A stretch of DNA of 64,000 nt from Tsukamurella pulmonis (GTDB taxonomy: Bacteria > Actinomycetota > Actinomycetes > Mycobacteriales > Mycobacteriaceae): assembly GCF_900103175.1 (NCBI RefSeq), contig NZ_FNLF01000002.1, forward strand, positions 1,054,001 to 1,118,000. Reading direction: 5' to 3'. Each line of letters starts with the position of its first letter. Position 1 is the stretch's first letter. This document shows positions 1-64,000 of this stretch, one piece after another. The translations under genes and the position numbers were made by a program. The notes below the pieces were generated by a model. That model was not told where the DNA came from, made no database searches, and was given only the letters and a program-made list of their open reading frames with translations.

Positions 1-2
1 TC

Positions 3-329
3 GAGATCTCCACCTTCGAGGGCATGCCGCCCGAGATGGGTATCGACCCCGCCGAGGCCACCAAGGTGATGCACGGCCAGCTCACCACCGCCGACGGCTT
101 CACCCTCATGTGTGCTGATACGCCCGCCGGGATGCCGCGGAACGTTGGAGACGACGTCTCCGTCTCCCTCTCCGGTGACGATCTCGCGAAGCTGACCGGC
201 TGGTGGGAGAAGCTCTCCGCCAGCGGCTCCGTCACCGTCCCGTTCGTCCAGGCACCCTGGGGTGACACCTTCGGCATGTGCGTCGACGGCTTCGGCGTGC
301 ACTGGATGGTCAACGCCGCGGCTTCCTGA
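3..329 (+). CDS. VOC/PhnB-like family protein, 3' end only
   Basis: The reading frame is open from the first bases of the window, so this is the C-terminal part (about 108 residues) of a gene that starts upstream; an internal ATG at 24 is probably not the start. The sequence fits the glyoxalase/bleomycin-resistance/dioxygenase (VOC) fold of the PhnB type: a Met- and Gly-rich segment followed by alternating strands, ending in W-G-D-T-F-G-M-C-V-D-x-F-G-x-H-W-M near the C-terminus, a typical last strand pair. Family members are about 140 residues long. The substrate is unknown. A hairpin and tRNA-Lys follow. Confidence 0.75.
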   Translation, partial: EISTFEGMPPEMGIDPAEATKVMHGQLTTADGFTLMCADTPAGMPRNVGDDVSVSLSGDDLAKLTGWWEKLSASGSVTVPFVQAPWGDTFGMCVDGFGVHWMVNAAAS

Positions 330-353
330 TCCGGCCCGGTGCATATCCTGTCG

Positions 354-377
354 CCGGTCAGTCGCTAGACTGACCGG
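354..377 (+). terminator. Perfect 9-bp hairpin between the VOC gene and tRNA-Lys
   Basis: CCGGTCAGT and ACTGACCGG form a perfect stem around the loop CGCTAG. There is no T-run, so it would be an atypical (GC-rich actinobacterial) terminator for the upstream gene. The loop and right arm also contain TAGACT (366-371), a TANNNT -10 box placed correctly for transcription starting at the tRNA 5' end, so the palindrome may instead belong to the tRNA promoter. Confidence 0.45.
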
Positions 378-381
378 GCTA

Positions 382-457
382 GGGCCTCTAGCTCAATTGG
401 CAGAGCTCCGGACTTTTAATCCGTTGGTTGTGGGTTCGAGTCCCACGGGGCCCACCA
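382..457 (+). tRNA. tRNA-Lys (anticodon TTT)
   Basis: The cloverleaf closes fully. The 7-bp acceptor GGGCCTC pairs with GGGGCCC (one G-U), the D arm is GCTC/GAGC, the anticodon loop CTTTTAA carries TTT, and the T arm GTGGG-TTCGAGT-CCCAC is perfect. The discriminator is A and CCA (455-457) is encoded in the gene. The 3' end lies 20 bp from the 3' end of the lower-GC two-gene islet on the opposite strand. Confidence 0.97.
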
Positions 458-477
458 CGCGGTGTGAACGCAGTTAG

Positions 478-1935
478 TCAATCCAGAAAGTACGAAGCGG
501 CGGCCTCTGGCGTGTCGAGGATGTCATCCTGCGGAACTCCCAACAGAGTAGCGAGTTCGACAGACCCCAGAAGTGCGGTCTGGACATCAGGCGAGAACGC
601 TCGGTCGAGAAGATCCAGAAAAACGATGGCGGCCGTCGCCAGAGCGGCGACGTAGGCGCGGTGGTCCGCGTCCAACCGGTCGTCGAGTTCCTTCTGCTCG
701 ATCTCGTATTGCGCGATGAGCGCGCGCTCACGGGCGGCGAGTGCCGACGAAGCGGTCCGGTAGAGGACGGCGCCGACGGTGTTACCGATGACCGCGCCGA
801 GCACGGGCACTGGAATCAACGCCTGTCCGGCGAGAGCGGACACGGCGCCCACAGCGGTCTCCAGGCAGACCAGTTCGGCGTTCTCGAGGAACCTCGCCTC
901 ATTGATCTCGCCCCGGCGAAGCCTGTTCGCCTGGTCTGCGACGCCGAATGCCGCGGTCACCATCGAACCGGCCGCTGCGGCCGGAGTCGTCGTGAAGTTG
1001 CTCAGCCCGTACACGGCTGCTCCGCGAACGGCGCCCTTGGTGACTCCGAGGCCCGACTCGCCCGCCACGGACACCCAGTCTTCCGTTGTGAAGTCCCGCA
1101 ACCTGGTCCGTTCGCGACGTTTCGCTGCAACGGCGAGAACGAACGTCATGCCGCCTTCTGCCGCGGCGCCGGCGGCGGCTGCTGCTGCGCCTCCCCGCAG
1201 GGATGGCCGACTCTGACGGTATGCGTCGTCGCGGATCGCTCGATCGGTCGTACGGAGGAAATCGGCTTCAGCCTGCAGTGTCGTCTCTATAGTGCCGCGT
1301 TGCGCTTGCGCGTAGTCGAGATGCGAAGGCTCGATGGAGTCGATGGTGACGGTTCCTCGCTCGAAGAACGACTGAACGCGTTCCCATTGCTTGAACGACG
1401 GATCGCTCCCGCCACCCGTGAGCAGGCTCGCCTCCTCGCGGGACATTGAGTGCAGTCGGATCACTGCGTCGTAGTGGTCGCGCGGAATCTGGTATTTGAA
1501 TCCATTGTCCAAGTAGTCCGGATACTTGGCCAGGTGCTCCTCAATGGCGCCCAGGCCGAATCGACCGCCTGCCGCGACGAACTTCTGCTGGATTCCCACG
1601 CCGCTGCGCACCAAGTCCGTTGGTCCGTTGTCATTCACCCACTTGTAGACAGCGCCGCCGCCTATGATCCGGCTCCGAGCGTTACCGATGCCGACCTCAG
1701 CCGCCTCTGCGATGAACCCGTGCATGCCCTTGAGTCCGCCTCGGTTCGAGTCGATGATCGTGCTGTTGATGGCGCGCATCGCGTCGGTGATGCTTGCGAG
1801 CGATGCTCGAAGGTTGTCGTCCTGTGCACCCCAACTGCTGAGCAATGCGTCGATACGCAGTCGGTTCAGGTGGTCTACCCACGCTGCGACGGCTTGTTCC
1901 TGGCCGCTCTTCGCGACCCCGTCGATATCAGGCAT
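478..1935 (-). CDS. Unknown protein with Gly/Ala-rich membrane-like segments; second gene of the tRNA-Lys islet
   Basis: The product is 485 residues and I do not recognise the family. The N-terminal 240 residues are mixed helical. Hydrophobic Ala/Gly-rich stretches lie at about 248-271 and 360-391, and the C-terminus is a charged helix followed by an acidic tail. No catalytic motif is evident. The gene starts 8 bp inside the end of the upstream gene (1928-2938), so the two are translationally coupled. Its composition is noticeably less GC-rich than the surrounding DNA, and it ends next to tRNA-Lys, which suggests acquired DNA. A membrane-acting toxin or defence role is possible but is only inference. 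Confidence 0.7.
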   Translation of the reverse strand: MPDIDGVAKSGQEQAVAAWVDHLNRLRIDALLSSWGAQDDNLRASLASITDAMRAINSTIIDSNRGGLKGMHGFIAEAAEVGIGNARSRIIGGGAVYKWVNDNGPTDLVRSGVGIQQKFVAAGGRFGLGAIEEHLAKYPDYLDNGFKYQIPRDHYDAVIRLHSMSREEASLLTGGGSDPSFKQWERVQSFFERGTVTIDSIEPSHLDYAQAQRGTIETTLQAEADFLRTTDRAIRDDAYRQSRPSLRGGAAAAAAGAAAEGGMTFVLAVAAKRRERTRLRDFTTEDWVSVAGESGLGVTKGAVRGAAVYGLSNFTTTPAAAAGSMVTAAFGVADQANRLRRGEINEARFLENAELVCLETAVGAVSALAGQALIPVPVLGAVIGNTVGAVLYRTASSALAARERALIAQYEIEQKELDDRLDADHRAYVAALATAAIVFLDLLDRAFSPDVQTALLGSVELATLLGVPQDDILDTPEAAASYFLD

Positions 1936-2938
1936 CGATGTCGTCCTCGCTCGCGTCTAGGACGACGTGCTGAGCCAGCAATGCCGCGCTCGCCTTGGTG
2001 TTGTTGACGAGAGCTGCGAGTCGCACTTGGTCCGAGGCGTCGAGCGCCTCGAAGTCCGAGCGGTAGAACTCGAGCCGCTGGCCGTACGAGACGACGAGTC
2101 GTCCGCGAAGTCTGGAGGTCCGATCCAAAAGATCGACGATCTCCGCGTGAATGCGGCTTATCTGGGCCGTGTTCTCTTTGACGGAAGTCAGGGCATCGTG
2201 CTTCGAATCTCGGTTGTCGAACTTCTTCTTGGTGAACAGGGCCACCGAAGCGAGCAGGGTCGCGCCTGCGACCGACCAGCCGATCGGACCTGCGAGTGCG
2301 AGCAATGCACTTCCCGCCGCCGTACCGCCCCCACCCGCAGCGACGGCTCCGCCACCGAGCCAGGCCAAGGCGGCCTTGGTTGCGACCGCGCCCGACAGGG
2401 TCGAGATCGCGGTGCCCGTCGAAGCGGTGCCGAACGTGGTCGCGGCCCACATCGCCGCAGTCGGTGCCATGCCTGCCACTGCTGCTGCCGCACTGAATCC
2501 GGCGCCGGCGCTGATAGCGGAGGCGCGAGCCGCCTCGAGATCTTTCCGGGCGAAGTCCTCCGCACCGAGGAACTGCGCCTTGTGAACTTCGATCTCGGCG
2601 AAGTCTGCTGCGAAGGACTTGGGCGTGCGGGCGATGCTGTTGACGAGGAACTCCACGAGGTCGATCACGTCGGCAGTTCGTTGGCGCTCAAGCAGAAGTG
2701 CGACACCGCTATCGCTCATCGCAGTATATGTGGCGTTGTACTCGGCGACGGCAAGGTCGTACGGGTCTTCATCCTTTGAGTTCAGCTTTTCCACAGTGCT
2801 GAAGGCCGTGTCCTTGAGCTCACCCGCCTGGCTCGCGAGTTGGGCTGATGTGGCTCGCGCGAATCCGGTGATACCGGAAAGCGCCCGGCCCACGTTCTCA
2901 CGTGCTCTGTCCAAATCCGTGGGACGAGGATCGGTCAT
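1928..2938 (-). CDS. Unknown protein with a glycine-zipper-like hydrophobic core; first gene of the tRNA-Lys islet
   Basis: The product is 336 residues if translation starts at the ATG at 2938, which has GGAG 6 bp upstream; the longer open frame upstream is low-complexity and unsupported. Residues 1-135 are charged and helical. Residues 139-230 form a long Ala/Gly-rich hydrophobic block containing L-A-W-L-G-G-G and A-G-G-G-G-T-A-A-G, the kind of glycine-zipper pattern that can insert into membranes. Residues 231-336 are charged and coiled-coil-like. It overlaps the next gene by 8 bp. The family is not recognised. Low GC and a tRNA neighbour suggest lateral acquisition. Confidence 0.7.
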   Translation of the reverse strand: MTDPRPTDLDRARENVGRALSGITGFARATSAQLASQAGELKDTAFSTVEKLNSKDEDPYDLAVAEYNATYTAMSDSGVALLLERQRTADVIDLVEFLVNSIARTPKSFAADFAEIEVHKAQFLGAEDFARKDLEAARASAISAGAGFSAAAAVAGMAPTAAMWAATTFGTASTGTAISTLSGAVATKAALAWLGGGAVAAGGGGTAAGSALLALAGPIGWSVAGATLLASVALFTKKKFDNRDSKHDALTSVKENTAQISRIHAEIVDLLDRTSRLRGRLVVSYGQRLEFYRSDFEALDASDQVRLAALVNNTKASAALLAQHVVLDASEDDIDA

Positions 2939-3029
2939 CGTGTTCTCCAATTCGGCCGATCGTGGGTGATCAAGGCACAGTATCGATATGCGCTGACACG
3001 TTTCGGCCTGTTGAGCAGAATGGGCCGTC

Positions 3030-3761
3030 ATGGACGTGCTGGAGTTCGTCACCGTCGGCGAGTGGGAGCGCTGGCTCGAGAGCAACCACGCCGACGCGAC
3101 CGAGGCGTGGCTGCGGATCGCGCGACGGAACTCCGCCGTTCCGGGGCTGACGATCGAGGACGCGCTCGACGGCGCGCTCTGCTTCGGCTGGATCGACGGG
3201 CAGCGGAAGTCGAACGACGCCGATTCGTTCCTGCAGCGCTACTCGCCGCGACGCCGCACCAGCTCGTGGTCGCGGATCAACGTCGACAAGTTCGAGACGC
3301 TCGCCGCCGCGGGGAGAGTGCGCCCCGCCGGCTTTGCGCAGCGTGACGCCGCGCGAGCGGACGGGCGCTGGGACGCCGCCTACGCATCGCAGCGGATCGC
3401 GGAGACCCCGTCCGATCTCGCGGCGGCGCTGGCGGAAGTCCCCGGCGCCGCGGCGGCCTTCGAGGCGATGAGCCGGTCCGACCGCTACGCCGTGATCCTC
3501 ACCCTGCTCAAGGCCCGGACTCCGCAGCGACGCGCGGAACTGGTGGTGCGGGCCGTCGCCGACCTCGGCGCAGCCGCCCTCGCTGCCGACCCCGCCGGCC
3601 GCCTGCTGCCACCCCTCGCCGCGCCGGTCGAGGTGGCGGTGCTCGATCTCGACCCGGGCGCGCGACGGCGCTTCCCCGATGAACCGGACCTCCACCTCGC
3701 TCGTCCGGGCGGGATCGGCGAGGGCGGTCCACGGGTCGGCGACAACGGACACGATGCGTGA
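3030..3761 (+). CDS. YdeI/OmpD-associated family protein with an aberrant C-terminus
   Basis: The product is 243 residues. Residues 1-190 match the YdeI/OmpD-associated family: E-W-E-R-W-L-E at the start, L-C-F-G-W-I-D-G-Q at about 51-59, R-Y-S-P-R-R around 72, W-S-R-I-N near 80, and a helical C-terminal subdomain with S-D-R-Y-A-V-I-L. Members are usually near 190-200 residues; the cellular role is poorly defined. The last 50 or so residues look unlike the family and are antisense to what appears to be a decayed SRPBCC gene (3573-3749, minus strand), so the natural stop was probably lost. Confidence 0.75.
   Translation: MDVLEFVTVGEWERWLESNHADATEAWLRIARRNSAVPGLTIEDALDGALCFGWIDGQRKSNDADSFLQRYSPRRRTSSWSRINVDKFETLAAAGRVRPAGFAQRDAARADGRWDAAYASQRIAETPSDLAAALAEVPGAAAAFEAMSRSDRYAVILTLLKARTPQRRAELVVRAVADLGAAALAADPAGRLLPPLAAPVEVAVLDLDPGARRRFPDEPDLHLARPGGIGEGGPRVGDNGHDA
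3573..3749 (-). pseudogene. Fragment of an AHSA1/SRPBCC-domain gene
   Basis: On the minus strand this segment encodes about 59 residues reading like the C-terminal half of an AHSA1/SRPBCC protein: D-P-A-R-T-S-E-V-E-V-R-F, then R-V-E-I-E-H-R-H-L-D-R-R-G-E-G-W and a Gly/Ser-rich end. These are the hallmark strand and helix of that fold. No start, N-terminal half or C-terminal end is present in frame, so it is a remnant. It lies antisense to the 3' end of the YdeI-like gene. Confidence 0.5.
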
Positions 3762-3792
3762 GGTGCTCCTTACGCAGCGCGTGGTCAACGGT

Positions 3793-4179
3793 TCAGCCGC
3801 CGTACGGCGTCAGGGCGAAGCGGCCCCAGGCGATGAACGCGAACGCGGCGATGAACACGACGTCGCCGGCCATGTACCCCCACTCGCTGCGGCGGAAGCG
3901 CGTGGTGGCCGCGCCCGCCATGAACAGCGCCAGCCCGCACGCGGCCAGGGGCGAGAGCACCTCGGCGACGCCCACCAGCGGGGGCAGGATCAGCCCGAAC
4001 GCGCCGGTCGCCTTGATCGCGCCGATGGCCTTGAGGTGCCCGTCGCCGAAGTCGTCCACCCAGTGCTGATTCGCGCCCAGCGCACGGTAGCGCTCGCGGG
4101 GCAGGGCGAGCAGGGCCAGGCCGCCGGCCGCGAAGCCCGCGGCGAGGACCCCGGTGATGATCCACAGTGCGGTGTTCAT
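3793..4179 (-). CDS. DoxX-family membrane protein
   Basis: The product is 128 residues with four predicted transmembrane helices (about 5-25, 52-72, 75-95, 102-121). G-H-L-K-A-I-G-A-I-K-x-x-G-A-F-G-L matches the DoxX/DoxX-like family signature, and the length is normal. On the minus strand GAGGAAGG stands about 7 bp before the ATG. It is divergent from the SigJ-type sigma gene. Genes for small redox or membrane proteins of this kind are frequent neighbours and targets of ECF41 sigma factors, so control by that sigma is plausible. Confidence 0.85.
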   Translation of the reverse strand: MNTALWIITGVLAAGFAAGGLALLALPRERYRALGANQHWVDDFGDGHLKAIGAIKATGAFGLILPPLVGVAEVLSPLAACGLALFMAGAATTRFRRSEWGYMAGDVVFIAAFAFIAWGRFALTPYGG

Positions 4180-4216
4180 GACAGTTCCTTCCTCGTTACG
4201 TTCGCCCGGTCGGGCT

Positions 4217-4244
4217 CGTCACTGTGATGACGGATCACGACGTG
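4217..4244 (+). promoter_or_regulatory. Possible ECF41-type promoter upstream of sigJ
   Basis: CGTCACT, 17 bp, then CGTG resembles the ECF41 pattern (TGTCACA, about 16-17 bp, CGTC). Overlapping inverted repeats are also present (CGTCA/TGACG at 4217-4232 and GTGAT/ATCAC at 4224-4238). The -10-like element lies so close to the gene that the GGAAAGG Shine-Dalgarno would fall at the transcription start, which weakens the case. Confidence 0.28.
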
Positions 4245-4258
4245 GAAAGGTAACGACG

Positions 4259-5119
4259 ATGGAACGACCCACTTCGGCGGAGCGGTTCGAGGAGCACCGC
4301 CCGCGCCTGCTCGCGGTCGCCACGCGGGCGCTGGGCTCACCGAGCGAGGCCGAGGACGCGGTGCAGGAGGCGTGGCTGCGGTTCTACCGGTACGACGGTG
4401 CGCCCATCGACAACCTCGCCGGCTGGCTCACCCGGGTGGTGGGCCGGATCTGCATCGACGTGCTGCGCCGCCGCACCGCGCGCGCCGAGACCGATCTCGA
4501 CGGGCTCGCGATCGATCCGGTCGTCACCGAGGACGTCGACGGCCCCGAGGAGGCGGCGGTGGCCGCCGACGCGGTGGGCCTGGCGATGATGGTGGTTCTC
4601 GAATCCCTGCGGCCCGAGGAGCGGCTGGCGTTCGTGCTGCACGACATGTTCGCCGTGCCGTTCGCGGAGATCGGCCCGATCGTCGGCCGCTCCCCGGACG
4701 CCGCGAAGATGCTCGCCAGCCGTGCCCGCCGGCGGGTGCAGGAGCAGCCGCGTCCGGCGGCCGACCGGCGGCAGCAGCGGGAGGTGGTCGACGCCTTCCT
4801 CGCGGCCGCCCGCGACGGTGATTTCGACGCCCTGCTCGCCGTGCTGGACCCCGACGTCACGTGGACCCGGCACACCCCGCGCGGCAGGATCACCTCGGCC
4901 GGCGCGAACGAGGTGCTCGCCCTCGCGCGGCGCGGTGAGGGCGCGCAGATCGAGGCGCGCCGCGTCAGCGTCAACGGGGCGCCCGGCATTCTGGTGTGGA
5001 GCCCGACGGGGCGACCGCTCGCGCTCATGGCGTGCACGGTCGTCGGCGGGGTCATCGTGGACCTGGAGTCGATCGTCGACGTGCGGCGCCTGGCCGCGAT
5101 GCGGTTGCCCGCGCTCTGA
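4259..5119 (+). CDS. sigJ: ECF RNA polymerase sigma factor, SigJ/ECF41 type
   Basis: The product is 286 residues from the ATG preceded by GGAAAGG. Region 2 lies at about 8-75 (A-E-D-A-V-Q-E-A-W-L-R), a linker at 80-110 and region 4 at 115-165 (L-R-P-E-E-R-L-A-F-V-L-H-D-M-F, then a helix-turn-helix with D-A-A-K-M-L-A-S-R-A-R-R). The remaining C-terminal part (about 175-286) is a SnoaL-like domain beginning V-D-A-F-L-A-A-A-R-D-G-D-F-D-A-L. This sigma plus SnoaL layout defines the ECF41/SigJ group, in which the extra domain modulates activity and no separate anti-sigma factor is needed. It is divergent from doxX. Confidence 0.9.
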   Translation: MERPTSAERFEEHRPRLLAVATRALGSPSEAEDAVQEAWLRFYRYDGAPIDNLAGWLTRVVGRICIDVLRRRTARAETDLDGLAIDPVVTEDVDGPEEAAVAADAVGLAMMVVLESLRPEERLAFVLHDMFAVPFAEIGPIVGRSPDAAKMLASRARRRVQEQPRPAADRRQQREVVDAFLAAARDGDFDALLAVLDPDVTWTRHTPRGRITSAGANEVLALARRGEGAQIEARRVSVNGAPGILVWSPTGRPLALMACTVVGGVIVDLESIVDVRRLAAMRLPAL

Positions 5120-5125
5120 GTTCGG

Positions 5126-5749
5126 CTACCAGCGCCGCGTGCGCCGTCCGCCGAAGCGCAGGCGGAAGCGCGGCACCGCGACGGAGAGCAGCGGTCGGCG
5201 GCCGGCCAGGTGCGCGAGCGGGCCGGCACCGTCGAACTCCCACTTCGCGCGGACGGGGCGCACCCGGACCAGGCCCGCGACGGGCGTCCGCGCCCCGGCC
5301 CGGTCGTCGCCCTGGAGCAGCCGGAAGGCGATCGGCAGTGGCGGTAGCGCCCACCGCGGCGGGCGCGGCAGCCGCGCGGTGCCGACGGCCTCCGCGGTGT
5401 ACTCGGCGAGCCGTCGCACCGCGAACCGGTTGAGCTCCTTGGGGATCGCCCAGAGCTCGCGCCCGCCGGCGCGTGAGGCCGGGCTGTCGACCTGGATGAA
5501 CGGGATGCTCACGAAGGGCAGCAGGCGGCGCACGCTCACCGTGGTGCTCATGATCTCGTTGTAGGTGAGTGGACTGGGCCGTTCGTAGACGAAGAACGCG
5601 GTGGCCACGATGGTCCGGCCGAAGACCGTGAGCGTGCGGGCGCCCGTCGGCAGCGGCGGAGCCGGCGCGGCGGCCGCGGGCACGAGGAAGACGCCGATCA
5701 GGCAGTGCCCGGTGAGGTGCCAGGGCTCGGGCGGGTAGGTCACGTCCAT
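5126..5749 (-). CDS. Acetoacetate decarboxylase-like protein
   Basis: The product is 207 residues, beginning P-P-E-P-W-H-L-T-G-H. It contains Y-E-R-P-S-P-L-T-Y-N-E near 56 and E-L-W-A-I-P-K-E-L near 98-106, the latter carrying the lysine at the place of the catalytic Schiff-base residue in acetoacetate decarboxylase relatives. The C-terminus is Arg-rich. It overlaps the end of the upstream flavin monooxygenase by 10 bp, so the two form an operon. Actinobacterial ADC-fold proteins of this size usually have unproven substrates; a role on the keto product of the monooxygenase is inference. Confidence 0.8.
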   Translation of the reverse strand: MDVTYPPEPWHLTGHCLIGVFLVPAAAAPAPPLPTGARTLTVFGRTIVATAFFVYERPSPLTYNEIMSTTVSVRRLLPFVSIPFIQVDSPASRAGGRELWAIPKELNRFAVRRLAEYTAEAVGTARLPRPPRWALPPLPIAFRLLQGDDRAGARTPVAGLVRVRPVRAKWEFDGAGPLAHLAGRRPLLSVAVPRFRLRFGGRRTRRW

Positions 5750-7179
5750 GCGAACTCCTCGGGTTTCAGCCGCGCGGTGGCGTCGGCGTAGGTGCGGGTG
5801 TTGCCCGGCCAGTTCGACGTGATGCGCCCCGACGGGTGGCGGTACCAGCTCTCGCAGTGACCCCACACCGAACGCTCCAGCCGGTGCTGCACCGCCCGAT
5901 CGAATCCTTCCGCGGCCTCGGATGTCACTGTGACGCTGCGGTGTCCGCCCTCGCGCATCCGGCGCAGCACGTCGCGGATGTGACGGGCCTGGGCCTCGAG
6001 CATGTACACGATCGAGCCGCCGCCGAGGTTGGTGTTCGGGCCGTAGGCGACGAAGAAGTTCGGGAACCCCGGTACGTGCACGCCGAGGTGGGCGCGCGCA
6101 CCGTCGGCCCAGACGTCGGTGAGCAGTCGTCCCCTCGCTCCCTCGATCCGCATGGCGGACAGGAAGTTCTGCGCGTCGAACCCGGTGCCGTAGACGATCG
6201 CGTCGACGTCGTGGTGGACGCCGCCGGCGACGATCCCGGCCTCGGTGACCTCGTCGACCGCGGCGGTGACCAGCCGGACGTGCGGACGCGTCAGGGCGGG
6301 ATAGAAGCTGTTGGCGAACAGGATCCGCCGACAGCCGACGGGGTAGTCCGGCGTGAGGGCCTCGCGGAGCTCCCGGTCGCGCACGCGCAGCCGCAGGTGC
6401 GCGAGGGCCAGTGCGCGGATGATCTCGCCCGCGCGGGTGTCGTCGTCGAGCCCGCGCGAGAACTGTTCGGCGAGCGAGAAGAAGGCGTTGCGTTCGGTCC
6501 GCAGCGCGCCGGGCACGACACGGAAGGAGCCCTGGTAGAGGCGTCCGTAGCGCTGGTCGGGCCGGGGCAGGATGTACGACGGGGTGCGCTGGAACACCAG
6601 CAGCTCGGCGGTTCGGTCGGCCAGGTGCGGCACGAACTGGGTCGCGCTCGCCCCGGTGCCGACCACGGCGATCCGCTTGCCGGACAGCGGCGCCGCGTGG
6701 TCCCAGCGGGCGGAGTGGAATGCGGTGCCCTGGAACCGGTCGATGCCGGGGATCGGCGGCAGCACCGGATCGGAGAGCTGGCCGACGGCGCTCACCAGGA
6801 CGTCCACGCGGTCGGTCGTGCCGTCCGCGAGCGCGACCTCCCACTGCGAGTGCGCCTCGTCGTAGGTCGCGCCGACGACGGTCGCTCCGGTGCGCACCCG
6901 GGGCGTGACCCCGTACTTCGCCGCGGTCCGCCGCAGGTAGGCGAGGATCTGGGGCTGGTGGGCGTAGCGGGACTCCCAGCCCGTGTACGGCTCGAAGGAG
7001 AAGGAGTAGAGCGCCGACGGGACGTCGCAGGCGGCGCCGGGGTAGGTGTTGTCGCGCCAGACCCCGCCGATCCCGTCGGAGCGCTCCCACAGCCGGATGT
7101 CGTCGTGACCGTCCTGCAGCAGGGTGATGGCGACGGCGAGCGCGCCGAAGCCGGAGCCGATGATGCCGATCGAGGGCAT
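5740..7179 (-). CDS. FAD/NADPH-dependent monooxygenase, Baeyer-Villiger type
   Basis: The product is 479 residues. It has an N-terminal FAD Rossmann motif G-S-G-F-G-A at 8-13 and G-V-W-R-D-N-T-Y-P-G-A-A-C-D-V-P near 38-53. The Baeyer-Villiger fingerprint F-Q-G-T-A-F-H-S-A-R-W-D lies at about 148-159, followed by the NADPH motif V-V-G-T-G-A-S-A. Such enzymes insert oxygen next to a carbonyl to give esters or lactones. The gene is followed by and overlaps an acetoacetate-decarboxylase-like gene, and a TetR gene ends 1 bp upstream of its start codon on the same strand, so the three probably form one transcript from the tetR promoter. Confidence 0.9.
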   Translation of the reverse strand: MPSIGIIGSGFGALAVAITLLQDGHDDIRLWERSDGIGGVWRDNTYPGAACDVPSALYSFSFEPYTGWESRYAHQPQILAYLRRTAAKYGVTPRVRTGATVVGATYDEAHSQWEVALADGTTDRVDVLVSAVGQLSDPVLPPIPGIDRFQGTAFHSARWDHAAPLSGKRIAVVGTGASATQFVPHLADRTAELLVFQRTPSYILPRPDQRYGRLYQGSFRVVPGALRTERNAFFSLAEQFSRGLDDDTRAGEIIRALALAHLRLRVRDRELREALTPDYPVGCRRILFANSFYPALTRPHVRLVTAAVDEVTEAGIVAGGVHHDVDAIVYGTGFDAQNFLSAMRIEGARGRLLTDVWADGARAHLGVHVPGFPNFFVAYGPNTNLGGGSIVYMLEAQARHIRDVLRRMREGGHRSVTVTSEAAEGFDRAVQHRLERSVWGHCESWYRHPSGRITSNWPGNTRTYADATARLKPEEFAWT

Positions 7180-7180
7180 G

Positions 7181-7774
7181 TCAGGAGCCTTCCGGTGCGG
7201 CCCCGGCGGAGGGGGCGAGGATGTGCACGACAGTGCCGGTCAGGATGTCGAGAACCTCGTCGCGGGACAGTGTTCCGCGTTGGAGCCATTCGCGGCACGC
7301 GGACTTGGTGAGGGCGGCGGCGGGGCGGAGCCGGGCCCGCAGGCGGGCGTCGTCGGGGAGCCCCACCGCGTCGAGCACGAGGCGCGCCGCGCGGTCGTCG
7401 GCCTCGTCGACCATCGCCTGGACGTCCGATCGACCGTGCAGGTCCACGCCGCCGCTGGTGTTCACCCAGTCCTGCCCGAAGGTGGCCGCGGCGTCCAGGA
7501 TCCAGTCCATGACGCCGCGGACCGCCTCGGCCAGGGGGCGATCGCCGAGCTCGGGCGCGGGGGCCACGGGCATCACCACGGCCTCGCGCATCACCGTCAG
7601 GAACAGGGCGCGCTTGTCGCCGAAGTAGTGGTTGACGAGGCTGCGGCTCACGTTCGCCGCGTCGGCGAGTTCCTTCGTCGAGACCGTCTCGTACGGGCGG
7701 TCGCGGTAGAGGACGCGGGCCGCCGCCAGGATCTGTTCGCGGCGCTCTGCGGGGTCCAGCCGGGTGCGGGTCAC
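7181..7774 (-). CDS. TetR-family transcriptional regulator
   Basis: I place the start at a GTG at 7774 (197 residues), because a -35 TTGACA and a -10-like CAGGCT put the transcription start on that codon and because the family normally begins T-R-x-R-L-D-P-A-E-R-R. An ATG at 7801 would add nine residues but lies inside the operator. The N-terminal helix-turn-helix (about 28-50) reads V-S-T-K-E-L-A-D-A-A-N-V-S-R-S-L-V-N-H-Y-F-G-D-K. The C-terminal ligand domain is divergent. It probably represses itself and choD through the 25-bp palindrome between them, and it heads the monooxygenase operon. Confidence 0.88.
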   Translation of the reverse strand: MTRTRLDPAERREQILAAARVLYRDRPYETVSTKELADAANVSRSLVNHYFGDKRALFLTVMREAVVMPVAPAPELGDRPLAEAVRGVMDWILDAAATFGQDWVNTSGGVDLHGRSDVQAMVDEADDRAARLVLDAVGLPDDARLRARLRPAAALTKSACREWLQRGTLSRDEVLDILTGTVVHILAPSAGAAPEGS

Positions 7775-7780
7775 CAGGGC

Positions 7781-7809
7781 AGCCTGACGCACTATTGTCA
7801 TTATGTCAA
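7781..7809 (-). promoter_or_regulatory. Predicted leaderless promoter of the tetR operon
   Basis: On the minus strand a perfect -35 TTGACA (7804-7809) is followed after 17 bp by CAGGCT (7781-7786). The expected transcription start then coincides with the GTG codon at 7774. The -10 is weak (A at position 2 and T at position 6 only). Confidence 0.4.
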
Positions 7810-7814
7810 TAGTG
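7790..7814. promoter_or_regulatory. TetR-type operator palindrome between tetR and choD
   Basis: CACTATTG and CAATAGTG are perfect 8-bp inverted arms around a 9-bp centre. The site sits between divergent tetR and choD genes and covers the -35 boxes of both predicted promoters, the usual geometry for a TetR repressor that controls itself and its neighbour. Confidence 0.7.
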
Positions 7815-7823
7815 GCTTACGCT
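7795..7823 (+). promoter_or_regulatory. Predicted leaderless promoter of choD
   Basis: TTGTCA (7795-7800), a 17-bp spacer and TACGCT (7818-7823) place the transcription start 7 bp on, exactly at the A of the ATG at 7830. No Shine-Dalgarno precedes that ATG, which agrees with a leaderless message. Confidence 0.5.
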
Positions 7824-7829
7824 GCGTGC

Positions 7830-9524
7830 ATGGCACACGACTGTGACGTGGATTACGACGTGGTGGTGATCGGCTCGGGCTTCGGCGGTTCGGTCACCGC
7901 GCTCCGGCTGACCGAGAAGGGGTACCGGGTGGGCGTCCTCGAGATGGGGCGCCGGTTCGCGGACGACGAGCTGCCGCGCACCTCGTGGAACGTTCGCCGG
8001 TTCCTCTGGGCGCCGTGGGCGCGCTGCTTCGGGATCATGCGGATCACCCTGCTCAAGGACGTGCTCATCGCCAGCGGCGCCGGCGTGGGCGGCGGCTCGC
8101 TGGTGTACGCCAACACGCTCTACGAGCCCCTCGACGGCTTCTTCACCGATCAGCAGTGGGCGCACGTCACCGACTGGCGCGACGAGCTCGCGCCGCACTA
8201 CGCACAGGCCAAGCGGATGCTCGGGGTGACCACGTGGCGCGGCCGCTCGCCCGCCGACGAGCTGATCGAGCAGTCCGCGGCCGCGGCCGGCGTCGCGGAC
8301 ACTCTGCACCCGGCCGATGTCGGCGTCCTGTTCGGTGACCGGCCGGGCGCCCCCGCGGGCGATCCGTTCTTCGGTGGCGCCGGCCCCGAGCGCACCACCT
8401 GCACCGAGTGCGGTGCCTGCATGACCGGGTGCCGCGTCGGAGCCAAGAACACGCTCGTGAAGAACTACCTGCACCTCGCCGAGGGCGCCGGCGCCGTCGT
8501 GCACCCGCTGACCACCGTCACCGACGTGCGGCCCGCCGACGGCGGGTACGTGATCCGCACGCGGGCCACCGGGAATCCCCTGCGGCGGCGCAGCTTCACC
8601 GCGCGCGAGGTGGTCTTCGCCGGGAACGCGCTCAACACCCAGAACCTCCTGCACCGGCTGCGCCGCCGCTCGCTGCCGCGGCTCTCGCGCTGCGTGGGGG
8701 CGCTCAGCCGCACGAATTCCGAGGCGGTGCTGGGGGCGCGGTCCTTCGAGCGGGACCGGGACGTCACGCCGGGCGTCGCCATCACCTCCTCGTTCCATCC
8801 CGACGATCACACCCACGTCGAGTTCGTCCGGTACGGCACCGGCTCGGGCGCACTGTCGCTGATGAACGCGCCGCTCATCGATCCGGAGCCCGGCGTGGGC
8901 ACGCTGCGCGCCATCCTGCGGGCGTACCGGGAGCTGGGGCTGCGCGGCGCGTGGCGCCTGCACGATCCGCGGCGATGGGCCGAGCAGACCGTCGTGGTGC
9001 TGGTGATGCAGGCGCTGGACAACTCGATCACCACGTCGTTGCGGCGCGGGCCGTTCGCCCGGATGACGAGCAGGCAGGGCGAGGGGGAGCCCAATCCCAG
9101 CTGGATCCCCGTGGCCAACGCGGTCACCCGGGAGCTCGCGCAGCGGATCGGCGGCGCCGCGGGCGGTTCCACGGCGGGCATGTTCGGCGTCCCGCTGACG
9201 GCGCACTTCATCGGCGGCTGCGTGATCGGGCAGGGGCCCGAGGAGGGCGTGATCGACCCGTATCAGCGGGTGTTCGGCTACCCGGGGCTGCACATCGCCG
9301 ACGGCTCCGCGATCACGGCGAACCCGGGCGTGAACCCGTCGCTCACCATCACGGCGCAGGCCGAGCGGGCGATGTCCTTCTGGCCGAACCGGGGCGAAGC
9401 GGACCCGCGTCCGACGCTCGGCGAGGCGTACCGCCGGGTCGAGGCGGTGGCACCCGTGCGCCCGGCGGTTCCCGCGTCCGCGTCGGGCGCCCTGCTCCTG
9501 CCGACGCCGAAGCTGCGAGAATAG
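7830..9524 (+). CDS. choD: GMC-family cholesterol oxidase (ChoD type)
   Basis: The product is 564 residues from the ATG at 7830; an in-frame ATG at 7803 lies within the operator. The FAD motif G-S-G-F-G-G lies at 15-20, followed by the ChoD-like sequence S-V-T-A-L-R-L-T-E-K-G-Y-R-V-G-V-L-E. Further matches are G-A-G-V-G-G-G-S-L near 85, a four-Cys segment C-x-x-C-x-x-C-M-T-G-C near 191-200, W-I-P-x-x-N-x-V-T-R in the middle and a C-terminal N-P-G-V-N-P-S-L-T-I-T-A-Q-A-E-R. Length and motif order match mycobacterial ChoD, a 3-beta-hydroxysterol oxidase. No signal peptide is present, so it is cytoplasmic or membrane-associated. Regulation is probably by the divergent TetR. Confidence 0.9.
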   Translation: MAHDCDVDYDVVVIGSGFGGSVTALRLTEKGYRVGVLEMGRRFADDELPRTSWNVRRFLWAPWARCFGIMRITLLKDVLIASGAGVGGGSLVYANTLYEPLDGFFTDQQWAHVTDWRDELAPHYAQAKRMLGVTTWRGRSPADELIEQSAAAAGVADTLHPADVGVLFGDRPGAPAGDPFFGGAGPERTTCTECGACMTGCRVGAKNTLVKNYLHLAEGAGAVVHPLTTVTDVRPADGGYVIRTRATGNPLRRRSFTAREVVFAGNALNTQNLLHRLRRRSLPRLSRCVGALSRTNSEAVLGARSFERDRDVTPGVAITSSFHPDDHTHVEFVRYGTGSGALSLMNAPLIDPEPGVGTLRAILRAYRELGLRGAWRLHDPRRWAEQTVVVLVMQALDNSITTSLRRGPFARMTSRQGEGEPNPSWIPVANAVTRELAQRIGGAAGGSTAGMFGVPLTAHFIGGCVIGQGPEEGVIDPYQRVFGYPGLHIADGSAITANPGVNPSLTITAQAERAMSFWPNRGEADPRPTLGEAYRRVEAVAPVRPAVPASASGALLLPTPKLRE

Positions 9525-9541
9525 ATGTCTGACCTGGCGAT

Positions 9542-9571
9542 TTGGGAAGTTGGCCGGTTGTGCCATAAGCT
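9542..9571 (+). promoter_or_regulatory. Candidate promoter for the tRNA-Glu/Asp/Phe cluster
   Basis: TTGGGA (9542-9547), an 18-bp spacer and TAAGCT (9566-9571) form a sigma-70-like promoter, with an expected start near 9578, about 55 bp before tRNA-Glu. No other gene lies between choD and the tRNAs. Confidence 0.4.
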
Positions 9572-9633
9572 ATCCCAGCTCCCAACGGAACACGGAAGCG
9601 GTGCGGAGAGCGGCTTCAAGTCGCCCGAAGCGA

Positions 9634-9706
9634 GCCCCCTTCGTTTAGTGGCCTAGGACGCCGCCCTTTCAAGGCGGTAGCGCGGGTTCGAATCCCGTAG
9701 GGGGTA
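9634..9706 (+). tRNA. tRNA-Glu (anticodon TTC)
   Basis: Acceptor GCCCCCT pairs with AGGGGGT (terminal G-U). The anticodon stem CCGCC/GGCGG encloses a loop carrying TTC, and the T arm GCGGG-TTCGAAT-CCCGT is canonical. CCA is not encoded. It is the first of three clustered tRNAs. Confidence 0.96.
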
Positions 9707-9731
9707 CGTCGCAAGACGAAAAATTGCATAT

Positions 9732-9805
9732 GGCCCTGTGGCGCAGTTGGTTAGCGCGCCGCCCTGTCACGGCGGAGGTCGCGGGTTCGAGTCCCGTCAG
9801 GGTCG
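9732..9805 (+). tRNA. tRNA-Asp (anticodon GTC)
   Basis: Acceptor GGCCCTG pairs with CAGGGTC, the anticodon stem CCGCC/GGCGG encloses CTGTCAC with anticodon GTC, and the T arm is GCGGG/CCCGT. The discriminator is G, as expected for Asp, and CCA is not encoded. It lies 25 bp downstream of tRNA-Glu. Confidence 0.97.
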
Positions 9806-9809
9806 CCTT

Positions 9810-9827
9810 CCGAGTCTTAGGACTCGG
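9810..9827 (+). other. Hairpin in the tRNA-Asp/tRNA-Phe spacer
   Basis: CCGAGTC and GACTCGG form a perfect 7-bp stem around TTAG immediately after tRNA-Asp. There is no T-tract directly after it (a short TTTT occurs 10 bp later), so a tRNA-processing structure or partial attenuator is more likely than a full terminator. Confidence 0.4.
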
Positions 9828-9848
9828 CGGTGACGGTTTTACCGGCAC

Positions 9849-9922
9849 GGCCAGGTAGCTCAGTTGGTACGAGCGACCGCCTGAAAAGCGGTAGGTCGCC
9901 GGTTCGATCCCGGCTCTGGCCA
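9849..9922 (+). tRNA. tRNA-Phe (anticodon GAA)
   Basis: Acceptor GGCCAGG pairs with TCTGGCC, the anticodon stem ACCGC/GCGGT encloses CTGAAAA with anticodon GAA, and the T arm is GCCGG/CCGGC. CCA is not encoded. The Glu-Asp-Phe order is common in Mycobacteriales. Confidence 0.97.
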
Positions 9923-9957
9923 CAAGCAAAACCCCCTGTTCGCAGGGGGTTTTCTTG
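9923..9957 (+). terminator. Strong intrinsic terminator of the tRNA cluster
   Basis: AAAACCCCCTG and CAGGGGGTTTT form an 11-bp stem around TTCG, extended outside by CAAG/CTTG with one bulge, and followed by T-rich sequence. It starts immediately after tRNA-Phe and is the clearest rho-independent terminator in the window. Confidence 0.92.
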
Positions 9958-10058
9958 TTGCCGGGGCCGAGTCGGGCGGGCGGCGATGAGTAGTTCCCCT
10001 CACCGCTGCGCGCAGTGCTACCGATCCGCGTGCCCTCGCCGCGCGCAATGATCGGTGC

Positions 10059-10493
10059 ATGAACCACGCGTGGAACAGTCCTCCCGCGCCGCACGGCGCC
10101 TCTCCTGCGCCGGCTTGCCTCTCGCCGATGGGGTCGCCCGCGCCGCACGCGCCGAACCGCTGGCCGGCCTGGCGCATCGTCGACCTGGTGGTGACCATCG
10201 CCCTGTTCGCGGTCTACGCCTTCGGCGTCGTGGCACTGCTCTACATCAGCCTCTTCTGGGCGATGGCCACCGATTCCTGCGGCTCCACCGGCTGCGACTA
10301 CGGCAAGCTGCAGAACGCGTACTTCCTCAGCGACATCTGCGGCGTCCTCGTCTACGTCGTGAGTCTGGTCGTCGCGATCGTTCTCCTGGTCCTGCGCCGG
10401 CCCGCCTTCTGGCTGCCGATCCTGGGCGCCGTGATCCAGGCGGCGCTGTTCGCGGCTGCCCTGGGGCAGTTGGCCGGCGTCAGCCCGAACTAG
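10059..10493 (+). CDS. Small membrane protein of unknown function
   Basis: The product is 144 residues. A Pro/Ala/His-rich cytoplasmic N-terminus (1-38) is followed by three predicted transmembrane helices (about 42-70, 94-113, 117-138). An extracytoplasmic loop between the first two contains C-G-S-T-G-C, a likely disulphide pair. No family is recognised. The convergent neighbour ends 10 bp downstream of its stop. Confidence 0.65.
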   Translation: MNHAWNSPPAPHGASPAPACLSPMGSPAPHAPNRWPAWRIVDLVVTIALFAVYAFGVVALLYISLFWAMATDSCGSTGCDYGKLQNAYFLSDICGVLVYVVSLVVAIVLLVLRRPAFWLPILGAVIQAALFAAALGQLAGVSPN

Positions 10494-10502
10494 ACCAGGT
10501 GG

Positions 10503-11051
10503 TCAGCGCGGGCGGTGCCGCGTCCCGATCACCCCGTTGGCGAAGGTGAGCGCGCCGAGCAGTTCCAGCCGGGGGACGGCGTGCCCGTCCGGGAACAGTC
10601 CGCGCCCGCGCCCCTGCACCGCGGGGTGGACGAACAGCCGGTACTCGTCCACGAGGCCGGCCCCGATCAGCGCGTGGCACAGACTGATGCTGCCGGTGGC
10701 CACGATGTCGCCGCCCGGCTGCGTCTTGAGCGCCGCGACCGCGGCCATCGGGTCGTCGCGCAGGACGACGGAGTTGCGCCAGCCCGGCTCCGCGAGGGTC
10801 GCGCTCACCACGTACTTCGTCACCGCATCCAGCTGATCGGTGATGCCGGTGGCGTCCTCGCGCTGCTCGGGCCAGTACCCGCGGAAGTCCTCGAAAGTCC
10901 GCCGCCCCAGCAGCACCGCATCGCAGGTGGCGTCCTGGCGGTGCAGCTCAGCGAGCAGGTCGGGCGGCTGCGCGGTGGGGTCGAACCAGTCGTCGAGCAT
11001 CTCGACGCGCCCATCGAGGGTGATGTTCTGCGTGATCGCGAGCGCCCGCAT
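10503..11051 (-). CDS. Dihydrofolate reductase/RibD C-terminal family protein
   Basis: The product is 182 residues. It begins R-A-L-A-I-T-Q-N-I-T-L-D-G, typical of RibD_C proteins, then has V-L-L-G-R-R-T-F-E-D-F near 46-56, G-D-I-V-A-T-G-S near 114 and V-D-E-Y-R-L-F-V-H-P near 133-142. These are the NADPH-binding and core strands of this DHFR-fold family. Stand-alone members have mostly unknown substrates. It appears monocistronic. Confidence 0.85.
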   Translation of the reverse strand: MRALAITQNITLDGRVEMLDDWFDPTAQPPDLLAELHRQDATCDAVLLGRRTFEDFRGYWPEQREDATGITDQLDAVTKYVVSATLAEPGWRNSVVLRDDPMAAVAALKTQPGGDIVATGSISLCHALIGAGLVDEYRLFVHPAVQGRGRGLFPDGHAVPRLELLGALTFANGVIGTRHRPR

Positions 11052-11131
11052 GGCGGTCTCCTCTCCGGGGTCGCCGTGCGCGGCCCCTGAAGTACTGACC
11101 TGCGCACGGGCCGGGAATCATCGGCCGGCGG

Positions 11132-12184
11132 TCACTCGAATTCGACGGTGAGCTCGTCGGCGCGGGGGAGGGACTGGCAGGCCAGGCGCACGCCCTTGCC
11201 GAGCTCGTAGTCGTCGAGGGTGTCGTTGACCAGCATCTCGACCTCGCCGCTGCGCAGCGTGAAGGCGCAGCCGCCGCAGTTGCCCTCGCGGCACACGTAC
11301 GGCGCATCGAACCCCTCGGCGAGCAGCACGTCCAGCAGGACCTGTTCGCGCGGCCACGCCACGGTGCTGCTCACCCCGTCCAGTTCGACGGTGACCGTCG
11401 CCGCACCCTCGGACCTCTCGGAGGCCGCAGCACCGGGGACGGCGTCGAACGGGTCGCCGGTCAGCGACGCGTAGGCCTCGCGGTGGATGCGGTCCGCGCC
11501 GATCCCGGCGCTCGCAGCGGCGGCCGCGGCGCAGTCCATGAACGGCGCGGGGCCGCACAGGTAGGCGGACGCGCCGGCGCCGGTGCGCGGCAGCAGCGCG
11601 GCCAGGCCCACGGCGTCGGGGACGCCCCGCTCGGACTCGAGCCAGTGCTCCACGCGCAGTCGATCGCCGTGTGCGGCGACCAGATCCGCCAGTGCGGCGT
11701 CGAAGATGACGGAGTCGCGGTCCCGGTTGGCGTAGACGAGCAGCACGGGCGTGGACGAGGCCGCAAGTGTCGCCCGCAGGATCGACATCACCGGGGTGAT
11801 GCCGCTGCCGGCCGCGAGGAGCACCAGGTGGTCGGGGTCGTCGCGCACGGTGAAGCGCCCACCGGGCGGGAGCGATTCGAGCGTCATGCCCGGCTTCGCG
11901 TTGTCGCACAGCCAGTTCGAGGCGTAGCCGCCCGTGGTGCGCTTGACGGTGACCTGCAGGTGCCGGTCCAGGCCGGGGGAGCTCGAGAGCGAGTAGCAGC
12001 GCGGCGCCCAGGCGCGCTCGAGGCCGTCGGTCCCCGGGATGCGGAGGGTGAGGAACTGCCCCGGTCGGTAATGGAAGTCGTCGTCGGCGGGGTGCGCGAA
12101 GACCACGGAGACGGCATCGCGGGTCTCCTCGATCACCTCGATGATCTCGAGCGGCCGCGATCGCGCGGGCGTCGGTGCTGCCAC
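11132..12184 (-). CDS. Oxygenase ferredoxin reductase (FAD, NAD, C-terminal 2Fe-2S), KshB-like
   Basis: The product is 350 residues from a GTG at 12184 with GAAGGAG about 8 bp upstream. Residues 1-100 form the FAD domain (R-C-Y-S-L-S-S-S near 65) and 110-225 the NAD domain (A-A-G-S-G-I-T-P-V-M-S, then L-C-G-P-A-P-F-M). The C-terminal plant-type ferredoxin has cysteines at 298, 303, 306 and 336. The layout matches reductases of the KshB/HmpX group that feed electrons to oxygenases such as 3-ketosteroid 9-alpha-hydroxylase. It is divergent from a hydrolase/SDR/diiron/monooxygenase operon and may serve the diiron protein encoded there (inference). Confidence 0.88.
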   Translation of the reverse strand: MAAPTPARSRPLEIIEVIEETRDAVSVVFAHPADDDFHYRPGQFLTLRIPGTDGLERAWAPRCYSLSSSPGLDRHLQVTVKRTTGGYASNWLCDNAKPGMTLESLPPGGRFTVRDDPDHLVLLAAGSGITPVMSILRATLAASSTPVLLVYANRDRDSVIFDAALADLVAAHGDRLRVEHWLESERGVPDAVGLAALLPRTGAGASAYLCGPAPFMDCAAAAAASAGIGADRIHREAYASLTGDPFDAVPGAAASERSEGAATVTVELDGVSSTVAWPREQVLLDVLLAEGFDAPYVCREGNCGGCAFTLRSGEVEMLVNDTLDDYELGKGVRLACQSLPRADELTVEFE

Positions 12185-12230
12185 GTGTCCTGCTCCTTCG
12201 TCGGGGTGATCGGACGCTACCGCGGTAACT

Positions 12231-12265
12231 GTGCCATTGACAACTGGCACGATTGCTGGTGGTGT
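12231..12265 (+). promoter_or_regulatory. Promoter with overlapping palindrome for the hydrolase/SDR/diiron/monooxygenase operon
   Basis: A perfect -35 TTGACA (12237-12242), a 17-bp spacer and TGGTGT (12260-12265) put the transcription start on the ATG at 12272, so the message would be leaderless. The -35 is embedded in a palindrome, GTGCCA and TGGCAC (12231-12236 and 12245-12250), a likely operator. The binding regulator is unknown. Confidence 0.55.
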
Positions 12266-12271
12266 GTGGGT

Positions 12272-13252
12272 ATGCGAACAACGACACCGGCCCCGCCGGT
12301 CCCGTCGGCGTCGACCCCGCGATCCGACGTCGCCGCCCTGCTCACGCGGTACGGGCTGGGCGTCGCGAGCGTCCTGATCCCGATGAATCCGGTCGGCGTG
12401 CGGGTCGCCCGCGGCCTCGTCGCGACCATCATGGGCACGCTCGGCGGCACGCCCCGCGGCACAGACGTCACGCCGGTCACGGCGCCCGTCCCCGGCGAAT
12501 GGGTGCTCGGGCCCGGCGTGACCCGGGGCCGGCGCGCGATCTACTACGTGCACGGCAGCGCCTATGTGATCTGCTCCGCGCGCACCCACCGCGGCCTCGC
12601 CGCCCGCCTGTCCGCCGCGACCGGCCTGCCGGTCTTCGTCGTGGACTACCGGCTCGCCCCCGAGCATCCGTTCCCGTGCGCCGCGGCGGACGTGGCCGCG
12701 GGCTTCGAGTGGCTGCTCACGCAGGGCTACACCGCCGACGACCTCGTCATCGCCGGCGACTCGGCCGGCGGGCACCTGATCAGCGACCTGCTCCTGCACC
12801 GCGCCGCCGGCGACCGCTCGCAGCCCGCCGCCGCCGTGCTGTTCTCCCCGCTCATCGATCTGACCTTCGCGCTCGCCGCCGAGCAGGAGCGGGAGCGCCG
12901 CGACCCGGCGATCTCCGCCGCGGCGGCGCGGCGGTTGGTCGGTCTCTACACCGACGGAGTGGACCCCGCCCACCCCCGCCTGCGGCTCGACTTCGGGCGC
13001 GCGGATCGGCTGCCGCCCTTCCTGATCCAGGCCGGCGGGGCCGAGATGCTCTCCGCCGACGCCCGCCACCTCGCCGCGGAGCTCCGCACGCACGGCGGCA
13101 CCAGCACGCTCGAGGTGTGGCCGGGGCTCATGCACGTCTTCCAGGCGCTGCCCCGGCTCGCGCCGGAGGCGGACGCCGCGCTCCTGCGGGTGCGCGATTT
13201 CCTCGCGGGGCTCGACCGGGCCGCCGCGCACACGGATTCGGAGGCCTCCTGA
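12272..13252 (+). CDS. Alpha/beta hydrolase, hormone-sensitive-lipase type
   Basis: The product is 326 residues. The oxyanion-hole motif near 91-96 is H-G-S-A-Y rather than H-G-G-G, the nucleophile elbow is G-D-S-A-G-G-H with Ser164, and the C-terminal G-L-M-H-V-F supplies the catalytic His. It resembles LipR/LipN-class carboxylesterases. The stop overlaps the start of the SDR gene (TGATG), so translation is coupled. In this operon it may hydrolyse the ester made by the Baeyer-Villiger enzyme (inference, by analogy with ketone-degradation clusters). Confidence 0.87.
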   Translation: MRTTTPAPPVPSASTPRSDVAALLTRYGLGVASVLIPMNPVGVRVARGLVATIMGTLGGTPRGTDVTPVTAPVPGEWVLGPGVTRGRRAIYYVHGSAYVICSARTHRGLAARLSAATGLPVFVVDYRLAPEHPFPCAAADVAAGFEWLLTQGYTADDLVIAGDSAGGHLISDLLLHRAAGDRSQPAAAVLFSPLIDLTFALAAEQERERRDPAISAAAARRLVGLYTDGVDPAHPRLRLDFGRADRLPPFLIQAGGAEMLSADARHLAAELRTHGGTSTLEVWPGLMHVFQALPRLAPEADAALLRVRDFLAGLDRAAAHTDSEAS

Positions 13253-14106
13253 TGTTCGGTATCGACCGCCTGCTGCACCACCTCGTCCGCGACCCGATCA
13301 CGGAGGGCGCCAAGGCCGTCGTCACCGGCGCCGGCAGCGGCATCGGACGCTCCTTCGCCCTCGAGATCGCCCGCCGCGGCGGCGAGGTCGTCTGCGCGGA
13401 CATCGACGAGACCCGCGCGAAGGAGACCGTCGCGCTCATCGAGGCCCGGGGCGGCACGGCGCACGCGGTCACCGTCGACGTGGCCGACCGCGTCGCCGTG
13501 GAGTCCCTCGCGGCGTTCACCCGCACCGTCTTCGACGGTCCGCCGTCGCTGGTGGTCAACAACGCCGGCGTGGGCATCGGCGGCCGACCGGTCGGCGATG
13601 TGGGCCTCGACGACTGGAACTGGGCGCTCGGGATCAACCTGTGGGGCGTGGTGCACGGCTGCGAGCTGTTCGCGCCCATGCTCCGCGAGGCCGGCCGCGG
13701 CGGCATCATCAACGTGGCCTCCGCCGCGGGCTTCGCCGCCGCGCCGTCGATGGGGCCCTACAACGTCTCCAAGGCCGGTGTGATGTCGCTGTCGGAGACG
13801 CTCGCGGCCGAGCTCGCGGGCTCGGGCGTGAACGTGTCCGTGCTGTGCCCGACCTTCGTCAAGACCAACGTCGCGCGCGACGGCCGGATCACCGAGGGCA
13901 GCAAGAACCTCGCCGGCACTCTCATGAAGCTCACCGGGATCTCGCCCGACGGTGTCGCGGCGCAGACCCTCGACGCGCTCGACCTCGGCCGTCTCTACGT
14001 GGTCCCGCAGCTCGACGCGAACGTCATCTGGCACCTCAAGCGCCACTTCCCGACCCCGTACGTGCGCGGCCTCGGCCTGCTCACCCGCATCCTGCCCTCG
14101 TCCTGA
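13252..14106 (+). CDS. Short-chain dehydrogenase/reductase
   Basis: The product is 284 residues. It has the NAD(P) motif T-G-A-G-S-G-I-G (about 25-32), N-N-A-G near 102, a catalytic Ser in N-V-A-S-A-A-G and Y-N-V-S-K with Tyr170 and Lys174. Asp after the second strand (C-A-D-I-D-E) suggests NAD preference. The roughly 20-residue N-terminal and 35-residue C-terminal extensions are typical of mycobacterial SDRs in lipid or ketone metabolism. It shares one base with the upstream hydrolase and is followed after 38 bp by the diiron protein gene. Confidence 0.88.
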   Translation: MFGIDRLLHHLVRDPITEGAKAVVTGAGSGIGRSFALEIARRGGEVVCADIDETRAKETVALIEARGGTAHAVTVDVADRVAVESLAAFTRTVFDGPPSLVVNNAGVGIGGRPVGDVGLDDWNWALGINLWGVVHGCELFAPMLREAGRGGIINVASAAGFAAAPSMGPYNVSKAGVMSLSETLAAELAGSGVNVSVLCPTFVKTNVARDGRITEGSKNLAGTLMKLTGISPDGVAAQTLDALDLGRLYVVPQLDANVIWHLKRHFPTPYVRGLGLLTRILPSS

Positions 14107-14144
14107 CCGGACCCGCCGCACCGCCCCCGAAAGGAACATCCACC

Positions 14145-15068
14145 ATGGCCATGGATCTCGACAACATGCTCCAGATGATCAAGGACCGGCAGTGGTCCCT
14201 CGCCGACATCGACTGGGACGCGCCGGGCGTCGAGCTCATCGACCCGGAGCTGCACGCCAAGCTCAAGCCCTTCCTCTCCGACCTGATGTGGATCGAGAAC
14301 GTGGGCGCCCGCGGATTCGCCGCCATGGCGCGCAAGGCGCCGACGCCCACGCTCAAGAGCATCTACGAGCACTTCCACGCCGAGGAGCAGAAGCACGCCA
14401 ACGCCGAGCTCGCGCTCATGCGCCGCTGGGGCATGCTCGACGACGACGAGATCCCGTCGCCGAACGTCAACGTGCAGCTCGTGATCAACTGGCTCGACCA
14501 GTACTCCGACGGCATGTCGCTCTCGTTCCTCGGCACCGTCATCCCGATGCTCGAGGTGGCCCTCGACGGGGCCCTGATCAAGTTCATCACCGACGAGGTC
14601 AAGGACCCGATCGCGCAGGAGGTGTTCAAGCGCATCAACGCCGACGAATCCCGCCACCTGGCAGTCGATTTCGAGGTCATGGACATGCTCGGCCACGCGG
14701 ACCTGCGCAAGCGCACCATCGACTTCGTCGGCGGCTGGATCAAGCCCTCACTGCTCGTCGGCTTCCTCAGCTACGTCCCGCTGCTGAACAAGATGCGCGA
14801 CAACATCGTCGCCATGGGCGTCGACGAGGAGCGGCTCTACGGCGCGATGAAGCGCTACCGCGCCGCGGGCGAGCGCAGCGAGTACATCCAGCGGCTGCCC
14901 ATGTTCCGGATGGTGGCCTGGCACGGCAGCCGGGTGATCGATCGCGGCAACAAGCTCTACCACGTTCCGGCCGACGCGCTGGTCAAGGCGACCGCGCTGA
15001 TCCCCTTCCCGCTGGTGCACCGCACGCCCACCTGGTCGCAGGAACTGACCTACGAGCCCACCGCCTGA
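14145..15068 (+). CDS. Ferritin-like diiron protein, probable oxygenase or desaturase-like enzyme
   Basis: The product is 307 residues from an ATG preceded by GAAAGGA. A complete four-helix-bundle diiron ligand set is visible: Glu51, Glu81-x-x-His84, Glu127 and Glu158-x-x-His161. The family resembles AurF-like or unassigned actinobacterial diiron proteins, not classical ferritin (the lengths differ and a long C-terminal extension is present). It lies between an SDR and a Baeyer-Villiger monooxygenase, with an oxygenase-type ferredoxin reductase divergent from the operon, which supports an oxidative role. The substrate is unknown. Confidence 0.8.
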   Translation: MAMDLDNMLQMIKDRQWSLADIDWDAPGVELIDPELHAKLKPFLSDLMWIENVGARGFAAMARKAPTPTLKSIYEHFHAEEQKHANAELALMRRWGMLDDDEIPSPNVNVQLVINWLDQYSDGMSLSFLGTVIPMLEVALDGALIKFITDEVKDPIAQEVFKRINADESRHLAVDFEVMDMLGHADLRKRTIDFVGGWIKPSLLVGFLSYVPLLNKMRDNIVAMGVDEERLYGAMKRYRAAGERSEYIQRLPMFRMVAWHGSRVIDRGNKLYHVPADALVKATALIPFPLVHRTPTWSQELTYEPTA

Positions 15069-15086
15069 CGAGGACGAACCACAGCC

Positions 15087-16571
15087 ATGACCATCTCCGT
15101 AGCCATCATCGGCGCCGGCTTCGCCGGCATCGGCGCCGCCATCCGCCTGCAGGACAAGGGCATCGACGACTACGTCGTCTTCGAGCGCGACACCCGGGTC
15201 GGCGGCACCTGGCGCGACAACACCTATCCCGGTGCGGCGTGCGACATCCCCTCGCGCCTGTACTCCTACAGCTTCGCCCCGAACCCCGACTGGTCGCACA
15301 CCTACTCGGGCAGTGCCGAGATCCTGCAGTACATCGACTCGATGGTCGAGTCCTCCGGCGTCGCGCCGCACATCCGGTTCGAGCACACCGTGACCGGCGT
15401 CGTCTACGACGCGGACGCGGGGGAGTGGACGATCTCGTTCGAGGGCCGCGAGCCGCAGCGCGCCCGCGCCGTCATCATCGCCTCCGGCCCGCTCGCGAAC
15501 TGCTCCTTCCCCGCCATCACCGGCATCGAGGACTACGAGGGCCACAAGATCCACAGCGCCCGCTGGGATCACGACTACGACTTCACCGGCAAGAAGGTCG
15601 CCGTCGTCGGCACCGGTGCCAGCGCCGTCCAGATCGTTCCCGAGCTGGTCGAGCAGGCCGCCTCCGTCAAGGTCTTCCAGCGCACGCCCGGCTGGGTGCT
15701 GCCCCGGATCAACACCGAGACCGGCGAATTCACCAAGACGCTCTACCGGTCGATCCCCGGCGCCCAGCAGCTGGCCCGTGCGCTCTGGTTCTGGGGCCAC
15801 GAATCCGTCGCCCTCGGCGTCGTCTGGAACACCCCGCTCACCCGAGTCGTCGAGGCGGTGAGCAAGCTGCACCTGCGCCTGCAGGTGCGCGACCCGTGGC
15901 TGCGTCGCCAGCTGACCCCCGACTTCGCGGCCGGCTGCAAGCGCCTGCTCATGACCAGCGACTACTACCCGGCCCTGCAGCGCGAGAACTGCAAGCTGGT
16001 GACCTGGCCGATCGCGCGGATCGCGCCGAAGGGCATCCGCACCGTCGAGGGCGTGGAGCACCAGTTCGACTGCATCGTCTTCGCCACCGGCTTCGACGTC
16101 TCCAAGACCGGTTCCCCGATCCCCGTCACCGGGCTCGACGGCCGCGTGCTGGCCGACGAGTGGAGCGGCGGCGCCTACGCCTACCGCAGCGTCGCCGTCT
16201 CGGGCTACCCGAACCTCTATGTGACCTTCGGGCCGAACTCCGGCCCCGGGCACAGCTCCGCGCTGGTCTACATGGAGGCGCAGATCGACTACATCACCGA
16301 CGCGATCGCGCAGCTGCTGCGCAGCGGCTGGAAGGCGCTCGACGTGCGCGCCGACGTCCAGGAGGCGTACAACCGCGACATCCAGCGGCGGCTCACCGCG
16401 ACGACGTGGAATTCGGGGTGCAGCAGCTGGTACCTCACCGACGACGGCTTCAACGCCACCATGTACCCGGGCTTCGCCTCGCAGTACGTGGGCCAACTGC
16501 GCACCGTCGACCTGCGGGACTACCGCATCCTGGTGCACGAGGGGGCCGATGCCGCCGTCGCGGCCGGATAA
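15087..16571 (+). CDS. FAD/NADPH-dependent monooxygenase, Baeyer-Villiger type
   Basis: The product is 494 residues. The FAD motif G-A-G-F-A-G lies at 9-14, G-G-T-W-R-D-N-T-Y-P-G-A-A-C-D near 37-51, the fingerprint Y-E-G-H-K-I-H-S-A-R-W-D near 151-162 and the NADPH motif V-V-G-T-G-A-S-A near 171-178. The first fingerprint residue is Tyr instead of Phe. It is the terminal enzyme of the hydrolase/SDR/diiron operon and starts 18 bp after the diiron gene. The content resembles the mycobacterial mymA-type operon (monooxygenase, LipR-type esterase, SDR), where lipid or ketone modification has been proposed. Confidence 0.9.
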   Translation: MTISVAIIGAGFAGIGAAIRLQDKGIDDYVVFERDTRVGGTWRDNTYPGAACDIPSRLYSYSFAPNPDWSHTYSGSAEILQYIDSMVESSGVAPHIRFEHTVTGVVYDADAGEWTISFEGREPQRARAVIIASGPLANCSFPAITGIEDYEGHKIHSARWDHDYDFTGKKVAVVGTGASAVQIVPELVEQAASVKVFQRTPGWVLPRINTETGEFTKTLYRSIPGAQQLARALWFWGHESVALGVVWNTPLTRVVEAVSKLHLRLQVRDPWLRRQLTPDFAAGCKRLLMTSDYYPALQRENCKLVTWPIARIAPKGIRTVEGVEHQFDCIVFATGFDVSKTGSPIPVTGLDGRVLADEWSGGAYAYRSVAVSGYPNLYVTFGPNSGPGHSSALVYMEAQIDYITDAIAQLLRSGWKALDVRADVQEAYNRDIQRRLTATTWNSGCSSWYLTDDGFNATMYPGFASQYVGQLRTVDLRDYRILVHEGADAAVAAG

Positions 16572-16574
16572 CAT
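16569..16574 (+). promoter_or_regulatory. Possible leaderless -10 box of the merR gene
   Basis: TAACAT, overlapping the stop codon of the monooxygenase gene, is followed by 6 bp and the ATG at 16581, which has no Shine-Dalgarno. A convincing -35 is not visible, so the merR gene may also be read through from the operon. Confidence 0.3.
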
Positions 16575-16580
16575 GCGGGC

Positions 16581-17330
16581 ATGACGGAGTACCGGATCGA
16601 CGACCTGGCCCGGGTGTCCGGGACGACGACGCGCAACATCCGGGGCTATCAGGAGCGCGGCTTGTTGCCCAAGCCGCTGCGTCGCGGCCGCGTCGCGATC
16701 TACACCGAGAAGCACGTGCGGAACCTCCTGGCTATCAACAAGCTGCTCAGCAAGGGCTTCACGCTGGGGCACATCGCGACCTTCCTCACCAACCCCGGTG
16801 CCCGCATCGGCGATGCGTTGGACCTGACCGAGATCCTCGACGAGCCCTGGGCGACGGGAAAGCGCCCCGTGCTCGAGCGGGAGGACCTCGAGGCGCGACT
16901 CGGCCCGCTCGACGACGCCGCCCTCACCGGCCTGATCGACGCGGGCGTCCTCGCCGCGACGGAGGAGCCGGATCGCTACGAGGCGGCCGACCCGCACATC
17001 GTCGGCAACCTCGCACGACTGGTGGACAAGGGCATGGACCTGGCCGTGCTCATCGACGTGCAGAAGCGGTTCGCCGCCAAGCTCGCCGAGGCGGCCGAGA
17101 TCCTCATGACCGCCGCCCACGACGAGGTGGACCGGCGCCGCGGACCGGGCTGGCTGCCCGCCACCGACGAGGACGTGGCCTGGGCGGTCGGCCTGCTCGG
17201 CGCGATGCGCCGGGCCGGCACCGAGAACGCGCACGCCGCGCTGGACCGGGCGCTCGACACCGCGCTCGATCAGGAACTGCAGGCGCACAAGATCGCGGCG
17301 GGCAACCGGACCGGGGCGGACGCGTCCTAG
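16581..17330 (+). CDS. MerR-family transcriptional regulator
   Basis: The product is 249 residues. The N-terminal winged helix-turn-helix (3-72) reads [26 protein letters not shown], with a typical second half ending near F-L-T-N. The C-terminal effector domain (about 90-245) is helical with no Cys cluster, so it is not a metal sensor of the MerR/SoxR kind. Ten bp separate it from the monooxygenase gene, so it probably regulates the preceding operon. Confidence 0.88.
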
Positions 17331-17357
17331 CCGGGCCGGCACCAGGGAGGCCCGGTG

Positions 17358-17363
17358 TACGGT
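17358..17363 (+). promoter_or_regulatory. Possible leaderless -10 box of fdhD
   Basis: TACGGT stands 7 bp before the ATG at 17371, the spacing expected if transcription starts on the start codon. The same hexamer precedes the methyltransferase gene at 53462. No good -35 is seen here. Confidence 0.3.
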
Positions 17364-17370
17364 CGAGCGC

Positions 17371-18207
17371 ATGGGACGGATCACGGTGCGGCGGCCGGTG
17401 GTCCGGGTGGTGGTCGGCGCCGAGCCCGCGCGGCGGATCGACACCCTGGCGGCCGAGGAACCGCTCGAGATCCGCGTGGCCGGGGCGCCGCTCGCCGTCA
17501 CCATGCGCACCCCCGGGCACGACGTGGAACTCGCCGCCGGCTTCCTGGTCTCCGAGGGGGTGATCGCCGCCGCCGAGGAGTTCCGCTCCGCGATCCACTG
17601 CGGCGGACCCGGCACCGGCGGCGCGATCAACGAGTACAACGTGCTCGACGTCGCGCTCGCCCCCGGCGTCACCCCGCCATCGCCCGAGGTGACCCGGAAC
17701 TTCTACACCACCAGCTCGTGCGGGATGTGCGGCAAGGCCAGCATCGACGCGGTGCGCACGGTCTCCCGGTTCGACGTGCGGGCCGATCCCGTCTCCGTCG
17801 ACCCCGAGCGGATCGTCGCCCTCCCGGATCGGCTGCGCGCCGGGCAGGCCGTGTTCGAGAAGACGGGCGGCCTGCACGCCGCCGCCCTCTTCGACGCCGG
17901 GAGCGGCGAGCTGCTGGTGCTGCGCGAGGACGTGGGGCGGCACAACGCCGTCGACAAGGTGATGGGCTGGGCCCTGCTGCACGGCAGGCTCCCACTGCGC
18001 GGGACGGTGCTGCAGGTCTCGGGGCGCGCCAGCTTCGAGCTGGTGCAGAAGGCCGTGATGGCCGGCATCCCCGTGCTGTCGGCGGTGTCGGCGCCGTCGT
18101 CGCTCGCGGTCGAGCTCGCCGACGAGGCCGGGCTGACGCTGCTCGGCTTCGTCCGCGGCGACCACATGAACGTCTACAGTCGCGCGGACCGGGTGCGCAC
18201 CGGCTGA
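17371..18207 (+). CDS. fdhD: Formate dehydrogenase accessory sulfurtransferase FdhD
   Basis: The product is 278 residues, normal for the family. The conserved S-S-C-G-M-C-G-K motif gives Cys117 and Cys120, the persulfide-carrying pair, preceded by P-G-H-D-x-E-L-A-A-G-F-L near 49-60. [12 protein letters not shown] and S-G-R-A-S-F-E-L follow in the C-terminal half. FdhD transfers sulfur from a cysteine desulfurase to the molybdenum (bis-MGD) cofactor of formate dehydrogenase-type enzymes. No formate dehydrogenase gene lies in the window. It is convergent with the thioesterase gene, which ends 5 bp away. Confidence 0.97.
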
Positions 18208-18211
18208 CCGG

Positions 18212-19045
18212 TCAGGCCTGCCATTCGATCCGCTCGACCTGCTCCGGCGGCCACGGCGCCGGCGGCGCGAAGGGCGCGCCCGGGAGCGGGGTGACCGATG
18301 CGGCCGAGGCGGGTTTGGCGGCGGGCGCACCGTCGGCGTCCAGGAGGTAGAGCCACTGCCGGTAGCCGGCGTCGTCGCGCTCCGAACGCACCTGCACGCT
18401 CGACCCCAAGGGGATCGGTGCGAGGTACTCGATGATCGCGCGGTGCGGCGCCGCGAGCAGGGGATCGCCGTTCAGGCCGTCCTCGACGAGCTGCAGGTAC
18501 GCGGCGTTGTTGAGGTGCTGGTACGGATCGAAGTCGGTGGCGCGCAGCCGCACCGTGACGTCGCTCGCCGACGGCTCGGGCGGCGTGGCGGTGTTGAGCG
18601 CCTTCCAGCGCAGCCGGGTCTCGGTGACGTGCTGCTGCAGGTACTCCATGCCGCCGTCGCTGATGTGCGTGGGCATGCCCGACTCCGCGCTGAACCGGAT
18701 CCAGAAGGCCTCGGTCTCGACGTGCCCGCCGGCGCTGCCGCGCAGGGTGATCCGCATGTTGCACCAGCGCGAACTGGTGGCCTCGCACCAGCGCAGCAGG
18801 GTGACGTCCGACGGCCAGTGCAGCGGCTCGTGCACATCGATGATGCTGCGGCGCACGAGCCAGTACGGGTCGGTGGCGTCGAAACCGCGGTGGAACATCT
18901 CGTCGTTCGCCATGTCCTGCAGGTAGCGCGCGATCCCGTCGAGCCGGACCCGGCGCTCGGGGTCGACGTCGCCCGTCCGCACGGGCCAGGTCCGCTCGAA
19001 GGAGGGGCCGGGAGGCGCTGCCTGCAGGAACTCGTAGTCAGTCAC
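18212..19045 (-). CDS. Acyl-ACP thioesterase (FatA/FatB-like, double hotdog)
   Basis: The product is 277 residues. The first hotdog (about 15-140) begins R-T-W-P-V-R-T-G-D-V-D-P and includes L-D-G-I-A-R-Y-L-Q-D. The second (about 165-250) has R-A-T-D-F-D-P-Y-Q-H-L-N-N-A-A-Y, the D-x-N-x-H-x-N-N-type substrate motif of this family with Gln for one polar residue. Such enzymes release free fatty acids from ACP or CoA. It could in principle supply substrate to the fatty-acyl-AMP ligase about 3 kb away, but nothing in the sequence links them. Confidence 0.8.
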   Translation of the reverse strand: MTDYEFLQAAPPGPSFERTWPVRTGDVDPERRVRLDGIARYLQDMANDEMFHRGFDATDPYWLVRRSIIDVHEPLHWPSDVTLLRWCEATSSRWCNMRITLRGSAGGHVETEAFWIRFSAESGMPTHISDGGMEYLQQHVTETRLRWKALNTATPPEPSASDVTVRLRATDFDPYQHLNNAAYLQLVEDGLNGDPLLAAPHRAIIEYLAPIPLGSSVQVRSERDDAGYRQWLYLLDADGAPAAKPASAASVTPLPGAPFAPPAPWPPEQVERIEWQA

Positions 19046-19070
19046 ATGGCGAGCCTAACGAGTTGGGTGA

Positions 19071-19667
19071 TCAGTCGCGGCTGAACTTGGCCTTCAGCGC
19101 GGCGATCCGGTCCTCGTTCTTCTCCTGACGCTCCTGCTTCTTCTGCTCGTGCGCCGCCTTACGTGCCGCCTTGGCGGCGGCGTCCGCGGCGTCCTGCTGC
19201 GCCTCGAGCTCGCTGATCACCTCGTCGAGCGGGCGCCGCACGATGCGGCCGCCGGCGCGCGCCACCTGCGCGTCGAGCGCATCGGTGGTCGGCTCCTCCG
19301 TCTGCACGATGATGGCGTTGTTGCCGGGTGGGAGCTGCTGCGCGAACAGCGAGATCACATCGTCGCTGTCATCGAGGTTGCTCACGTCGACCAGCGCGCC
19401 CGTGGCGGTGCCGACGGACAGGCCGAGCAGCAGGCCGACGGGGCCGCCGAGGACGCCCACCAGCATGCCGATGAGCGAGCCGCTGAGGGTGCCGGTGCCG
19501 GTGGTGCCGTCCGTGTTCTCGGGGATGTCGTAGGTGCCGTCGGCGTTGCGCTCGACCAGTGCCGCGGAGATCACCCCGTAGGTGCTCGCGGTGTTGCGGA
19601 TGTTCGAGTACTCCTCGTACGTGGCGGCACGGGTCGGCAGGGAGATGACGGCGACGTATTCGCTCAT
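19071..19667 (-). CDS. DUF1269-family protein with glycine-zipper segment
   Basis: The product is 198 residues. A ferredoxin-like N-terminal region (1-50) begins Y-V-A-V-I-S-L, followed by a Gly-rich hydrophobic segment (about 61-92: G-x-L-I-G-M-L-V-G-V-L-G-G-P-V-G), a second alpha/beta part and a highly charged Ala/Lys/Glu coiled-coil tail (about 150-198). This is the DUF1269 arrangement; function is unknown. It is upstream of the thioesterase gene on the same strand (25 bp gap) and divergent from the D-amino-acid oxidase gene. Confidence 0.75.
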   Translation of the reverse strand: MSEYVAVISLPTRAATYEEYSNIRNTASTYGVISAALVERNADGTYDIPENTDGTTGTGTLSGSLIGMLVGVLGGPVGLLLGLSVGTATGALVDVSNLDDSDDVISLFAQQLPPGNNAIIVQTEEPTTDALDAQVARAGGRIVRRPLDEVISELEAQQDAADAAAKAARKAAHEQKKQERQEKNEDRIAALKAKFSRD

Positions 19668-19799
19668 GGGGGTCCTTCGGTCGTGGGTGATCCGGGTCCA
19701 GCGCTGTCACCGCGAACCCTACGCTGCAATCGTGAACGACCGGTGCCGCTTTCCCGAACGGCGGCGACGGACGTGAGGGCGGCATGACAGGCTGTGCGC

Positions 19800-20711
19800 A
19801 TGGCTGAGGTGACGATCGTCGGTGCGGGTGTGGTCGGACTGTCGTGCGCGGTGCGGCTGCTCGAGGCGGGGCACGGCGTGCGGGTGTACGGGCGGGAGCC
19901 GAGCGTCGAGACGACGTCCGCCGTGGCCGCCGCCGTCTGGTACCCGTACCTGGCCGAGCCGCGCGACCGGGTGACCGGGTGGTCCGCGGCGACGCTCGCC
20001 GAATTCACGGTGCTCGCGGCCCGCGGCGTCGACGGTGTCGTCATGACACCCGGGACCGAGATCTTCCGCGAGCGCGTCGACGAGCCGTGGTGGACCACGG
20101 CCGTCCCGTCGGTGGAGCGGGTCGACCGCCCCCGCCCCGGGTACGCCGAGGGGTGGAGCTTCGTCTCGCCGGTGATCGAGATGCCGGTCTACCTCCCGTG
20201 GCTCGTCGCGCGCGTCCGTGCCTTGGGCGGCACCGTCGAGCAGCGGACCGTGGCCTCGCTCGGCGACCTGGACGGGACCGTCGTCAACGCGACGGGGCTC
20301 GGCGCGCGCGAGCTGATCGGCGACACCAGTCTCACGCCGGTCCGCGGCCAGGTGGTCTACCTCGAGCAGGTGGGCATCGACCGCTGGTGGATCGACGACA
20401 ACGATCTGCGCAACCCCACCTACGTGGTGCCGCGTTCGCGCGACATCGTGGTCGGCGGCACCGAGGACCACGGCGCGGAGGACACGACCGTCGCCCGGGC
20501 CACCGCCGACGCGATCCTCGACCGGGCGCGCGCCCTGGTCCCGGAGCTGGCGCAGGCGCGGGTGCTCGGACACAACGTCGGGCTGCGGCCCTCCCGGCCG
20601 ACGGTCCGCCTCGAGCGGGAGGGCGAGATCGTCCACTGCTACGGCCATGGCGGCGCCGGTGTCACACTGAGCTGGGGCTGCGCCGACGAGGTCGCCTCGC
20701 TGATCGGCTGA
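19800..20711 (+). CDS. FAD-dependent D-amino-acid oxidase
   Basis: The product is 303 residues from ATG 19800. The FAD motif G-A-G-V-V-G lies at 8-13, followed by A-A-A-V-W-Y-P-Y near 42-49, V-N-A-T-G-L-G-A-R near 162-170, R-G-Q-V-V-Y and a C-terminal H-N-V-G-L-R-P-S-R-P with the substrate-carboxylate Arg, then G-H-G-G-A-G-V-T-L-S-W-G. These are the hallmarks of D-amino-acid oxidase, which converts D-amino acids to 2-oxo acids, ammonia and H2O2. It is unrelated to the polyketide locus that starts 47 bp downstream on the same strand. Confidence 0.9.
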   Translation: MAEVTIVGAGVVGLSCAVRLLEAGHGVRVYGREPSVETTSAVAAAVWYPYLAEPRDRVTGWSAATLAEFTVLAARGVDGVVMTPGTEIFRERVDEPWWTTAVPSVERVDRPRPGYAEGWSFVSPVIEMPVYLPWLVARVRALGGTVEQRTVASLGDLDGTVVNATGLGARELIGDTSLTPVRGQVVYLEQVGIDRWWIDDNDLRNPTYVVPRSRDIVVGGTEDHGAEDTTVARATADAILDRARALVPELAQARVLGHNVGLRPSRPTVRLEREGEIVHCYGHGGAGVTLSWGCADEVASLIG

Positions 20712-20758
20712 GCCCGAACGCGGGGGTGCGCCGCGCGATCGTGATTAAGGTGCACACC

Positions 20759-21459
20759 GTGAGTACCGCGACGCTGTTCATCTTCCCGCACGCCGGTGGG
20801 GCGCCCTCGTACTACGTGCCGTTCGCGCAGGAGTTCTCCTCGGACCTGCGGCGGATCGCGATCCCGTATCCGGGTCGCGGTGGGGCGCATGACGTCTCGA
20901 GTCTGGACGGCATCGAGTCGCTGGTGGATCGCCTGTGGCGCAAGCTCTCCCCGGACACCGTGGGGGACGGTCCGATCGCGTTCTTCGGCCACAGCATGGG
21001 CGCACTCGTCGCCTTCGAGACGGCGTGCCGGTTCGGCGCGCAGGGTCGTGCGGTGGACGCCCTGTTCGTCTCCGCGTGTGCTGCGCCGGGGCACAGTGGC
21101 TTCGACGACGTCGCGGATTCCGACGATGCGCTGCTCGCAGCGGCGGCTGCGATGACGGGGATCGATCCGCAGTTGCTCGCACACGAGGAGTTCGCCTCAC
21201 GAATCCTGCCGACGCTGCGGGGGTTCCAGGCGATCACCCGCTACCGGGCCCCGGCGGACGCGGTGCTGGATTGCCCGATCCAGGCCTACGTTGCAGCGGA
21301 TGATGCAATCGCGACCACGGATAATATGCGCCACTGGGCAGATCGGACTTCTCGGTCGTTCGATATGACGACGTTCGGCGCGGTCACCACTTCTACCTGG
21401 ACGAGCATGCCGCGGAGTTGGCGGCGGCGATCGAGGGGCGGCTCCGGGCGGCCCTCTGA
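20759..21459 (+). pseudogene. tesA: Type II thioesterase (TesA-like), 3' frameshift before the catalytic His
   Basis: A GTG at 20759 starts a thioesterase II domain: F-I-F-P-H-A-G-G near 6-13, R-I-A-I-P-Y-P-G-R-G near 30-39 and the nucleophile G-H-S-M-G with Ser79. At about codon 208 (21380) the frame breaks. The expected G-G-H-H-F-Y-L-D-E-H end, with the catalytic His, is present in the -1 frame and terminates at 21459. One G missing from a GGCGGCGGT-like run explains it. Read uncorrected, the protein continues with an Arg-rich tail to 21508. TesA releases or edits polyketide chains in the M. tuberculosis PDIM locus, where it is likewise upstream of fadD26. This is either a sequence error or a real lesion. 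Confidence 0.8.
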
Positions 21460-21543
21460 CCCGCAACGTCACGCGGTGTTAGCCGCGCGCTGGTTCAGTT
21501 GCACCTGAGCATCTTTGACGCCCCGTGTGACGTGAGCGCATTC

Positions 21544-21577
21544 CTCGGGCGACACTCAGCGATCGAGTGAACCCGAG
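21544..21577 (+). terminator. Nested hairpin downstream of tesA
   Basis: CTCGGG/CCCGAG enclose a second stem CACTC/GAGTG. No T-run follows. The position, 85 bp after the thioesterase stop and before the fadD26 promoter region, suits a GC-rich terminator or attenuator. Confidence 0.4.
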
Positions 21578-21612
21578 ACGGGGCGAATCGATCCGTGCCA
21601 TACTTCGCGCAG

Positions 21613-21655
21613 TTGCAAAAGGCTGTGAACTGACGTACTTGTTGTGGGGCGTCAG
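21613..21655 (+). promoter_or_regulatory. Candidate promoter and operator of the fadD26-pps operon
   Basis: TTGCAA (21613-21618), 17 bp, TACTTG (21636-21641) is the best sigma-70-like match in the gap before fadD26. An inverted repeat CTGACG/CGTCAG (21630-21635 and 21650-21655) flanks the -10 and start region and could bind a repressor. The leader would be about 65 nt. This would drive roughly 31 kb of overlapping genes. Confidence 0.4.
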
Positions 21656-21712
21656 TCCGAGGGGACATCGGTAGGTCGTCCCCGTGTCGTCGGCACGGAA
21701 GGTGTGAAGCAA

Positions 21713-23478
21713 GTGTCAGCAGATTCCCGGTCGGAAGAGTTGATTCCCGTTGCACTGGAGCGGCGGTCGAGGACCCAGGCGGACGAGCCGGCGTTCACCT
21801 TCGTCGACTACGACGTCGATCCGGACGGCTTCTTCGAGACCCTGACCTGGTCGGAGCTCTACCAGCGCGTGCAGGTCGTCGCGGCCGAGCTGTTGCGTCA
21901 CGGCGTCGCGGGCGATCGCGTCGCCATCCTCGCGCCGCAGTCGATGGACTACATCGTCGGCTTCCTCGGCGCACTGGAAGCAGGCTTCATCGCCGTCCCG
22001 CTGTCGGTGCCGCTGTTCGGCGCCCACGACGAGCGCGCGTCGAAGGTGTTGGAGAACTGCGAGCCGGTGGCGGTCTTCACCACCACCACGGCGATCGACG
22101 CGGTACTGCCGTCGGTGAACGCGGTAGCGGGCCGGGCGATCACGGTGATCGAGCTCGATGCGCTCGACTACGACAGCCCCGCCGGCGCGTACCGCACCGA
22201 GCACTCGGGCGCGCGCCCGGCACTGCTGCAGTACACGTCGGGCTCGACCGGCACGCCCTCCGGTGTCATGGTCACCCACCGGAACGTGGCGCTCAACATC
22301 GACCAGATCGTGGTCGATCAGTTCGCCGACCTCGGCGGACAGCCCACCGAGGAGACGACGCTCGTCTCCTGGCTGCCGTTCTTCCACGACCTCGGACTCA
22401 TGCTCGGGATCATGGCGCCGGTCGGTACCGGCCGGCATGCCGTGGTCACGAGCCCGGTGTCCTTCCTGCAGAAGCCCTCCCGGTGGATCCGCCTGCTGGC
22501 GATGTACTCGGGTGCGCACTCCGCGGCCCCCAACTTCGCGTTCGACCTGGCTGCGCGGCGCACTCGCGACGAGGATCTCGAAGGCCTCTCCCTCGAACGG
22601 GTGCACGGGATCATGAACGCCGCCGAGCGGGTCCAGCCCGCCACCGTGCGGCGCTTCAACGAGCGGTTCGCGCAGTTCGGGCTGCGGGAGGGGGTGCAGT
22701 TGCCCGCCTACGGCCTCGCCGAGGCCACGCTGTACGTCTCGTCGCTCGAGCCCGGGCGCGAACTGCCCATCGTGGCCTTCGATCTCGAGAAGCTCGCCGC
22801 GGGGTACGCGCTGCGGGTCGAGGCGGCGGTGGACGGCGACGACGCCTCCGTCCAGGTGGGCCTCGGCTCGCCGCGCAGCACCGTGTTCCGTGTCGTCGAC
22901 CCCGAGACCTGCATCGAGAGCCCTGAGGGCCGGGTCGGTGAGATCTGGGCGCACGGCGAGAACATCGCCGCGGGCTACTGGCGCGATCCGGTGCGCACCG
23001 AGAAGGTCTTCCACGGACGCCTCACCGAACCCTCCGAGGGCACACCGGAGGGGCCGTGGATGCGCACGGGCGACCTCGGCGTGATGTTCGAGGGAGATCT
23101 GTTCATCGTCGGGCGGATCAAGGACCTCATCATCATCGACGGGCGCAACCACTACCCGGACGACATCGAGGCCACCGTGAGCGCACACACGGGTGCGCGC
23201 ACCGCCGCCCTCGCCATCGCGGGCGAGGGCACCGAGGGACTGGTCGTCGTCGCCGAGTTGCGCCGCCTGCCCGCCGATCCCGCCGAGGTCGCGGACCTGG
23301 TGCGCGATGTGCGCAGCCGGGTCACCACCGCCATCGCGCAGAAGCACGCGCTGCGCGTGGTCGATGTCGCGCTGGTCCCGCAGGGGGCGATCCCGATCAC
23401 CACGAGTGGCAAGACCCGTCGCCAGGAGACCGCCAACCTGTACCGCTCGGGCTCGCTGCAGAGGCTCGGCGAGGCGCA

Positions 23479-23482
<4 letters not shown>
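21713..23482 (+). CDS. fadD26: Long-chain fatty-acyl-AMP ligase (FAAL), FadD26-like
   Basis: The product is 589 residues from a GTG at 21713 with GGAAGG 10 bp upstream (GTG 21704 is possible). The adenylation core motif Y-T-S-G-S-T-G-T-P lies at 174-182, the middle region has Y-G-L-A-E-A-T-L and R-T-G-D-L-G, and the C-terminal subdomain ends T-T-S-G-K-T-R-R-Q-E with Lys567. Length and the FAAL-type sequence context separate it from acyl-CoA ligases. FAALs activate fatty acids as acyl-adenylates and load them on the N-terminal carrier domain of a partner polyketide synthase. It overlaps the PpsA-like gene by 4 bp (ATGA), exactly as expected for that pair. Confidence 0.95.
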
Positions 23483-33656
<10,174 letters not shown>

Positions 33657-33658
33657 TC

Positions 33659-39015
<5,357 letters not shown>

Positions 39016-39019
<4 letters not shown>

Positions 39020-42000
39020 CCGAAACGGACCGGACACCGTCGACGGCGGGCACCGCCGCCCGCGGATCGACCTACGCGCGGGTGCGGGCGATGAGCGAGT
39101 CGCAGCGCGACGCACTCACCGACCAGTTCGCCAAGGCCGCGCGGATCACGGCGGCCGAGCCGATCGCCGTCGTGGGCATCGGATGCCGCTTCCCGGGCGG
39201 GGCCAACGCGCCGCAGCAGTACTGGGACCTGCTCATGCGCGGCCAGGACGCGGTCGTCGAGGTGCCGCCGGACCGCTGGGACGCCGACGCCTACTACGAC
39301 CCCGATCCCGCGGTGCCCGGCCGCATGCCGTCCAAGTGGGGCGGCTTCCTCGGCGGGATCGCCGGATTCGACGCCGATCACTTCGGGATCGCACCCCGCG
39401 AGGCCGAGACCATGGACCCGCAGCAGCGGATCCTGCTCGAGGTCGCCTGGGAGGCACTCGAACACGCCGGCATCTCGGCGCAGAGCGCCGAGGGCGTGCG
39501 CGCCGCGGTGATGATGGGCGTGTACTACAACGAGTACCAGTCGACCTCCGCCGCGGACCCCGAGAAGATCGACGCCTACTCCGCGACCGGCAACGCGCAC
39601 AGCGTGACCGTCGGCCGGATCGCCTACCTGCTGGGCCTGCGCGGCCCCGCGATCGCCGTCGACACCGCCTGCTCGTCGTCCCTGGTCTCGGTGCACCTGG
39701 CCTGCCAGAGCCTGCGCTCGCGCGAGAGCGACCTCGCGCTGGCGGGCGGGGTGAGCCTGATCCTGCGGCCGGAGACCCAACTCGCCCTGGGCAAGTGGGG
39801 CATGCTCTCCCCGCTCGGCCGGTGCCACTCCTTCGACGCCGCGGCCGACGGCTTCGTGCGCGGAGAGGGGTGCGGCGTGGTCGTGCTCAAGCGCCTGACC
39901 GACGCGGTGCGCGACGGCGACCGCGTGCTCGCCGTGGTCCGCGGCTCGGCCACCAATCAGGACGGCCGCAGCAACGGCCTCACGGCCCCCAACGCCCCCG
40001 CCCAGCGCGAGGTGATCACCCGCGCACTCGGCGAGGTGCCCGCCTCCTCCGTCCATTTCGTGGAGACCCACGGCACCGGCACCGCCCTGGGCGATCCGAT
40101 CGAGTTCGACGCCCTCGCGCAGGTGTACGGGGCGGGCGAGAGCCGGTGCGCGCTCGGCGCGGTGAAGACCAACATGGGCCACCTCGAGGCCGCCGCCGGG
40201 ATCGCCGGCTTCATCAAGTCCGTGCTCGCGGTCCACCGCGGGCAGGTCCCGCCCAACCTGCACTTCACCCGGTGGAACCCGGCGATCGACGCCGCCTCCA
40301 CCCGCCTGTACGTGCCCACCGAGGCCGATCCGTGGCCCGCGGCGGGCGGCCCCCGCCGCGCCGCGGTCTCGTCCTTCGGCCTGGGCGGCACGAACGCGCA
40401 CGTCGTGCTCGAGCAGGGGCCCGATCCCGAACCCGCCGCCCCGGCGGGTGCCGACCCGGCGGTTCTCCGCATCGGCGCCGGCTCGGCCGAGGCGGTGGCC
40501 GCGCGCGCCGCCGACCTGGCGGCCTGGCTCGCCGGGAAGGGCGCCGCCGCCGCGCTCACCGACGTGGCGCACACCGTCGCGCGGCAGGGCGCGGGCGCCG
40601 CCGTCGTCGGTGCCGTCACCGCGCGCGATACCGCCGCCACCGTCGAGGGGCTGCGGGCCCTCGCCGCGGGCGCCTCCCGCCCCGGCGTCACCGCCGCCGC
40701 GCCGCGACCCCGGCCCGGCGTCGTCTTCGCCTTCTCGGGGCAGGGCTCCCAGTGGCCCGGCATGGGACGCAGGCTGCTCGCCGAGGAGCCCGCGTTCGCC
40801 GCCGCCGTCGACCGGATCGAACCGGAGTTCGTCGCGCAGGTCGGGTTCTCGCTGCGCGAGACGCTGCGATCGGGCGAGCCGGTCGAGGGCATCGACCGGA
40901 TCCAGCCGGTGCTGGTGGGCGTGCAGCTCGCGCTCGCCGAGCTGTGGCGCGCCCACGGCGTGACCCCGGACGCCGTCATCGGGCACTCGATGGGCGAGGT
41001 GACCGCGGTCGTCGTGGCCGGCGGGCTCACCGTCGCCGAGGGGCTGCGGGTGATCGCGACCCGGTCCGCGCTGATGCGGCGCGAGCTGTCCGGGCAGGGC
41101 GCGATGGCGCTGCTGGAGATGGACGTCGCGAGCGTCGAGGAGCTGCTCACCTCGCACGAGGGCGTCTCCGTCGCGGTCGTCGCCTCGCCGCGGCAGACCG
41201 TCGTGGCTGGCTCGACGCGGGCCGTCGACGCCGTGGTCGCCGCGGTCTCCGCCCGGAACCTGCTCGCCCGCCGCGTCGAGGTGGACGTGGCCTCGCACCA
41301 CGCGACCGTCGATCCGATCCTGCCCGAACTGCGCACGGCCCTCGCGGGACTGCGGCCCGTACCGCCGACGATCCCGGTGCTCTCGACCGTGCGGCCCGGT
41401 GAGCAGGCGCCGGTCTTCGACGCCGACTACTGGGCGGACAACCTGCGCCGGCCGGTCTCCTTCGCGCCCGTCGCGGCCGATGCGGCCGCCCGCTTCGGCA
41501 CCCTCATCGAGGTCAGCCCGCACCCCGTCCTGACCCACGCGCTCGCCGACAACGTGCCGGCCGGTCGCGACGTCGCGGTGCTGCCGACGCTGCTGCGCGA
41601 CGAGGACGAGAGCATCGTCTTCCACGCCCACCGGGCCCGCCTCGGCGGCGAGCCGCCGGCCGGCCGGATCATCGACGTGCCCCCGCACAGCTGGCGGCAC
41701 CAGCAGTACTGGACGAGTGCGTCGCCCGGCCGCCGCACGGGCACCGGTGGCGCGCACCCGCTGCTCGGCGACCGCGTCGACCTGCCCTCGGGGACGGGGG
41801 TGCTCTGGCACGGCGACACCGGGCTCGACGCGCTGCCGTGGCTCGCGGACCACCGTGTGCAGGGCCAGCCGATCATGCCCGCCGCGGGCTTCGCCGAGAT
41901 CGCGCTCGCCGCGGGCCGCGCCGCGCTCGGCGCGGAGGCGGTGGCGGTGACCCGGCTCGAGGTCGAGCAGATGCTGCCGCTGACCGAGTCGGTCCCGCTC

Positions 42001-44391
42001 ACCACGCAGCTCACCCACGAGCCCGACGGCACGGCCCTGGTGGAGGTCTTCCACCGCACGGCCGCGGGGGAGTGGGTCCGCCACGCCCGCGCCCACGTCG
42101 GCGCCCTCCCGGCCGGGGAGGCCGCCACGCCCGTCGGTGCGCCGGCCGACGGTGCCCCCGTTTCGCCCCGCGCGGTGTACGCGGCGCTGCGCCGCGCCGG
42201 CGCGCACCACGATCGGGCCTTCGCTGCGCTCGAACGCGTGCTGCGCGATCCGGCGGGCGCCGCCGAGGCGGACGTCGTCCTGCCGTCCGAGGCCACGGCG
42301 CACCCGGCGCTGCTGCTGCACCCGGTGGCGCTGGACGCGGCGCTGCAGACGCTCGCCGCCGCCCTGCCGGACGAGGCCGCCGACGGCGACGCCGCCTACC
42401 TGCCCGTCGCCGTCGAGGCCGTCCGGCTCCACCGCCCGGTCGGACGGCGTGCGCTCTGCCGCGCCCGGATCACGACCGTCGGGGACGAGGGCGTGAGCGG
42501 CGACGTCACGGTCCTGGACTCCACGGGCACCGTCGCCGTCGAGGTGCGGGGCGTGTTCCTGCGGCGCATCCACCGCCGCTCCGTTCCGTTGCCGTTGGAA
42601 CGCAAGCTCTTCGGACACCGGTGGGAGACGGTCCCGACTCCCGCGCCGGCGGACGCGACGGATCCGGAGGGCTGGCTGGTGCTCGCGGACGACCACGGTG
42701 CCGCAGGCGCTGCCGCCGACGCGCTCGCCGCCCCGCACCGCAGGATCGTCACCGCCGGATTGGACGAGCGCGGCCTCGCCGATGCGGTCGCCCGGTTCGC
42801 CGAGGATCCCGCGCACGCCCCGGCCGGCGTGGTGCTGCTCGTGGACGGCGCACCGTCGTCGACCGGCGGCGCGGAGGCCGCCGAGGCAGTGATCTGGCGG
42901 GCGGCCTCGGTCGTGCGCGCCGTGACCAGCGGCTGGCACGGCCGCTCGCCCCGGCTGTGGCTGATCACCCGCGACGGCCTCGCCGTGCGCGACGGCGACG
43001 TCCCCGACCCCGCGGCGGGCGCCCTGACCGGTCTCGTCCGCGTGCTCGCGTACGAGCACCCCGACCTGCGGGCCACGGTGCTCGACCTGCCGGCCGGTGC
43101 CGACCTCGCTGACGCGCTGGCGCGCGAGAGCGCCGCCCCGGACGCCGACGACCTCGTCGCCTGGCGCGACGGGGAGCGGTACGTGCAGCGGCTCGTGCGC
43201 CGCGACAGCGCACCGGCCGAGGCCCCCGCCGTGCGCGGCGACGGCGCGTACCTCGTCACCGGCGGCCTCGGCGGCATCGGCCTCGTGATCGCCCGCCGCC
43301 TCGTGGCGGCAGGCGCGGGCCGGGTGGTGCTCAGCGGACGCGGCGAGCCGTCCCCGGAGGCGGACGCGGCGCTCGACGAGTTGCGCGCCGGTGCCGACGT
43401 GCAGTACGTGCGCGGCGATGTCGCCGAGCCGGGCGTCGCCGAGCGGCTCGTGGCCGTCGCGGAGGAGACCGGCCTCGCGCTGCGCGGGGTGATCCACTCC
43501 GCGGCCGTGCTCGACGACGAGCTCGTCGCCGCGATGTCGCGCGACGCGCTGGGCCGGGTGTGGCGGCCCAAGGCGATCGGCGCCGACCGCCTGGACGCGG
43601 CGACCGCGGAGCACGATCTCGACTGGTGGGTGCTGTTCTCCTCGGTGGCCTCGCTGCTGGGCTCGCCCGGACAGGGCGCGTACGCCGCGGCGAACGCCTA
43701 CCTCGACGCGCTCGCCGAGCGGCGCCGCGCCGGCGGCCGCACCGCGACCGCGATCTGCTGGGGGCAGTGGTCCGAGGTGGGGCTCGCCCGCTCACTGGAG
43801 ATGGGGGTGCTGGACCCGATCTCACCCGCCGAGGGCACCGAGGCGCTCGATGCGATCCTCGGGGGCGGCCACACCCGCGTCGGCGTCGCCCGGCTGCGGC
43901 TCGACCGCGCCGCGTCGGCGTTCCCCGAACTGGCCGGGTTGGGCTACTTCACCCATCTGCTGGCCGAGCTCGAACCCGAGGAAGACGCCGGCGCGATCGA
44001 CCTGGCGGCACTGACGGCACTGCCCTTCGCCGCCGCCGTCACCGTCGTGCTCGATCGCCTGCGCCAGCGGATCGGCGCGGTCCTGGGCTACTCCGGCGGT
44101 GCCGGGATCGCCGCCGACCGTCCCCTCACCGAGCTCGGACTGGATTCGCTGATGGCGGTGCGCATCCGCAACGCCGCTCGCGGCGAGTTCGGGATCGAAC
44201 CGCCCGTCGCCCTGCTGCTGCAGGGCGCCGACCTGACCGCCCTGGCCGTGGACCTGGTCCGCAGGCTCGGCATCGACGACGACACGGACGAGACCGCCGC
44301 GGCGCCCGGTGGGCTCCGCGATCGAGCGCAGCAGCGCGCCGCCGCACGCCGGCGCGGCGCCGCACGACGGAAGGCAGGCAACACCGCATGA
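39016..44391 (+). CDS. ppsD: Type I polyketide synthase, PpsD-like (KS-AT-DH-KR-ACP)
   Basis: The product is 1791 residues. An N-terminal docking helix (R-A-M-S-E-S-Q-R-D-A-L-T) is followed by KS (Cys219, His352) and AT (Ser658, V-A-S-H ending at His761, the methylmalonyl-like class). DH is canonical: A-D-H-R-V-Q-G-Q-P-I-M-P with His946, and D-A-A-L-Q with Asp1107 and Gln1111. KR is classical (G-G-L-G-G-I-G at 1416, L-D-D motif, Ser1543, Tyr1556), and ACP Ser1711. The Arg/Ala-rich end R-D-R-A-Q-Q-R-A-A-A-R matches the PpsD C-terminus. No ER is present; in M. tuberculosis PpsD depends on the trans-acting reductase Rv2953, which is not found in this window. It overlaps both neighbours by 4 bp. 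Confidence 0.95.
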
Positions 44392-47300
44392 TCGGGACCC
44401 GGACCCGCGACGACATCGGCGAGGACGCACCCGAGGACGGCGAGCTGATCGCCGTCGTGGGCATGGCCGGGCGCTTCCCCGGCGCGCGGACCCTCGCGGA
44501 GTACTGGCGCAACCTGCGCGACGGCGTCGAATCGATCGTCCCGATCGACGAGGACGAGCTGCGCCGCAGCGGGATCGGCGCCGACGCCCTCGACGACCGC
44601 GGCTACATCCGGTCCGGGGCACCGCTCGACGGCATCGACGAGTTCGACGCCGCGCTGTTCGGATTCACGCCCGCCGTCGCCGAGGGGCTCGATCCGCAGC
44701 ACCGCCTGTTCCTGCAGAGCGTCTGGCACGCCATCGAGGACGCGGGCTACCGCCCCGGCGAGCTGGACGGCGCCGTCGGCGTGTACGGGACCAGTTCCGC
44801 CAGCGGCTATCTGCTCAACAACCTGATGTCGCGCCTGGACGTCGAACGCACCATCGGGCAGGGCGCCAGCTACGAGATGATCGACCTGTCGCTGCGCAAC
44901 GACAAGGACCACATCGCGACCCGGATCGCGCACCAGTTCGACCTGCACGGGCCCGCGCTCTCGGTGCAGACCGCGTGCTCGTCCTCGGCCGTCGCCGTCC
45001 ACCTGGCCTGCCAGGCCCTGCTCTCCGGCGAGGTCGACGCCGCGCTCGCGGGCGGCTCGTCGATCCGGGTGCCCAACCGTGCGGGGTACTGGCACACCCA
45101 CGGCGCGATGACCTCGCCGAGTGGGCACTGCCGGCCCTTCGACGCCCGCGCCGACGGCACCGTCTTCGGCAGCGGGGTCGGCGTGGTGATGCTCAAGACC
45201 CTGGAGCGGGCCCGCGCCGACGGCGATCGCGTGCACGCCGTGATCCGCGGCTCCGCGATCAACAACGACGGCGCGGCCAAGATGACCTATGCGGCCCCCA
45301 CCGCCGCCGGGCAGGCCGCCGCCATCGCCGAGGCGCACGCCGTGGCGGGCGTGGACCCTGCCGACATCAGCTACGTCGAGACGCACGGCACCGGAACGCC
45401 GCTCGGTGATCCCATCGAGATCGAGGGCCTGCGGCAGGCCTTCGATCTCGGCGAGCGCGAGCGCACCCGCGCCTGCCGCCTGGGATCGGTGAAGGCGAAC
45501 ATCGGGCACCTCGAGGTCGCCTCCGGCATCGCCGGGGTGCTCAAGGTGATCCTCGCGCTCAAGCACCGGGCGGTGCCCGGCACGGTGCACTACACGGCAC
45601 CCAATCCCGAGCTGCGCCTCGGCGACGGGCCCTTCGAGATCAACCAGGACCTCGTCGAGTGGGAGAGCGACGGCCCGCGCCTGGCCGGCGTGAGTTCCTT
45701 CGGCGTCGGCGGCACCAACGTCCACCTGATCCTCGAGGAGGCGCCGGCCCCCGCGACCCCCGCCCCCGCACCCGGCCCGTACCCGCTGCTGCTCTCCGCC
45801 CGCGGCACCGAGCGGATCGACGTCGCGCGCGCCCGGCTCGCCGACGAGTGGGAGGCCGACCCCGCGCTGGAGCCGGCCGATGTGGCCGCCACCCTCGCCG
45901 CCCGGCCCGCCGACACCACCCGCGCGGTGACCGTGGTGCGCGATCGCGCCCACGCGATCGCCGCTCTGCGCGCCGGCGAGGGCGCCGTCGGCTCCGTGCC
46001 CGAGGGCGTCCGCGACGACGCCGACCGGATTGCGCTGCTCTTCCCCGGGCAGGGCACCCAGTACGTGGGGATGGCGCGCGGGCTCTACGACGCCGAGCCC
46101 GTCTTCGCCCAGAACGTGGACCGGTGCGCCGCCGGTTTCGACGCGGCCCTCGGCATCGACCTCAAGGCGCTGCTGTTCGGCGGTCGCAGCCGCGAGCTCG
46201 AACGCACCGACCGCTCCCAGCCCGCCCTGTTCACCGTCGAGTACGCGCTGGCGCGCCTGCTCGAAGCGCGTGGCGTGGTCCCGTCGATCCTGGTGGGGCA
46301 CAGCATCGGCGAGTACGTGGCGGCGACGCTCGCCGGTGTCTTCGATCTGCCCACCGCCCTGACCGTGGTCGCCGAGCGCGGCCGGGTCATGCAGGCCGCG
46401 CCGCGCGGCGTGATGCTCGCGGTACCGCTCGGCGAGAAGGAGATCGCGCCCTACCTGGGCTCCGAGATCGACGTCGCGACCGTCAACGAGCCGGGCGGCT
46501 GCGTCGTCGCCGGCACCGAGGACGCGATCGCCGACCTGACCGCCAAGCTCGCGGCCGACACGATCACCGCGCGCCGGGTACGGACCTCGCACGCCTTCCA
46601 CTCCCGGCTGATGGAGCCGGCCGCCGCGCAGTTCGCCGAGTTCCTGGCCGGCGTCGAGCTGCGTGAGCCGCGGATCCCGATGGCCTCCAACGTGACCGGG
46701 ACGCTGATGAGCGCCGCCGAGGCGACCGACCCGGCCACCTGGTCCCGCCAGATGCGGGCCACCGTCCGGTTCGCGGACGAGCTCGACACCGTCCTCGCCG
46801 AACCGCACAGGGTGCTCGTCGAGGTCGGCCCCGGCGGGACGCTCACGTCGGCGGCCAAGCGGCACCCCGGGTTCGGCGACGGTCACCGCATCGCGCGGCT
46901 CGTGCGGCATCCGGCGCAGGACCGCGACGACCGGGAGTTCTTCCTGGAGGGACTCGGAACGCTCTGGGCCGCCGGATTGGACGTCGACCCGGGCGTACCG
47001 CAGGGCCGCGAGGTGCTGCTGCCCGGCTATCCGTTCCTCCCGGAACGGCACTGGGTCGAGGCGGCGCCGCACCGGCGGTCCGCGCCCGGCCCGGACGCCG
47101 CACCGTCCGGCGACGCGACGGCCGCGGGCGACGACGGTGCCGACACCGGTACCGAGGCCGTGCTGGGCCGCGTGTGGGCCGCGTGCCTGGGCACCGATAC
47201 CGTCGACCCGGAGGCGGACTTCTTCGACCTCGGCGGTGACTCGCTGGTGGCGATCGGCGTCTCCATGGCCGCCGGCCACGCCGGGATCGATCTCACCCCG

Positions 47301-48764
47301 CAGGACCTGTACGACCACCCGACCGTCGCGGCGCTGGCGCGGGCCATCACCGAGCGCGACGCCGCGGGCGGCCTCGCCGAGCCCACGGCACCGTCGCAGC
47401 GCCCGCCGCTCACGCCGAACCTCGCCCGGCTCACCGAATCCGGGGTGCGCGATCACGCGCGCTGGCGGATCCCGCTGGTGCTGGGCGTGGGACCGGAGGT
47501 GACGGCCGAGGACGTGACTGCGGTGCTCGAGGCCCTGATCGCGCGGCACGACGCCCTGCGGCTGCGGCTGCGGCGCGACGACGGGCTGTGGGAGCAGGTG
47601 ATCGCCGAGGCGGGCGAGGCCCCGACCCATCTGCGCGTGCACGAGGAGCATACGGCGGCGACGGATCTCGACGCCGTCGCGCAGGAGCGCCTGGCCGCCC
47701 TGATCGCCGAGGCCGACGACGACGCCGCACCCGTGCAGGCCCTGCTGCTGCGGCCCGAGCCGGGGGGCGCCGGCCGCCTCGCGCTCGCCGTGCCCGGTTG
47801 GGTGGGTGACGCCCGATCGCGGGAGATCCTGGCTGCGGACCTGCTCACCGCGTTCGGCCAGCGGGCCGCGGGAATGCAGGTCTTCCTGGCGCCCACGGCC
47901 ACCGGATGGGCCGAGTGGTCCCAGCGGCTCGCGGGCCTCGCGGGCCACCCGGCCGTGCTCGAATCCCGCTCGCGCTGGCTCGATGCCGCGCTGCCGGCGG
48001 TGCGGATCGCGACCTCCGACCCCGAGGACCGGCCCGCCGCCGCGGACTATCGCCGCCTGCCCACCACGGTGGGCACCGTGGAGGCCGCCGAGATCGACGA
48101 CGCCCGGCGCCGCACCGGGGTCCGGCTCGAGGAACTGGTCACCGCCGCGATCGTGCGCGGGGTGGCCTCGGCGGTCGGCCCCGGCCGCGTCGCGATCGAC
48201 CTCGACGGCGACGCCCGGTCCGTGCTCAAGCCGGCCGTCGACGCGCGGGACACGGTGGGCTGGTTCACCACGGTCCACCCGGTCGCGCTGACCGCACCCG
48301 ACGGCGACGACGAGCTCGTCGAGCAGGTGCGCACCGCCCTGCGCGGCGTACCGCACCACGGCGTCGGCCACGGCCTGCTGCGCTACCTGCACGCGCCCAC
48401 CGCGGCGCACCTGGCCGCGGCTCCCGCGGCGGACCTGCACCTCGTGGTCGGCGGCACGGTCCCGGACCCGCCGGACATCGCGCAGGGCGCCAAGGCGGTG
48501 TGGTTCGCCGCCGACGCGGCGATGCCGGTGCGCGACGTCGTGCCCGGGCTGGGGCACCCCGTCGAGCTGCGGGTCTACCGCACCGGAGGGCGCCTCCACC
48601 TGGACTGGTGGTTCGACGCGCGCCGCGTGGACGCCGCGCGGATCGACGCGCTGGCCGCGGCCGTCACGCAGGCGCTCGGGGCGCTGGCGCGGACGAGTGC
48701 CGAGCCGGAGGACGAGGACGCCGACGACTGGGAGCTGGTCGACCTGTCCGGAGGGGATGCGTGA
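44388..48764 (+). CDS. ppsE: Type I polyketide synthase, PpsE-like (KS-AT-ACP-condensation-like)
   Basis: The product is 1458 residues, close to the size of PpsE. KS has Cys197 (Q-T-A-C-S-S-S) and His333. AT has Ser639 (G-H-S-I-G-E) and H-A-F-H (735-738), unlike the VASH ATs upstream. ACP Ser952 (G-G-D-S-L). Residues about 990-1440 form a condensation/acyltransferase-like domain in which the HHxxxDG site is degenerate (P-G-W-V-G-D-A), so it is probably not catalytic in the normal way. There is no KR, DH or thioesterase, so the last unit stays a beta-keto thioester and release must involve another factor, such as TesA. The stop overlaps drrA (TGATG). Confidence 0.95.
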   Translation: MIGTRTRDDIGEDAPEDGELIAVVGMAGRFPGARTLAEYWRNLRDGVESIVPIDEDELRRSGIGADALDDRGYIRSGAPLDGIDEFDAALFGFTPAVAEGLDPQHRLFLQSVWHAIEDAGYRPGELDGAVGVYGTSSASGYLLNNLMSRLDVERTIGQGASYEMIDLSLRNDKDHIATRIAHQFDLHGPALSVQTACSSSAVAVHLACQALLSGEVDAALAGGSSIRVPNRAGYWHTHGAMTSPSGHCRPFDARADGTVFGSGVGVVMLKTLERARADGDRVHAVIRGSAINNDGAAKMTYAAPTAAGQAAAIAEAHAVAGVDPADISYVETHGTGTPLGDPIEIEGLRQAFDLGERERTRACRLGSVKANIGHLEVASGIAGVLKVILALKHRAVPGTVHYTAPNPELRLGDGPFEINQDLVEWESDGPRLAGVSSFGVGGTNVHLILEEAPAPATPAPAPGPYPLLLSARGTERIDVARARLADEWEADPALEPADVAATLAARPADTTRAVTVVRDRAHAIAALRAGEGAVGSVPEGVRDDADRIALLFPGQGTQYVGMARGLYDAEPVFAQNVDRCAAGFDAALGIDLKALLFGGRSRELERTDRSQPALFTVEYALARLLEARGVVPSILVGHSIGEYVAATLAGVFDLPTALTVVAERGRVMQAAPRGVMLAVPLGEKEIAPYLGSEIDVATVNEPGGCVVAGTEDAIADLTAKLAADTITARRVRTSHAFHSRLMEPAAAQFAEFLAGVELREPRIPMASNVTGTLMSAAEATDPATWSRQMRATVRFADELDTVLAEPHRVLVEVGPGGTLTSAAKRHPGFGDGHRIARLVRHPAQDRDDREFFLEGLGTLWAAGLDVDPGVPQGREVLLPGYPFLPERHWVEAAPHRRSAPGPDAAPSGDATAAGDDGADTGTEAVLGRVWAACLGTDTVDPEADFFDLGGDSLVAIGVSMAAGHAGIDLTPQDLYDHPTVAALARAITERDAAGGLAEPTAPSQRPPLTPNLARLTESGVRDHARWRIPLVLGVGPEVTAEDVTAVLEALIARHDALRLRLRRDDGLWEQVIAEAGEAPTHLRVHEEHTAATDLDAVAQERLAALIAEADDDAAPVQALLLRPEPGGAGRLALAVPGWVGDARSREILAADLLTAFGQRAAGMQVFLAPTATGWAEWSQRLAGLAGHPAVLESRSRWLDAALPAVRIATSDPEDRPAAADYRRLPTTVGTVEAAEIDDARRRTGVRLEELVTAAIVRGVASAVGPGRVAIDLDGDARSVLKPAVDARDTVGWFTTVHPVALTAPDGDDELVEQVRTALRGVPHHGVGHGLLRYLHAPTAAHLAAAPAADLHLVVGGTVPDPPDIAQGAKAVWFAADAAMPVRDVVPGLGHPVELRVYRTGGRLHLDWWFDARRVDAARIDALAAAVTQALGALARTSAEPEDEDADDWELVDLSGGDA

Positions 48765-49738
48765 TGCGGCACTCCGGACCCGCCGTGGTGGTGGAGGGCC
48801 TGACCAAACGGTTCGGCGACTTCACCGCGCTGCGCGGCATCGACCTGTCCGTGCGCCGCGGCGAGATCCTCGGCCTGCTCGGGCCCAACGGTGCGGGCAA
48901 GACCACCACGGTGGACATCCTCGCCACCCTGTCGCGGCCCACGAGCGGCGTCGCCCGGGTCGCGGGCTGCGACGTGGCGCTCGACCCCGCGGGGGTGCGG
49001 CGCGCGATCATGCTGACCGGGCAGAACGCCGCGCTCGACGACCTGCTGACCGGCCGCGAGAACCTGGTGCTGTTCGGCCGGCTGCAGGGGCTGCGCAAAT
49101 CCGAGGCCCGCAGCCGGGCCAAGGAACTGCTCGACCGGTTCGACCTCGATTACGCGGCCGACCGGCGGGTGGGCACCTACTCGGGCGGCATGCGCCGGCG
49201 CATCGACATCGCGTGCGGCCTGGTGATCCGTCCCGAAGTGGTCTTCCTCGACGAGCCGACCACCGGCCTCGATCCTCGCAGCCGGCAGGGCGTGTGGGAG
49301 CTGGTGGCCAAGCTGCGCGACGACGGGATCGCCACGCTGCTCACCACCCAGTACCTCGAGGAGGCCGACGCGCTGAGCGACCGGATCACCGTGATCGACC
49401 GCGGCACCGTCATCGCCGAGGGCACCGCGGACCAGCTCAAGGAGCGGACCGGGGCCACCATCTGCGAGATCGTGCCCCGGCATCGCAGCGACCTGCCGGC
49501 GATCCTCGCCGCGCTGGGCCCGCTGGCCGGCCGTGAGCCCGTCGCCGACGGTGCCGACCGGGTCGCGATCCCGGCACCCGACGGGACCGGGACCCTGGTG
49601 GCGGCGGTCTCCCGGATCGACCCGACCGGGATCGAGCTGCTGGACGTGGCGCTGCGGCGCCCCTCCCTCGACGAGGTCTTCTTCGCCCTCACGGGCGGTC
49701 CGGCGGCCCCCCGCGTGGCCGAGGACGTGACGCTGTGA
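48764..49738 (+). CDS. drrA: ABC transporter ATP-binding protein, DrrA-like
   Basis: The product is 324 residues from ATG 48764 (GGAGGGG 7 bp upstream; GTG 48761 is an alternative). Walker A G-P-N-G-A-G-K-T lies at 40-47, the signature is Y-S-G-G-M-R-R-R-I-D-I-A, Walker B is V-V-F-L-D-E-P, and the DrrA-type sequence T-G-L-D-P-R-S-R-Q-G follows. A roughly 90-residue C-terminal DrrA-family extension is present. It energises export of the lipid with DrrB and DrrC in the inner membrane. It overlaps ppsE and drrB. Confidence 0.94.
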   Translation: MRHSGPAVVVEGLTKRFGDFTALRGIDLSVRRGEILGLLGPNGAGKTTTVDILATLSRPTSGVARVAGCDVALDPAGVRRAIMLTGQNAALDDLLTGRENLVLFGRLQGLRKSEARSRAKELLDRFDLDYAADRRVGTYSGGMRRRIDIACGLVIRPEVVFLDEPTTGLDPRSRQGVWELVAKLRDDGIATLLTTQYLEEADALSDRITVIDRGTVIAEGTADQLKERTGATICEIVPRHRSDLPAILAALGPLAGREPVADGADRVAIPAPDGTGTLVAAVSRIDPTGIELLDVALRRPSLDEVFFALTGGPAAPRVAEDVTL

Positions 49739-50538
49739 GCTCTCGTCCCGACACCTCGCGGGCGCAGCAGTGGTGGGTGCTGACGGTCCGGGCCGTGGCG
49801 CCGAGCCTGCGCAACGGCGAGCTCGTCACCCAGGTGGCCGCCTCGGTCATGTTCACCGTCGGCTTCTACATCCCGCTCAAGCAGTTCATGGGCGCCTACG
49901 CGGCGACGATGAGCAGCTACGCCCAGTACCTGACCCCGCTGATCGTGCTGCAGGCGATCTCGTTCGCCGCCATCTCGGGCGGCTTCCGGGCGGCGACCGA
50001 CGCGGTGGAGGGCATCGACCGGCGCTTCCGCTCCATGCCCATCGGCCGGCTGACCCCGATGGCGGCGCGCATGTCCGGCAGCATGTACCGGTGCGGGCTG
50101 GCGCTGGTGATCTCGCTGGTGTGCGGCCACGTGATCGGCTTCCGCTTCTACGGCGGGCCGCTGCACACCGCGGGCTTCGTGGCCCTGGTGCTCCTGCTCG
50201 GCCTGACGCTGTCCGTGCTCGGGGACCTGGTGGGCACCGCGACCCGCAACCCCGATGCCACCACGCACCTGATGATGCTGCCGCAGCTGACCCTGGGCCT
50301 GCTGTCGGTCGGTGTGCAGCCCGTCGAGCGGTTCCCCGAGTGGATCCAGGGCTTCGTCCGCGATCAGCCCATCTCGCAGTTCGTCTTCGGGTTGCGCGCG
50401 CTCGCCGGGGACTCGATCCCCGGTGCCGCGGGGGAGCCGTCCTGGGCCGTGGTCGGCCCGGCCGTCTACTGGGCCCTCGGCCTGCTCGCGGTGCTCCTAC
50501 CGCTGCACGCTCTCGTCGCGGCGCGGAGGAACCGCTGA
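49735..50538 (+). CDS. drrB: ABC-2 type permease, DrrB-like
   Basis: The product is 267 residues from a GTG overlapping the drrA stop (GTGA). Six transmembrane helices are predicted. The segment R-A-A-T-D-A-V-E-G-I-D-R-R-F-R-S-M-P before the second helix pair and L-V-G-T-A-T-R-N-P-D-A-T match the Drr permease family. E-R-F-P-E-W-I and F-V-R-D-Q-P-I-S-Q-F sit in the large external loop. It is one half of the DrrABC exporter. Its stop overlaps the drrC start (TGATG). Confidence 0.93.
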   Translation: MSSRPDTSRAQQWWVLTVRAVAPSLRNGELVTQVAASVMFTVGFYIPLKQFMGAYAATMSSYAQYLTPLIVLQAISFAAISGGFRAATDAVEGIDRRFRSMPIGRLTPMAARMSGSMYRCGLALVISLVCGHVIGFRFYGGPLHTAGFVALVLLLGLTLSVLGDLVGTATRNPDATTHLMMLPQLTLGLLSVGVQPVERFPEWIQGFVRDQPISQFVFGLRALAGDSIPGAAGEPSWAVVGPAVYWALGLLAVLLPLHALVAARRNR

Positions 50539-51398
50539 TGTGCGCGCACCGGTTGGAGGAGCGCCGGGCACCCGGCCTGCGGACCCACGGTCAGCGGGCC
50601 GTGCGGCCGGTCCGGTCGAGTGAGCGCTCACCGCGCGACCTGCTCGTGCAGACCGGGGTGCTGGCCGGGCGGATCGTGCGCCGCTGGGTCCGCGACCCGG
50701 CCACCCTGGCGGAGACGGTGCTCGTCCCGGTCGCCTTCCTCGTCACGCTCAACATCGTGCTCGGGGACGGCATCTCGAAGCTCACCGGCGTCAACGCCCT
50801 CGCCGGCAGCGTGCCGCTGGTGGCGCTGGTCGCCGCCACGCAGGGTGCCACCGTCGGCGGGCTCGGGGTGATGGCGGAGCGGGACAACGGATTCCTCGCC
50901 CGCCTGTGGGGCACGCCGATCCATCGCGGCGCGGGCATCACGTCCCGGCTGCTGGCCGAGGCGCTGCGGATCGTGACCGCCACGGCCGTGCTGACGATCA
51001 CCGGTGTGCTGCTCGGGCTGCGCTTCGAGAACGGCGCGCTCTCGGTACTCGGGTGGCTGCTGGTGCCGGTGCTGTTCGGCGTCGCCTTCGCCGCCGCGGT
51101 GCTGACCGTGGCGGTCTACGCCGCGAAGACCATCGTCGTGGAGGCCACGGCCCTGATCTCGGGGCTGTTCATGTTCTTCTGCACGGGGTTCGTCCCGCTG
51201 GAGCAGTACCCGGACTGGTTGCAGCCCGTGGTGCAGCACCAACCCTTCAGCAACACCGTCGACACCATGCGGGGCCTGGCCGTGGGCGGCCCCGTGGCCG
51301 CGCCGCTGATGGAGCTGCTGGCGTGGACCGTCGGCATCCTCGCGGTCTGCGCCGTGCCGTTGACCGTCGGCTACCGCCGGGCGAGTACCCGGGACTGA
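50538..51398 (+). CDS. drrC: ABC-2 type permease, DrrC-like
   Basis: The product is 286 residues. A 45-residue basic cytoplasmic N-terminus is followed by six transmembrane helices; G-V-M-A-E-R-D-N-G-F-L-A-R-L-W near 113-127 and E-Q-Y-P-D-W-L-Q-P-V-V-Q-H-Q-P-F in the external loop are Drr-family hallmarks. It pairs with DrrB and DrrA for export of the polyketide lipid. It starts on the drrB stop codon and is followed 16 bp later by papA5. Confidence 0.93.
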   Translation: MCAHRLEERRAPGLRTHGQRAVRPVRSSERSPRDLLVQTGVLAGRIVRRWVRDPATLAETVLVPVAFLVTLNIVLGDGISKLTGVNALAGSVPLVALVAATQGATVGGLGVMAERDNGFLARLWGTPIHRGAGITSRLLAEALRIVTATAVLTITGVLLGLRFENGALSVLGWLLVPVLFGVAFAAAVLTVAVYAAKTIVVEATALISGLFMFFCTGFVPLEQYPDWLQPVVQHQPFSNTVDTMRGLAVGGPVAAPLMELLAWTVGILAVCAVPLTVGYRRASTRD

Positions 51399-51414
51399 CC
51401 GAGATCGGAGAGAG

Positions 51415-52656
51415 ATGTTCGAATCCGCTGTGCTGCGCCCGTTGGCGGAGAGCGAGAAGATGTTCGCCGAGACGCACAACTTCGTCGGGCTCGGCGCGCA
51501 CGTGCGCGGGCCGGTCGACGTCGAGTTGCTGAGCGAGGCCTTCGAGACGCTGCTCGAAGTGCACCCCGTGCTGGCCGCGCGCCTCGAGCCCGACGAGCGC
51601 GACGGATTCCGCATCGTCGCCGACGACTTCCTGCCCCAGGGGGTGGTGCTGGCCTCCGATCCCGCTGCCGCACAGCCCTTCGACCAGCGGCAGTCCCTGG
51701 TGCGGCTGGTGCTCGATCCGGGCGAGGAGGAGACCGCGGCCACCCTCTACGTGCACCACGCCCTCGCCGACGGGCACCACCAGTTCGCGCTCATCGAGGA
51801 GCTGTTCGGCATCTACACCGACCTGGCGACAACGGGGACCGTGCGCGTGGGTCCCGTGCAGCCGACGCCCGCCGCGCTGGAGACGGTGCTCGCGGACCGC
51901 GCGGTGGTCAAGCAGCGCCGCTCGGGGCTCGAACGCTTCATGCCCGCGATGTACGCCTACGACCTGCCGCCCTCGCGCCGGTCGGTGACCGCCGAGCGCC
52001 CGGACGTCCCGGTCCTGGTTCCGATGGTGCAGCACACCTTCACCGCCGAGGACACGCGCGCATTGTTCGACCTCTCCCGGGCGGAGCGCGTCAGCGTCAA
52101 CGGCATCGTCTCGGCCGCCGTCCTGCTCGCCGAGTGGCGGTTGCGCGGCGCGACGGCCGTGCCGGTGCCCTACATCTACCCCGTCGATCTGCGTTACGTG
52201 CTCTCGCCGACGGTGTCGGCCACCGCGTGCACCAATCCGGTGGGGGTCGCGACCTACCTCGCCGAGATCGGTTCCGGCACCCGGATACTGGACCTGGCGC
52301 GCGAGATCGCGGAGACCTTCCGCGCCGACCTGGCCGAGGGCGTGATCCAGCAGTCGCTGCTGCACTTCCGGCCCGCGTACGTGGGGAACCCGCCGGGACT
52401 GCCCGACGTGGTGATGGTGACCGACAACGGCGTGGTGCCTCCGGTGCGGACTCCTCCCGGCGTCGAGATCAGTGCCGTGCACGGCGAGCTGTACTTCCAG
52501 GTGGGGTCCGGCATCGAGATGTACACCAGCAAGGTCTTCGACGGCCGGCTGCAGCTCGAGTACCACACGCACGGGCCCGATCCGGAGGACGCGCTCGCTG
52601 CCGTCGCGGCGCAGCTGAGCGCGCTCGCCGCTCAGTCCGTGGGACCGAAGGCGTAG
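51415..52656 (+). CDS. papA5: Polyketide-associated acyltransferase, PapA5-like
   Basis: The product is 413 residues, as expected for PapA5. The catalytic motif is H-H-A-L-A-D-G-H-H with His114, His115 and Asp119. Other matching features are the N-terminal S-E-K-M-F-A-E, L-L-E-V-H-P-V-L-A-A-R-L near 45-56, E-R-F-M-P-A-M-Y-A-Y near 178-187 and P-V-D-L-R-Y-V-L near 256-263. PapA5 esterifies the two hydroxyls of phthiocerol with mycocerosyl groups taken from Mas. Mas is not encoded here, so the acyl donor must be made elsewhere or differ. GGAGAGAG precedes the ATG. It is convergent with the methyltransferase gene, overlapping it by 25 bp. Confidence 0.95.
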   Translation: MFESAVLRPLAESEKMFAETHNFVGLGAHVRGPVDVELLSEAFETLLEVHPVLAARLEPDERDGFRIVADDFLPQGVVLASDPAAAQPFDQRQSLVRLVLDPGEEETAATLYVHHALADGHHQFALIEELFGIYTDLATTGTVRVGPVQPTPAALETVLADRAVVKQRRSGLERFMPAMYAYDLPPSRRSVTAERPDVPVLVPMVQHTFTAEDTRALFDLSRAERVSVNGIVSAAVLLAEWRLRGATAVPVPYIYPVDLRYVLSPTVSATACTNPVGVATYLAEIGSGTRILDLAREIAETFRADLAEGVIQQSLLHFRPAYVGNPPGLPDVVMVTDNGVVPPVRTPPGVEISAVHGELYFQVGSGIEMYTSKVFDGRLQLEYHTHGPDPEDALAAVAAQLSALAAQSVGPKA

Positions 52657-53462
52657 CGGTGGTACTGCAGGGCGCGCCGCACCGGCCGCACCACCCGCCC
52701 GATGCCGCCGACCGCGGCGAACAGGCGCGAGCTGCCCTGGAAGGTCTCGGCGTCGAAGAAGGTGACGTCGCGCACCGGGCGCAGGCCGGGCACCGCCGCG
52801 GCGACCTCGGCGGGATCGTCGACGCCCCAGTGCAGGACGGACCCGGTGGTGCGGTTGAGTTTGTGCATCCGCTGGCTGCGGATCGCGAGACGGCTGTAGA
52901 AGTCGATCTGGACCTCGCCCTCGGGGAAGCGCTGCAGGACGGCGCGCAGCAACTGCGTGCCCTCCGTCGCCGTGAGGTACATGCTGATCCCCTCCGCGAG
53001 GAACAGTGCGGGCCGATCCGCCGGGATGCGCTGCAGCCATTCGTGATCGGTGGCCGAGCTGGCGAGCAGGTGGTAGCCGTCGCGCTCCGGGTAGACCTGC
53101 CGGCGCAGGTCGATCACCGCGGGGAAGTCGACGTCGACCCAGTGCACCGCGGGCCCGGGATCGACGCGGAAGACCCGGCTGTCGAGACCGCAACCCAGGT
53201 GCACGACGGTCGATTCCGGGTATCGCCGCAGGAACTCCCGGGTCCAGCGGTCGTACTGGGCGGTGCGCACCGTCGCCAGCGGCGACCAGCGCGCCGACAC
53301 GCCGAGCGAGGACCAGTCGTAGTCGATGCCGGCCACGGCGTCGCGGGCGAAGGTGTCGCCGAGGACGGGGCGATCGGAATCCGCGTCCAACGCTTTGAGA
53401 TACAGCGTGGTGAGCATCGTCTGCGCGGCGCCGCTGAGGTCGACGGTGGCCTTGGGGGGCAT
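52632..53462 (-). CDS. SAM-dependent O-methyltransferase, LCM/PPM1 (COG3315) family
   Basis: The product is 276 residues from ATG 53462, chosen because a promoter places transcription on that codon; ATG 53480 is the alternative. The start V-D-L-S-G-A-A-Q-T-M-L-T-T-L-Y is typical of the family. Motif I is V-V-H-L-G-C-G-L-D-S-R near 84-94, then V-H-W-V-D-V-D-F-P with the SAM-ribose Asp, and F-L-A-E-G-I-S-M-Y near 155-163. COG3315 includes O-methyltransferases of polyketide pathways. Its position, tail-to-tail with papA5, suggests it may methylate the polyketide as Rv2952 does in mycobacteria, although Rv2952 belongs to another family. Confidence 0.85.
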   Translation of the reverse strand: MPPKATVDLSGAAQTMLTTLYLKALDADSDRPVLGDTFARDAVAGIDYDWSSLGVSARWSPLATVRTAQYDRWTREFLRRYPESTVVHLGCGLDSRVFRVDPGPAVHWVDVDFPAVIDLRRQVYPERDGYHLLASSATDHEWLQRIPADRPALFLAEGISMYLTATEGTQLLRAVLQRFPEGEVQIDFYSRLAIRSQRMHKLNRTTGSVLHWGVDDPAEVAAAVPGLRPVRDVTFFDAETFQGSSRLFAAVGGIGRVVRPVRRALQYHRYAFGPTD

Positions 53463-53468
53463 GGCGCT

Positions 53469-53497
53469 ACCGTACGTCATCGAGTTTGCATTGTCAC
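53469..53497 (-). promoter_or_regulatory. Predicted leaderless promoter of the methyltransferase gene
   Basis: On the minus strand GTGACA (53492-53497), a 17-bp spacer and TACGGT (53469-53474) are followed by 6 bp and the ATG at 53462. No Shine-Dalgarno precedes the ATG. Confidence 0.5.
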
Positions 53498-53556
53498 TGC
53501 GTCGGATCCATGGGTGGGTTATGGTCGGGCCGTGTCCCGCGACGAGGAGGTGCGCA

Positions 53557-54228
53557 GTGGTGTCCGATGAGCGCCGCAGCCCCCGGGTGCTGTTGCTGTA
53601 CTACAGCTTCACCGGTCAGGCGGAGCGCTTGCTCGAGGCCGCGGGTGCGGAGTTCGCCGAGCGCGGGTGGGAGGTCGTGCCCGCCCGGATCGAGCTGATC
53701 GACCCGCGGTACGCACCCCGCCTCGCCCACTTCCCGCTACGCCGGGTGTGGCGCACGATGCTCTCGCTGGTCCCCGCGCAGGCGCGCGGAGTCACCGCCG
53801 CCGTGCGGGTGCCGCCGCAGGCGTTCGAGGGGCGCTACGACCTGATCTGCCTGGGCTCGCCCACCTGGTGGGATCGCGCCAGTATCCCGATGCGGTCCTT
53901 CCTGGCCTCCGCCGATGCGCGCCGAGTGCTGGCAGGCCGCCCGTTCGCGGTCTTCATCGCCTGCCGGGACCGGTGGAAGGGCAATCTCGCCGAGGTGCGC
54001 CGGCTTGCCGAGTGGCAGGGCGGGCGGTACGCGGGACAGGTGCACACGGCTTATCCGGGCAACCAGCTCACGTCGATGCTCTCGTTGACCAGCTTCCTCG
54101 GCTCGGGTGAGCAGCGCGAGCGCTACCTCGGTATCGCGATACCGACCACCAATGCGCAGCCGGCGCACCTCGATTCGGCTCGCAGGCTGGCCGGCGAGCT
54201 CGCCGGATCCACGACGGGGGAGGGCTGA
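53557..54228 (+). CDS. Flavodoxin-fold FMN protein / NAD(P)H-dependent oxidoreductase
   Basis: The product is 223 residues from GTG 53557 with GAGGAGG 7 bp upstream (GTG 53560 or ATG 53521 are also in frame). The N-terminal L-L-Y-Y-S-F-T-G-Q-A-E-R-L is the FMN-phosphate loop of flavodoxin-like proteins (Y-S-x-T-G-x-x). G-S-P-T-W-W near 101-106 is the second FMN loop. The middle region is basic. It heads a tight operon with a DUF2505 gene (1-bp gap) and a nitroreductase-like gene. It could supply reducing equivalents to the lipid pathway, but that is inference from position only. Confidence 0.78.
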   Translation: MVSDERRSPRVLLLYYSFTGQAERLLEAAGAEFAERGWEVVPARIELIDPRYAPRLAHFPLRRVWRTMLSLVPAQARGVTAAVRVPPQAFEGRYDLICLGSPTWWDRASIPMRSFLASADARRVLAGRPFAVFIACRDRWKGNLAEVRRLAEWQGGRYAGQVHTAYPGNQLTSMLSLTSFLGSGEQRERYLGIAIPTTNAQPAHLDSARRLAGELAGSTTGEG

Positions 54229-54229
54229 G

Positions 54230-54730
54230 ATGCCGCGGCGGTTCTCGGTCCGGGCCGACTCGCCCGCGCCGGTGGCCGCCGTTCTGGGCGCCTTCGGGGA
54301 TGCCCGGTACTGGCGGGACCGGTTCACCGAGTTCGGGGGCGGTCTGGAACTGACGGCGCTCGACGTCGACGACGCGGGAGCGATCTCGGTGCGCACCGTG
54401 CAGGACGTGCGGCGCGAGTCGATGGCTCCGCTGCTCGCGCGCCTGTACCCCCGCGAGCTGCGAGTGCTCGCCACCGAACGCTGGGTCCCCGTGGGCGATT
54501 CGGCCGACGGCACGATCACCGTCACCGTGCAGGGAGCTCCGGGCGCGGGGGAGGCCGCCGCGCGGCTCGATGCGGCCGACCGGGGCTGCGTGCTGCGCGT
54601 CGACGGCGAGGTGCGAGTGCGGGTGCCCGTGCTCGGCGGTCCCGTCGAGCGCCTGGTCGCGCACGGCTTCGCCGCGCACGTTCCCGAACTGCAGCGGTTC
54701 ACCGACGAGTGGCTGGCCGCGCATGCCTGA
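54230..54730 (+). CDS. DUF2505 family protein
   Basis: The product is 166 residues. It begins R-R-F-S-V-R-A-D-S-P-A-P-V-A-A-V-L-G-A-F, then W-R-D-R-F near 40, and ends E-L-Q-R-F-T-D-E-W-L, the START/SRPBCC-like pattern of DUF2505, a small Mycobacteriales family that probably binds a hydrophobic ligand. Function is unknown. One base separates it from the flavodoxin-like gene, and it overlaps the nitroreductase gene by 8 bp. Confidence 0.75.
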   Translation: MPRRFSVRADSPAPVAAVLGAFGDARYWRDRFTEFGGGLELTALDVDDAGAISVRTVQDVRRESMAPLLARLYPRELRVLATERWVPVGDSADGTITVTVQGAPGAGEAAARLDAADRGCVLRVDGEVRVRVPVLGGPVERLVAHGFAAHVPELQRFTDEWLAAHA

Positions 54731-55433
54731 TCCGATCCCGTCCACCGATGACGCGCTGGCGCGCCTGGCGGCGATGCCGCTCGTCGAGGCCATGGCCACG
54801 CAGCGCGCCATCCGCCGGGTGCTCCCGGACCCCGTCGACGACGCCCTCGTGCTGCGGTGCATCGAGGCGGCGGAGCGCGCCCCCACGGGGCAGAACGGAC
54901 AGCAGTGGGAGTTCGTGGTGGTCAAGGACGCTCGACTCAAGCACCGGCTGGGACGTCAATACCGGCTGTGCTGGGGTGCGTACTGGCGCGCGGTGTACCG
55001 GCGCGAGGCGGCCGCCGACGACGCCAAGGCTCGGATGGCCAGGGCCGTGCAGTGGCAGGTCGACCATTTCGGGGAGATCCCGGTGCTGGTGGTGGCGTGC
55101 CTGCGGCTGGGCGTCGGCGAGGGCCGCGTGCCGCTGGTGCGCATGCCCCACGTGGCGGAGAGCGGCTACTGGGGCTCGGTCTACCCGGCGGTGCAGAACC
55201 TGCTGCTGACCGCGCGGGCGATGGGGCTGGGCGCCTCGCTCGTCACGATGCCGCTGTGGAACCTGCTGGCGGCCCGAAGGATTCTCGGGCTGCCGGCGAA
55301 CGTCACCCCGATCTGCGTGATGCCGCTCGGGTGGCCGCGCGGCAGGTACGGGCCGTCGGCGCGCAAGCCGGTCGGCGAGGTGACGCATCTGGACGGGTAC
55401 GGCCGGCGCCACTGGCTGGAGGCGGATTCGTGA
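54723..55433 (+). CDS. Nitroreductase-family flavoprotein
   Basis: The product is 236 residues. The N-terminal T-Q-R-A-I-R-R-V-L-P-D-P-V and A-P-T-G-Q-N-G-Q-Q-W-E near 55-65 are the FMN-binding hallmarks. S-V-Y-P-A-V-Q-N-L-L-L-T-A-R-A-M-G-L-G near 154-172 and P-L-G-W-P-R-G-R-Y-G-P near 200-210 complete the fold. NAD(P)H-dependent reductases of this group act on nitro, quinone or ene substrates. An enoyl-reducing role in the nearby pathway is conceivable but unsupported by specific motifs. It overlaps the DUF2505 gene by 8 bp. Confidence 0.85.
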   Translation: MPDPIPSTDDALARLAAMPLVEAMATQRAIRRVLPDPVDDALVLRCIEAAERAPTGQNGQQWEFVVVKDARLKHRLGRQYRLCWGAYWRAVYRREAAADDAKARMARAVQWQVDHFGEIPVLVVACLRLGVGEGRVPLVRMPHVAESGYWGSVYPAVQNLLLTARAMGLGASLVTMPLWNLLAARRILGLPANVTPICVMPLGWPRGRYGPSARKPVGEVTHLDGYGRRHWLEADS

Positions 55434-55526
55434 CACTTCGCCGACCGGTGTGTGCGATCGCACAGGGAGCGGTATAGTCGGCCGCGGAATGACATTGCAA
55501 ATCTGAAGCGAAGTGGGTTACCTATC

Positions 55527-57434
55527 GTGGTATCGACCAAGTCTTCGGCCGCATCCATCGTCATGGCGACCGCCGCGGCCACGGGAGTCCTCGCATCGAC
55601 CGCCCCGGTGCCCGCGGCATCGGCCGGCTCCGTCGCGAACATCCCCCTCAACATCATCCAGACGCTGGCCAACATGCCGGCCGAGCAGGTCGCCGGCGCT
55701 GCGCAGACGGCCGATGCCCTGGAGATGAGCGGGAACTGGTGGCTGTACACGCCCAACAACGTGCTCGGGTTCGATCAGGCCGATATCGCCAAGGTCAACG
55801 GCATCATGGCCTGGCTCATGCCGGTTCCGGAGATCGCGCAGGCCTTCGCCGATCCGATCAACGTCACGTTCGAGGCGAACTTCCCGATGACGGCGGACTG
55901 CACGGGCGCCCCGGCCCCGTGCGGCGATTCGACCTACTGGACCGACTACTTCAAGGTGATGCCCTGGAAGCTGATCCAGGGCGTCAGCTACGGCACCGTG
56001 ACGAACACGATCGATCCGTCGATCACGATGCCCTGGTCGAACTCCACCCAGCGGATCGACGTCTTCGGTGTGGCCCGCGCGATGTGGAACACGCTGACCA
56101 AGGACCCCGAGGGATTCCAGGGGCTGCCCTCGATCGAGCAGATCACGAGCACCTACGAGCGGCTCGGCCTCGCCACGCTCAACTCCCTCAACCCCTTCGT
56201 CGACGGCACCTACTGCCTGCCCTGCCAGTTCGTGGTCAAGGGCGCGCCGGGCTCGCTCGCGCGCGTCCCGCTCTTCGGCAACTGGTACACGCTCACCGAC
56301 CTGGGGCAGGAGTTCACCGACGAGAACTGGGTCGGGCGCCCGCCCGGCATCCCCGACGCCGACGACGTCGAGGCGCTGTCGCTGTGGAGCGCCGAAGGGC
56401 AGCAGCGGCTGTGGAAGGACATCGACGGTTCGATCCAGCGCGCGCTGAGCGGCGACCTGATCGACGTCGACGAGATGTGGAAGTCGATCGAGACCATCGC
56501 GACCGGATTCCAGACCATCATCCCGTCGCCGGAGGATCTCGGCGGGGCGGCCGAGTCCATCGGTCGTGACTTCCAGGGCTTGATGGACAGCATCTCGTCC
56601 TCGTTCGGCCCCTCCACCTACGGCCCGCCGTCGGCGGGCTCCGCCCTCTCGCGTCTCGGCGCCGCCACCGCGCCGGCCGACGAGGAGGACGCGTCGTCGG
56701 CGAAGGCGGTGAAGGACACGAAGGACGTCAAGGACTCGAAGGGCGCCACGGACTCCGAGGGGGCGAAGGACACCCGGGCGTCCGCGAGTGCGAAGGACGG
56801 ATCGGACGACGACCAGGTCCAGGGGTCCGGACACAAGTCCTTCCTGGAGGTGCTGGGCCTCGATGCGAACGCAGGCGCCCAGGACACGGGATCGGCCGAG
56901 GAGTCGTCCGGCGCCGATCGGACGACGGACGCCGATCAGCCCGGCGACGTCGACGAGACCGGGCCCGTCGATCAGCCGGATGCCGGTGACGACGCGGCCG
57001 GTGACGACGCGGCCGGCGCCGACGAGGGCGATGCCGACGGCGACGCGGATCCCGCGGCGGACGAGCCCGATCCGGAGCCCAGCGCCTCGTCCTCGCACGT
57101 GTCCTGGAAGGAGCTCTCCGCGAAGCTGGCGGAGGACAAGGCGAAGGCGGATGCGGCGCAGTCCGATTCCGGTGGCGATCAGGAGCAGGCTCCGCAGGCC
57201 GACGAGCCGGACACCGGCGGGGCGCAGGCCGACGAGCCCGACGACGAGCCGGACACCGGCGGGGCGCAGGTCGACGAGCCCGACCTCGACCAGTCCGCCA
57301 CCGATGACGCGGGCGGCTCGGGCTCGAGCGATGCGGGTTCGACGGGTGGCTCGGACGACGATTCCAGCGGCGGAGATGCGGATGCCGGCTCGTCGAGTGA
57401 CGACTCCGGTGCGAGCGACGACGGGTCGGAGTGA
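55527..57434 (+). CDS. Exported protein of unknown function with a long acidic low-complexity tail
   Basis: The product is 635 residues from GTG 55527. A signal peptide (1-33) ends A-S-T-A-P-V-P-A-A-S-A. A globular part (about 35-370) contains L-E-M-S-G-N-W-W-L-Y-T-P-N-N near 66-80 and Cys pairs (C-T-G-A-P-A-P-C near 127-134 and C-L-P-C near 228-231), so it is probably disulphide-stabilised. Residues 385-635 are Asp/Ser/Gly-rich, with repeated D-E-P-D-T-G-G-A-Q units and Lys-Asp repeats, and are likely disordered. Globular regions of this kind occur in secreted proteins of Mycobacteriales, but I cannot name a function. Confidence 0.75.
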   Translation: MVSTKSSAASIVMATAAATGVLASTAPVPAASAGSVANIPLNIIQTLANMPAEQVAGAAQTADALEMSGNWWLYTPNNVLGFDQADIAKVNGIMAWLMPVPEIAQAFADPINVTFEANFPMTADCTGAPAPCGDSTYWTDYFKVMPWKLIQGVSYGTVTNTIDPSITMPWSNSTQRIDVFGVARAMWNTLTKDPEGFQGLPSIEQITSTYERLGLATLNSLNPFVDGTYCLPCQFVVKGAPGSLARVPLFGNWYTLTDLGQEFTDENWVGRPPGIPDADDVEALSLWSAEGQQRLWKDIDGSIQRALSGDLIDVDEMWKSIETIATGFQTIIPSPEDLGGAAESIGRDFQGLMDSISSSFGPSTYGPPSAGSALSRLGAATAPADEEDASSAKAVKDTKDVKDSKGATDSEGAKDTRASASAKDGSDDDQVQGSGHKSFLEVLGLDANAGAQDTGSAEESSGADRTTDADQPGDVDETGPVDQPDAGDDAAGDDAAGADEGDADGDADPAADEPDPEPSASSSHVSWKELSAKLAEDKAKADAAQSDSGGDQEQAPQADEPDTGGAQADEPDDEPDTGGAQVDEPDLDQSATDDAGGSGSSDAGSTGGSDDDSSGGDADAGSSSDDSGASDDGSE

Positions 57435-57441
57435 CCCGAGG

Positions 57442-58233
57442 TCATCTCTTGCGGCGCTGGCCCTCACTGACCGCCGCCATCATCGCGTCGTTGCCGGTGC
57501 GACGCGCCAGCGCCGCCGAGACGCCGGGGGCGAGCGCGCCCAGCGTCGTCGCCGCGCGCAACGCGAGCGGTGCCACGACGACCTCGCCGCGGTTCGCCTC
57601 CACCGCCCGCACGGTCGCGCGCGCCACCTGGGCGGCGGTCCGCGTGGCGGCGCGGGGCACGCGCACCCCCGAGTCCGCGAACATCCCTGCGTCGCGCACC
57701 GGCCCGGGCAGCACCGACGAGACACCGATGCCGTACGGACGCAGGTCCTCCCGGAGCGCGAGAGCGAAGCCGCGCAGGCCGAACTTGGTGGCGTTGTAGA
57801 GCGCCATCCGCGCGGACGCCGACCTTCCGGACAGCGACGAGAGGAACACGACATGCCCACCCGTACCGCGCTCGCGCATCGACTCGGCGGCGAGCTTGGC
57901 CAGGAGCACCGGCGCGCGCAGGTTCACCGTCAGCGCGCGATCCATCTCCTCGGTGGAGTACTCCCACAGCAGGCCCGACGCGGGCACGGCTGCGGCCGCG
58001 ACGAGCACGTCGATCGGACCGCACTGGGAAAGAAGGGATTCGGGTGCGGCCGGGTCGGCGAGATCGGCCGGTACCGCCCGGCCGCCCACTGCGGCGGCGA
58101 GCCGGTGCAACTCCTCGGCGCGGCGCCCGCTCAGGGTGAGCTCGGCTCCCCGCTCGGCGAAGGCCTCGGCCAGGGCCGCGCCGAGACCACCGCTGGCACC
58201 GGTGATGAGAACGTGTGCGGATCGCAGGTCCAT
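57442..58233 (-). CDS. Short-chain dehydrogenase/reductase
   Basis: The product is 263 residues. It has T-G-A-S-G-G-L-G at 11-18, Arg37-Arg38 after the second strand (NADP preference), A-A-A-A near 79-82 instead of N-A-G, catalytic Ser133, and Tyr146-x-x-x-Lys150. The extra C-terminal helices are typical of SDRs acting on lipids or ketones. It is convergent with the exported-protein gene (7-bp gap) and divergent from the third flavin monooxygenase gene, 50 bp away, so a shared regulatory region is likely. Confidence 0.88.
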   Translation of the reverse strand: MDLRSAHVLITGASGGLGAALAEAFAERGAELTLSGRRAEELHRLAAAVGGRAVPADLADPAAPESLLSQCGPIDVLVAAAAVPASGLLWEYSTEEMDRALTVNLRAPVLLAKLAAESMRERGTGGHVVFLSSLSGRSASARMALYNATKFGLRGFALALREDLRPYGIGVSSVLPGPVRDAGMFADSGVRVPRAATRTAAQVARATVRAVEANRGEVVVAPLALRAATTLGALAPGVSAALARRTGNDAMMAAVSEGQRRKR

Positions 58234-58283
58234 GCATCGCAGGCTACTCGCATCGGCGTTGTCGCACAGGGAGGTCCGCGCGG

Positions 58284-59777
58284 ATGAGCGGTGCCGATAC
58301 GGAGCGCCACGACGTACTCGTGGTGGGCGCGGGCTTCGGCGGCATCGGAGCCGCGATCGCGCTCAAGGAGCTCGGCTACGAGAAGCTGGTGATCGTCGAC
58401 CGGGAGGACGACCTCGGCGGTACCTGGCACGTCAACCGGTACCCCGGGCTCACCGTCGACGTCCCCTCGACCACGTTCTCCTACTGGTTCGAGCCCAATC
58501 CCGATTGGTCCGGGATGTACGCGCGCGGACCGGAACTCAAGGCGTACGCCGAGCGCGTCGCCGACAAGTACGACGTGCGCCGGCACATGCGTTTCGGTGC
58601 CGAGGTCCGGAGCGCGGAGTGGAACGAGGACGCCGGCGAGTGGCGCGTCGTCCTGGGCGACGGCGACCAGCTGCGCGCCCGGTACCTGGTGTGCGCCACC
58701 GGTTTCCTCTCGCAGCCCGCGACTCCGGACATCGAGGGCATCGACCGCTTCCGCGGCACGGTGATCCACACCGCCCGCTGGGACCCCGAGCACGCCTTCG
58801 CGGGGGAGCGCACGGCCGTGATCGGCACCGGATCGACCGCGGTGCAGGTGATTCCGGAGCTGGCGAAGAGCGCCGCGCAGCTCTCGGTCTATCAGCGCAC
58901 CCCGATCTGGGTGATGCCGAAACTCGACGTGCCGTTCCCGCGGCCGGTCCGGCGGATGTTCGCCCGGTTCCCGCTCACGCAGCGCGCCGTCCGGCTGGCG
59001 ACGGATTCCTTCATGGAGTTCCTCATGGTGGTCGCGATGTGGCGCTACCGCTGGTTCCGCCGGCTGAACGTCTCGGCCGCGCACGCGGCGGGGGTGCACC
59101 GCTTCCTCCTGCTGCGGGACAAGCGGCTGCGGGCCGCGCTCACTCCGTCCTACGACTACGGGTGCAAGCGCCCCACCGTCTCCAACGCCTACTACCGCGC
59201 GCTCGCCCGGCCGAACGTCGCGCTGGTCACCGAGCCGATCGCCCGCATCGAGGAGAATGCGATCGTCGGGGTGGAGGGCACGCGCACCGAGGTGGACTCG
59301 CTCGTCCTGGCCACCGGATTCGACGTGTGGAAGACGAACCTGCCCGCGCTGCGGGTGATCGGCCGCGACGGTGTCGACCTGGGGCAGTGGTGGCGCGACA
59401 CCCGCTTCCAGGCCTACGAGGGCGTGTCCGTTCCGGGATTCCCCAACCTGCTCACTCTCGCCAGCCCGTACTCCTGGGTCGGGCTGTCGTGGTTCAACAC
59501 CGTCGAGTACCAGATGCGGCACATCCGCCGGTTGTTCGGCGAACTGCACCGGCGCGACGCGGGGGTCTTCGAGGTGACCGGGGAGGCGAACGCGCGGTTC
59601 CTGGGCCGGATGGAGCGGCTGCTCGAGGATTCGGTGTTCCGGCTGGGCGACTGCGCGACGTCGAACTCGTACTGGATCAACGGGCGTGGTGAGGCCCCGC
59701 TGTTCCGGCCGACCTCCGTGCGCGACGCCGTCCGCACCCAGGACCGGTTCCCGCTCGCCGACTACGACTTCCGGTAG
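58284..59777 (+). CDS. FAD/NADPH-dependent monooxygenase, Baeyer-Villiger type
   Basis: The product is 497 residues with AGGGAGG 9 bp before the ATG. FAD motif G-A-G-F-G-G at 16-21, G-G-T-W-H-V-N-R-Y-P-G near 45-55, fingerprint F-R-G-T-V-I-H-T-A-R-W-D near 156-167 and the NADPH motif V-I-G-T-G-S-T-A near 175-182. G-G-T-W-H (His for Arg) and L-T-V-D-V-P in place of A-A-C-D-V-P set it apart from the two other such enzymes in the window. The substrate is unknown. It is divergent from an SDR gene. Confidence 0.9.
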   Translation: MSGADTERHDVLVVGAGFGGIGAAIALKELGYEKLVIVDREDDLGGTWHVNRYPGLTVDVPSTTFSYWFEPNPDWSGMYARGPELKAYAERVADKYDVRRHMRFGAEVRSAEWNEDAGEWRVVLGDGDQLRARYLVCATGFLSQPATPDIEGIDRFRGTVIHTARWDPEHAFAGERTAVIGTGSTAVQVIPELAKSAAQLSVYQRTPIWVMPKLDVPFPRPVRRMFARFPLTQRAVRLATDSFMEFLMVVAMWRYRWFRRLNVSAAHAAGVHRFLLLRDKRLRAALTPSYDYGCKRPTVSNAYYRALARPNVALVTEPIARIEENAIVGVEGTRTEVDSLVLATGFDVWKTNLPALRVIGRDGVDLGQWWRDTRFQAYEGVSVPGFPNLLTLASPYSWVGLSWFNTVEYQMRHIRRLFGELHRRDAGVFEVTGEANARFLGRMERLLEDSVFRLGDCATSNSYWINGRGEAPLFRPTSVRDAVRTQDRFPLADYDFR

Positions 59778-59786
59778 CGATCGGTG

Positions 59787-59810
59787 CAGGCCGCACCGCG
59801 TGCGGGCCTG
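59787..59810 (+). terminator. GC-rich hairpin after the third flavin monooxygenase gene
   Basis: CAGGCCGCAC and GTGCGGGCCTG form a 10-bp stem with one bulged G around a 3-base loop, starting 10 bp after the stop codon. There is no T-run. Its right end touches the -35-like TGGTCA of the next gene. Confidence 0.45.
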
Positions 59811-59837
59811 GTCACGGCGGGGCGGGAGGCGTAGCGT
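59809..59837 (+). promoter_or_regulatory. Predicted leaderless promoter of the DUF2277 gene
   Basis: TGGTCA (59809-59814), 17 bp and TAGCGT (59832-59837), with 7 bp to the ATG at 59845. No Shine-Dalgarno lies directly before the ATG. Confidence 0.4.
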
Positions 59838-59844
59838 CGGCCCC

Positions 59845-60135
59845 ATGTGCAGGAACATCACCGAACTGCGAGGACTCGAACCCGCCGCCACGGACGAGGA
59901 GATCGAGGCCGCCGCGCGTCAGTACGTGCGCAAGGTCTCGGGCGTGCAGAAGGTGAGCGATGCCAACCGCGAGGCCTTCGAGAAGGCCGTCGCTGCCGTC
60001 ACCGCCGCCACCGAGGAACTGCTCGACGCACTGCCCGCGCGGCGCCAGCCGCCGAAGACGGTGCCGCCGCTGCGCCGCCCCGAGGTCCGCGCCCGGATCG
60101 AGGCGAGGGCCGCGGTCGCGTCGACCGCGGGCTGA
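59845..60135 (+). CDS. DUF2277 family small protein
   Basis: The product is 96 residues. M-C-R-N-I-T-E-L-R-G-L-E-P at the N-terminus is the family signature. The helical middle, A-A-R-Q-Y-V-R-K-V-S-G, and P-P-L-R-R-P-E-V-R-A at the end also fit. Length is normal; function is unknown. It appears to be transcribed alone from a leaderless promoter and is convergent with the next gene. Confidence 0.85.
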   Translation: MCRNITELRGLEPAATDEEIEAAARQYVRKVSGVQKVSDANREAFEKAVAAVTAATEELLDALPARRQPPKTVPPLRRPEVRARIEARAAVASTAG

Positions 60136-60156
60136 CCGGCGGGGCGGACAGCGCCC

Positions 60157-61197
60157 TCACTCGTCGCGCGGGCCCGGGGCCTCCGATGCTGCGTCCGCGC
60201 CGGTGGACGGGGCCGTGACGGTTCCCGACGCGGACGCCGCGCCCCGCTCGCCGTCTCCGGGCGGGCTGCCCTCGACGGCTCCCGTCGCGGTCGGCGACGG
60301 TGCCGATCCGATCGGTTCCGGCCCGGTGCGGTCCGCTCGCGGGGGCTCCGGCACGACAGGATCGGGCGGCGCGGAGCCGGTGGTGAGGCGATCGCGCGTC
60401 GCCGGTGCGGCCGCCTCGGCCCGCGGGTTCGTCGCTGCGGAGCCGGTGATGTCCGCCCCGTCGAACGCCCCGGACAGGATCCGCACGTTCTCCGAGGCCA
60501 CCGCACCCGCGGACTGCAGGCCCGCACCCGCCGCGGCGACGGGGTCGCCCGTCCGCGCCAGAGTGGACGCCGCTGCGTTCGCGGTCTGCGTCGCTCCGAG
60601 CAGGGACAGCTCGGGCACGAAGAAGGCGGCCGCGAAGAAGATGTTCGTCGCCCGCACCGCCGCCACCTGGACCGGGCCGACGGGCGTGGGCATGATCCCG
60701 AAGGGCGGCGGCGCGGTCAGTGGCGGGGGCACCGGCCCCGCCGGGGGAAGCGGCTCGCGCAGGGCGGCGAGGAGATCCGTACGGAGTGCGGTCACCGATC
60801 CCGAACCGTCGGCGATCCGCAGGAGATCGACCATCGCGATCAGTACTCCGTTCTGGAAGCGCGGCACCACCTGATTCAGGTCGTTGCCGATGATCCCGGT
60901 CATCGCGGCGTCCGCCGGCGCAGTGACGGACAGGGCGGCGGCGCCCAGCGCCGCCAGCGGGTTCCCGGTATCGGCGGCGGACCGCAGGAACGCGATCGGC
61001 GCGGACGCCGCGCCCAGGGGCACCGTCACCGCGCCCTGCGCCGCGAAGGGGCAGATCACCGCGCAGTTCTGGAACTGGTTGAGCGCGAACCGCTCCAGCA
61101 GCGATCCCGGTGGTGGTGCAGCGGCCGAGGCGGCCGGTGACCCAGGGGCGGCCAGTGCCAGCGCCGCCGCGACCGCGAGGGTGATTCGCCTGCGCAT
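60157..61197 (-). CDS. Exported Ala/Pro-rich protein of unknown function
   Basis: The product is 346 residues from ATG 61197 (ATG 61227 would add ten residues). The signal peptide M-R-R-R-I-T-L-A-V-A-A-A-L-A-L-A-A-P ends near A-S-A-A-A. A hydrophobic Ala-rich core (about 30-235) begins L-N-Q-F-Q-N-C-A-V-I-C-P-F, with a Cys pair, and contains N-D-L-N-Q-V-V-P-R-F-Q-N. The last 100 residues are Pro/Ala/Ser-rich and probably disordered. Proteins of this kind are common in Mycobacteriales cell envelopes; I cannot assign a function. It is divergent from the ABC transporter operon. Confidence 0.72.
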   Translation of the reverse strand: MRRRITLAVAAALALAAPGSPAASAAAPPPGSLLERFALNQFQNCAVICPFAAQGAVTVPLGAASAPIAFLRSAADTGNPLAALGAAALSVTAPADAAMTGIIGNDLNQVVPRFQNGVLIAMVDLLRIADGSGSVTALRTDLLAALREPLPPAGPVPPPLTAPPPFGIMPTPVGPVQVAAVRATNIFFAAAFFVPELSLLGATQTANAAASTLARTGDPVAAAGAGLQSAGAVASENVRILSGAFDGADITGSAATNPRAEAAAPATRDRLTTGSAPPDPVVPEPPRADRTGPEPIGSAPSPTATGAVEGSPPGDGERGAASASGTVTAPSTGADAASEAPGPRDE

Positions 61198-61320
61198 GAA
61201 CGCGAACCTACTCCCGATGTGATCCATGTCATAGGATGGTGAGCGTTGCTCGCGATCTCCACCCGGATCTCCACCCGCCGGTGGAGGTGTGAAGCCGCCG
61301 TCGATCACAGAATCATCGGC

Positions 61321-62292
61321 ATGACCATTGCTCACAACGCCACCGCCGGCGTCGCACCCGGCGTGGCCGCACTCGACATCCACGGCCTCACCAAGGGCTT
61401 CACCGCGTCCGACGGCGAGCGCTTCCGCGCCGTGGACGGCATCGACCTCACCGTCCGGCCCGGCGAGGTCGTCGCCTTCCTCGGCCCCAACGGTGCCGGC
61501 AAGAGCACCACGATCGACATGATCCTCGGCCTCACCCAGCCCGACGACGGTGCGGTGCAGGTCTTCGGCCTCCCGCCGGCCGAGGCCGTGCGCTCCGGCC
61601 GCGTCGCCGCGGTGCTGCAGACCGGCGGGCTCCTGCCCGACCTGACCGTGCAGGGCACCGTCGAACTGATCGCGTCCCTGTTCCCCGGCGCGGACGCCGA
61701 GGACGCCATCCGCCGCGCCGGCCTCGACGAGCTGCGCCAGCGCAAGGTCTCCAAGTGCTCGGGCGGTCAGCAGCAGAGCCTGCGGTTCGCGCTCGCCCTG
61801 CTCCCGAAGCCGGACCTGCTCATCCTCGACGAGCCCACCGCCGGGATGGACGTCGACGCGCGCCGCCGCTTCTGGGCCGACGTGCGCGCCGACGCGCAAA
61901 AGGGCACGACCGTGCTCTTCGCGACGCACTACCTCGAGGAGGCGGACCACTTCGCCGATCGCGTCGTGATGGTCGCCCGGGGCCGCGTCGTCGCCGATGG
62001 CACCACCGCCGACGTGCGGGCCCGCACGTCGGGCCGGTCGGTGTCGGCCGTGCTCTCCCGCGCCGACGCCGATGCGGCGCTGCGCGCCCTGCCGGGCACC
62101 CGGGTCAGCGAGATCCGCGGCGACCGCACCGTCTTCATCACCGATCAGCGGGCGAACAGCGGCGCCGCGACGTCCGACGACCTGCTCCGATTCCTGCTCA
62201 CCCAGACCGGCGCCCGCGAGCTCGAGGCCGCGAGCCTCGGCCTCGAGGACGTCTTCGTCCAGCTCACCGCCGACCGAGAGGCCGCCCGATGA
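61321..62292 (+). CDS. ABC transporter ATP-binding protein (multidrug/lipid exporter type)
   Basis: The product is 323 residues. Walker A G-P-N-G-A-G-K-S lies at 55-62, followed by V-L-Q-T-G-G-L-L-P-D-L-T-V, Walker B L-L-I-L-D-E-P-T-A-G-M-D-V and a switch His in F-A-T-H-Y-L-E-E-A-D. The signature reads C-S-G-G-Q, with Cys in place of Leu. A 90-residue C-terminal domain follows. CAGAAT, 7 bp before the ATG, may serve a leaderless transcript. It overlaps the permease gene by 4 bp. This layout is frequent in exporters controlled by a neighbouring two-component system. Confidence 0.92.
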   Translation: MTIAHNATAGVAPGVAALDIHGLTKGFTASDGERFRAVDGIDLTVRPGEVVAFLGPNGAGKSTTIDMILGLTQPDDGAVQVFGLPPAEAVRSGRVAAVLQTGGLLPDLTVQGTVELIASLFPGADAEDAIRRAGLDELRQRKVSKCSGGQQQSLRFALALLPKPDLLILDEPTAGMDVDARRRFWADVRADAQKGTTVLFATHYLEEADHFADRVVMVARGRVVADGTTADVRARTSGRSVSAVLSRADADAALRALPGTRVSEIRGDRTVFITDQRANSGAATSDDLLRFLLTQTGARELEAASLGLEDVFVQLTADREAAR

Positions 62293-63074
62293 CCGCCACC
62301 GCCCCCACGACCGCCCCGCGCACCGGGCTCAACGCCCGCTTCCTCACACTCGAGGTCCGCCGCCTGCTGCGCAACCGGCAGACGCTGATCTTCACGCTCG
62401 CACTGCCCGCCGTGCTCTACCTCGCGCTCTACAAGCAGCGCGCCGGGATCGAGGCACAGCTCGCGCACGGCGACTTCGCCGCCTGGATGATGATCGGCCT
62501 CGCGGTCTACGGCGCCGCCGCGGCCTCCACCACGACCGCCGCCGCCGTCTCCGTCGAGCGGTCGTCGGGCTGGATGCGCACGCTGCGCCTGACGCCCCTG
62601 CGCCCCGAGGCGTACACCGCCACCAAGATCCTGAGCTCCATGGCCGTCGCCGCGCTCCCGGTGACCGTGGTCGGCGCGCTCGGCGCCGCCACCGGAGCGC
62701 ACGCGGAGCCGCAGGTGTGGGTGCTCTCGCTGCTCGCCGCGTGGATCGGATCGGCCGTCTTCGCCGCGCTCGGGCTCGCCCTGGGGCTCGCCTTCAAGCC
62801 GGAGATCGTGATGCACATGCCCGGTCTGCTGATGACCGCGCTGGCCTTCGCCGGCAACCTGTTCATCCCGCTGTCGGGCACCGCCCTGACCATCGCGAAG
62901 TTCACCCCGATGTACGGCGTGGCGACGGTGGCCCGCTACCCGCTCAACGAGGGCTGGCAGTTCTCCGGCGAGCACGTCTCGCTGCTCGGTGCGGTCGCCA
63001 ACATCGTGATCTGGTTCGCTGTCTTCGCCGCCGCCGCGATCACCCTGTACCGACGGGGCGGCGGGCGGCAATAG
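62289..63074 (+). CDS. ABC-2 type transporter permease
   Basis: The product is 261 residues. After a cytoplasmic N-terminus with E-V-R-R-L-L-R-N, six transmembrane helices are predicted (about 33-49, 66-84, 112-132, 141-163, 170-191, 230-253). S-V-E-R-S-S-G-W-M-R-T-L-R-L-T-P-L is the usual cytoplasmic coupling motif of ABC-2 permeases. It forms a transporter with the upstream ATPase. Its 3' end overlaps the convergent response regulator gene by 35 bp. Confidence 0.9.
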   Translation: MTATAPTTAPRTGLNARFLTLEVRRLLRNRQTLIFTLALPAVLYLALYKQRAGIEAQLAHGDFAAWMMIGLAVYGAAAASTTTAAAVSVERSSGWMRTLRLTPLRPEAYTATKILSSMAVAALPVTVVGALGAATGAHAEPQVWVLSLLAAWIGSAVFAALGLALGLAFKPEIVMHMPGLLMTALAFAGNLFIPLSGTALTIAKFTPMYGVATVARYPLNEGWQFSGEHVSLLGAVANIVIWFAVFAAAAITLYRRGGGRQ

Positions 63075-63729
63075 CCCGCGCCACCGCCTGGGCGCGGCTG
63101 GAGATCCCGAGCTTGGCGTAGACGTTGTTGATGTGCGTCTTCACCGTCGACTCGCTCACCTGCAGCGCCCGCGCGATCTGCCGATTCGACAGACCCTCCG
63201 CGATCAGGCCGAAGACCTCGGCCTCGCGGGGGGTCATGTCGTCGTCGGGCTCGGCGTGGGGGAGCGGTGCCCGCGCCGCCAGGGCGGCGGTCACCACGTG
63301 TGAGTAGGCGGCGGTGCTCAAATGCGCGTGCCCGGCGGCCGCGGCCCGGACGGCGCTCGCGATGTCCTGCCGGGAGGCGTCCTTGGTGAGGTAGCCGATC
63401 GCCCCGGCCGAGACGGAGGCCAGCACCGACTCGGCCTCCTCGGTGGAACTGATGATCACGACGCGGGTCCGCGGTGCCGTCTCCAGGATCCGGGCGGCGG
63501 CCTGGATCCCGTTGACGTCCGGCATGTGCAGGTCGGTGAGCACCACGTCGGGCAGCTCCCGCTGCGCGAGGTAGACCAGTTCGGCCCCCGACGTCGCCAT
63601 GCCCACGACGTCGATGCCCTCGACGAGCTCCAGGATCATGGCCAGTGACTCCGCGATGGTCCGCTGGTCGTCGGCGACGATCACCCGGATGGGGCACGGC
63701 GGTACGGAGGGAGCCGGCGCAGCGGACAT
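63040..63729 (-). CDS. LuxR/NarL-family response regulator
   Basis: The product is 229 residues from ATG 63729, with GGAAGGA upstream. The receiver domain (13-130) shows V-A-D-D-Q near 18-22, phospho-acceptor Asp66 in L-T-D-L-H-M-P and the conserved Lys in Y-L-T-K. The C-terminal LuxR helix-turn-helix (about 165-225) has L-T-type start M-T-P-R-E-A-E-V-F and S-N-R-Q-I-A-R-A-L-x-V-S-E-S-T-V-K-T-H. The partner sensor kinase is not in the window. The convergent ABC exporter next to it is a plausible target, as in DesR/LiaR-like systems. Confidence 0.93.
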   Translation of the reverse strand: MSAAPAPSVPPCPIRVIVADDQRTIAESLAMILELVEGIDVVGMATSGAELVYLAQRELPDVVLTDLHMPDVNGIQAAARILETAPRTRVVIISSTEEAESVLASVSAGAIGYLTKDASRQDIASAVRAAAAGHAHLSTAAYSHVVTAALAARAPLPHAEPDDDMTPREAEVFGLIAEGLSNRQIARALQVSESTVKTHINNVYAKLGISSRAQAVARAIAARRPVGTG

Positions 63730-64000
63730 CCGTCTGTCCTTCCGATCGGACGGGACTTTTAATGAGGCGTACGAAAATCGAGTGTAAGACATGGACCGCC
63801 CGCGCGCCGAGGGAGCCGATCGCCGCGATCCGAAGGTGAATTCGCGGTGAGAAGGCCGTGTACGCACGACGTCTCACGCATCCGGACTCCTCCCACTATG
63901 GACGGTTTTGGCCCGATTCGGCTCCACCGTCCTCCACCCCCTCTCCACCGAACTGGCGATACCGCACATCGTTCGTGAACCACACGATGGACTCGTCCGT

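What the first reader, a model, noticed from the sequence alone, without database searches (positions are those of the whole stretch)
20759..52656. PDIM-type locus (tesA-fadD26-ppsABCDE-drrABC-papA5) in what looks like a non-Mycobacterium genome
Eleven consecutive genes have the order, orientation and domain content of the M. tuberculosis phthiocerol dimycocerosate locus. Terminal tails specific to PpsA, PpsB, PpsD and PpsE are recognisable, and almost every junction is ATGA, GTGA or TGATG, so this is one translationally coupled unit of about 31 kb. PDIM is a virulence lipid of slow-growing pathogenic mycobacteria. High GC and the neighbouring genes argue that this host is another genus, which would make the locus an ancestral or laterally shared phthiocerol-like system. 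Whether it has been described before I cannot tell.
Basis: partly seen in the sequence, partly recalled or inferred. Interest (0 to 1): 0.95.

Follow-up and report, generated by a model that had tools for sequence, protein, structure and literature searches.

The report
PDIM-like lipid assembly island in Tsukamurella
A Tsukamurella bacterium, a distant relative of the tuberculosis bacillus, carries a 39-kb gene island that resembles the machinery for the tuberculosis surface lipid PDIM but is wired differently, so it probably makes a different surface lipid.

Summary
In detail: tesA-fadD26-ppsABCDE-drrABC-papA5 is present, in PDIM-locus order, in a Tsukamurella genome, and KS trees tie the PpsC and PpsD slots to those of PDIM-type loci. 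But it is not an ordinary PDIM locus. (1) The ATs of PpsA-D all read VASH, as in MAS; solved PpsA and PpsC ATs read VAPH. (2) The PpsC slot is KS-AT-KR-DH*-ACP (PpsB-type KR, then a DH/product-template-like domain) instead of DH-ER-KR. (3) No Mas-like PKS was found in the genome; papA5 is followed by a methyltransferase, a flavodoxin-like protein, a nitroreductase, an unknown protein, an SDR and an FMO. The unit is an island of about 39 kb (20,712-59,829), not 32 kb; three non-carrier Tsukamurella have 53, 120 and 256 bp there. Eleven loci share this assembly line: 5 Tsukamurella, 3 Gordonia, 3 in unnamed genus g2 (taken as Mycobacterium). Their PapA5 clade is separate from the PDIM-type clade (99/99). 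Most likely product: a methyl-branched, partly unsaturated, acylated polyol lipid exported by DrrABC. In this strain tesA departs from its relatives' frame near its 3' end. New variant of a known kind; all chemistry is inferred.

The parts
20712..59829 (.). island: the whole unit, between a DAO-family gene (19794-20711, +) and a short conserved ORF whose ATG is at about 59845
   Evidence: flanks lie 53, 120 and 256 bp apart in non-carriers G313, G401, G400, about 1.9 kb in G191
20759..21508 (+). tesA-like type II thioesterase; reading frame departs from relatives after about residue 206
   Evidence: PF00975 E 4e-38; frame check
21713..23482 (+). fadD26-like fatty acyl-AMP ligase (start codon not certain)
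   Evidence: PF00501; NF004509 fatty-acid--AMP ligase 780 bits, over cut-off
23479..28914 (+). ppsA: ACP-KS-AT(VASH)-DH*-KR-ACP; its DH* has lost the G of HxxxGxxxxP
28911..33656 (+). ppsB: ACP-KS-AT(VASH)-KR-ACP
33659..39019 (+). ppsC slot: KS-AT(VASH)-KR-DH*-ACP
37646..38677 (+). post-KR DH/product-template-like domain (DH*) of the ppsC slot, with its flanks; H...G....P and D...H kept
   Evidence: profile A1 to PDB 7vwk E 2.5e-27; motif in 11 of 11 loci
39016..44391 (+). ppsD: KS-AT(VASH)-DH-KR-ACP
44388..48764 (+). ppsE: KS-AT(HAFH)-ACP-condensation-like domain
48764..49738 (+). drrA, ABC transporter ATPase
   Evidence: TIGR01188 367 bits, over cut-off
49735..50538 (+). drrB, ABC-2 permease
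   Evidence: TIGR00025 160 bits, over cut-off
50538..51398 (+). drrC, ABC-2 permease
   Evidence: TIGR00025 162 bits, over cut-off; TIGR01248 149 bits, under its cut-off of 166
51415..52656 (+). papA5-like acyltransferase with HHALADG motif
   Evidence: PF16911 E 1e-55; PDB 1q9j 362 bits; four NCBIfam PapA5 models match, all under their cut-offs, best 550 of 716 bits; motif
52632..53480 (-). LCM-family SAM methyltransferase
   Evidence: PF04072 E 6e-14; conserved beside papA5 in the sister clade
53569..54228 (+). flavodoxin/WrbA-like protein (weak match; start not certain)
   Evidence: best PDB 4ici E 0.0016; conserved
54570..55433 (+). nitroreductase-family flavoprotein
   Evidence: PF00881 E 2e-22; in the same 6 of 16 Tsukamurella genomes as papA5
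55452..57434 (+). protein without Pfam (E up to 1) or NCBIfam (E up to 1e-10) match; alanine-rich N-terminal stretch suggests export (my reading of the sequence); first about 390 aa conserved
57442..58233 (-). short-chain dehydrogenase/reductase
   Evidence: PF00106 E 2e-38; conserved in 4 Tsukamurella and 2 Gordonia stretches
58215..59777 (+). FMO/Baeyer-Villiger-like flavin monooxygenase
   Evidence: PF00743/PF13738; 77-82% in four Tsukamurella, 62-64% in two Gordonia

Best explanation
The island encodes assembly, finishing and export of a surface lipid that shares ancestry with PDIM but is a different molecule. Inferred steps: the FadD26-like ligase loads a fatty acid on the first ACP of PpsA; PpsA-D each add a methylmalonyl unit; PpsA and PpsB leave hydroxyls; the PpsC slot leaves a hydroxyl or, if its post-KR DH* is active, a double bond; PpsD leaves a double bond; PpsE adds a malonyl unit and the chain is released as a ketone. 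The flavoenzymes, SDR and methyltransferase then modify the chain, PapA5 esterifies hydroxyls with acyl groups that are not mycocerosates, and DrrABC exports it. Shown here: gene content, domain order, motifs, phylogeny, island boundaries. Not shown: any enzyme activity or any product.
For: Gene order and families. KS of the PpsC and PpsD slots group with those of PDIM-type loci. VASH in 44 of 44 PpsA-D ATs of 11 loci (alignment for those fetched by then); VASH in MAS chains 5bp1/7agp, VAPH in PpsC 7ahb and PpsA 7akc. PpsC slot KS-AT-KR-DH*-ACP in 11 of 11 loci of this type versus DH-ER-KR in 3 of 3 PDIM-type loci; the KR of this slot belongs with PpsB KRs, 100/100, in the 8 of 11 loci in that tree. 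DH* motif kept in 11 of 11. The seven strongest KS hits of the genome are the five Pps, Pks13 and one KS-AT-DH-KR-ACP PKS, none with an ER; in PDIM-type G281 a KS-AT-DH-ER-KR-ACP protein of 2137 aa and a FadD-like gene follow papA5. Downstream genes conserved beside papA5 in Tsukamurella and Gordonia. PapA5 clade 99/99.
Against: AT and DH predictions rest on motifs only. In PDIM-type G052, PpsA also has a DH* with intact residues, yet the PDIM pathway is known (recalled) to keep that hydroxyl, so an intact motif does not prove dehydration. PDIM-type G281 has VASH in PpsC and VAPH in PpsD, so the motif is not perfectly tied to position. tesA is off frame in this strain and T. conjunctivitidis ppsC has an in-frame stop near codon 58, so the pathway may be silent in these strains. 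The role of each downstream enzyme is a guess from its family.
Confidence: 0.75

Rival explanations
1. The locus makes true PDIM (phthiocerol dimycocerosates) in Tsukamurella.
For: Same gene order, PapA5 and DrrABC homologues, KS relatedness of the PpsC and PpsD slots.
Against: No Mas-like PKS among the genome's KS hits; PpsC slot without ER; VASH in PpsA-C; PapA5 in a separate clade and under all NCBIfam PapA5 cut-offs.
Confidence: 0.05
2. The locus is decaying and makes nothing in this strain: tesA is off frame.
For: The tesA frame departs from 5 of 5 relatives near its 3' end; an in-frame stop in ppsC of T. conjunctivitidis.
Against: The other ten core ORFs are open here; small assembly errors in GC-rich DNA are common (recalled); the post-KR DH* motif is kept in 11 of 11 loci.
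Confidence: 0.12
3. The cluster makes a diffusible, antibiotic-like polyketide rather than an envelope lipid.
For: The transporter fits daunorubicin-resistance-type families; flavin monooxygenase, nitroreductase and SDR are common tailoring enzymes (general knowledge).
Against: Fatty acyl-AMP ligase loading, PapA5 and close kinship to the PDIM line; the close PapA5 relatives found lie in Tsukamurella, Gordonia and g2/Mycobacterium-named genomes, apart from one contig titled Acidobacteriaceae that the genome search puts in the host genus.
Confidence: 0.08

Closest known systems
   Same: tesA-fadD26-ppsA..E-drrABC-papA5 order; KS of slots C and D group; PpsA with DH*; PpsE with terminal condensation-like domain
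   Different: VASH in place of VAPH in slots A-C; slot C KR-DH* in place of DH-ER-KR; no Mas-like gene beside papA5; extra methyltransferase, flavoproteins, SDR, FMO; PapA5 gives 362 bits to 1q9j against 606 for G281. Only G281 was compared with 1q9j; G187 shows four PKS ORFs only.
Loci in unnamed g2 genomes G210, G321, G183
   Same: same PKS architecture, VASH in A-D, PapA5 58%, LCM and flavodoxin-like neighbours
   Different: genes further downstream not examined
Loci of g2 genomes G273 and G226
   Same: VASH in A-D; LCM, flavodoxin-like, nitroreductase and, 16 kb or more downstream of the stretch start, FMO relatives
   Different: slot C is KS-AT-DH-KR-ACP; no drrABC between ppsE and papA5; ppsA lacks the first ACP
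AviM product-template domain (PDB 7vwk; PMC9135731, passages read)
   Same: best solved relative of the post-KR DH* (E 2.5e-27); His-Asp dyad
   Different: AviM PT is an aldol cyclase of an orsellinic acid synthase
Enediyne PksE KR-DH pair (PMC9967187, one passage read)
   Same: KR followed by DH
   Different: enediyne synthase; here one module of a lipid assembly line

Membership tests
PDIM biosynthesis locus | fadD26-ppsA-E-drrABC-papA5 order, tesA upstream | tested here: met
PDIM biosynthesis locus | module-by-module relatedness of the PKS | tested here: met
   KS_C and KS_D group with PDIM-type C and D; A and B slots are mixed: two PDIM-type PpsB KS group with D; PpsE KS not in the tree
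PDIM biosynthesis locus | malonyl-type ATs in PpsA-C, methylmalonyl-type in PpsD (specificities recalled) | tested here: not met
   VASH in all four
PDIM biosynthesis locus | PpsC with DH-ER-KR | tested here: not met
   KS-AT-KR-DH*-ACP
PDIM biosynthesis locus | mycocerosic acid synthase (KS-AT-DH-ER-KR-ACP) in the genome | tested here: not met
   seven strongest KS hits, none with ER; the weaker hits lie in frames of 395-871 aa and one of 3133 aa, not examined further; positive reference G281
PDIM biosynthesis locus | PapA5 of the PDIM clade | tested here: not met
   separate clade, 99/99; under the cut-offs of all four NCBIfam PapA5 models matched
PDIM biosynthesis locus | MmpL7 and LppX export partners | tested here: inconclusive
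   three LppX/LprAFG-family proteins in the genome, not resolved to LppX; MmpL7 not searched
PDIM biosynthesis locus | Rv2951c, Rv2952, Rv2953 and fadD28 counterparts | not tested
   no search made
PDIM biosynthesis locus | makes phthiocerol dimycocerosates | not testable with these tools
   needs lipid MS

The most novel reading that the evidence does not exclude
The post-KR DH* of the PpsC slot is a dehydrating cyclase. It forms an enoyl thioester and lets the hydroxyl made by PpsA add to it (the spacing is right for a six-membered ring), or it acts as an aldol cyclase like its nearest solved relative. The island would then make a ring-bearing, multiply methyl-branched relative of PDIM, and the PpsC slot would be a rebuilt module (PpsC KS-AT, PpsB-type KR, PpsA-like DH*).
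Probability: 0.12. Interest if true: 0.85.

Novelty: new variant of a known kind. Interest (0 to 1): 0.62.

Why it matters
PDIM is treated as a virulence lipid of slow-growing pathogenic mycobacteria. A 2018 paper notes PDIM genes in PDIM-negative Corynebacteriales and says it remains a question whether they make outer-leaflet molecules of common origin with PDIM (PMC6194230, passages read). This locus family, with one fixed PKS architecture in Tsukamurella, Gordonia and the genus taken to be Mycobacterium, makes that question testable outside the tuberculosis group and gives a comparison for how the PDIM line got its extender units and its PpsC reduction. It also gives a KR-DH order outside enediyne synthases and shows a hardly visible DH/PT-like domain in PpsA of PDIM-type loci.

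Tried and rejected
Rejected: (a) ordinary PDIM, see the membership test; (b) contig inside Mycobacterium, refuted by kinship and named relatives; (c) recent transfer from Mycobacterium: PapA5 is at most 58% identical to g2 genomes and 59%; (d) the single-sequence AlphaFold model of DH*: pLDDT 33, discarded; no fold search was run.

Literature: searches (3 papers hold both Tsukamurella and phthiocerol; listing only, not opened; 1 paper, listing only; 13 papers; passages read of three; 2,477 papers, 15 listed; 204 papers, 12 listed; 25 papers, 20 listed) showed no title or abstract start describing this locus in Tsukamurella or Gordonia. These searches cover an open library and capped lists, so it may be in print elsewhere. 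One search found four papers with the KR-DH strings; passages: one says KR-DH is specific to PksE, one lists KR-DH-ACP for a Streptomyces atroolivaceus PKS, one writes a ClbB module as KS-AT-KR-DH-ER-T, one uses the letters for DH-KR modules. So the order is rare, not unheard of.

Results against my reading or limits: G281 has VASH in PpsC and VAPH in PpsD, with ppsD in two pieces; PpsA DH* keeps its residues in PDIM-type G052; the split of post-KR from pre-KR DH* has only 77/77; in G187 four PKS ORFs and no fadD26 were found in the stretch taken. Absence of the LCM/flavodoxin-like pair was judged within about 1.5 kb of papA5 for loci L012-L032 and L038-L041, more for L051, L052 and G281. Rows dropped: L042-L046 (the same loci under other names) and matches under 280 aa in the PapA5 tree; 15 PpsE and one G281 piece had no KS motif match and are not in the KS tree; the KR tree lacks G210, G321, G183, fetched later. 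The sixth Tsukamurella carrier, G405 (7.8-kb contig), was not examined for PKS domains. G. polyisoprenivorans ppsB is cut by a contig end.
Full report
Observation. Frames and start codons confirm tesA, fadD26, ppsA-E, drrABC and papA5 at 20,759-52,656 on the + strand. Pfam and NCBIfam agree with the names: thioesterase, fatty-acid--AMP ligase, five type I PKS, DrrA/DrrB-family transporter parts and a PapA5-like protein; the PapA5 models of NCBIfam match under their cut-offs, best 550 of 716 bits. Eight of ten junctions overlap or lie within 2 bp.

Host. The window lies on the 4.72-Mb contig of a 4.78-Mb genome. The closest named relatives of PapA5 are Tsukamurella conjunctivitidis (81%), T. 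asaccharolytica, T. sp. TY48 and T. sp. 8F, then a contig titled Acidobacteriaceae, then Gordonia. I equate G398, G397, G407 and G404 with the four Tsukamurella from matching coordinates and contig lengths. The second contig has a Tsukamurella plasmid as best match in the plasmid collection. The species was not determined.

Distribution. A PapA5 orthologue (68-100% identity) is in 6 of 16 Tsukamurella genomes, the window's own included. Of 401 family genomes, 30 have a PapA5 at E<=1e-80, in 3 of 31 genera: 6 g1, 4 g5, 20 g2; of the 20 g2 matches 11 are at 57-59% and 9 at 45-52%. Of 397 genomes of the order, 29 match at the looser E<=1e-30, 12 of them at only 31-37%. In the PapA5 tree of 46 rows the 18 rows with the methyltransferase and flavodoxin-like genes near papA5 form one side of a branch (99/99), Tsukamurella and Gordonia group together (97/98), and the PDIM-type rows lie outside (neighbours). 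G281, used as PDIM-type reference, matches PapA5 1q9j with 606 bits; the window protein gives 362.

Island. In non-carriers G400, G313 and G401 the upstream flank (to about 20,692-20,705) and the downstream flank (from 59,830-59,845) are 256, 53 and 120 bp apart; in G191 about 1.9 kb; in G406 the right flank was not in the stretch. So the window carries about 39 kb there. T. conjunctivitidis has the locus in the same neighbourhood (fdhD upstream, same downstream flank), though the genes between fdhD and tesA do not match; in T. asaccharolytica, TY48 and 8F neither flank is alike in the stretches taken and fdhD lies elsewhere. The nitroreductase gene occurs in exactly the 6 genomes with papA5. 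The other downstream genes are conserved in the four other Tsukamurella loci examined and, as far as the contigs reach, in three Gordonia. Between Tsukamurella species the locus proteins are less conserved (PpsA-E 73-80% to T. conjunctivitidis) than Pks13 (95%) or FdhD (88%).

Extender units. ATs of PpsA-D read VASH and PpsE reads HAFH in all 11 loci with the window's architecture, 44 of 44 and 11 of 11 (printed alignments). In solved chains MAS reads VASH, PpsC and PpsA read VAPH. That MAS uses methylmalonyl and PpsA/PpsC malonyl is recalled. Of three PDIM-type loci, G052 and G187 have VAPH before slot D and VASH in D; G281 has VASH in C and VAPH in D.

The PpsC slot. Pfam finds KR then ACP with about 370 aa between, no ER, and weak PKS_DH_N/PS-DH matches after the KR; some relatives pass the curated cut-offs. 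A profile of eight such regions finds PDB 7vwk, the AviM product-template domain, at E 2.5e-27 and several PKS DH domains more weakly. The His and Asp motifs are kept in 11 of 11 post-KR copies. A related domain lies before the KR in PpsA in 15 of 15 loci where a PpsA was seen: the 11, G273, G226 and PDIM-type G281 and G052; there the G of HxxxGxxxxP is lost in 3 of 15 and the H/Q after the Asp in 7 of 15. The KR of the slot belongs with PpsB KRs (100/100, 8 loci) while its KS belongs with PpsC KS of PDIM-type loci: the slot is a mosaic. Which arrangement is older was not determined. PDIM-type loci have DH-ER-KR in this slot in 3 of 3; G273 and G226 have DH-KR.

Missing partner. The seven strongest KS hits of the own genome are the five in the island, Pks13 and one KS-AT-DH-KR-ACP PKS; none of their proteins shows an ER. 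Weaker KS hits lie in frames of 395-871 aa and one of 3133 aa and were not examined. So no Mas-like enzyme is seen. In G281 a KS-AT-DH-ER-KR-ACP protein of 2137 aa and a FadD-like gene follow papA5, which fits mas and fadD28 (names recalled).

Function. The most economical reading is a surface lipid: fatty acid loading, four propionate-type extensions, hydroxyls from PpsA and PpsB, hydroxyl or alkene from the PpsC slot, alkene from PpsD, ketone after PpsE, tailoring by the downstream redox enzymes and methyltransferase, acylation by PapA5, export by DrrABC. Each chemical step is inference from family and motif. TesA, whose reading frame is altered here, may limit output in this strain.

Known or new. 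The searches listed no paper on this locus in Tsukamurella or Gordonia; they cover an open library, and most lists were capped. PMC6194230 (passages) notes PDIM genes in PDIM-negative Corynebacteriales and leaves their product open; its main text does not mention Tsukamurella or Gordonia. I rate the locus a new variant of a known kind.

Noticed in passing
window 26395-27225; L088: PpsA, also in PDIM-type loci, holds a DH/product-template-like domain between AT and KR that Pfam barely sees; its residues are intact in PDIM-type G052.
   Followed up: partly
L089-L093: The DH* profile also finds weaker relatives in other large PKS frames: g2 genomes G034 and G116, G015 of the order, G542 and G595 of the class.
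   Followed up: no
L072-L073, L081-L084: Shorter loci tesA/fadD-ppsB-like-ppsE-drrABC-papA5 with only two PKS genes in M. xanthum, Mycobacterium sp. HKST-UBA43 and G337.
   Followed up: no
L062-L065: In G273 and G226 the KS of ppsA and ppsC are nearly identical, as if one had been copied onto the other.
   Followed up: no
L085 480-6023 (-): A further KS-AT-DH-KR-ACP PKS of the host genome, near an NAD-glutamate dehydrogenase gene; role unknown.
   Followed up: no
L046: A contig titled Acidobacteriaceae bacterium BOG_194 carries a Tsukamurella-type copy of this locus, and the genome search has the same match coordinates in G405 of the host genus: the title looks wrong.
   Followed up: no
L054 about 18904: T. 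conjunctivitidis ppsC has an in-frame stop near codon 58.
   Followed up: no
window 28343-28431: ARAGORN calls a tRNA-Val inside the coding sequence of ppsA; probably spurious.
   Followed up: no
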